The notes beneath the pieces were generated by a model, which was not told the DNA's origin, made no database searches, and saw only the letters and a list, made by a program, of their open reading frames with translations. Shown here one piece after another: positions 1 through 24,813 of a DNA stretch of 24,813 nt; the first letter of the stretch is position 1; each line of letters starts with the position of its first letter. Made by a program: the position numbers and the translations under genes. Source of the stretch: a virus; IMG/VR virus record IMGVR_UViG_3300034103_002829, positions 1 to 24,813 of that record; one strand, written 5' to 3'.

Positions 1-700
1 TGGCCTTGAGCAGGTTGTCGCGGGTGAGGTTCTTTTCGGCGGTGCCGGCGGCTTCCTCCGCCGCCAACCCCGAGAACATGTTTCGCCGATGGCGGGCCGA
101 TAGGGCCAGGTCTTCCCCGGCGTTCGGAACCTCGGATTTTCGGGCGAATTCATAGTCACCAGACTCAACCGCTCCGGTGGTTCCCTCCCGGGGGTCGGCA
201 GGTGCTGTTGGGCGTCCTCCCTTCCGCCCTGCTGCCGGCTTGTCAGCTGGAGCTTCCTGGCCTTCCTGGCTTTCGCCTGTCTCCCCAGCCCCTTTGCGGC
301 AGGTGAGATCCGCCGCAATGTGGCCATCCCCGCAGGGTTTGCCGGCCCGGCCGTTGCTGGCCGCCGCGGCCTTGCTGGCCCGGCCTACAGCTGCTGGCTT
401 TTGGCCTTTGCTCTTGCTGGTGCCGCCCAGGGGGATCTCAGTTTGCGCTCCGCCGCCGCCAAGCAGGTCGAGCTGGCCGGGGGCCGATCGGGCACGGGCA
501 TCAAGTCGGGCCTTCAGGGCATCAATGCGATCCCAGGTTCTGTCAATTCGACCGCTGATCTCTGATCGTGGCTTGCGGCGGCCCATCACGATGGCCGCAT
601 GGCGGTTCATCAGTTTCATGTAGGTGACAGTGTCACCCTGATCCCTAGCGTCCTGGGCGGCCAGGCTAAATGTCAATCTTTCGGGGATGGCCAACCTCAT
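1..700 (-). CDS. Partial Cys-module protein, C-terminus outside window
   Basis: I translated this frame by hand; it stays open from an ATG at 700 down to base 1, so at least 233 residues are present and the C-terminus is missing. The ATG overlaps the TGA of the kinase-fold gene upstream (ATGA, 700-697), which implies translational coupling. In order: an N-terminal helical stretch, a linker with APGQLDLLGGGGAQTE, a KPAAVGRA patch, then the Cys/His module GKPCGDGHIAADLTCRKG at about residues 120-137, a Pro/Gly/Ala-rich spacer, and from about residue 185 a more ordered segment, EVPNAGEDLALSARHRRNMF, followed by LTRDNLLK. I do not recognise that last domain with certainty; it has the look of a domain from phage polyvalent proteins. 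The same Cys module and linker occur in the genes at 697-1857, 1861-4701 and 13796-15205. Function unknown. Confidence 0.8.
   Translation of the reverse strand, partial: MRLAIPERLTFSLAAQDARDQGDTVTYMKLMNRHAAIVMGRRKPRSEISGRIDRTWDRIDALKARLDARARSAPGQLDLLGGGGAQTEIPLGGTSKSKGQKPAAVGRASKAAAASNGRAGKPCGDGHIAADLTCRKGAGETGESQEGQEAPADKPAAGRKGGRPTAPADPREGTTGAVESGDYEFARKSEVPNAGEDLALSARHRRNMFSGLAAEEAAGTAEKNLTRDNLLKA
287..343 (-). repeat. Module A copy 1 (GKPCGDGH-type Cys/His module)
   Basis: Encodes a 19-residue segment beginning GKPCGDGHIAADLTCRK. The possible metal ligands are C-x3-H and a second Cys (the usual CH pair is CR here). The DNA is closely similar to the copies at 2431-2487 and 14936-14992. 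Confidence 0.85.
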
Positions 701-1857
701 ACCTGATCCAGCTGTTTGAGCAGCAGATCCACTTTGCGGCGGAAGGCTCGATGGCCACGGGGCCCGTAAACATCATCGCGGCGCTTGTCGGCTTCTTTCC
801 GATCGGCGGCAGTGATCTTGCCGTCCAAACCAACTTCCGCTTGTGCATCGCTAAACGTCCAACCTGGTTTCTCTTTGTTGGCTCTGTGAATGGCATTGGC
901 TTTTATCATTGCCTGTCTGAATTGGTCGCTTGGAATCTGGGGCAGCTCCAGGAAACGCTCGGCCCTGAGATCGGTGATGAAATCTTTTGATGCCCTCTCG
1001 CCGTCGTAAAGACTTTTCCGTGCCTCATCGGCAACTTTGCTGATGGCGTTGCCAGTCCGGCCGCCGTTTTTTTCCATCCCTCGTCGATCTCCGGCCCAGG
1101 TAGAAAGCATGTAAAGCATTGTGGTCTCCTGAAAGAAGTTGCCTTTTGGGCCCCTGCTGCTCATTCCCCAGTCAAGCAGTTTTGGGGTGCCGTCCTCCTG
1201 AATCAGTAAGTTGGCGCCATGGAAATCGTCATGGGTGAGGCCTGCGTCGCCTAGCTTCCTGCTGATTTCTGCCGCACCATAGAGATAGCGCCGCATATTC
1301 TCCGGTTTGCCCAGAATTCGTTGCGCATCTGCGGTTGGGTCATAGCTGTGGTGGTTTTCCTGAAACGGGGTGCCGGGGGTGAACTCATAGGCAAAAGCAA
1401 ACCTCCCATCGGGCAGCTTTTGCATTTCACTGAGCAATTTGGGGGAGACCCCAAGTTCGCCAGCCAGTTTGGCGCTTGCCACTTCGTTTTCAACCATCAG
1501 CCTGCGGGCCTTAATCCGATCTTCGGGCGATGGGTCGGGATGACCGTCGCGGGGGTCGCGGTTGCTGATCCGATCAACCTTCACCACGGCTTTACCGCCG
1601 CCGGCCAGGGGGAAAAGAAATGTGTCGCCGAAGAATCCTTTGCCGATCTGCTTCTCAGGCGGCCGTCCATCTAACAGGATGCCGCCATCGGCCGCCTGGG
1701 TAAGCACTGGGGCACTTTTGGTGCTTTGATTTGGACCTTTTTCCTTGTGACAACGGTAGGTCGAAACGATGAAGCTCTTGCCACACGGCTTACCGCGGGC
1801 TGCATCTACGCGGGCCATGCGCGTTTCAAGCAGCGCCAGCCGGCCGTCGGTTGCCAT
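697..1857 (-). CDS. Kinase-fold protein with Cys module
   Basis: 386 residues. Residues 22-41 hold a divergent module A (GKPCGKSFIVSTYRCHKEKG), so this gene belongs to the same module family as its neighbours. From about residue 72 the protein reads as a protein-kinase/aminoglycoside-phosphotransferase fold: a Gly-rich loop GKGFFGD (72-78), a beta-3 lysine in VVKVD (K93), a helix-C-like glutamate in VENEVASAK, the catalytic loop HDDFHGAN (209-216, with D211 and N216) and a metal-binding DWG (229-231) in place of DFG. All residues needed for phosphotransfer are therefore present. The C-terminal 150 residues are helical and basic, and unrecognised. The ATG at 1857 lies 3 bp after the stop of the 946-residue gene, and its own stop overlaps the next start. 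Substrate unknown; a host-modifying kinase is one possibility, self-contained regulation another. Confidence 0.8.
   Translation of the reverse strand: MATDGRLALLETRMARVDAARGKPCGKSFIVSTYRCHKEKGPNQSTKSAPVLTQAADGGILLDGRPPEKQIGKGFFGDTFLFPLAGGGKAVVKVDRISNRDPRDGHPDPSPEDRIKARRLMVENEVASAKLAGELGVSPKLLSEMQKLPDGRFAFAYEFTPGTPFQENHHSYDPTADAQRILGKPENMRRYLYGAAEISRKLGDAGLTHDDFHGANLLIQEDGTPKLLDWGMSSRGPKGNFFQETTMLYMLSTWAGDRRGMEKNGGRTGNAISKVADEARKSLYDGERASKDFITDLRAERFLELPQIPSDQFRQAMIKANAIHRANKEKPGWTFSDAQAEVGLDGKITAADRKEADKRRDDVYGPRGHRAFRRKVDLLLKQLDQV
1735..1794 (-). repeat. Module A copy 2 (divergent, in kinase-fold gene)
   Basis: Encodes GKPCGKSFIVSTYRCHKEKG. It keeps the GKPCG start and the CHK end, but the middle (SFIVSTYR) differs from the other three copies and the C-x3-H histidine is lost. 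It sits close to the N-terminus with no APGQLDL linker. Confidence 0.75.
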
Positions 1858-1860
1858 TGC

Positions 1861-4701
1861 TTATTTCCCCTTTGGCAGTGCCCGTCGAGTGGCCCCTGGC
1901 ATTTCACCTTGCGAGGGTTCATCCAGGTCCATCGTCCTGCGGCGCAGCTCAAAGATCTTTTCCCCCAGCTTTGCCATCCGCTCGTCAGACGCTTTCATCG
2001 CCTCAGTCAGCTGTCGCATGCGCTGGGACAGCTTCATCGGCGCGCCACTGCCTGCCGGTTGAGTTTGCTGAGCCTGCTGCTGGCGCTGGGCTCGCGCATC
2101 CTGCAGTTGTTGGCCAAACTCTTGGATGTAGGCCTGTTGGGCGGCAGCTTTGGTCATGCCCTTCCATTTGCCTTTGCGCTCCAGGCTCCATTCGGATTCG
2201 AACAGCTGGTTGGCCAGCATCGACATCTGCCGAACGTCTGCCGCCTTCATCTGCTGGATTGCCTGGCGCATGGCATCGGCCAGCGGGGTTTTGCTGGCCG
2301 TTGGGCTTGCTGGTGTTTCCTGGCGAGGGGGGATCTTGAACAACGGCGCGGCGTTCGGCTTGGCATCAACAAACCGGCTGCCGTCATCACTTTCTCCGGC
2401 GTAGACCATGGCCCCATTGCCGGCCCCTGCACCTCCTTTGTGGCAGGTGAGGGCCGCAGAGATGTGACCATCCCCGCAGGGCTTGCCGGCTTTGCTGTTG
2501 CCGGTAGCTGCGGCCTTGGCGGCCCGGCCCACTGCCGGCGGCTTGCGTCCACCCTGGCTGGTGGTGGTGCCACGCTGCATGCCCAGATCGAGTTGGGCGC
2601 CACCGGCCATCAAGGGCAGCTGGCCCGGGGTGGTTCGGGCGCGAGCATCCAGGCGGATGATCCGGCTGATGAGGCTGTCGAACATGCTGGCCGTGGGTGC
2701 CTCGTTGGCGAGGTTCTTCGGTTTGCGCAAGCCGGCCCGTTCCAGCTCCAGCTGCATGGCGGCGATCACCTGCTCCTCCAGCTCCTTCTTCACTTGGGCG
2801 GCCGGGTCGCCCTTCATCATGCGGTTGGCGGCGCTGTTGAGGGCGGTGGCGATCGGGCCGGCCTTGTCCTTCAGCTCCTTGAACACCCGGAGCACCTGAT
2901 CGGCCTCGGCGGCAACCCCGGCGCTTTCCCGTTGGTTGATCTTGTTGCCGGCCTTCTGCTGGAGGGCCTCGGCCGCGCGGCTTTTGCTGACGGTGGCAAA
3001 GAGCGATTTTTCCCGGGCCAGCTTGCGCCGCAGGTTGTTGGCGAGCTCCGCCCGGGCCAGGCCGTTGTCGACCGTTTCTTGCCCCCCGAAGATGTCCAGG
3101 GCCCCCTGCTGGCTGGCCTCGCTGACGGCCAGGTTTTCGACGTACTCCGCCAGGGTGCCATCGGAGATGTTTTTGCGCTGCCGCAACAGCTTGCCGATTT
3201 CGCCCTGTTTGGCCTTGCTCAGCCCTGAATTGCCGATGATCGCGCCACGGCTGATTGAAAGCTCGCCATTGATGACGGCGCGGAACATCGACTCGGGCAG
3301 CCGGGCCAGCCCCAGGCCCTGGGCGGCCTTGCCGGATTGGAGGGGGAGGCCGGCGCGTTCAACGGCCGCCTGATCGGTGATGCCGGAATCCCGGAAGAAT
3401 TTCGCCGCATCGACGCTGCTGCCCTGGCCCTGGGCGATGTTCTGCATGGCCCCGATCGCACGGGCCTCGTTGGCATTGGCGGCCTTGAGGTACCGGATCG
3501 TCACGGACTCTGCCGCCATCCGTTTGGCCAATGCGAGGCGGTTGTGCCCGTTCACGACATAGGTCTTGCCATCGGCCGGGTCTTGCCACACCGATATCAC
3601 CCCGGCGAGGTTGTCGTCCCATTTTTTGATGCCGGCAAGGGAGCCAACCTCTCCGCTGGCAGATGAGTGGAGCTTGAACTGGAAGCGCTTGGGATCCACC
3701 TCGATGGAGTCCGGCGCCACGACCGCCACGGTCCCTGCCAGGCCCCCCTGGCCGGGCCCCCCCAGGCCGGGGCCGGGCGCCGCGGCCGTTGCTGCGGGCA
3801 CCTTGCCACTGCGGACCATCTGGGCAACCGCCGGATCACGCAGCATTGCCCGCAACCGCTCCACTTGCCGGCCCTCCTGCAGGCCTTTGGCCTTTTGATT
3901 GCGCCCTGCCTGCACGGCCGCCTGCACCTTCCCGGCATTTGGGTCGCCCTGGCTTACTAGCTCCTGCAGCCGCCGCAACCGCTCCTTGCCGATGGCGCTG
4001 GCGGCCCTGATGACGCACTCCTTGTTGACTGAGATGCAGGTGGCCCCGCAGCCGTAGCCGGTGGTGCACCGCCGCTTGCTGGCGCTCGTGCCTTTGGCTC
4101 GGGTGTCACGGAAATCGAGGCGGTGGCCCCGGGCCGCCAGAAATCCTTCAGACCTCGCCGCCCAGGTTGCATCGGTCTCGACATCCCAGGCTGGGCGGAA
4201 CCGCACGGCTTCGCCATCGACGCGAAACTGGTAAACCAGCCCAGCTGCCGCCACTCGCCCGGTGAGGCTTTGGCCCTGGGGGGCGTGCTGCCGGTCCCAG
4301 CTCAAAACGGCCGCCCCAGGCAGCGATGCGGCCAGCACCGCCGTCAGTGGCGCCGTGATCGGATCAATGGCGGCAGTCGCACCGTCCAGCCGCGCCATGC
4401 GGGTTTCGATCCGCCTGAATCCAGGATGCCGCCTGGGCACCGTTTTGCTGGCTGTGCCCCGCTTGGCGTCAGCACGTCCAGCTGAATTGTCACTAACGGG
4501 CGAATAAGTAACGTTATCGCCTTGAATTCTGTAGTTGTAGACCAATTGGCCAGCACGAAAGGTGCCAGTAGTTTCACCAGTGGCGACAGATGTATTGAGA
4601 GTCAGCAGATGCACGCTGTCGTGAATCAGCTCGTCAATGATTGATTTGACGAGCGACGCTGTTTCCTGCCTGACATCCACTGGTGTTTCTCTTGGTGTCA
4701 A
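1861..4701 (-). CDS. 946-residue ParB-like multi-module protein
   Basis: Module order: residues 32-68 carry module C (LLTLNTSVATGETTGTFRAG, then QLVYNYRIQGDNVTYSP); 145-170 look like a degenerate second copy (SLTGRVAAAGLVYQFRVDGE); 212-229 carry module B (CTTGYGCGATCISVNKEC). About 360-450 form a ParB/sulfiredoxin-like domain with VWQDPADGKTYVVNGHNRLA (371-390), where NGHNRL replaces the classical ParB GxRR. Then come a helical region (450-680), the APGQL-like linker (683 on), module A (739-757), a GSRFVD segment and Gln-rich coiled coil to the end. ParB-like domains of this type are known as DNA- or nucleotide-acting enzymes in phage polyvalent proteins. The first in-frame start is TTG at 4701, with AAGG about 6 nt upstream; GTG at residue 8 is an alternative. 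The C-terminal third looks like a separate module-A protein fused on. Probably first large gene of a three-gene block. Confidence 0.8.
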   Translation of the reverse strand: MTPRETPVDVRQETASLVKSIIDELIHDSVHLLTLNTSVATGETTGTFRAGQLVYNYRIQGDNVTYSPVSDNSAGRADAKRGTASKTVPRRHPGFRRIETRMARLDGATAAIDPITAPLTAVLAASLPGAAVLSWDRQHAPQGQSLTGRVAAAGLVYQFRVDGEAVRFRPAWDVETDATWAARSEGFLAARGHRLDFRDTRAKGTSASKRRCTTGYGCGATCISVNKECVIRAASAIGKERLRRLQELVSQGDPNAGKVQAAVQAGRNQKAKGLQEGRQVERLRAMLRDPAVAQMVRSGKVPAATAAAPGPGLGGPGQGGLAGTVAVVAPDSIEVDPKRFQFKLHSSASGEVGSLAGIKKWDDNLAGVISVWQDPADGKTYVVNGHNRLALAKRMAAESVTIRYLKAANANEARAIGAMQNIAQGQGSSVDAAKFFRDSGITDQAAVERAGLPLQSGKAAQGLGLARLPESMFRAVINGELSISRGAIIGNSGLSKAKQGEIGKLLRQRKNISDGTLAEYVENLAVSEASQQGALDIFGGQETVDNGLARAELANNLRRKLAREKSLFATVSKSRAAEALQQKAGNKINQRESAGVAAEADQVLRVFKELKDKAGPIATALNSAANRMMKGDPAAQVKKELEEQVIAAMQLELERAGLRKPKNLANEAPTASMFDSLISRIIRLDARARTTPGQLPLMAGGAQLDLGMQRGTTTSQGGRKPPAVGRAAKAAATGNSKAGKPCGDGHISAALTCHKGGAGAGNGAMVYAGESDDGSRFVDAKPNAAPLFKIPPRQETPASPTASKTPLADAMRQAIQQMKAADVRQMSMLANQLFESEWSLERKGKWKGMTKAAAQQAYIQEFGQQLQDARAQRQQQAQQTQPAGSGAPMKLSQRMRQLTEAMKASDERMAKLGEKIFELRRRTMDLDEPSQGEMPGATRRALPKGK
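2431..2487 (-). repeat. Module A copy 3
   Basis: Encodes GKPCGDGHISAALTCHKGG. Bases 2461-2487 are identical to 14966-14992 (27 of 27), and 2437-2452 are identical to 14942-14957 (16 of 16), which is more nucleotide conservation than the surrounding linker shows. Confidence 0.85.
4015..4068 (-). repeat. Module B copy 1 (four-Cys module in ParB-like protein)
   Basis: Encodes CTTGYGCGATCISVNKEC, with Cys spacing C-x5-C-x3-C-x6-C. The spacing is identical to the copy in the zeta-like protein at 24316-24369. Confidence 0.85.
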
Positions 4702-4719
4702 TGAACCTTGATTAACATG

Positions 4720-5028
4720 TTACGGATTTTTCTTGTCAGGCTTTGCCTCCTTTGCTTGCGGTGACTGGGTTTGTGGAGGCTTTACCTCGTCAGGATCTTG
4801 CTCCGGATTTGGCACTGGAGCAAGCTGATCGGTTGTAACACCACTTGGGGTGGGCTCATTGCGAAGGCGTTCTCCCTCCTCTAACAACATGGCCGCCAGA
4901 CCATCGCTATCAATGTCTTCTTGCTGGGCCGCTTGATTGGCAAATGCCAATGCGGTTCTGACCTGATGAATCCCGTTTGCGTGAACCCAAGTGGCGAGTG
5001 CGTTCAGGGCAAATTGTTCTTCGATCAT
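4720..5028 (-). CDS. Small helical protein with Pro/Gln/Lys-rich tail
   Basis: About 102 residues from ATG 5028. The frame is open upstream to 5271, but that part would overlap the plus-strand gene at 5163 and looks non-coding (Trp/Cys/Arg mixture), so I chose the later start; TTG 5052 is another candidate. The N-terminal half is helical (EEQFALNALATWVHANGIHQ, then a Gln/Asp/Glu-rich stretch with MLLEEGERLRNEP). The C-terminal 45 residues are low complexity, with PNPEQDP and a KEAKPDKKNP end. The stop lies 18 bp upstream of the TTG start of the ParB-like gene, so the two are probably co-transcribed. No family recognised; the size and position would suit a small accessory or scaffold-like phage protein, which is a guess. 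Confidence 0.55.
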   Translation of the reverse strand: MIEEQFALNALATWVHANGIHQVRTALAFANQAAQQEDIDSDGLAAMLLEEGERLRNEPTPSGVTTDQLAPVPNPEQDPDEVKPPQTQSPQAKEAKPDKKNP

Positions 5029-5162
5029 GCGAATCAGTTGGTGTCTGGTCAAGCTAAGGCGATCGGCCAGGGCACGGCTGCCGCCAGCGGCAGGGCGCGC
5101 CCTTCCATGCCATCCAAGATCCTGTATGCTGGACAAGCCCAGACCGATTACTGATTGGACCC

Positions 5163-5471
5163 ATGCCAGAGCCCAACACCGCGTTGGCTGAGAGCCGGCG
5201 GCTGCGTCGTTGCAAAACCAGCGAAAATGCTGAATCACTCCAAAGTGAAAAGTTTCGCGAGCCGGCAACAAGACGCCAATCCAGAAGGCGCCAATTCGAA
5301 GGAATCGATTCCTTTATCGTGGCGTTTATCTTGTTGCTTGGAAATCACTTAATGCTTTGGAGTTTGCTAATGGGTGGTGCCATCCTGTTCCCACATGTCC
5401 TGAAGATGCGGGACGCCGCACAGATCTTGCAGCATCAAAGAGGTGTCGCCCCGATTCTGCGCCAGGACTGA
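5163..5471 (+). CDS. Small predicted two-helix membrane protein
   Basis: 102 residues from ATG 5163. The first 50 residues are strongly basic (RRLRRCK, TRRQSRRRQF), followed by two hydrophobic stretches in IDSFIVAFILLLGN and MLWSLLMGGAILFPHVL, then a short polar tail ending in LRQD. This suggests a membrane-inserted protein with a cytoplasmic basic N-terminus. The stop at 5471 is 5 bp before the next start at 5477. No family recognised and no clear ribosome binding site; a shorter start is possible. A perfect 16-bp palindrome (5299-5314) lies inside the gene. Holin-like or superinfection-exclusion roles would fit the shape, but nothing in the sequence decides this. Confidence 0.45.
   Translation: MPEPNTALAESRRLRRCKTSENAESLQSEKFREPATRRQSRRRQFEGIDSFIVAFILLLGNHLMLWSLLMGGAILFPHVLKMRDAAQILQHQRGVAPILRQD
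5299..5314. repeat. Perfect 16-bp palindrome
   Basis: AAGGAATCGATTCCTT reads the same on both strands with no spacer. It lies within the 5163-5471 reading frame and upstream of the minus-strand block. It could be a dimeric-protein binding site or chance. Confidence 0.5.
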
Positions 5472-5476
5472 GTTTT

Positions 5477-5674
5477 ATGGAAAGCTATTTTGTGCGCTTA
5501 GTGACGCCAAAAGGGGTCACTCCTCATTACTTGGCCTGGAATCGATTTGACCCAGGCTTCTGGCAATTGTGCGAATTCCCGTTTCAGTTGACTCGGCTGG
5601 ATGCCGAGCGATTAAGGGCTCACGCAGCTCAAGCCCTGGGCGCCTTCGTTCAAGTGGTTGGTGTCTCAGGCTGA
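5477..5674 (+). CDS. Small conserved-looking protein, 65 residues
   Basis: The ATG at 5477 gives MESYFVRLVTPKGVTPHYLA, then WNRFDPGFWQLCEFPFQLTR, and a helix rich in Ala that ends AFVQVVGVSG. The frame is open further upstream to 5357, but that part overlaps the preceding gene, so I chose 5477, 5 bp after the preceding stop. The compact alternating pattern and aromatic residues look like a real folded small protein. Function unknown. The GC-rich hairpin at 5692-5715 follows it. Confidence 0.55.
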   Translation: MESYFVRLVTPKGVTPHYLAWNRFDPGFWQLCEFPFQLTRLDAERLRAHAAQALGAFVQVVGVSG

Positions 5675-5691
5675 TTTTTCTTCTTTCCCAT

Positions 5692-5715
5692 GGCGCCAAG
5701 GGAAGCCTTGGCGCC
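5692..5715 (+). terminator. Strong hairpin, possible terminator or attenuator
   Basis: A perfect 10-bp stem (GGCGCCAAGG / CCTTGGCGCC) closes a GAAG loop. It is followed by CTTATCTTTG, only a weak U-rich tract. It sits 17 bp after the 65-residue gene and 17 bp before the ATG at 5733, so it could terminate the upstream transcript or modulate translation of the downstream gene. Confidence 0.5.
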
Positions 5716-5732
5716 CTTATCTTTGAGAACCA

Positions 5733-6365
5733 ATGCTAATCCAACTGCATAAAAAGAACGGCTGCATCATTGAGTTCGAATGCGATCTTACTGACGCCGA
5801 AGCTCGCAAGATCGTGATTGACGCCGATCGCGCCAATCAAAACGTTGGGGACTTTGCCTTGCAGCTGGCCACACAGCGACGAGGCTTGACCCAAGCCCAG
5901 TCGGGCTGGCTGCGTTATCTGGCCATGGAAATCAGTGGGCAGTTGCGGCCTCAGATACTGGCTGGGCCCTGGGCCTGGTTGTTGTCGCAGCCAACTTACG
6001 AAACTGTGCACATTCGAGTCACAACCCCCCCAGAGTTTGAAGTGGCTCCTGGTGAGCCAGCTCAGCTGCATGCTGTTTGCCGTTGGGTGTTTGTCAAGCG
6101 TCGTTCCGAAGACGCGGTAAGCGTTAATCCAGTGGGCATAGGCGGAATGAAGGATAGCCAGCCATGGCAGTATGTGGGCTTGATAGATAGCAATGGAGGC
6201 TTTTATTTCTCCAAGCATCTCACAGCGCTTATCAGCGGCGAGGGTCGCCAAACCATGGCTGTTATGTTCCCCACAGAAGAACAACAATTACAAGATGAGG
6301 CCAAGTGGTTGCAGTGGCGAACCAATCAGTTAATGGAGGCACTAAAGCGTTCCAATCCGGTCTAG
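5733..6365 (+). CDS. Hypothetical protein, 210 residues
   Basis: Starts at ATG 5733, just after the hairpin. The N-terminal 40 residues (MLIQLHKKNGCIIEFECDLT, then DAEARKIVIDADRAN) look like a small alpha/beta unit. A central segment, GWLRYLAMEISGQL, is helical. The C-terminal half contains WVFVKRRSEDAVSVNPVG and WQYVGLIDSNGGFYFSKHLT and ends in a Gln/Glu-rich helix. No signal peptide, membrane segment or catalytic motif is visible. It is monocistronic or co-transcribed with 6491-6784. I do not recognise the family. Codon use and length make it a confident gene despite the unknown role. Confidence 0.7.
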   Translation: MLIQLHKKNGCIIEFECDLTDAEARKIVIDADRANQNVGDFALQLATQRRGLTQAQSGWLRYLAMEISGQLRPQILAGPWAWLLSQPTYETVHIRVTTPPEFEVAPGEPAQLHAVCRWVFVKRRSEDAVSVNPVGIGGMKDSQPWQYVGLIDSNGGFYFSKHLTALISGEGRQTMAVMFPTEEQQLQDEAKWLQWRTNQLMEALKRSNPV

Positions 6366-6490
6366 CGATTTCTTGGCCTAGCATGGTGTTGCAGCGCATC
6401 CGTGCTGCTTCTGGGTCCCAGTAAATGGACTTTGCTTTCTACCGGTTCATTACTGCAATGAACCAACGTTCCCTTTGTTTGCTTAAAACC

Positions 6491-6784
6491 ATGTCCGCTC
6501 TTGTTAATCGCGTAAACGCTGTCATTCAGTTTCTTCAAAGTGGTGAAGCCGCTTTGAAAAGCGAATTGGCTGAAACCAAAGCATCCTTAGCCGCTGCCCT
6601 GGCCAACGATGCTGCCGATGCCGAAACGATTGCTGTCGCACAAGCTGCCGCAACTGTCGCGCAAGAAGCTGCCGATGCAGCCAACGCCAAAGTGACCGAA
6701 CTGCAATCTGTGGTTGCAGAGGATGCTGAGGAGGATGCCGCCATCAATGCAATTCTGGATGCTGTTCCTGGGGCACCCAGCTGA
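6491..6784 (+). CDS. Ala-rich acidic coiled-coil protein
   Basis: 97 residues from ATG 6491 (MSALVNRVNAVIQFLQSGEA). An earlier in-frame ATG at 6425 exists, but the added residues do not resemble the rest. Almost the whole protein is predicted helix with heptad-like spacing of Leu/Val/Ala, Ala-rich and acidic, for instance LAETKASLAAALANDAADAE and AEDAEEDAAINAILDAV. It resembles small coiled-coil phage proteins (tail-associated or structural spacer), though composition alone cannot fix a role. A canonical intrinsic terminator follows 29 bp after the stop, so this is the last gene of its transcript. Confidence 0.65.
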   Translation: MSALVNRVNAVIQFLQSGEAALKSELAETKASLAAALANDAADAETIAVAQAAATVAQEAADAANAKVTELQSVVAEDAEEDAAINAILDAVPGAPS

Positions 6785-6813
6785 ACAGGTTTTGCACAAA
6801 CATGAAATTGTCC

Positions 6814-6841
6814 AAGAGCCGCATTGCGGCTCTTTTTTTTT
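6814..6841 (+). terminator. Rho-independent terminator
   Basis: A 9-bp stem AAGAGCCGC / GCGGCTCTT with an ATT loop, followed by an uninterrupted T run to 6841. It closes the 5733-6784 block. Confidence 0.9.
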
Positions 6842-6857
6842 GCCATTCATGTTCCTG

Positions 6858-6863
6858 TACAAT
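6858..6863 (+). promoter_or_regulatory. Possible -10 element for the LexA-like gene
   Basis: TACAAT (5 of 6 to TATAAT) lies just after the terminator and 25 bp before the ATG at 6889. No good -35 at normal spacing; TTGCCA at 6840-6845 is only 12 bp away. A promoter is expected here because a terminator precedes. Confidence 0.3.
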
Positions 6864-6888
6864 ATGTGGGCGGTTTGAAACTTTGTTT

Positions 6889-7152
6889 ATGGCACTACAG
6901 CAACCAACCCGCCGCCAGCACGATGTCGCCATGGCAATCCTCAAACACCAGAATCTCCACGGGCAGTCTCCAACTCTAAAAGAGCTCGCGCAAGCTCTTG
7001 AAATTGCCACCGTGAGTAGCATTTACCAGCATTTGACCCAGCTGAAGAAAAAGGGCTGGGTGACCTGGCAACCCCATGGTCACCGATCGCTGCGATTTAC
7101 GGAACAAGGTGCAGCAGAAGCTGTAACTGACCTGACCCATACTTGTACCTAA
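6889..7152 (+). CDS. LexA-type winged-helix DNA-binding protein (no protease domain)
   Basis: 87 residues from ATG 6889. QPTRRQHDVAMAILKHQNLH followed by GQSPTLKELAQALEIATVSS and LTQLKKKGWVTWQPHGHRSL is the pattern of the LexA N-terminal winged helix (recognition helix around IATVSSIYQHLTQLKKKG). Full LexA is about 200 residues with a self-cleaving serine protease domain; here the protein stops right after the wing, so RecA-stimulated autocleavage is not possible. It probably acts as a stand-alone repressor of the element, or modulates host SOS genes. First gene after a terminator; the 84-residue gene starts 4 bp after its stop. The upstream in-frame Met at 6802 would run through the terminator and is rejected. 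Confidence 0.75.
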   Translation: MALQQPTRRQHDVAMAILKHQNLHGQSPTLKELAQALEIATVSSIYQHLTQLKKKGWVTWQPHGHRSLRFTEQGAAEAVTDLTHTCT

Positions 7153-7156
7153 CAGC

Positions 7157-7411
7157 ATGGAACCAGATTTACGAGATGGACCCAGTCTTCACATATCTGC
7201 ATCCTGCAATGGGTGTCGATACTGCTCAAAACATTACTACTGCCACCAAGGTGATAGCGGACTTTATATTTACTGCACTCATCCTTCGCACGGTTGGGGG
7301 ATTTTAAAGGCTAGACGCGAGGTAGGCGATACATCTTGGACAACTCCAGACTGGTGCCCGCTTGGCTCCGAAATGCTGGCTATCCGTGCCCAACTCACAG
7401 CCCACTCATGA
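7157..7411 (+). CDS. Small Cys-rich protein ending in TPDWCP motif
   Basis: 84 residues. CNGCRYCSKHYYC (17-29) and CTHPSHG supply clustered Cys/His that could hold zinc, and the segment SWTTPDWCPL is a recurring ending in small phage Cys-rich proteins (the (T)PxWCP pattern). The start ATG at 7157 follows the LexA-like gene by 4 bp; its stop overlaps the next start (ATGA at 7408-7411). Function unknown. It is part of a four-gene run that ends with the methyltransferase. Confidence 0.7.
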   Translation: MEPDLRDGPSLHISASCNGCRYCSKHYYCHQGDSGLYIYCTHPSHGWGILKARREVGDTSWTTPDWCPLGSEMLAIRAQLTAHS

Positions 7412-7848
7412 TCGTACCCACCGCCAACTACCCAACATCCAGGGATTATCGCCAGCTCTGGACGTTGGCCCAAACCGCAGCGATTGTCTGCATTGTTGAC
7501 TTTCAACCCGGCAAGCCCCGCACTTGTCGCGACATAGCCAGCACCATTCATTCCCCGGAGTATTCGCCTGAGCTAGTCCAAGTCAGCTCTCGTGGTATTG
7601 GCCACATCTATGCTGAATCAGTCGAAAGTTTCATCGCTCAATGCGAGCACTGCAACCTGGAGTGGCTGGTGCCGCCAGCGGACCCATCGCCTTTAAAAGA
7701 GGAACTGGACCTTACCGATAGGCTGCTTGAAAACCGCAATCAAGTTCTCAGGGCTATACCAGAGTGCCCAATTCACGGCTCAGGTTGCGTACCACATGCA
7801 CTGGAATGGATTGAGCGAGCTAAGGCTCGTTTTGGCGTGAATGAATGA
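7408..7848 (+). CDS. Hypothetical protein, paralogue of the gene at 17873
   Basis: 146 residues from the ATG at 7408 that overlaps the previous stop; an open extension to 7336 is rejected because of that overlap. The core TSRDYRQLWTLAQTAAIVCI, then VDF..., CRDI, and SVESFIAQCEHCNLEWLVPP aligns by eye with the protein at 17873-18451 (TSTNYELLFHLAKRQSVVCE, CKTR, SLEGFSALCKHNNLQWVVPP). Conserved points include the VDF strand, a Tyr/Ser-rich middle, and the C-x2-(H/N)-x-NL(E/Q)W(L/V)VPP ending. The C-terminal 60 residues differ and contain CPIHGSGC. No catalytic motif recognised. Its stop overlaps both methyltransferase-frame starts (ATGAATGA at 7841-7848). Confidence 0.7.
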   Translation: MIVPTANYPTSRDYRQLWTLAQTAAIVCIVDFQPGKPRTCRDIASTIHSPEYSPELVQVSSRGIGHIYAESVESFIAQCEHCNLEWLVPPADPSPLKEELDLTDRLLENRNQVLRAIPECPIHGSGCVPHALEWIERAKARFGVNE

Positions 7849-8680
7849 GTTGGCACTTTTCGCAGGCCATGGCGGCGGCATTCTCGGAGGCCTCCTGTTG
7901 GGACGGCGAACCGTCTGCGCCGTCGAAATTGACGCCGCAGCCAGACAGCGACTCATGGCCCGCCAAGACGACGGCACGCTGCAACCCTTCCCCATCTGGG
8001 ACGACGTTTCCACCTTTGACGGCAAGCCCTGGGCTGGCCTTGTGGATGTCATCTCTGGCGGCTTCCCGTGCCAAGACATCAGCATTGCCGGAAAGGGGGC
8101 AGGGATCACCGGCGAACGATCAGGTCTCTGGCGTGAATTTGCTCGGATCATTTGCGAGGTTCGACCGCGCTACGTCCTCGTGGAAAACTCCCCAGCTCTC
8201 GTTGCTCGGGGGCTCGGAACCGTTCTCGGAGACTTGGCCGAGATGGGGTTTGATGCGCGATGGGGTGTGTTTGGAGCAGATGAAGCCGCCCTCGCGACTC
8301 ATTGCGGAGAGATCCCGCTCATCCACAACCGCGATCGACTCTGGATCGTGGGTTTCCGAAAGGGCACCGACCCCGACGGTTTGCGGGAACTACAACCGGA
8401 AAGGATCCAGTCCGACCAGTGGAGACGGGCTGGCGACGTGGGTAAAACAAAGACTGCCGACGCCCACGGTCAACGACAGCAAGAACGTCGGTGGGCCGTC
8501 ACAGTTGAGGCGGGACACCATTCCGCTGAACGCACTGGTTGGTGGTCCGCTGAACCCGACGTGGGTCGAGTGGCTCATGGGGTGGCCGATCGGGTGGACC
8601 GACTTAGAGGGCTTGGAAACGGGCAGGTTCCAACAATGGAAGTACTTGCATGGGAGACGTTGACCACGGGCGAGCCCTAA
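7841..8680 (+). CDS. DNA (cytosine-5) methyltransferase
   Basis: 279 residues. The C5-methyltransferase motifs appear in order: I FAGHGGGILG (7-16, SAM binding), IV GGFPCQDIS (73-81, catalytic Cys78 as the nucleophile), VI VLVENSPAL (112-120), VIII HNRDRLWIVGF (162-172) and X RLRGLGNGQVP (254-264). The stretch between VIII and X, which holds target recognition, is short (about 80 residues), so the protein is compact. It transfers a methyl group from SAM to cytosine in double-stranded DNA. No restriction endonuclease is next to it, so it is best read as a solitary phage methylase that protects the element from host restriction. The specificity cannot be read by eye. The start ATG overlaps the end of the preceding gene. 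Confidence 0.9.
   Translation: MNELALFAGHGGGILGGLLLGRRTVCAVEIDAAARQRLMARQDDGTLQPFPIWDDVSTFDGKPWAGLVDVISGGFPCQDISIAGKGAGITGERSGLWREFARIICEVRPRYVLVENSPALVARGLGTVLGDLAEMGFDARWGVFGADEAALATHCGEIPLIHNRDRLWIVGFRKGTDPDGLRELQPERIQSDQWRRAGDVGKTKTADAHGQRQQERRWAVTVEAGHHSAERTGWWSAEPDVGRVAHGVADRVDRLRGLGNGQVPTMEVLAWETLTTGEP
7845..8663 (+). CDS. Overlapping second frame of the methyltransferase locus
   Basis: A 272-residue frame lies wholly inside the methyltransferase gene, offset by one base, with its own ATG (7845) overlapping the preceding stop as ATGA. It is not random: it contains SSWKTPQLSLLGGSEPFSET then WPRWGLMRDG (111-140), PTPTVCGNYNRKG, TSGDGLATWV, LPTPTVNDSK and LNPTWVEWLMGWPIGWTDLE (236-255). 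I recall these segments from annotated phage proteins beginning MSW(H/R)(F/Y)SQ. Either both frames are translated, or the similarity to known proteins is a passive image of the conserved methyltransferase frame. No enzymatic motif is recognised in this frame. Confidence 0.5.
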   Translation: MSWHFSQAMAAAFSEASCWDGEPSAPSKLTPQPDSDSWPAKTTARCNPSPSGTTFPPLTASPGLALWMSSLAASRAKTSALPERGQGSPANDQVSGVNLLGSFARFDRATSSWKTPQLSLLGGSEPFSETWPRWGLMRDGVCLEQMKPPSRLIAERSRSSTTAIDSGSWVSERAPTPTVCGNYNRKGSSPTSGDGLATWVKQRLPTPTVNDSKNVGGPSQLRRDTIPLNALVGGPLNPTWVEWLMGWPIGWTDLEGLETGRFQQWKYLHGRR

Positions 8681-8702
8681 GGGGCACTTGACGGGTACTT
8701 GA

Positions 8703-10133
8703 TCAAACCGATCTCAAAATCGCCTCATAGGCCGCCCTGGCTTGCTGGTCCAGCCATCCTCGCCGCGGGCACCACACCGGGTCACCAGCTGGCCAATCGC
8801 GCGCGGCCTGGTTCAGGGGGTCATCTGGGCTCAAGGCTTTCCTTGCCACGCTTTGCGGCAGGCCTTTGCGCTCCATCAGGGGGTAGTCAGCAGACTTGCC
8901 CCGCATGTCCCCGGGCCCACCGACCGGCCGGGGCACCGCCTCGGCGCCGGCGGCCGCCCGGAAATAGGCCATGGTGGCCGCCGCATGGGCCTGGAACTCG
9001 GCCTCCCAGGTCTGCTCCGGCGATTTCGCCATGCTGTTCTGGATCACCAGCGATTCCAAGGTGATCGGGCTCTCGCCGCAGCGGCAGTTCGGATGGATCG
9101 GGGTTTTCACCCCACCAATCCAGTAGATGCAGCCGGATCGGGGCGCACAGAACTCGCAGGTGCGGTCATCAAGCGTCGCCAGGTACTGCACAAAGCCAAC
9201 CCGCAGCCGGCGGTAGATCCGCTCTTGGGCCTCGCCAGATGCCATCAAGGTTTCGGTGCGGGCGATCGTTTCCGCCCGGTTTTTGAAGGCCTCGTTGATG
9301 GTTGGGATCCTCTCCCGCAGCTTGGCCTTCAGCGCCCGGGGATCGGGGCCCTGGGCCATCTGGCGCGCCGTCTCAAACGACACCGACTCCCCCCATTCAG
9401 CCCACCACTTGGCGTAGTAACTCTTTGACGCCCTGACGTGCTCATCGGAGGCCGCATCACGCTCTTTGGCGTAGTTCTCGGACAGGCTCTTGAAATCGCG
9501 TTCCGCCGCGATCACCGCACCGCTGAGATCGAAGAGCCGGCTCAGCCGTTGCCCACCCTGGTACCCCCGATCTGGCGCCAATGGCATGTCGATCGGTGCG
9601 GGGCCCTGCTGGCCGGGCAACAGCGGCGGGCCGTCGCCCGGCCCCTGGCCCTGGCCCTGGCCTGGCAGCTGCTCGATCTGCCCCTCTGGGGAGAGCGCCG
9701 CCAGGGAGGGCTCGAGTTCTGCCCCGGTGATCTGGAGGGCATATTCGCTGCCCAGTCCCTGGGCCCGATCGAACAGGGCTTTCAGTTCGCTCTCCAGCCG
9801 CTCCATCCGTTGGGGGGAGAGCTGCATCGAGTCGATGATCTGGCGCAGATCTTGGAGCAGCTGCCCCTGCAGGATCAGCTGGGCTTGATTCTTCAAAACC
9901 GGATCGATGGATACCTGCCCCTCGGGGGTGGATCCCAAAAACGCCCCTGGGGTGGTCTTTGGGTCATAGGCGGGTTGGGCGGCGATGCCATCGAGCTGCG
10001 CAAAAATGCGTGCGACCGTTTCCCGCAGGGCCCCCTCGAAGACGCGACCGATCCGCCCGATCGCTTCATCCTCCAGGCCCCGCAGTTCGTCGCTTAGCCG
10101 CTGCTGGAGCTCCAGCCGACGGTCAATGCTCAT
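8703..10133 (-). CDS. Head morphogenesis protein, MuF/SPP1 gp7 type
   Basis: 476 residues. The C-terminal third has the MuF signature: RAETIARTET (286-295), YLATLDDRTCEFCAPRSGC (with C326 and C329) and PIHPNCRC (345-352). Proteins of this family are minor head proteins, present in few copies near the portal and ejected with DNA in some phages. The N-terminal half is helical, with a Gly/Gln low-complexity linker (157-178). Beyond the MuF motif lie about 120 residues (LMERKGLPQSVARKAL, then PGDPVW-like text) with no recognised toxin fold, though MuF proteins often carry a C-terminal effector. Its ATG overlaps the portal stop (ATGA at 10133-10130), the usual portal-MuF pairing. It is convergent with the methyltransferase. 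Confidence 0.85.
   Translation of the reverse strand: MSIDRRLELQQRLSDELRGLEDEAIGRIGRVFEGALRETVARIFAQLDGIAAQPAYDPKTTPGAFLGSTPEGQVSIDPVLKNQAQLILQGQLLQDLRQIIDSMQLSPQRMERLESELKALFDRAQGLGSEYALQITGAELEPSLAALSPEGQIEQLPGQGQGQGPGDGPPLLPGQQGPAPIDMPLAPDRGYQGGQRLSRLFDLSGAVIAAERDFKSLSENYAKERDAASDEHVRASKSYYAKWWAEWGESVSFETARQMAQGPDPRALKAKLRERIPTINEAFKNRAETIARTETLMASGEAQERIYRRLRVGFVQYLATLDDRTCEFCAPRSGCIYWIGGVKTPIHPNCRCGESPITLESLVIQNSMAKSPEQTWEAEFQAHAAATMAYFRAAAGAEAVPRPVGGPGDMRGKSADYPLMERKGLPQSVARKALSPDDPLNQAARDWPAGDPVWCPRRGWLDQQARAAYEAILRSV
9645..9662 (-). repeat. CTGGCC hexamer x3 in the MuF gene
   Basis: Three tandem CTGGCC units on the plus strand, encoding Gly-Gln repeats in the MuF linker. Matches the four-unit run in the portal gene at 10679-10702. 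Confidence 0.85.
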
Positions 10134-12115
10134 GGCTCATAGCTGTCGCATCGGACCCCCATCGCCAGCAAGTCCAGGCCATCGAGGCGGCGCACCCGGG
10201 CACCCGGGCCGGCGGCGGCCACCACCATGGCCTGGTCCTTCACTCCCAACACGGCGGTCCATTGACCGGCCGGGCTCAGCACCTCCCATAGCCCGGTGGG
10301 GTCAGGGCCCACTGCCGCTTCCAGAGCCAGGGCCTGCCCGTAGGGTCCGACCAGGGTGGCGGTGCCATCGATGCGGACGTCAACTGGCACGCCGGCCACC
10401 ACCCGCCGACCGGTCACCCGGCTGCCGTCCGCCCGTACCCCGGGCCGCCGGCCGCGGCCCTTGCGGCCCTTGCCCTGCGCAATTGCCCTGGCGATCGCCT
10501 TGACGTGGGCCTCGGCGGCCGCCGCTTGCTGGCCCTCCAGCTGGTCATCGGCCTGCTGCTGGCCGTCGACGGCGCCGTCGTTGCAGGTGGCGGGCTTCCC
10601 CCTGGCGGTGGCGGCGTCGCAGGGGCTGCAGCAACCGTCGTCGCGTTCGTCCCCGCTGTCCCCACGGGGCACTTGCTGCTGGCCCTGGCCCTGGCCCTGG
10701 CCAATGGCCTCGCCGGGCAGAGTGGCCAGGTCACCACCAAAGGTGGGTGGTGGCAGGTTTTGAGGATCCTGTTTGATCGCGCCATTCTTCTCGCGGTCCA
10801 GCAGGGTGGTTTCGATCGAGAACTTGGCCCCGCCAAAACGCGCCACGGCCACTTCGTTGGGCTGCAACACACCTGCGTTGAGGTACTGGCTGTCGGCCGA
10901 GGCCACCTTGCCCCGTAGCTCGGCCTCTTCCAGGTCGGAAAGGGTGATGGTGCTGTGAAAATCAATCTGCCAATCCTCTGGCAGTTTCATTGCTGCCTTG
11001 TTGGTGGAGCAAGCGGCCAGCGTTTCGTAGAACTGGCGCAACTGCCGATCAATGTGGTCTTCCTGGATCATGTGCACCTCTTGTGCAAAATCCGCCTTCT
11101 CTGAATGGCCAGTGGCCCCCAACCCCGATGGGGAGCTGCCCCAGAGCTTGGTGTGGGGGATCCGGCTTGCCCCCTGAACTTCGTCCTTGAGTTTTTCGAT
11201 GATCGACTCGACCCCTGCGGCCGAACGGGTCAGAAATGAGGCCTCTTCACCATCAGCGTCGAGGGCGATGCCGCCGATCACCGAACGCATCATCGCGTTC
11301 AAAGCCAGCCGATTAGTGATCAGGTCGCCATTGCCTCGCTCCACCATGCCTTTTAAACCCTTGACTTTCTGCACATATAGGCTGAAGTCGTTGAGGATGT
11401 TGGCGGCTGATGCTTGGCCTGTTTCGTAGCGCTTGAATACACTCCAGACGGACTGCAATACGGATACACCCCACCATCTAAAGTGACTTTTGTAACTGTA
11501 AGGAACCGAGTCTCCTTCAAAACGCAGCAGCCTGGAGCGATGGATAGGCACATGCAGTAATTGATCTTTTATGCCAATACGGCGCAAATCTTCATCTCGA
11601 TTGATTTGCATTTGATAAAGCTCAGGTTCGCCTACACCGCTCCAGCCCGCTGCCGGCCAAATCCGTTGGCAATCCATGGCATGCAGCCCCTTGATGGCCC
11701 GTAGCCTCTTGAGGTTGACAGGCTCATTGATGGGAGTGTTGTCATCAAGGATCATGATTATCGCCGCGCCGCCATGAAGGCGAGACTGCTTCATGGCTTC
11801 CTTGACATGAGTGCGGATCCCCATGTCTTCGCCAGTCGCAACCAGCCGATCAAACCGCTTCTTCTCAGCATCGGTGGTTTCCGGGCCCAGGGTCAGGGCC
11901 CAGCCCGCCCTGGTGCACTCCTGCGGGATGGTGTCGACGATGCGCCGGCAGAGCCAGTTGTTTATGTATAAAGCGTCCAGGTCAGCGGGTTGCAGTATTT
12001 CCGGCGCTGCAACACCGGTGTATCGCTCCTTGTCCTGACTGGTGCCCATTTTGGTCAGGGTGTTGACCAATACCCCGTCAAACCGTTTCTCAAAAGCGAT
12101 TTCGTCGGTATCCAA
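10130..12115 (-). CDS. Portal protein, DUF1073/HI1409 type
   Basis: 661 residues. The first 430 residues follow the DUF1073 portal pattern: INNWLCRRIVDTIPQECTRA near the N-terminus, SRLHGGAAIIMILDDNTPIN, VPIHRSRLLRFEGDSVPYSY, WWGVSVLQSVWSVFKRYETG and HTKLWGSSPSGLGATGHSE. Portals form the dodecameric ring through which DNA enters and leaves the head and that docks the terminase. After residue 430 comes a low-complexity Gly/Gln-rich segment (GQGQGQGQ), a Cys-containing patch (CSPCDAATARGKPATCNDG) and a basic, Gly-rich tail with a possible beta domain (GTATLVGPYGQAL, VLSPAGQWTAVLG). The Pfam family name now refers to anti-CBASS Acb1, but no paired HxT motifs of that enzyme are visible. The start ATG at 12115 is divergent from the sigma gene. 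Confidence 0.85.
   Translation of the reverse strand: MDTDEIAFEKRFDGVLVNTLTKMGTSQDKERYTGVAAPEILQPADLDALYINNWLCRRIVDTIPQECTRAGWALTLGPETTDAEKKRFDRLVATGEDMGIRTHVKEAMKQSRLHGGAAIIMILDDNTPINEPVNLKRLRAIKGLHAMDCQRIWPAAGWSGVGEPELYQMQINRDEDLRRIGIKDQLLHVPIHRSRLLRFEGDSVPYSYKSHFRWWGVSVLQSVWSVFKRYETGQASAANILNDFSLYVQKVKGLKGMVERGNGDLITNRLALNAMMRSVIGGIALDADGEEASFLTRSAAGVESIIEKLKDEVQGASRIPHTKLWGSSPSGLGATGHSEKADFAQEVHMIQEDHIDRQLRQFYETLAACSTNKAAMKLPEDWQIDFHSTITLSDLEEAELRGKVASADSQYLNAGVLQPNEVAVARFGGAKFSIETTLLDREKNGAIKQDPQNLPPPTFGGDLATLPGEAIGQGQGQGQQQVPRGDSGDERDDGCCSPCDAATARGKPATCNDGAVDGQQQADDQLEGQQAAAAEAHVKAIARAIAQGKGRKGRGRRPGVRADGSRVTGRRVVAGVPVDVRIDGTATLVGPYGQALALEAAVGPDPTGLWEVLSPAGQWTAVLGVKDQAMVVAAAGPGARVRRLDGLDLLAMGVRCDSYEP
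10679..10702 (-). repeat. CTGGCC hexamer x4 in the portal gene
   Basis: Four perfect tandem CTGGCC units on the plus strand encode GQGQGQGQ in the low-complexity region after the portal core. Unit length is a multiple of three, so slippage would change length without frameshift. Confidence 0.85.
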
Positions 12116-12281
12116 AATCCCTGCTCTTTTACGAAAGGCGCTCGATCAGGTTAATGCCGCCCGTCCTTTCTCCTGAATGCCAGGGCGCTTCATCGCCAAT
12201 GCTGGATGCAATGGACGGTAGGCTTGCGGCGACCATCGGCGATGCGGGGCCATGGCCAGCAGGTCAGGCGAGAGATCATCA

Positions 12282-13148
12282 ATGGTCGGCGCCATGCTGG
12301 CCGATTTCGGCCGGTATCCGATCCCAAACAAGACCGAGCAGCTGCTCAGGGGCCAGCAGGTTCGAGCGTGGCTGGATTGGCCTGGCGGCCCTGAGAAAGC
12401 TCCGGGGGCAATACGGCGAGCAGGCAAGCGGGCACGAGACCGATTGGTGACAGGAAACATGCGGATGTGCGTCACCGTCGCCAAAAAGTATTGCCGGATG
12501 GGCCTCCCCCTTGAGGATCTGATCCAGGAGGGGGCAATCGGCTTGCAGCGCGGGGTCGAGATGTTCGATCCAACCAAGGGTTATACCCTGGGTACTTATG
12601 CTTATTGGTGGGTGCGACAGGCGATGTATCGCGCCCTGGCGGAAACTGCGGATACGATTCGCATTCCGACCAATGTGCTGGAGGTGTTGTTCAGGGTCGA
12701 GCGCCATATCGCATCCAGTCCAAATCGGCTTACGGATGCTGAGTTGCTGGAGATTTCAGGGCTAAAAAGTATGGAACAGTTGGAACGCATTCGGATAGGG
12801 GCTCGCGCCAAAAAATGCGGCAGCACATCAGTCCTGTTGCCTGATGAGAAGCACTGCCTAGAAGAGGTCTTGCCATGCCCCAAAAGCCGCGTCGATATTG
12901 AGGAAGATCGGCTGGAAAATGCTCTTCAGCTTGAGAGGCTGGCGGCAATGCTCCCGTTTCTATCAGATGAAGAAACCGAAATAATTGAGCTGTTGTATCT
13001 AAATGAATTGCCTAAAACAGAAATCGCCAGGATGCTTGATACAACTGCTGATCGGGTTTCCAACATCGTCAACAAGGCAATGGGCAAGCTGCGTCGCCTG
13101 GCCATGATCGACGATGGTGAGCATGTCATTCAGGAATCATTATTTTAG
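12282..13148 (+). CDS. Sigma-70 family RNA polymerase sigma factor
   Basis: 288 residues from ATG 12282, with GAGAG 8 nt upstream; ATG 12252 is an in-frame alternative. Region 1.2 is visible ([20 protein letters not shown], then [20 protein letters not shown]). Region 2 follows: [20 protein letters not shown] (2.1-2.2), then [20 protein letters not shown] and ADTIRIPTN (2.3-2.4, DNA melting and -10 recognition). Region 3 is shortened and unusual ([18 protein letters not shown]). Region 4 ([20 protein letters not shown], then [20 protein letters not shown]) keeps the helix-turn-helix but lacks the usual RERVRQ. It would direct host RNA polymerase to element promoters. The diverged region 4.2 suggests altered -35 preference. 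Its TAG overlaps the HNH gene's stop on the other strand. Confidence 0.85.
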
Positions 13149-13441
13149 GTTTGCTTTACGTTTTGGATGCGTGCCAGCGCTCGCTTTTGCAGCCGGCGCC
13201 TTTCTCCGTCATAGCGCAGGTAGCAGGGTACGCACAGGGCCACCAGGTTCTCGGGCCGGCAGTCGTGCTCGATGTGGTTGATGTGAGCGACCGTGAGTGT
13301 CAGCAGGTGGGTTTCAAACGGCTCCCCGGGGCGCCGGCACTGGGTTTTGCAACCTTCGCAGGCCCAGTCCGATTGACGCTTCACATTGAGGGCGATCTCT
13401 TTCCAGTCGTCTGGATATTTGCTCCAATCCACTGGTGCCAT
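13145..13441 (-). CDS. HNH endonuclease
   Basis: 98 residues. A zinc-stabilised HNH motif is complete: CEGC (29-32), [12 protein letters not shown] (the catalytic His and following residues), [17 protein letters not shown] (Asn and the second CxxC pair, then the final motif position). Preceded by [11 protein letters not shown], typical of small phage HNH nucleases. Free-standing HNH proteins of this kind sit beside terminase genes and assist packaging cleavage in several phages; here it lies about 2.3 kb from the terminase genes and on the opposite strand, so homing-type or packaging roles are both open. It is 6 bp downstream of the 107-residue gene and ends overlapping the sigma gene. Confidence 0.85.
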
Positions 13442-13447
13442 GGCGTC

Positions 13448-13771
13448 CTAGCCGCCTGATTGAGGTTTGGCCTTGGCCGCTGGCACCCAGCCCCACCACC
13501 CCAGCCACTGGCGCAGGGCGTCGCCGTGGGGGGTGCCGGCGGCCAGCTTGGCCGCCTTGAGCACCTCGGCAGGGCCATCGACAAACCGGCTGCCGCCATG
13601 ATCGAGCACCACCCATTTGCCTTCTGTGGTGCGGGCTGCCATGAATGCGTCCGCACCGGCAAACGCCACAGGCCGCCCTTCGGGGGGCACTTCGATGGCC
13701 AAAGCTTTGATCACTGCAGCCACTGTGGGATCGAAAGCGATGGCCGCAAACTGGCGCCAGTTTGGGTTCAT
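13448..13771 (-). CDS. Hypothetical protein, 107 residues
   Basis: ATG 13771, 24 bp after the stop of the 469-residue gene. Composition is Ala/Trp-rich: WRQFAAIAFDPTVAAVIKAL, then GADAFMAARTTEGKWVVLDH, GGSRFVDGPAEVLKAAKLAA and LRQWLGWWGWVPAAKAK. The GSRFVD segment also appears after module A in the ParB-like protein, with 15 identical bases (13581-13595 versus 2369-2383), which hints at shared module origin. No known domain recognised. It lies between the 469-residue gene and HNH in one minus-strand block. Confidence 0.65.
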   Translation of the reverse strand: MNPNWRQFAAIAFDPTVAAVIKALAIEVPPEGRPVAFAGADAFMAARTTEGKWVVLDHGGSRFVDGPAEVLKAAKLAAGTPHGDALRQWLGWWGWVPAAKAKPQSGG

Positions 13772-13795
13772 TGACCGGTTCTCCAGCTTTAGAGG

Positions 13796-15205
13796 CTAGG
13801 CCACAGAAGCAAGCCGAAGCAGTCTGTTTTCGATTGCTTCAATGCTGTCACCACGGGATTTTTGCTCTTCATCAGCAGCTTTGAGGATGCGCTTGGCCGC
13901 GTAGACGCTGTTCTCGGTGTTCATGCGCTGCCACGCGCTGTTGCTGGGGCTCCAGCGCCAGCCAGATCTTTTCAGCTGGCTGCGGATGGCATCTGATGGC
14001 TTGCCATTGTGAAACCTGATCCGAACCCGGTTGTTGTCGAAGTCACGCTCGATTTCACCGCTTTGGAAGTCCGCTGCTGCTGCACCGGCTTTTGCTGAGG
14101 CGGCTTTGGCGGTTGTTGCCAGCCGTTGTTGCCGGGCCGTCTCCTCCAGGTTCCAAACCGAATGCCTGGGGGTGAACAATGGCTTGCGCAGCGTGTCCTG
14201 TTGGTCTCTTAGGTGGTCGAGGAGGTCACGCACTAGCTCCACCTGGCCGTTTTTGGCCAAGCGGCTTATTTTGCCCGAAATCGAGGCCGCCGCTGACGAC
14301 CGGTCGTAAAACGTGCGCCCCGATTCCGCTTCCCTTGTCCAGGTGATGCTTCGATCAATGCTGCGGGTGACCGTGGCCAGCTCCTGGGCGTGGGCGGCTT
14401 CTGGAGTGCGGCCACGCTGCAGTTTTCGGTAGATGCTGCTTTGGGCCCTGGTGGTGAAATCCTCCAGCTCGCGCCGTCTCACATCTTCAGCACGGTTTGC
14501 CTTCTCCATGCGCCGCACCGGGAAATTGCTGGGCCCGGCGATCATTGGGCTCACAAGCCGGCTTTTTGCGCTTAGCCAGGCGGTATAGCGCTTCTTGTAG
14601 CCGTCCTTGTATGCCTTCATCTCGGCGTCCAAGATCGCTCTTTGCTCCGGTGACTCAGCTAAGTCCTGCAGTCGTGCGTAGAGGCTGTTGAGGTGTGCGG
14701 CGTAGTTCTCCTGGTGTGATCGGGCTCGTTTTTCCGGGTCAAACGAGGTGCCTCTGTGGGCATTCAGGGCAAGCTCGTAGCTAAGGTCTGCTGGGCTGGC
14801 GTAGCTGGTGCCAGTTGCGCTGCCTGGAGAGGCCTCGGCGCTGGTGTTGCCCTGAGCCGCCTTCCCTGCTGTTGGCGTGGCTGGAGCGGAGGCTGGCCCC
14901 TTGGGTGGTGTTTGGGCGTCTGGTGTCGCTGCACTGCCTGATTTGTGGCAGGTGAGGCTTGCGCTGATGTGACCATCCCCGCAGGGCTTGCCATTTCGTG
15001 CGGTTGCGCCGCGGGCCGCACGGCCCACTGCCGGTGGCTTCTGGCTGTTCCGGCCGCTGGTGGAAGTCTGGCCAGGCATCGTCAGGTCAGTTTGGGCGCC
15101 ACCGCCGAACAGATCCAGTTGGCCAGGCGCTCGTGCCTTGCGGGCACCTAGGCGGGCATCGATGCGGGCCAGGCGGGCCTCAATTGCATCAAAGACCCGT
15201 TGCAT
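13796..15205 (-). CDS. 469-residue Cys-module protein with phage-type C-terminal domain
   Basis: N-terminal helix (MQRVFDAIEARLARIDARLG), linker APGQLDLFGGGAQTDLTMPG, KPPAVGRA, then module A (GKPCGDGHISASLTCHKSG, 72-90) and a Pro/Ala-rich spacer. From about residue 150 come helical stretches, with a segment SRLVSPMIAGPSNFPVRRME that resembles a domain seen in phage polyvalent proteins. Residues 388-443 form a small alpha/beta domain (RVRIRFHNGKPSDAIRSQLK, then RSGWRWSPSNSAWQR), also frequent in phage and plasmid large proteins. No catalytic triad is obvious. Start ATG 15205 has a possible promoter at 15234-15261. Likely first gene of the block with the 107-residue and HNH genes. Same module family as the genes at 1-4701. 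Confidence 0.75.
   Translation of the reverse strand: MQRVFDAIEARLARIDARLGARKARAPGQLDLFGGGAQTDLTMPGQTSTSGRNSQKPPAVGRAARGATARNGKPCGDGHISASLTCHKSGSAATPDAQTPPKGPASAPATPTAGKAAQGNTSAEASPGSATGTSYASPADLSYELALNAHRGTSFDPEKRARSHQENYAAHLNSLYARLQDLAESPEQRAILDAEMKAYKDGYKKRYTAWLSAKSRLVSPMIAGPSNFPVRRMEKANRAEDVRRRELEDFTTRAQSSIYRKLQRGRTPEAAHAQELATVTRSIDRSITWTREAESGRTFYDRSSAAASISGKISRLAKNGQVELVRDLLDHLRDQQDTLRKPLFTPRHSVWNLEETARQQRLATTAKAASAKAGAAAADFQSGEIERDFDNNRVRIRFHNGKPSDAIRSQLKRSGWRWSPSNSAWQRMNTENSVYAAKRILKAADEEQKSRGDSIEAIENRLLRLASVA
14936..14992 (-). repeat. Module A copy 4
   Basis: Encodes GKPCGDGHISASLTCHKSG; near-identical DNA to copy 3 (14966-14992 equals 2461-2487). About 12.5 kb from that copy. Confidence 0.85.
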
Positions 15206-15233
15206 TGGCCGCTTTGCACATCATTGTTATTCG

Positions 15234-15261
15234 CATTATGAGTGGAAGGAGTCGGGGCCAA
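15234..15261 (-). promoter_or_regulatory. Possible promoter for the 469-residue gene
   Basis: On the minus strand, TTGGCC (15261-15256, 4 of 6 to consensus) and CATAAT (15239-15234, 5 of 6) are spaced 16 bp apart and lie 28 bp before the ATG at 15205, within the divergent gap to the terminase genes. Confidence 0.35.
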
Positions 15262-15335
15262 GCCATTGGCAGCGTTCACTGTTCCAGTTGATTTGCTATC
15301 AAATGGGTAACATGACGAACATGTCTGCTTGACGA

Positions 15336-15773
15336 GTGGCAGGAGCAGCAGAAAAAAAACCTGCCGGAGCCAAAAAGCCCAGGAAAAAAGCAACGCGATT
15401 AGAGAAACTATTTCGTGTGCGGGAGTTACAAACCCTTTGCATTAACGGCTATTCCGCTCTTGACCTGGAGAGCCATTGCATCCAGAAATGGGGGCTTAGC
15501 CTGCCAAATGCTCGCCTTTACATCAAAGAAGCGCTTGGCGGGATGGTCGATTCGCTGACGGAAACCGATCAGCAGAAAATAGCACTGATTATCTTTCATC
15601 GCTACGAAAATGCGTACAAGCTAGCGAGATCACTTAAAAATCCTGGCGCAATGATCCAGGCGTGCGACTCGATGGCTCGCTATTTCATGGAAAAGGCGCC
15701 TGATGCCGACATTGTGGCCAACCAGGCAACCAGGGAAGCTGCGGCCCATGATCCTCGCGAGGATTTTGAGTAA
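15336..15773 (+). CDS. Probable terminase small subunit (by position)
   Basis: 145 residues from GTG 15336; an in-frame TGA lies just two codons upstream, so this is the first usable start. The N-terminus is Lys/Ala-rich (KKPAGAKKPRKKATRLEKLF) and could bind DNA. A helical core follows: LQTLCINGYSALDLESHCIQ, then KWGLSLPNARLYIKEALGGM (helix-turn-helix-like), ending in a charged tail DPREDFE. The gene is 3 bp ahead of the large terminase and on the same strand, the usual place of the small subunit that recognises the packaging site. No strong sequence match is visible, so the assignment is mainly positional. Confidence 0.6.
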   Translation: MAGAAEKKPAGAKKPRKKATRLEKLFRVRELQTLCINGYSALDLESHCIQKWGLSLPNARLYIKEALGGMVDSLTETDQQKIALIIFHRYENAYKLARSLKNPGAMIQACDSMARYFMEKAPDADIVANQATREAAAHDPREDFE

Positions 15774-15776
15774 GGC

Positions 15777-17267
15777 ATGGTTCAGATAATTGTAAAGCCA
15801 CCTTCAATAGTTGATTGGTATTCACCCATTCCAGTGCTGGGCACGTCTGAAAAGGCCGCCGCCCCATGGGACACGCTTCCTCCTGCCTGGCCAGACTTTG
15901 CAGAACAGACGTTAATCGCTTCAAGTGGCAAGTACATGCCATTCGTGCCTTACTTATATCAGCGTGATCTAATCAAAGTGATTCGCAGGGTAAAGAATGT
16001 TTATGTGCTTAAAAGCCGTCAGGTAGGCGCATCTGAAGCGATCATTTCGTACAAGCTCTGTCAATCCATTCGAAAAAGGGCATGGACAGGTGTCGTTTTT
16101 TCGAAAACCGGCGAAGACGCCAGCGAGCTGGCAGCCCGAATTAAGGGCCAGGCCAGCAGCCTGCGGGAACGCTGCCCCAAGTTTGCAAAGGATTCAATGC
16201 GGAAGCTGGTTTTCAGGGGCTTCGGCAGCCTGCATTTTCTGCCGCCCACCGAACGTGCTGCCCGGGGCATTCCCTCGGCGTCGATGTTGCTGTTCGATGA
16301 AGCGGCCTTCATTGAGAAGCTCAAGGGGATTGAGCAGGGGGCCCTGCCAACCACCAGCATGCTGGGTGACGCGGCGCGGCACGTGTGGGTTACTACCCCC
16401 AAGGGCCGATCAGGGGCGTTTTCTGATCACTGGCACGAAGACCACGGCGAAGTGGTTGTCGATCCCACGCCAATGGGGGCCAATGGCATCCCGCGGCTGC
16501 GAATCAGCCCGGACAACCAGTACGCCAAGATTTGCATTCATTACTCCCAGCATCCGGTCTATAACCAGGATCCAGAGTGGCCCGAAAAACATAGACGCGC
16601 GCAGCAGATCACCAAGGCCCAGTGGCAAAGTGAATTCGAGCTTGATTTCACCGCCAGCGACTCTGAGGTTTACTCCCACGATCTGATCGAGCTGGCCGAG
16701 TCTCGCGGTGGCTGGGAATCACCCTATCGGCAGAACGTCTACGTGCTGGGCATTGATCCCAATGGCGGCGGCGGCGACGGCTTCTGCGGCATCGTCCTCG
16801 ATGTGACCCGCAGCCCGTGGCGGGTGGTGGCCGGTTTCAACGTGAGCGGCCAAAGCCGGGACTACGGCCTGCGGCGTTGCGCACGGCTCATTGACGAATA
16901 TGCGCCGGTGCTGGTGGCAGTCGAAAACAATGGTGTTGGCGCAGCGGTTGCTGAAGCTCTTTGCTTGCTGCGCCCATCCATCGAAATAACTGAAATTCAT
17001 ACTGGCGGGCCTTCAAAATTGCTGATGACCGATCGGATCGTGCTGTTGTTGGAGCAGGAGGAGCTGGTCATTCCCAAGGGGCCATTCCCGGACGGAGAAG
17101 AGCGCGAGGGCCTGGGCCATCAGCTGCGGAACTTCCGCCAGGACGAAAAAGGCGGGCGCGCCGCCGCCCCAGGCCACCACGATGATGCCGTGATGGCCCT
17201 GGCCATGGCGGGCCAAGCTGGGGCCACAGCCCGGCCCATGGACAGCAGCTGGATCACGATGCTTTGA
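15777..17267 (+). CDS. terL: Terminase large subunit
   Basis: 496 residues. ATPase half: Walker A-like KSRQVGAS (79-86), Walker B LLFDEAAF (171-178) and coupling motif VTTPKG (205-210). Nuclease half (RNase H fold): GIDPNG (325-330, D327), VAVENNGVG (E383) and GHHDDAVMALAMA (D469/D470), giving three acidic metal ligands. The enzyme pumps DNA into the procapsid through the portal and makes the terminal cut. Length is in the normal range and both active sites look intact. It follows the small gene by 3 bp. Its 3' end overlaps the minus-strand gene at 17254 by 14 bp. The portal and MuF genes are on the opposite strand, upstream in the window, which is unusual for a phage packaging module. Confidence 0.92.
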   Translation: MVQIIVKPPSIVDWYSPIPVLGTSEKAAAPWDTLPPAWPDFAEQTLIASSGKYMPFVPYLYQRDLIKVIRRVKNVYVLKSRQVGASEAIISYKLCQSIRKRAWTGVVFSKTGEDASELAARIKGQASSLRERCPKFAKDSMRKLVFRGFGSLHFLPPTERAARGIPSASMLLFDEAAFIEKLKGIEQGALPTTSMLGDAARHVWVTTPKGRSGAFSDHWHEDHGEVVVDPTPMGANGIPRLRISPDNQYAKICIHYSQHPVYNQDPEWPEKHRRAQQITKAQWQSEFELDFTASDSEVYSHDLIELAESRGGWESPYRQNVYVLGIDPNGGGGDGFCGIVLDVTRSPWRVVAGFNVSGQSRDYGLRRCARLIDEYAPVLVAVENNGVGAAVAEALCLLRPSIEITEIHTGGPSKLLMTDRIVLLLEQEELVIPKGPFPDGEEREGLGHQLRNFRQDEKGGRAAAPGHHDDAVMALAMAGQAGATARPMDSSWITML

Positions 17268-17769
17268 AGCCCCGGGGCCGGCGCTGGCGCGGGCCCGAGC
17301 GATCGGATGGAGGATAGGTGGGCTTGGGGTTGTAGCTGCTTCCACCGCTTTCAATGGACTCAATGGCTGCTACTTGGTAGGGCTGTGGTTGCCTTGGTTC
17401 ACCCAGCACTTGTTGGATCTCCGCCTCCTCCATCCCACCGGCCGCCAGGAAATCTGCAGCTGGGAAGCTGATGGGTCCAGGGGTCGAGAGAAGCACATAC
17501 GGGGTGGCAACGCCCAGGGCGATCACCGCAACGTCCTTCGAACCTTCTTCAGTGCCCGGGTCAATGCCAAGGACCAAGCTGGGCGCCTTCGGACGCAACA
17601 GCCAGAACAGTGGCTCAGCCCGAAGGCGCCTCATTAGGGCCCTGGTGGCCATTCCGGCCACATAAAAGGCAGCCGTTGCTGCGATTACCCAGCTGAGGTG
17701 ACCCTCCTTGTAGGACAGCTTGAGGTTTTGGCCCCAATCAGCTCTCGTGATGCCTGCCAGCGTTGTCAT
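17254..17769 (-). CDS. Membrane-anchored hypothetical protein
   Basis: 171 residues from ATG 17769. The frame is open to 17874, but the extra part is Pro/Ser-rich and overlaps the plus gene. Residues 27-46 (WVIAATAAFYVAGMATRALM) form one hydrophobic segment followed by basic residues (RRLR), suggesting a single membrane helix with the rest in the cytoplasm. Downstream, KAPSLVLGIDPGTEEGSKDV has a Gly/Asp pattern like a nucleotide or phosphate loop, but I do not recognise a family. The C-terminus is Pro/Arg-rich (SDRSGPRQRRPRGFKAS). It is convergent with TerL (14-bp overlap) and its start shares CATG with the plus-strand ATG at 17768. Confidence 0.6.
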   Translation of the reverse strand: MTTLAGITRADWGQNLKLSYKEGHLSWVIAATAAFYVAGMATRALMRRLRAEPLFWLLRPKAPSLVLGIDPGTEEGSKDVAVIALGVATPYVLLSTPGPISFPAADFLAAGGMEEAEIQQVLGEPRQPQPYQVAAIESIESGGSSYNPKPTYPPSDRSGPRQRRPRGFKAS

Positions 17770-17872
17770 GATTTTTGATGGCCAGCCGGATGAAGAGAGT
17801 CGGTGGGCCAACGATGGCAGCATACAGGATCTTGTATGGGTAGTAGGATACGCAGGCCCACCCGTCGCCGGC

Positions 17873-18451
17873 ATGTCACCGTTTATGGACCAAGATCAAC
17901 CACCCGAAGCCGTTGGTAGCCTCCATGGCTATATCACATCTACGAATTATGAGTTGCTTTTCCATCTAGCAAAGCGTCAGTCTGTTGTTTGTGAGGTCGA
18001 TTTTGTTTATGACCTTCGGGACATAGATGAAGTTCCGCAAAGAGACATATGCAAAACCCGATACAGCACCCACTTTAATGAATATCACGTAGTGGCTCGG
18101 GGCAATACTTATCTGTTTGCAAACAGTTTGGAAGGGTTCTCTGCATTGTGCAAACACAATAATTTGCAGTGGGTGGTGCCCCCCTTCTTGCTAAGGGGCA
18201 TCAACAGTCTTGGCGACAACAGCCTTGACCTTGACATTGAGCGATTAGAGGCCGAAGGCTTGCAGGCCGAATTGCAAAAAGGTTGGGAGCTTCGATTAGA
18301 AGAAGCCAACTTGGCCGCTGCTGATGGTGGTCCTGCAGACGGTGGTCTTCCAAGGATTGATCACAGCACAAGTGCAGCTGTTCACCCTGTGGTCAACGGC
18401 ATTCCGTCAATTCTCCTGGACGATATCGCCGATCCCTGGATGCAACCATGA
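17873..18451 (+). CDS. Hypothetical protein, paralogue of the gene at 7408
   Basis: 192 residues from ATG 17873. A longer start at 17768 is possible but would abut the minus-strand start there, and the alignable region begins after 17873. The core (TSTNYELLFHLAKRQSVVCE, VDF, CKTR, SLEGFSALCKHNNLQWVVPP) matches the 7408 protein at conserved positions. The C-terminal 90 residues (helical, Glu/Leu-rich, then a Gly/Asp-rich tail) are unique to this copy. Its stop overlaps the ASCH gene start (ATGA at 18448-18451). It is the first gene of the coupled run 17873-20741. No function recognised; presence of two copies in one element suggests a paired or element-specific role. Confidence 0.65.
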   Translation: MSPFMDQDQPPEAVGSLHGYITSTNYELLFHLAKRQSVVCEVDFVYDLRDIDEVPQRDICKTRYSTHFNEYHVVARGNTYLFANSLEGFSALCKHNNLQWVVPPFLLRGINSLGDNSLDLDIERLEAEGLQAELQKGWELRLEEANLAAADGGPADGGLPRIDHSTSAAVHPVVNGIPSILLDDIADPWMQP

Positions 18452-18858
18452 CCTTAGCTTTGAGTATTAGGCAGCCATTTGCCTCGCTAATCCTGATACC
18501 ACTAAAGGATGTAGAAAACCGCGACTGGTGGACAGGCTTGCGTGGGCCGTTCCTGGTTCATGCCGCTAAGGGCATGACACGAGCTGAATATGCAGACGCT
18601 ATGAACTTTGCCAAGCGCATTTGCTCTCTCTCCCAGCCAGAACTGCTACCTCTTTTGGAAAGCGAAAGCTTTGCTTTCGAAAACCTCCCTCGCGGTGGCA
18701 TTATTGGCAGCGCTGTTTTGCGCGACTGCGTTAAACGCTGTGGATCCCCCTGGTTTCGGGGGAAATATGGGTTTCTCCTGGGTGATCAAAGGAAACTGCC
18801 CTTTGCCCCGTACAAGGGAGAGCGCGGCTTCTTTGATGTTCCGGGGGTGTTGCCATGA
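18448..18858 (+). CDS. ASCH/PUA-like domain protein
   Basis: 136 residues spanning one ASCH domain: SIRQPFASLIL (6-16), KDVENRDW (20-27), RGPFLVHAAKG (32-42), then LPRGGIIGSAVLRDCV, SPWFRGKYGFLL and LPFAPYKGERGFF near the end. ASCH proteins bind RNA or modified nucleotides, and some hydrolyse modified nucleosides (for example N4-acetylcytidine). In phages they are common next to DNA-metabolism genes. Its start overlaps the previous stop and its stop overlaps the next start, both as ATGA, so it is tightly coupled. Which nucleic acid or nucleotide it acts on cannot be told. Confidence 0.85.
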   Translation: MTLALSIRQPFASLILIPLKDVENRDWWTGLRGPFLVHAAKGMTRAEYADAMNFAKRICSLSQPELLPLLESESFAFENLPRGGIIGSAVLRDCVKRCGSPWFRGKYGFLLGDQRKLPFAPYKGERGFFDVPGVLP

Positions 18859-19070
18859 CATTGATTTTCAACACCGTAAGCCCATTCCTTTTGATTTACA
18901 TGGCTGGGATCCCTTTGTTTTGGGCGATTTGCATCCTTTCCAGTGAATATCCAGAGCTTGCATCGTTTCAGACCTCGCTTGCCAAAGCCATTCTCTGGCC
19001 AGTTGCCCTGATTCTGTATCTCCTTGACTTGCCTTATCGGCTATTGAAGTGGCTCACCGGCCACAACTGA
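18855..19070 (+). CDS. Small membrane protein, 71 residues
   Basis: Two hydrophobic stretches, VSPFLLIYMAGIPLFWAICIL and AKAILWPVALILYLLDLPY, flank a short polar loop; the C-terminus is basic and aromatic (RLLKWLTGHN). Both ends should lie on the same side. ATGA overlap with the ASCH gene. The next gene start is 23 bp downstream. No family; membrane-level roles such as holin are possible but unsupported. Confidence 0.65.
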   Translation: MTLIFNTVSPFLLIYMAGIPLFWAICILSSEYPELASFQTSLAKAILWPVALILYLLDLPYRLLKWLTGHN

Positions 19071-19093
19071 CCACAAACCTGCTTTCTGCCACC

Positions 19094-19825
19094 ATGACAC
19101 CCCCTCCTCGCAATCTCTTAATCGTCGACGTCGAGACGACGGGCATTGACTTCGACGAAAACGCTCCGATTGAGATTGGGGCCATTCTTTTTGATGTGAA
19201 GCACCGGGCCGTCACGCACCAATTCTCGGCCCTGCTGCCGAGCGTGGTGCCCAACGGCGCCGAAGCCGTCAACGGAATCCCCGATGCCCTGCTGGCTTCG
19301 GGCCCGGTTAAGCAGTTGTCTGATTTGGCAATCTCCTATCTGCAAAGCCTCTACGACATGGCCGACGCGGTGGTTGCGCATAACGTCCACCCTGATCGCC
19401 TTTGGCTGGAGCCCTTGCTTAACTGCAAGCCGCCGACGCCTTGGATCTGCACCTTGCGGGATTTCAGGTGGCACCGGCCCGGGTTGCGCGCCACGCCATC
19501 GGTGATCGATCTGGCCCTGGCCCATGGGGTGCCGGTGTGGGCCGCCCACCGGGCGCTCACCGATTGCACCTATCTGGCCCAGGTGCTCGCCTCCCGCGAG
19601 GACCTGCCTGAGCTGCTGCTCGAAGCGCAGAAGCCCCAGCTGCTTTATGCAGCCCTGGTCTCATACGACGATCGACACCTGGCCAAGGATGCCGGCTTCC
19701 AGTGGCAAGGCCACGGTTTGATGAAGACTTGGACCCGTTATCTCAGGGAAGACGAGGCAGCAGTTCTGCCATTCAACGTGCTTGCAATCGTCCCACCGAA
19801 CGAGCTCGCCCTGGAAGCAATATGA
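19094..19825 (+). CDS. DnaQ-like 3'-5' exonuclease (DEDD)
   Basis: 243 residues from ATG 19094; the earlier ATG at 19049 overlaps the previous gene. Exonuclease motifs: I LIVDVETTGID (D12, E14), II AHNVHPDRLW (D101, with HPDR in place of FDR), III HRALTDCTYLAQVL (H152, D157; DEDDh type). The last 60 residues (VSYDDRHLAKDAGFQWQGHG, then MKTWTRYL) form a small domain often attached to phage exonucleases. It would proofread or trim 3' ends during element replication or recombination. The stop overlaps the next start (ATGA at 19822). Its GC-rich codon use resembles TerL more than the neighbouring small genes. Confidence 0.85.
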   Translation: MTPPPRNLLIVDVETTGIDFDENAPIEIGAILFDVKHRAVTHQFSALLPSVVPNGAEAVNGIPDALLASGPVKQLSDLAISYLQSLYDMADAVVAHNVHPDRLWLEPLLNCKPPTPWICTLRDFRWHRPGLRATPSVIDLALAHGVPVWAAHRALTDCTYLAQVLASREDLPELLLEAQKPQLLYAALVSYDDRHLAKDAGFQWQGHGLMKTWTRYLREDEAAVLPFNVLAIVPPNELALEAI

Positions 19826-20082
19826 CCACCTCCTACTGGCGAAAGCAGGCGGCCCCGTTGATTGCCCAGGTGATCAAGGACGTCGGCACTAGCGACCTGC
19901 CGGCGCTGCGGCGGGCCCTTTCCGATGCCTATCCCTGGGAGCCCAAGCGAGGGCACCCCTACAAGATCTGGTTGAGCGAGATCAAGCGCCAGATGGCTCC
20001 AAAGGTCTACCAGCCCCCGCCCTGGTCGAAGCGTCGATCACCAGAACCTGCTCCCGGTCAACTCCTCCTCGAAATGCCATGA
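19822..20082 (+). CDS. Small phage-type protein with AYPW...HPYKIWLSEI
   Basis: 86 residues from ATG 19822, overlapping the exonuclease stop. SYWRKQAAPLIAQVIKDVGT, then LRRALSDAYPWEPKRGHPYK and IWLSEIKRQ, is a pattern I recall from small proteins in many tailed-phage replication regions (AYPFG.R..HPYK.W..E). The C-terminus is Pro-rich. Its biochemical role is not known to me. It ends overlapping the next gene (ATGA at 20079). Confidence 0.75.
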   Translation: MTTSYWRKQAAPLIAQVIKDVGTSDLPALRRALSDAYPWEPKRGHPYKIWLSEIKRQMAPKVYQPPPWSKRRSPEPAPGQLLLEMP

Positions 20083-20741
20083 CAGCCCCCAGCTCCCCCG
20101 GCCCACGCGACTCAGGATCCGGCGCCCCGGCAGCGCAGGAGCCAGGGCATGTGGATGAACTGATTCATTGCTTGCGAATACGAGAGCAATCCCTTGGTTC
20201 AGAAGGCACAAATTTGGTTCAACTTGGCGACGCTGCATATTTTGGCCGAGCCGCCACCAGGCTGGAGCAGCAGGAGTCCAAGCTTGTTGCCCTGGTTCAG
20301 CAGTTGGCCGAACCCGCCAAAGCATTGGTGGTGCCCGTCAACGAACAGCCATGGAACCGCCCTGGCTGGTGTGATGCCGAGGGCCGGTGCTGGTTTTGCA
20401 ATTCGTACTCCATGGGCCGCTGGAACTACGACACCCCGCCCGATCCGGCACAGGACTGGGGACGCCTTGGCACGGTGACCCACTCCGCTCCGCACTGGGC
20501 CATTCCTCGCCCTGGGAGGATGCCAGAGTTACCAAGCCTGAGCGTCTATTCGTATGACGCGGGTGAGTCGGTGAGGATAAGTCGCATGGGAGAGTCCAAT
20601 CGCTGGTGCATAATCGCAAGTGGTTTAATTCCAGACTGGTGGTTTAATCTGGAAATGCACTACGATTTTGCTTCGGCTGGGGCTGCCTTTGCTGCCATCA
20701 GATTGGCACGACAAATAGCCAAGAAGCCTGAGGAGGCTTGA
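20079..20741 (+). CDS. Hypothetical protein with WCDAEGRCW domain
   Basis: 220 residues; starts ATG 20079 overlapping the previous stop. The first 20 residues are Pro/Gly/Ser-rich; residues 25-85 are helical with LEQQESKLVALVQQLAEPAK. The central part has EQPWNRPGWCDAEGRCWFCN, a motif (PW...GWCD.EGRCW) common in small phage proteins. The rest (WALPRPG-like stretch, SVYSYDAGESVRISRMGESN, WWFNLEMHYDFASAGAA) is unrecognised. Last gene of the plus-strand run; a short inverted repeat (AAGCCT/AGGCTT around 20726-20741) marks the end but no T-run follows. Confidence 0.7.
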   Translation: MTAPSSPGPRDSGSGAPAAQEPGHVDELIHCLRIREQSLGSEGTNLVQLGDAAYFGRAATRLEQQESKLVALVQQLAEPAKALVVPVNEQPWNRPGWCDAEGRCWFCNSYSMGRWNYDTPPDPAQDWGRLGTVTHSAPHWAIPRPGRMPELPSLSVYSYDAGESVRISRMGESNRWCIIASGLIPDWWFNLEMHYDFASAGAAFAAIRLARQIAKKPEEA

Positions 20742-20755
20742 AGCGGCCTATTTGC

Positions 20756-20953
20756 TTATCGGCTTTTTAGATCACGGATTATTTGTAGCTTTTGAGCTAA
20801 TTCTTTAATCTCCTGCGCTTGTTGAGGGTCTAACAGGGCACTTGTGAACGCAGTGGTAATTGTATTTACCACTTTTTGGGCTTCTGCTCCAACAGCCGCC
20901 ATAAGCTTAGTGAGTGCCTGCTGCTCTGCTGCAGATAATTTAGGTCTGTTCAT
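20756..20953 (-). CDS. Small helical protein, 65 residues
   Basis: MNRPKLSAAEQQALTKLMAA, then AEAQKVVNTITTAFTSALLD and a final helix IKELAQKLQIIRDLKSR. Almost all helix, no Cys. It overlaps the end of the 77-residue gene by 14 bp (20940-20953). Unknown function, convergent with the plus-strand run. Confidence 0.6.
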   Translation of the reverse strand: MNRPKLSAAEQQALTKLMAAVGAEAQKVVNTITTAFTSALLDPQQAQEIKELAQKLQIIRDLKSR

Positions 20954-21173
20954 GATTGGTTCTGCGATTAACTCGAAAGGCTGCTTGCCTGAAGGCTAGA
21001 TCAGCCCTGCCTTCTCCTGTTATGCACAGCCAGCATTTGGCGCAGAGCGGATCATGGGCCCCTGTATGAGGCCTGGAGCAGTTGGAGCAGGTGAACAACT
21101 CCGCTGGCGGCAGCCGGCCGGCCTTGCGCGCTCGATACCGTCGCATTCGCTCGGCGGCGGTTGGGTCAGGCAT
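20940..21173 (-). CDS. Small zinc-ribbon protein, 77 residues
   Basis: Starts MPDPTAAERMRRYRARKAGR (basic, possibly DNA-binding), then two pairs of Cys (CSNC and CAKC) separated by 18 residues, a typical zinc-ribbon spacing. The MPDPT start also opens the neighbouring gene at 21342, suggesting duplicated beginnings. Overlaps both neighbours by a few bases. Likely nucleic-acid binding; no family named. Confidence 0.65.
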   Translation of the reverse strand: MPDPTAAERMRRYRARKAGRLPPAELFTCSNCSRPHTGAHDPLCAKCWLCITGEGRADLAFRQAAFRVNRRTNHEQT

Positions 21174-21342
21174 GGGCGCCCTCTTCCGGCACGAGCTGCA
21201 GCATGGCCCACCATTGCCAGGAGCACTGAGCCTCCCAGCACACCTGGCAAACGGTGCCAGTGGAGGCGGATGGCCAGCGTTCGGCAGGGTCGGGGATCTG
21301 GTCTCCGCAATCGGAGCATGCCGGGACGGTGGGGTCAGGCAT
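21166..21342 (-). CDS. Small zinc-ribbon protein, 58 residues
   Basis: Chosen start ATG 21342 (MPDPTVPACSDCGDQIPDPA). Two CxxC pairs (CSDC and CQVC) 21 residues apart, followed by WEAQCSWQWW. The frame is open further upstream to 21456, but that stretch is covered by the 52-residue gene in another frame. Overlaps 8 bp with each neighbour. Confidence 0.65.
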   Translation of the reverse strand: MPDPTVPACSDCGDQIPDPAERWPSASTGTVCQVCWEAQCSWQWWAMLQLVPEEGAHA

Positions 21343-21493
21343 GTAATTTATTGAGAACAACTTCAACCGCGACTTTGTTGATTTGGTTGTCAGACCAGTT
21401 GGGGTGGCGTTCCTTAATGTCAGCGAAGAGCCGTTGCCATCCCTGATAAAGATCATTAAGTGCGCTAGCTTTTTCTTGGCGGGTCATTGTCAT
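21335..21493 (-). CDS. 52-residue helical protein (short, hand-found)
   Basis: ATG 21493 (or 21487, the third codon). The protein reads MTMTRQEKASALNDLYQGWQ, then RLFADIKERHPNWSDNQINK and VAVEVVLNKLHA. It is compact, amphipathic and free of odd residues. Its stop lies 8 bp inside the next gene (ATG 21342), matching the overlap style of this block. Too short to be captured by length cut-offs; I support it by composition and spacing. Function unknown. Confidence 0.6.
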   Translation of the reverse strand: MTMTRQEKASALNDLYQGWQRLFADIKERHPNWSDNQINKVAVEVVLNKLHA

Positions 21494-21540
21494 AGCTGGC
21501 TGGCTGTAGTTTGTTGTTTTTGGGTATCAGCGGCAATCGG

Positions 21541-22181
21541 TCATTCGCAGTAAGCCCCCCCATTCTTCAGTTGTTCATGGTGGTAGCGGCCAGCTTGGTC
21601 GCGATCCGCCGGGATTGTGACCCGGAAATATCCAGGGCGCAGCTCGTCGCTGCACTCAATGCCTGGAAATCCAGGCGCATCTTGCGTTTCGTGCTGCCTA
21701 GGTTCGGAGCACTCCATCAGGGTGCCGCTGGTTGTCCGATACTCCCAGGTCATGCACCCGGGTTCGTCGCCGTGGGTCTCCATCCGCAGGCCGCTGCCGC
21801 AGCAACCCGCCAGCGGGTTGAACTGACGGCTGGCTTCAAAAGCCGCTAGAACGGCCCAGAAGGCCTTTTGTTCTTGTCGGTATGGATGATTCCTCCCAAA
21901 TATTCCAACCAATTCTTTGTAATACTCGGCCTGACCCAGAAAGGTGAGGAACTCCAGGCGGCCCAGAAGGCCTTTTGTTCTTGTCGGTATGGATGATTCC
22001 TCCCAAATATTCCAACCAATTCTTTGTAATACTCGGCCTGACCCAGAAAGGTGAGGAACTCCAGGCGGGTCAGAAAATACGGTTCGCCAGGGGTGTGGCA
22101 GTTGACGGCTGGAGCGGTGGCGATGGCGGGGCGTTTCATGGCGGTGTCTGAATCGGGGTGTCTTGTGGCCTGGGCGGGCAC
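21541..22181 (-). pseudogene. Gene disrupted by a 107-bp tandem duplication
   Basis: Reading from 22181 (GTG; or ATG 22139) the protein runs PYFLTRLEFLTFLGQAEYYK, then ELVGIFGRNHPYRQEQKAFW, and shifts frame into a nonsense tail ending at 21846. A second frame (21541-21912) resumes with VGIFGRNHPYRQEQKAFWAV and continues through LAAFEASRQFNPLAGCCGSG to a normal end (QLKNGGAYCE). The reason is a perfect duplication of 107 bp (21852-22068). Removing one copy restores one continuous frame of 178 codons (177 residues from 22181). The intact product is unrecognised. The duplication may be real (phase-variable or dead gene) or a sequence/assembly artefact. Confidence 0.8.
21852..22068. repeat. Tandem direct duplication, period 107 bp
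   Basis: Bases 21852-21958 are repeated perfectly at 21959-22065, and the match continues 3 bases to 22068. The base before the two copies differs (A versus G). 107 is not a multiple of three, so it frameshifts the gene. Confidence 0.95.
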
Positions 22182-22187
22182 TGGTGT

Positions 22188-22403
22188 TTAAGCGAAGCCA
22201 GCACGGCGCATAACCAGGCTTGTAGCCGTCCGGATTGAGCCGGTCAGGTAATCCAGCAGGTGCTCAGCGCATGGATTGATTAGTTCTTCCATTACCTCGG
22301 CTGGTGTGATTTGGTAATGGTTTGCAACTGCGGCCAGGATCTGGTCTCGGATCTTGGCGTCGGCTGCAGCAAGGAAAGCTTGGTTCTTTTCTGCGTTGGT
22401 CAT
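22188..22403 (-). CDS. Small phage-type protein, 71 residues
   Basis: ATG 22403 with AGAGG 4 nt upstream; earlier in-frame starts run into the terminator region. MTNAEKNQAFLAAADAKIRD, then QILAAVANHYQITPAEVMEE, AEHLLDYLTGSIRTATSLVM and RRAGFA. The pattern IL..(V/I)A.HY.I...E...E.......AEHLLDYL is one I recall from small phage proteins of unknown function. First gene of the minus-strand block of tiny genes. Confidence 0.7.
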   Translation of the reverse strand: MTNAEKNQAFLAAADAKIRDQILAAVANHYQITPAEVMEELINPCAEHLLDYLTGSIRTATSLVMRRAGFA

Positions 22404-22447
22404 GGTGCCTCTAGCGGTTTGAGGGGATCCCTCCCCTACCTTCATAG

Positions 22448-22464
22448 CGTAACACGTCCGTAAC
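22448..22464 (-). promoter_or_regulatory. Paired CGTAAC direct repeats, operator-like
   Basis: CGTAAC occurs at 22448-22453 and again at 22459-22464, 11 bp apart (one helical turn), about 45 bp upstream of the ATG at 22403. Consistent with a repressor or activator site for the block, but the pair is short. Confidence 0.3.
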
Positions 22465-22496
22465 GGTGTGGCGACCCAATCGGCCCTGAAGCACAC

Positions 22497-22522
22497 AAAA
22501 AAGCCCTGGCGCAAACCAGGGC
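22497..22522 (-). terminator. Rho-independent terminator after cyAbrB
   Basis: On the minus strand GCCCTGG, loop TTTGCG, CCAGGGC, then six T. It lies about 40 bp after the cyAbrB stop at 22564. Confidence 0.85.
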
Positions 22523-22563
22523 CCCCTTCGCTGCGCTTGCCGACCAGGGGCCGGCCGCAACCA

Positions 22564-22947
22564 TCAATCCTGATCTTCTGCTGCCTCGCTGTCACCCTTC
22601 GGCAGGAGGCGAATCGATTTTCGCCCGAGCTTGATTTCGAACTCGTCGCCGGGCTTCAGATCGAGCAAGGCCGTGTAGGCCTTGCCAATCATGAGGTTGC
22701 CATTGAACTGAACCTTGGTCTCGAAGCTGAGCTTGCGGCCTGGGGATTTGCCGCCAGCGGCCTTGCCACCACCGCCACCAAAGTCCACACCCTTGGCATT
22801 GAGGAGGGCCTCGTAGAACGCCGTGAAGTTGAGGCGCTCGGAACCATCGGCCTTGGTGGAGACGTAGCCACAAGCCCGAACAAGATCGGACTTGCTGACA
22901 TCCCCCATCTCCTTGACCTTGGCCATCAAATCAGAACCGACAAGCAT
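22564..22947 (-). CDS. cyAbrB-type transcription regulator
   Basis: 127 residues from ATG 22947. The cyanobacterial AbrB pattern is clear: GDVSKSDLVRACGYVSTKAD, then RLNFTAFYEALLNAKGVDFG, a Gly-rich hinge (GGGGGKAAGGKSPG), and the C-terminal swapped-hairpin DNA-binding part KLSFETKVQFNGNLMIGKAY, PGDEFEIKLGRKSIRLLP. cyAbrB proteins are dimeric or tetrameric, broad, nucleoid-associated regulators of carbon/nitrogen metabolism in cyanobacteria. Two copies are normal in the host chromosome; one next to phage genes suggests the element carries its own or sits beside a host gene. It is followed by a clear terminator. An inverted repeat lies upstream at 23008-23021. An earlier in-frame ATG at 22980 is not preferred. 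Confidence 0.9.
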   Translation of the reverse strand: MLVGSDLMAKVKEMGDVSKSDLVRACGYVSTKADGSERLNFTAFYEALLNAKGVDFGGGGGKAAGGKSPGRKLSFETKVQFNGNLMIGKAYTALLDLKPGDEFEIKLGRKSIRLLPKGDSEAAEDQD

Positions 22948-23007
22948 CTGGATGCAGTGCAATGACCATTTAAGTATCACTTGGTGCTATAGCCCTATGC
23001 AAGCAAA

Positions 23008-23021
23008 TACAGAATCCTGTA
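23008..23021. promoter_or_regulatory. Inverted repeat upstream of cyAbrB
   Basis: TACAG-AATC-CTGTA: perfect 5-bp arms around a 4-bp centre, about 60 bp before the ATG at 22947. Possible operator, perhaps for autoregulation. No convincing -10/-35 pair can be placed. Confidence 0.35.
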
Positions 23022-23062
23022 CGGCAATCCGCCCTTTGTGACCTTGTTTGGGCCTTTAACGG

Positions 23063-23230
23063 TCAGCCGAGGTGGGAATCAGGGTCCCAATCAGGCATCC
23101 CTTCCGACTCCAGTTCGTATTTGGCCTGCTCTTCTGCCGTCAGCGCTGGCAGCGTTGCATCAAGTTGCTCGTCTGCGGCGGTGTCGCCTCCAATTGATGC
23201 GCTGGGATCCTGTCTGGTGCTGCTGGTCAT
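23063..23230 (-). CDS. 55-residue acidic protein linked to the zeta-like gene (hand-found)
   Basis: ATG 23230 overlaps the zeta-like stop (ATGA at 23230-23227). The protein reads MTSSTRQDPSASIGGDTAAD, then EQLDATLPALTAEEQAKYEL and ESEGMPDWDPDSHLG. About 13 acidic and 2 basic residues, so strongly acidic and likely partly unfolded. Downstream position and coupling to a zeta-type kinase make an inhibitor or antitoxin role conceivable, although the classical epsilon antitoxin is encoded upstream and is helical. Unsupported beyond context. Confidence 0.6.
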   Translation of the reverse strand: MTSSTRQDPSASIGGDTAADEQLDATLPALTAEEQAKYELESEGMPDWDPDSHLG

Positions 23231-24780
23231 CGCGGCGCTTTGCCTCCAAAAAACTGCTGTTTGTAGGCGCGTGATTTTGATTGGTCCTCTTCAACGATAC
23301 GCCCGTTCTCCCACCGTTGGATGGTGCTCATTGATCGGGCCCCCAGACGATCGGGCTCGGCATCGGCCAGCACCGCCGAATCCGCTAAGCGGGCCACCTG
23401 CTCGAAGTTGTGCGGGATCACCTCATAGGCCTGGCGGATGAAATCCAAAGGAACAAAGCGCCCTGATCGATGGGCGCGCTTTTCAGCGGCCATCACGCCC
23501 TCCGCAACGGAGATGTGGGGCATGATCACCCGGACCTCATAGCCCCGTTCCTTGAGGCGTTGCACCATCGCCAGATACTTCTTGCCGTTTTTGCCCGTTC
23601 CATCGAGCATGACGTTGTAGCCGCCCTCAATTGCCCGCTCCTTGATCTTCTCGGCGATGGCGGTGCTGGATTCCTCGTGGGCTCTCGCCGCGGCCAGCTT
23701 GTCGGAATTGGCGACTGCCAAGGCAAACTCGGGCAGCCGATCCTTCATTTCATCAGGATCGACCTTCACATAGCCGGTGGTGTCAGCCATCACCTTGGCC
23801 AGGAGGCTTGATTTGCCCGAAGCGGGCCCCCCCATCATGACGATGGCCACCTTGCGGCCGCCGGCCCCCTTGCCGGCGGTTGTGCCCTTGGCGAGGGCCT
23901 CCTGGATCAGCTGCTCGCGGTAGAGCTTGCGCCCGGGGCTGTCGGGCATTGCAGGGAAACCGGTGCGGCCGTCTTCGAGGCCCGGGGTGCCCTTCTGCCA
24001 GCGGCGGTGGTTGGGGTTTTCGCCTGAGGCCTCGTGCAATTCACGGTCCACTTCTCGGATGCGGCGGCCCAGGGTGCTGATTGCTCGCATCGCCTCTGGG
24101 GTGGGGAATTCCATGAGGGTGCCGTTGCCGTCGTCGCGGCGGCGGGCCAACAGGTCACGGCCTTCGGCCAGGAGGGCATCACGCCGCTGGAGCAGCTGGG
24201 CCGGGCGATCATTGGGCCCATGGAGCTTGCGCCCCAACCTGGTGACGGCCTGGCCCTGGCCGCCGGTGACGAGGGCCCCCAGGCGGCCCAGGGCTTGGGC
24301 ATTGCCGGTGAGTTCGCACCGTTTGCTGCGGGAGATGCAGGTGCTGCCGCAGCGATAGCCGGTGGCGCAGCGGCGCTGCCCGGGCCTGGGGCTGTCCATC
24401 CGCGCAGCTGTAACTAGAAACGCCTGCAACCGCGCTGGGCTCCAACCCCTGATGGCGTCCTGCCGCTCCGGCGCCGAACCCCGGGGCCCCGCCAGCTCGG
24501 CGCCGATGGGCTGATAGCTGACCCGCTCCCCCTTGATCTGATAGCCGAAGACCATTTGGCCACTGCGAAAGCGACCGGTGACCGCACCGGTGGCCCTGGA
24601 GCTGTTGAGGGAGAGCAGCTGGATTGGTTGGCGGAATTGGCGCTCGAGTTCTGCCGTGACGATCGAAGCGATTTCACCTCGAACCCGATCGGCACCATCC
24701 TTGCGACCAAAGAGGGGCAGCGACTGGTCGTAATCGGTGGCCCCGAAGAGTCCCGTTTGGCTTTGGCGCTTGCCGGCCAT
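23227..24780 (-). CDS. Zeta-toxin-like kinase with Cys modules
   Basis: 517 residues from ATG 24780; the frame stays open to the window edge (11 more codons), so the true start may lie outside. Residues 54-91 carry module C (LLSLNSSRATGAVTGRFRSG, then QMVFGYQIKGERVSYQP) and 138-155 module B (CATGYRCGSTCISRSKRC). A helical middle precedes a P-loop kinase: Walker A GGPASGKS (317-324), VDPDEMKDRLPE (340-351, zeta-type substrate-binding acid), AHEESS (367-372), NVMLDGTGKN (389-398) and conserved Arg further on. Zeta toxins phosphorylate UDP-N-acetylglucosamine and block wall synthesis. No upstream epsilon-type antitoxin is visible within the window. Shares two modules with the ParB-like protein, placing it in the same family of module proteins. 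Confidence 0.85.
   Translation of the reverse strand: MAGKRQSQTGLFGATDYDQSLPLFGRKDGADRVRGEIASIVTAELERQFRQPIQLLSLNSSRATGAVTGRFRSGQMVFGYQIKGERVSYQPIGAELAGPRGSAPERQDAIRGWSPARLQAFLVTAARMDSPRPGQRRCATGYRCGSTCISRSKRCELTGNAQALGRLGALVTGGQGQAVTRLGRKLHGPNDRPAQLLQRRDALLAEGRDLLARRRDDGNGTLMEFPTPEAMRAISTLGRRIREVDRELHEASGENPNHRRWQKGTPGLEDGRTGFPAMPDSPGRKLYREQLIQEALAKGTTAGKGAGGRKVAIVMMGGPASGKSSLLAKVMADTTGYVKVDPDEMKDRLPEFALAVANSDKLAAARAHEESSTAIAEKIKERAIEGGYNVMLDGTGKNGKKYLAMVQRLKERGYEVRVIMPHISVAEGVMAAEKRAHRSGRFVPLDFIRQAYEVIPHNFEQVARLADSAVLADAEPDRLGARSMSTIQRWENGRIVEEDQSKSRAYKQQFFGGKAPR
24316..24369 (-). repeat. Module B copy 2 (four-Cys module in zeta-like protein)
   Basis: Encodes CATGYRCGSTCISRSKRC with the same C-x5-C-x3-C-x6-C spacing as the ParB-like protein. 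11 of 18 residues identical between the copies. Confidence 0.85.
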
Positions 24781-24813
24781 GGCCGCCCCCAGGCGGCGGC
24801 GTTGGAGGTCCCG

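Follow-up and report, generated by a model that had tools for sequence, protein, structure and literature searches.

Both of two long, almost completely overlapping reading frames on one strand of a viral DNA are under purifying selection over their full length, and we conclude that dual coding at this locus is real. The first frame, P1, encodes a C5-cytosine methyltransferase, and the second, P2, lies in the +1 frame. We put the probability at about 0.9 that the two are halves of one split C5 methylase, translated separately and acting as a heterodimer on phage or prophage DNA. P1 would carry SAM binding and catalysis (motifs I-VIII) together with the C-terminal motif X helix, while P2 would contribute the target-recognition region (TRD) and motif IX. 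Ribosomes that have just completed the upstream gene would probably start P1 and P2 separately, from sites 4 nt apart. We infer that the two polypeptides form an active heterodimer requiring both partners, and that the resulting methylation of phage or prophage DNA presumably counters host restriction.

Locus layout and tandem starts

The window, by which we mean the whole 24,813-nt stretch that was analyzed, is an IMG/VR virus record in which portal, Mu F-like head protein and terminase genes are present. The features of the methylase locus are collected in Table 1. A preliminary description of this DNA had reported the two overlapping frames, as well as the packing of both starts and the previous stop into one short site, and each of these observations holds.

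Table 1. Features of the overlapping methylase locus, in window positions.
Feature	Positions	Strand	Basis or remark
Upstream gene, 170 aa	7336..7848	+	ORF; stop TGA 7846-7848 inside the tandem-start site
Tandem-start site, ATGAATGA	7841..7848	+	P1 start 7841, P2 start 7845 (4 nt apart), upstream stop
P1 (alpha-like), C5-cytosine methyltransferase, 279 aa	7841..8680	+	Motifs I-VIII and X, without motif IX
P1 motif I (LFAGHGGG)	7856..7879	+	Sequence and alignment
P1 motif IV, catalytic Cys (GGFPCQD)	8057..8077	+	G73, G74, F75, P76 and C77 invariant in 117 sequences
P1 motif VI (ENS)	8183..8191	+	N116 invariant; E115 and S117 at least 90% (alignment)
P1 motif VIII (RDRLW)	8330..8344	+	R164, R166 and W168 invariant (alignment)
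P1 motif X (GLGNGQVP)	8609..8632	+	G259-V263 at least 90% conserved
P2 (beta-like), +1-frame protein, 272 aa	7845..8663	+	Overprinted N-terminal part, then predicted C-terminal TRD and motif IX
P2 TRD-like region, [WL]PTP units (APTPTVCGNYNRKG, LPTPTVNDSKN..PSQ)	8364..8549	+	L298 and L307, both single-frame relatives, have a similar segment between VIII and IX
P2 predicted motif IX (LNPTWVEWLMGWPIGWTDLE)	8550..8609	+	Adjoins P1 motif X in the other frame; IX-X order as in L298 and L307

At the tandem-start site, TGA occurs in all three frames (7838, 7842 and 7846). The upstream gene, which has no family match, ends within the site, and in 78 of 115 homologous loci an upstream ORF likewise ends at +1 or +5, counted from P1's first base. 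Tandem starts of the form NTGNATG are found in 184 of 339 unique overlapping loci, most commonly as ATGAATG, GTGAATG or TTGAATG, and in deeper clades the P2 start lies further inside P1. The second codon of P1, which is the source of the P2 ATG, is AAT in all 106 cases where it encodes Asn; elsewhere AAC is used 567 times and AAT 317 times. In those loci having any SD-like match, the matches peak 4-5 nt before P1, equivalent to 8-9 nt before P2. The window has no obvious ribosome-binding site or good SD at its tandem-start site, and reinitiation from the upstream gene is therefore likely. Elsewhere in the window, a 386-aa ORF on the minus strand (697-1857) has a weak phosphotransferase (APH) match in Pfam, at 26.3 bits against a cut-off of 23.2.

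P1 has the catalytic half of a C5 methylase

P1 has the hallmarks of C5-cytosine methyltransferases: a SAM-binding fold, motif I, the catalytic PCQ of motif IV, motif VI, the RxR of motif VIII and the GNxxxP of motif X. It matches phrog_363 (E 6e-58) and, in Pfam, PF00145 (E=1.4e-26), the latter across profile positions 4-190 of 324 only. A PF00145 enzyme holds a TRD and motif IX between motifs VIII and X of one polypeptide; P1 lacks this segment, which is found in the +1 frame. The AlphaFold model of P1 has a confident large domain to about residue 190, followed by pLDDT below 50 at residues 192-261. Its best PDB fold is M.HaeIII (1dct, 179 columns) and it also matches M.HhaI, the matches to these two enzymes spanning about 180 columns. 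As the model contains the large domain only and the IX/TRD segment is in P2, we predict that the small domain absent from P1 is supplied by P2. Motif VI in C5 methylases is usually ENV. Across nearly the whole family described here it is ENS, and its bases overlap a conserved WKT/WRT of P2.

Both frames are kept open and constrained

In the window alone, synonymous shuffling gives P of about 0.02 for a +1 stretch that stays open over 272 codons or more, which is only suggestive. We fetched 80 viral loci using patterns derived from P1 alone. Together with the window, these 81 loci contain 40 stops in the +1 frame compared to 371 (sd 13) expected after synonymous shuffling, and most of the 40 are the stop that terminates P2 itself, close to where P1 ends. 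The +2 frame of the same P1-selected loci has 1098 stops, with 936 expected. We also counted stops in 50 distinct loci where P2 aligns end to end, a set for which the selection is more biased than for the 81. Here, the +1 frame has 0 stops against 118 expected over P1 codons 4-165 and 0 against 54 over codons 176-257. In the reverse test, with synonymous P2 codons shuffled over 176-257, the P1 frame has 0 stops where 109 are expected. Together, the forward and reverse tests show that both frames are kept open over the whole length. The preliminary description had wavered between real dual coding and a mis-annotation that follows the methylase, and had named in advance the accumulation of second-frame stops in homologues as the result that would count against coding. 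Such stops do not accumulate.

Substitutions are distributed as expected for two coding frames. P1 third positions take only 35-53% of the substitutions between close pairs; the third-position share is about 0.6-0.8 in most control pairs of real genes. For the window and one relative, L014, the share is 0.41 in P1 vs 0.60-0.61 in two long shared flanking genes, a comparison confined to evident real genes because antisense shadow ORFs contaminate the flanking-gene control. Several fourfold sites in P1 are frozen at places of P2 conservation, including V114 (GTG in 101/101, P2 Trp), A133 (GCC in 110/110, P2 Pro) and G136 (GGG in 117/117, P2 Gly). Third bases of P1 are similarly frozen under the predicted motif IX of P2, at P239 (CCC, 103/106), G247 (GGG, 110/112) and A249 (GCC, 112/112). 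The synonymous-site comparison across homologues that the preliminary description had called for thus finds P1 third positions constrained.

The position of most frequent substitution changes along the gene. It is the third position of P1 codons in 1-175, the first position, which is the wobble of P2, in 176-257, and the third again in 258-275. The lead of the P2 wobble is clearest under the P2 segment LNPxWVEWLMGWP, where the substitution shares by P1 position are 0.49/0.24/0.27, and identity is 0.86 in P2 vs 0.76 in P1. At motif X the shares are 0.28/0.23/0.49 and the P1 wobble leads again. The primary coding frame thus passes from P1 to P2 and back to P1, changing over where motif VIII ends and where motif X begins.

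P2 resembles the recognition half

P2 matches the profiles phrog_1008 (E=8.7e-20) and phrog_26627 (1e-13). It has no Pfam match, profile searches against Pfam (including PF00145) and PDB chains were empty, and in such searches the N-terminal 165 residues resemble nothing known. Modeled alone with AlphaFold, P2 gave a low-confidence structure (mean pLDDT 58.6) and no fold match. Given this, motif IX was identified through rare single-frame relatives, and the assignment is based on position in those relatives and on sequence pattern. P2 ends in LNPTWVEWLMGWPIGWTDL, which we take as the motif IX missing from P1, and in the single-frame loci L298 (8e-12) and L307 (7e-6) the profile of its C-terminus hits the segment that precedes motif X. 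From these sequence relationships, P2 appears to be the half of this C5 methylase that carries the TRD and motif IX. The preliminary description had pointed to LNPTWVEWLMGWPIGWTDLE and WPRWGLMRDG in P2, both of which are present, and to GLETGRFQQW (8610-8639) as sharing bases with GLGNGQVP of P1, which it does. It was right to raise dual coding, and what it did not recognize is the identity of P2 as the TRD/motif IX half.

Within the TRD-like region, the most variable codon position is the wobble of P2. The [WL]PTP units of P2 residues 174-235 vary across loci, from 0 to 4 by a simple pattern, and two modules recur, GNYNRKG (47 of 339 loci) and DSKN..PSQ (52 of 339). It is as if recognition cassettes were exchanged in P2, with the same bases encoding a variable loop of P1. 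A homing endonuclease inserted in a phage methylase has been described for ShiLan (PMC11855218). We rejected a hidden homing endonuclease for P2, which covers the whole gene with no insertion.

Relatives, intermediate architectures and annotation

The P2 frame is conserved in 88 phage records, whose hosts are distantly related (Acinetobacter, Pseudomonas, Salmonella, Vibrio, Microcystis, Stenotrophomonas, Mycobacterium, Arthrobacter and Paenibacillus) and in 180 genome-contig stretches from Proteobacteria, Verrucomicrobia, Planctomycetes, Spirochaetes and others. DNA like the version in Salmonella phage S9-5 occurs in only 4 of 5426 E. coli genomes. We located motifs I-VIII, motif X and the C-terminal end of P2 by searching the fetched loci and the window with profiles. 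An overlapping +1 ORF holds the P2 C-terminus, and the P1 frame holds motif X, at 335 loci, a count that includes some redundancy between scans. Selection maintains the split-frame arrangement across hundreds of phages and prophages.

L298 and L307 represent a rare form in which one ORF holds motifs I-VIII, a WPTP-type segment, a IX segment (QLNPDWVECLMGFPIGWTD in L298 and MLSPDWVECLMNYPLGWTD in L307) and then RAKRLKxLGN, so that TRD, IX and X follow one another in canonical order. Stops in their +1 frames are as frequent as neutrality predicts, 19 where 21.0 are expected and 14 where 14.4 are expected, respectively. These loci are a natural control in which the +1 frame is released once motif IX is in the methylase frame. 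The preliminary description had suggested looking for genomes with one frame open, and this test agrees with the stop and synonymous-site tests that dual coding is real. Another form occurs in five loci (L077, L085, L094, L207 and L267), where P1 stops soon after motif VIII or is without motif X, and P2 continues via LNPxWVE into RVDRLKAIGNGQVP or an equivalent. Motifs IX and X are together in the second ORF of these five and of Arthrobacter phage ArV1. A rough, midpoint-rooted tree of the catalytic domain has the overlap at its root, with fused forms scattered among overlapping ones and 17 label changes, a number inflated by unclassified fragments; as sampling is biased to P2-containing loci, the tree does not settle the ancestral state.

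Three further loci depart from these forms. At L092 (2986-3845) the frames are swapped after motif VIII, such that I-VIII are in frame with the P2 TRD/IX and motif X is in another frame, reflecting either a natural indel or a sequencing error. L301 (2501-3196) has an ORF with TRD, IX and X, and no methylase I-VIII domain was detected at the locus. In L395 (1501-2262), from the E. coli PCP07014 prophage, P1 is a RefSeq pseudogene with an internal stop; a stop interrupts P2 very close to that point too, and the two frames are thus disrupted jointly.

We inspected 12 phage records, and the majority list only one of the two genes. P2 alone is annotated in L004, L007 and L008, a single frame, in contrast to these P1, in L001, L002, L005, L006, L009, L011 and L012, and both genes only in L003 and L010. 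The annotated frames are often labeled hypothetical protein or DNA methyltransferase. Both phrog_363 (P1) and phrog_1008 (P2) carry the label DNA methyltransferase, and neither label indicates that the two proteins are read from the same DNA. Mis-annotation does exist, but in the direction opposite to that considered in the preliminary description: records omit one of two real genes.

Discussion

The open +1 frame could be a by-product of methylase composition and conservation, and from the window alone, with P of about 0.02, one gene is insufficient to exclude this. The stop and synonymous-site tests refute it, leaving it with a negligible probability: loci selected by P1 have 40 stops in place of 371, third positions change less than in flanking genes, and single-frame relatives have neutral stop density. 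It is also very improbable, though less so, that programmed frameshifting joins motifs I-VIII of P1 to the TRD/IX of P2 and then returns to motif X, producing one polypeptide. A double frameshift would also change the frame of selection at domain borders. However, it would require two shifts per protein and would not call for a stop-free P2 N-terminal part (0 vs 118), a stop-free P1 at 176-257 under P2 codon shuffling (0 vs 109), a P2 ATG held by AAT in 106/106 or P1 third bases frozen by W113, P132 and G135 of P2. Because the P2 start and N-terminal part are constrained, separate initiation of P1 and P2, not frameshifting, is strongly supported by the sequences.

A third possibility is that P2, although genuine and translated, is a protein independent of the methylase, e.g. 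a regulator or an anti-restriction factor. The missing Pfam match, the low-confidence AlphaFold model and the N-terminal 165 residues that are like nothing known would all fit such a protein. We nevertheless regard it as improbable, if the least so of the three, because the C-terminal segment of P2 is found between VIII and X in single-frame methylases, exactly that segment is missing from P1, and selection changes frame at methylase domain boundaries. The split methylase is thus our preferred reading. Beyond it, and at somewhat less than even odds, we propose a widespread class of phage methylase in which one NTGNATG tandem-start site would yield both subunits, fully overlapping, at a constant ratio, with the N-terminal part of P2 having arisen by overprinting on the catalytic domain and the overlap moving in the course of evolution between single-frame, AquI-like and EcoHK31I-like states.

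Annotation of bacterial and phage genomes seldom accepts long overlaps on the same strand, and for P1/P2 the statistical proof is strong. The overlap has a domain-level reason, with the catalytic half in one frame and the predicted recognition half in the other, and it comes with natural single-frame controls and a simple assay. Databases often list half an enzyme, and predictions of methylation from P1 alone may therefore fail. The locus is also a system for studying the origin of overlapping genes and the control of subunit ratios by tandem starts.

M.EcoHK31I, alongside M.EaeI, is a two-polypeptide C5 methylase, and its small subunit was reportedly found by Lee, Kam and Shaw in 1995 to be encoded inside the gene for the large subunit, in a different reading frame. 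M.EcoHK31I (YGGCCR) has motifs I-VIII and X in the large subunit and IX in the small subunit, with the predicted TRD placed in the large subunit, and M.AquI alpha/beta (CYCGRG) is a C5 methylase naturally split in two before IX-X (PMC3404938). By analogy, M.EcoHK31I appears to be the closest known system. The likeness is one of motif distribution, P1 having I-VIII and X without IX and P2 having the predicted IX, along with the overlapping frames, which are both under selection here and are as reported for M.EcoHK31I. Unlike in M.EcoHK31I, P2 is almost the length of P1, its start lies 4 nt downstream of the P1 start, P2 and not the large subunit contains the TRD-like region, and the locus is found in phages and prophages. 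The M.AquI partition (I-VIII / IX-X) is shown by the five loci with an early P1 end and by phage ArV1, whereas the window has motif X in P1, not in the small subunit, and so IX and X are apart. The Thermus rnpA-rpmH overlap differs in that its proteins are unrelated and that the window, without a clear SD, probably uses coupling. Paenibacillus phage Diva has a similar pair in gp49/gp50, where gp50 is annotated as a g49 internal gene and DNA methyltransferase; there P2 is shorter, its start is internal and no subunit function is assigned. What is new at the present locus is that the two frames overlap almost completely, beginning at tandem starts 4 nt apart, together with the wide spread of the overlap in phages and bacteria and the intermediates in architecture.

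What the first reader, a model, noticed from the sequence alone, without database searches (positions are those of the whole stretch)
23063..24780. Zeta-type kinase without a visible epsilon partner but with a coupled tiny acidic gene
The zeta-like active site residues appear intact, yet no classical antitoxin gene is upstream within the window. A 55-residue, highly acidic protein starts on the zeta stop codon. The toxin could be inactive until delivered, inhibited by its own N-terminal modules, or neutralised by the acidic protein.
Basis: partly seen in the sequence, partly recalled or inferred. Interest (0 to 1): 0.6.

Follow-up and report, generated by a model that had tools for sequence, protein, structure and literature searches.

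The report
Cyanophage zeta kinase with small partner
A virus of freshwater cyanobacteria carries a long protein ending in a bacterial-toxin-like kinase; related kinases in other phages often come with a small, mostly acidic partner encoded (or fused) right after them, and one has been found inside virus particles, so this looks like a phage-delivered weapon with its own safety catch rather than a classical toxin-antitoxin pair.

Summary
The zeta-family kinase and the 55-aa acidic ORF coupled to it (ATGA overlap) are real features of the sequence. But the window ends inside the kinase gene. Two near-identical longer phage contigs show a 732-751-aa protein, and no epsilon gene upstream or anywhere in them. 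The N-terminus is a modular "tag" shared with four other proteins of the same phage (protein-kinase-like, primase-like, ParB-like and zincin proteins), so this is a polyvalent-type phage protein, not an epsilon/zeta module. Sister phages lack the kinase and the small gene.

New here: zeta kinases of other phages are often followed by a small acidic ORF (7/17, against 2/77 background ORFs, p=6e-5). Nine loci share a small-protein family that Pfam, PHROGs and the PDB do not contain; it is separate and downstream, convergent, or fused to the kinase C-terminus. Several of these zeta genes sit beside portal or MuF genes. In cyanophage P-SS2 the zeta domain is part of a MuF protein that published mass spectrometry found abundant in virions.

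The window's own 55-aa protein fits by position, but its homology to that family is not significant and its coding evidence is weak. Most likely: a delivered effector with a dedicated neutraliser or chaperone. The substrate is unknown.

The parts
23227..24813 (-). C-terminal 528 codons of a 732-751-aa polyvalent-type protein; the N-terminal ~204 (L004) to ~223 (L005) residues lie beyond the window edge
   Evidence: open frame to the window end; full ORF in L004 and L005
23380..23865 (-). zeta-family P-loop kinase domain (Walker A GGPASGKSS, VDPDEMK, HEES, DGTGKN, GRFVP)
   Evidence: PF06414 E=5e-27 over residues 318-477; family alignment
24190..24765 (-). linker with paired QTGLF/QSLPLF motifs, module B, and Cys motif RCATGYRCGSTC; module B recurs in the 946-aa protein of the same phage
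   Evidence: tblastn hits to 1861-4701; similar arrangement in L162
23063..23230 (-). 55-aa acidic ORF in a 4-nt ATGA overlap with the kinase stop; candidate partner protein
   Evidence: 96-98% identical in G001 and G002; no database family
22564..22980 (-). cyAbrB-like regulator downstream; not detected in the G005/G007 sequence searched, like the kinase and the small ORF
   Evidence: PF14250 E=4e-26; comparison with sister contigs
1861..4701 (-). 946-aa polyvalent protein with module B, Cys motif, ParB-like region and the shared tag
   Evidence: the ParB reading is by motif
697..1857 (-). 386-aa protein: shared N-terminal tag plus a protein-kinase/APH-like domain
   Evidence: APH E=7e-6; tag alignment
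13796..15205 (-). 469-aa protein: shared N-terminal tag plus a primase-like region
   Evidence: phrog_19458 E=4e-20; tag alignment
1..700 (-). start of a further tag-bearing protein (778 aa in G001, 1543 aa in G002) with an HExxH-type metallopeptidase motif (SHEWGH)
   Evidence: zincin reading is by motif
8703..12115 (-). MuF-like head protein (8703-10133) and portal (10130-12115) of the same phage
   Evidence: PF04233 4e-8, PF06381 7e-64

Best explanation
The gene encodes a polyvalent-type phage effector: an N-terminal tag and adaptor modules, shared with other enzymes of the same phage, followed by a zeta-family small-molecule kinase. I think it is packaged with, or deployed together with, the phage genome and phosphorylates a host metabolite early in infection. 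The 55-aa ORF translated from the overlapping ATGA is its dedicated partner, keeping the kinase silent (antitoxin or chaperone-like) in the producing cell. Shown: kinase family, full length, tag sharing, absence of epsilon, recurrence of small acidic partners next to phage zeta kinases, and virion presence of the zeta-bearing protein of P-SS2. Inferred: delivery in this phage, toxicity, substrate, and neutralisation by the 55-aa protein.
For: Kinase domain. AF2 of the homologous L191 kinase plus tail (pTM 0.76) matches zeta 1gvn, PezT and AvrRxo1 (E 1e-10 to 7e-10). Tag shared by five proteins of the phage, with the CHK-type Cys box in further viral contigs on protein-kinase-like, LRAT-like and other proteins. 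Zeta relatives sit beside portal/MuF: L254 portal-MuF-zeta-small ORF; L258 portal/ART-zeta; L257, L265, L199, L259. P-SS2 gp030 has MuF 1.7e-8 and zeta 1e-21, and its product averages 96.5 peptides in purified virions (PMC2784084 Table 2). Acidic downstream ORF after 7/17 phage zeta genes against 2/77 other ORFs, p=5.5e-5. Partner family L197, L207, L260, L188, L190, L194, L195, L191 (fused), L270 (fused): each beats 1000/1000 shuffles in leave-one-out; L195 was found blind, E=9e-5 among 19,881 ORFs, lying convergent with zeta. Precedents: MuF toxins are followed by small ORFs in 89.4% (PMC5576092); AvrRxo1 has its antitoxin gene downstream (PMC4938570); zeta-like kinases in polyvalent proteins and fused to MuF (PMC5512222).
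Against: The window's 55-aa protein is not a significant member of the partner family (70/1000 and 115/2000 shuffles score as well), and its coding evidence is modest (P=0.09). The gene lies about 11 kb from the portal, with the opposite-strand terminase genes between, not in the head cluster. No virion data exist for this phage. UNAG-binding residues are only partly kept. Two of the nine partner-family members (L188, L194) are not acidic. The fused tails fit a packaging or localisation role as well as inhibition.
Confidence: 0.5

Rival explanations
1. The small protein, separate or fused, is a packaging or localisation peptide or an assembly chaperone that travels with the kinase, not an inhibitor.
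For: It is fused to the kinase C-terminus in L191, L193 and L270; several of the kinases lie in head-gene contexts.
Against: In L195 it is encoded separately and convergently, and small downstream ORFs after MuF toxins are read as immunity genes (PMC5576092). It was found only beside zeta kinases in the loci searched.
Confidence: 0.2
2. The kinase is not a toxin but a housekeeping or counter-defence P-loop kinase of the phage (nucleotide, polynucleotide or sugar-nucleotide kinase), and the 55-aa ORF is incidental.
For: Sequence similarity to Pnkp1 (E 0.008) and a PHROG polynucleotide kinase family (2e-9); UNAG-binding residues only 2/5 identical; the 55-aa ORF has weak coding support.
Against: The best matches are zeta and PezT; acidic small ORFs are enriched at this position across phages.
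Confidence: 0.22
3. It is a stand-alone epsilon/zeta-type addiction module whose antitoxin is unrecognised.
For: Zeta domain; plasmid relatives carry an ~85-aa gene directly upstream.
Against: No epsilon family match in three phage records; the upstream neighbour is a 260-aa ORF with a 102-bp gap; long shared N-terminal modules.
Confidence: 0.05

Closest known systems
Polyvalent proteins of phages and conjugative elements (Iyer et al. 2017, PMC5512222)
   Same: Multidomain proteins of terminase-portal phages with exchangeable effector domains; zeta-like kinases are named among them, fused to MuF in phages.
   Different: That paper reports a paucity in cyanobacteria; this cyanophage carries at least five tag-sharing proteins. 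The zeta gene here is not fused to MuF and lies outside the head cluster. I found no mention of immunity proteins there (term search).
MuF polymorphic toxins of temperate phages (Jamet et al. 2017, PMC5576092)
   Same: Phage-encoded effector followed by a small ORF.
   Different: No MuF domain in this polypeptide; the word zeta does not occur in the main text of that paper.
AvrRxo1-Arc1 (zeta-like kinase with downstream antitoxin, PMC4938570)
   Same: Zeta fold; small antitoxin gene downstream of the kinase.
   Different: A secreted bacterial effector, not phage; the profile of the phage partner family finds no PDB chain, hence not Arc1.
Epsilon/zeta and PezAT type II toxin-antitoxin systems
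   Same: Kinase family, Walker A and catalytic Asp.
   Different: No epsilon family gene, long N-terminal modules, substrate residues only partly kept.
Cyanophage P-SS2 gp030
   Same: A zeta kinase in a cyanophage.
   Different: There the zeta domain is inside a 1499-aa MuF protein with a later ART-like region, detected in virions.

Membership tests
Zeta_toxin kinase superfamily (PF06414) | significant profile match with Walker A and catalytic Asp | tested here: met
   E=5e-27; K46, D67 and K70 equivalents kept
Epsilon/zeta type II TA | epsilon antitoxin gene adjacent, normally upstream | tested here: not met
   upstream ORF is 260 aa; PF08998 absent in G000, G001, G002
Epsilon/zeta type II TA | UNAG-binding residues E100, T118, R120, T121, T128 | tested here: inconclusive
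   2 of 5 identical, R120 is K (alignment; residue list from PMC4938570)
Epsilon/zeta type II TA | kinase is toxic and is neutralised by its partner | not testable with these tools
   needs expression experiments
Polyvalent proteins | several fused domains, shared and exchangeable between proteins of one element | tested here: met
   tag in five proteins; module B also in the 946-aa protein and, in G001, in a 324-aa protein
Polyvalent proteins | element is a terminase-portal phage | tested here: met
   TerL, portal, MuF
Polyvalent proteins | encoded among virion genes or present in the virion | tested here: inconclusive
   window gene is ~11 kb from the portal; several relatives sit beside the portal; P-SS2 gp030 is in virions
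MuF polymorphic toxins | MuF domain N-terminal to the toxin domain | tested here: not met
   Pfam scan of the 732-aa protein gives only Zeta_toxin and AAA_33
MuF polymorphic toxins | small ORF immediately downstream | tested here: met
   55-aa ORF, ATGA overlap
Phage zeta-partner small-protein family (described here) | profile match better than shuffled sequence | tested here: not met
   window protein: 70/1000 and 115/2000 shuffles score as well; nine others 0/1000
AvrRxo1-Arc1 | Arc1-like downstream protein | tested here: not met
   partner-family profile finds no PDB chain at E<=5; the 55-aa protein itself was not compared with Arc1

The most novel reading that the evidence does not exclude
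Tailed phages of many hosts carry a class of virion-delivered zeta kinases, each with its own immunity or chaperone protein from an undescribed small, mostly acidic family (downstream, convergent or fused), unrelated to epsilon, PezA or Arc1; the window's 55-aa protein is a fast-evolving member or analogue in a cyanophage.
Probability: 0.38. Interest if true: 0.7.

Novelty: new variant of a known kind. Interest (0 to 1): 0.52.

Why it matters
If true, it links a well-studied toxin kinase family to phage delivery and gives it a partner family that Pfam, PHROGs and the PDB do not contain and that can be tested at once with co-expression. Re-read with today's domain models, published virion proteomics of P-SS2 already place a zeta kinase domain inside a cyanophage particle. 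It also shows a rich set of polyvalent-type proteins in a cyanophage, where earlier work saw few.

Tried and rejected
Epsilon upstream: looked for in two longer relatives and by profile, none. The kinase start at 24780: rejected. Genome-contig scan for the whole protein: no relative. Search of 390 cyanobacterial genomes: only distant kinases, among them ORFs whose N-termini look like signal peptides to me. PF06414 family search over cyanobacteria: rings in nearly every genome, uninformative. 55-aa protein in phage records: no match at E<=1. Diversity-generating retroelement in the sister phages: two 116-nt copies, but only 9 of 33 mismatches fall on A, so rejected; the gene is an FGE-sulfatase-domain protein. 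AF2 of the full 732-aa protein: kinase confident, module B not (pTM 0.41), so module B stays unidentified. Alignments with misplaced rows (A7, A8) were discarded. Neither the co-fold of kinase and partner nor PAE or coordinates were available; in the natural fusion L191 the partner's first helix is confident (pLDDT ~90 at residues 271-280) after a disordered linker, but where it docks is unknown.

Full report
What is in the sequence. On the - strand, 23227-24813 is open to the window edge. Its C-terminal part matches Zeta_toxin (PF06414, E=5e-27) and the zeta toxin of 1gvn (E=1e-8). The phosphotransfer residues (K46, D67, K70 equivalents) are kept. Of the five UNAG-contacting residues listed in PMC4938570 only E100 and T118 are identical, so the substrate cannot be assumed. 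A 55-codon ORF begins in an ATGA overlap with the zeta stop, with GGAGG upstream; it has 13 acidic and 2 basic residues, pI 4.05.

The gene is longer than the window shows. The window is a 24.8-kb virus record. Two near-identical longer records, G001 (69 kb) and G002 (57 kb), carry the whole gene, 732 and 751 aa. Upstream lies a 260-aa ORF after a 102-bp gap. It has no Pfam match; I read it as ParB-like from its motifs only. The epsilon family is absent from all three records. The statement that no antitoxin is upstream is therefore true, but the window itself could not show it.

Selection. Among the three phages, 22 of 32 changes in the kinase ORF are synonymous (8.5 expected, none of 20,000 simulations as high). 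In the 55-aa ORF 4 of 7 are (1.9 expected, P=0.09) (that script stopped with an error after these two results).

Modular N-terminus. The full protein starts with a short coiled segment, a QxxLF-type motif and a GKPCGDGHIS...CHK box. The same tag occurs in a protein-kinase-like protein (697-1857), a primase-like protein (13796-15205), a ParB-like 946-aa protein (1861-4701) and a large zincin-motif protein (from 700 downward), sometimes repeatedly. The CHK-type box recurs in further viral contigs on other enzymes. Module B in front of the kinase recurs in the 946-aa protein and, in G001, in a 324-aa protein whose end reads like a J-domain (the J-domain is my reading). Sister phages G005 and G007 keep the N-terminal part (95% identity over residues 1-232, the frame matching to about residue 257) and then run into unrelated DNA. 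The kinase was not found in either record; the 55-aa and cyAbrB genes were not found in G005 and in the part of G007 searched. The kinase is thus an accessory cargo on a modular frame, as described for polyvalent proteins (PMC5512222).

Recurrent small partners. A profile search brought in zeta kinases of phages with 26-51% identity. Among 17 such loci (not all independent: L191 and L193 are 96% identical), 7 have an acidic ORF of 45-100 codons starting within -30 to +60 nt of the kinase stop, against 2 of 77 other large ORFs of the same loci (Fisher p=5.5e-5). Seven small proteins (L197, L207, L260, L188, L190, L194, L195) and the fused tails of L191 and L270 form one family, with a helix followed by a P-K-x-F-x-x-G-E-G-I-like motif; each beats all 1000 shuffles in leave-one-out tests. 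Not all are acidic: L188 and L194 have net charge +1. L195 was found by the profile without being sought, as a gene converging on the kinase from the other strand. No member has a convincing Pfam or PHROGs match, and the profile finds no PDB chain. The window's 55-aa protein scores above most but not all shuffles (70/1000; 115/2000), so it is a positional counterpart and not a proven homologue. Its end, DSHLG, resembles the ends of the L253 and L187 proteins (DDHLG), which are themselves not significant.

Delivery. Zeta genes of several related phages sit beside portal or MuF genes: L254 has portal, MuF, zeta, small ORF in a row; in L258 zeta follows a portal-ART protein; in L257, L265, L199 and L259 a portal lies downstream, directly or one gene away. 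In L253 and L256 the neighbour scanned gave no match. In cyanophage P-SS2 one 1499-aa protein has a MuF domain and a zeta domain and, by PHROG matches and sequence, an ART-like region. Table 2 of PMC2784084 gives this ORF 030 an average of 96.5 peptides in purified particles, so a zeta-bearing protein is physically in a cyanophage virion. In the window's phage the gene lies about 11 kb from the portal, so delivery is inferred from the shared tag and from relatives.

Structure. AF2 of a natural kinase-plus-tail fusion (L191 fragment) gives a confident kinase (pTM 0.76). Foldseek matches are zeta, PezT and AvrRxo1. AF2 of the 732-aa protein: kinase confident, N-terminal modules mostly not.

Mechanism and likelihood. 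I favour a phage effector carrying a zeta-type kinase with a dedicated partner that keeps it quiet in the producing cell (0.5). Alternatives are a packaging or chaperone role for the partner (0.2), and a non-toxic metabolic kinase with an incidental ORF (0.22). A classical epsilon/zeta module is unlikely (0.05).

Novelty. Zeta kinases in polyvalent and MuF proteins, small ORFs after MuF toxins, and a downstream antitoxin for a zeta-like kinase are each known. New, as far as the libraries searched show, are the partner family across phages, its fused and convergent forms, the link to virion proteomics, and this cyanophage repertoire. I file it as a new variant of a known kind.

Noticed in passing
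window 13796-15205, 1861-4701, 1-700, 24700-24765; L004 7356-7600: Tag-bearing proteins are enriched for QxxL[FLM] motifs such as QLDLF and QMDLF (8 seen, 2.3 expected in shuffles, P=0.004), which resemble sliding-clamp-binding motifs; a second hexapeptide-like motif (QSLPLF, QAELPL) often follows.
   Followed up: partly
window 22564-22980: Phage-encoded cyAbrB-like regulator, up to 81% identical to freshwater Synechococcus/Cyanobium genomes; a hint at the host and possible interference with host carbon/nitrogen regulation.
   Followed up: partly
L016 17417-18391: In G001 the 946-aa protein is split: module B plus Cys motif is followed by what reads as a J-domain (HPD motif), which looks like cassette exchange behind module B.
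   Followed up: no
L129 8866-9837: In the sister phage an FGE-sulfatase-domain gene lies, on the opposite strand, where the kinase would be, with two tandem 116-nt copies of its 3' end (72% identical); mismatches are not adenine-biased, so not a diversity-generating retroelement.
   Followed up: yes
window 12252-13148: Sigma-70-type factor between portal and primase-like gene, on the + strand.
   Followed up: no
window 7841-8680: C-5 cytosine DNA methyltransferase (PF00145, E=1e-26).
   Followed up: no
window about 21836-22181: Imperfect tandem duplication of ~100 nt, read in two frames (AEYYKELVGIFGRNHPYRQEQKAFWA and its shifted copy).
   Followed up: no
L219, L220: Zeta relatives on plasmids have an ~85-aa hypothetical gene directly upstream, i.e. 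the opposite order from the phage loci.
   Followed up: no
L139, L141, L142: Closest chromosomal cyanobacterial zeta kinases appear to have N-terminal signal peptides (by eye); in L139 I saw no small same-strand ORF beside the kinase. Possible exported kinases.
   Followed up: no
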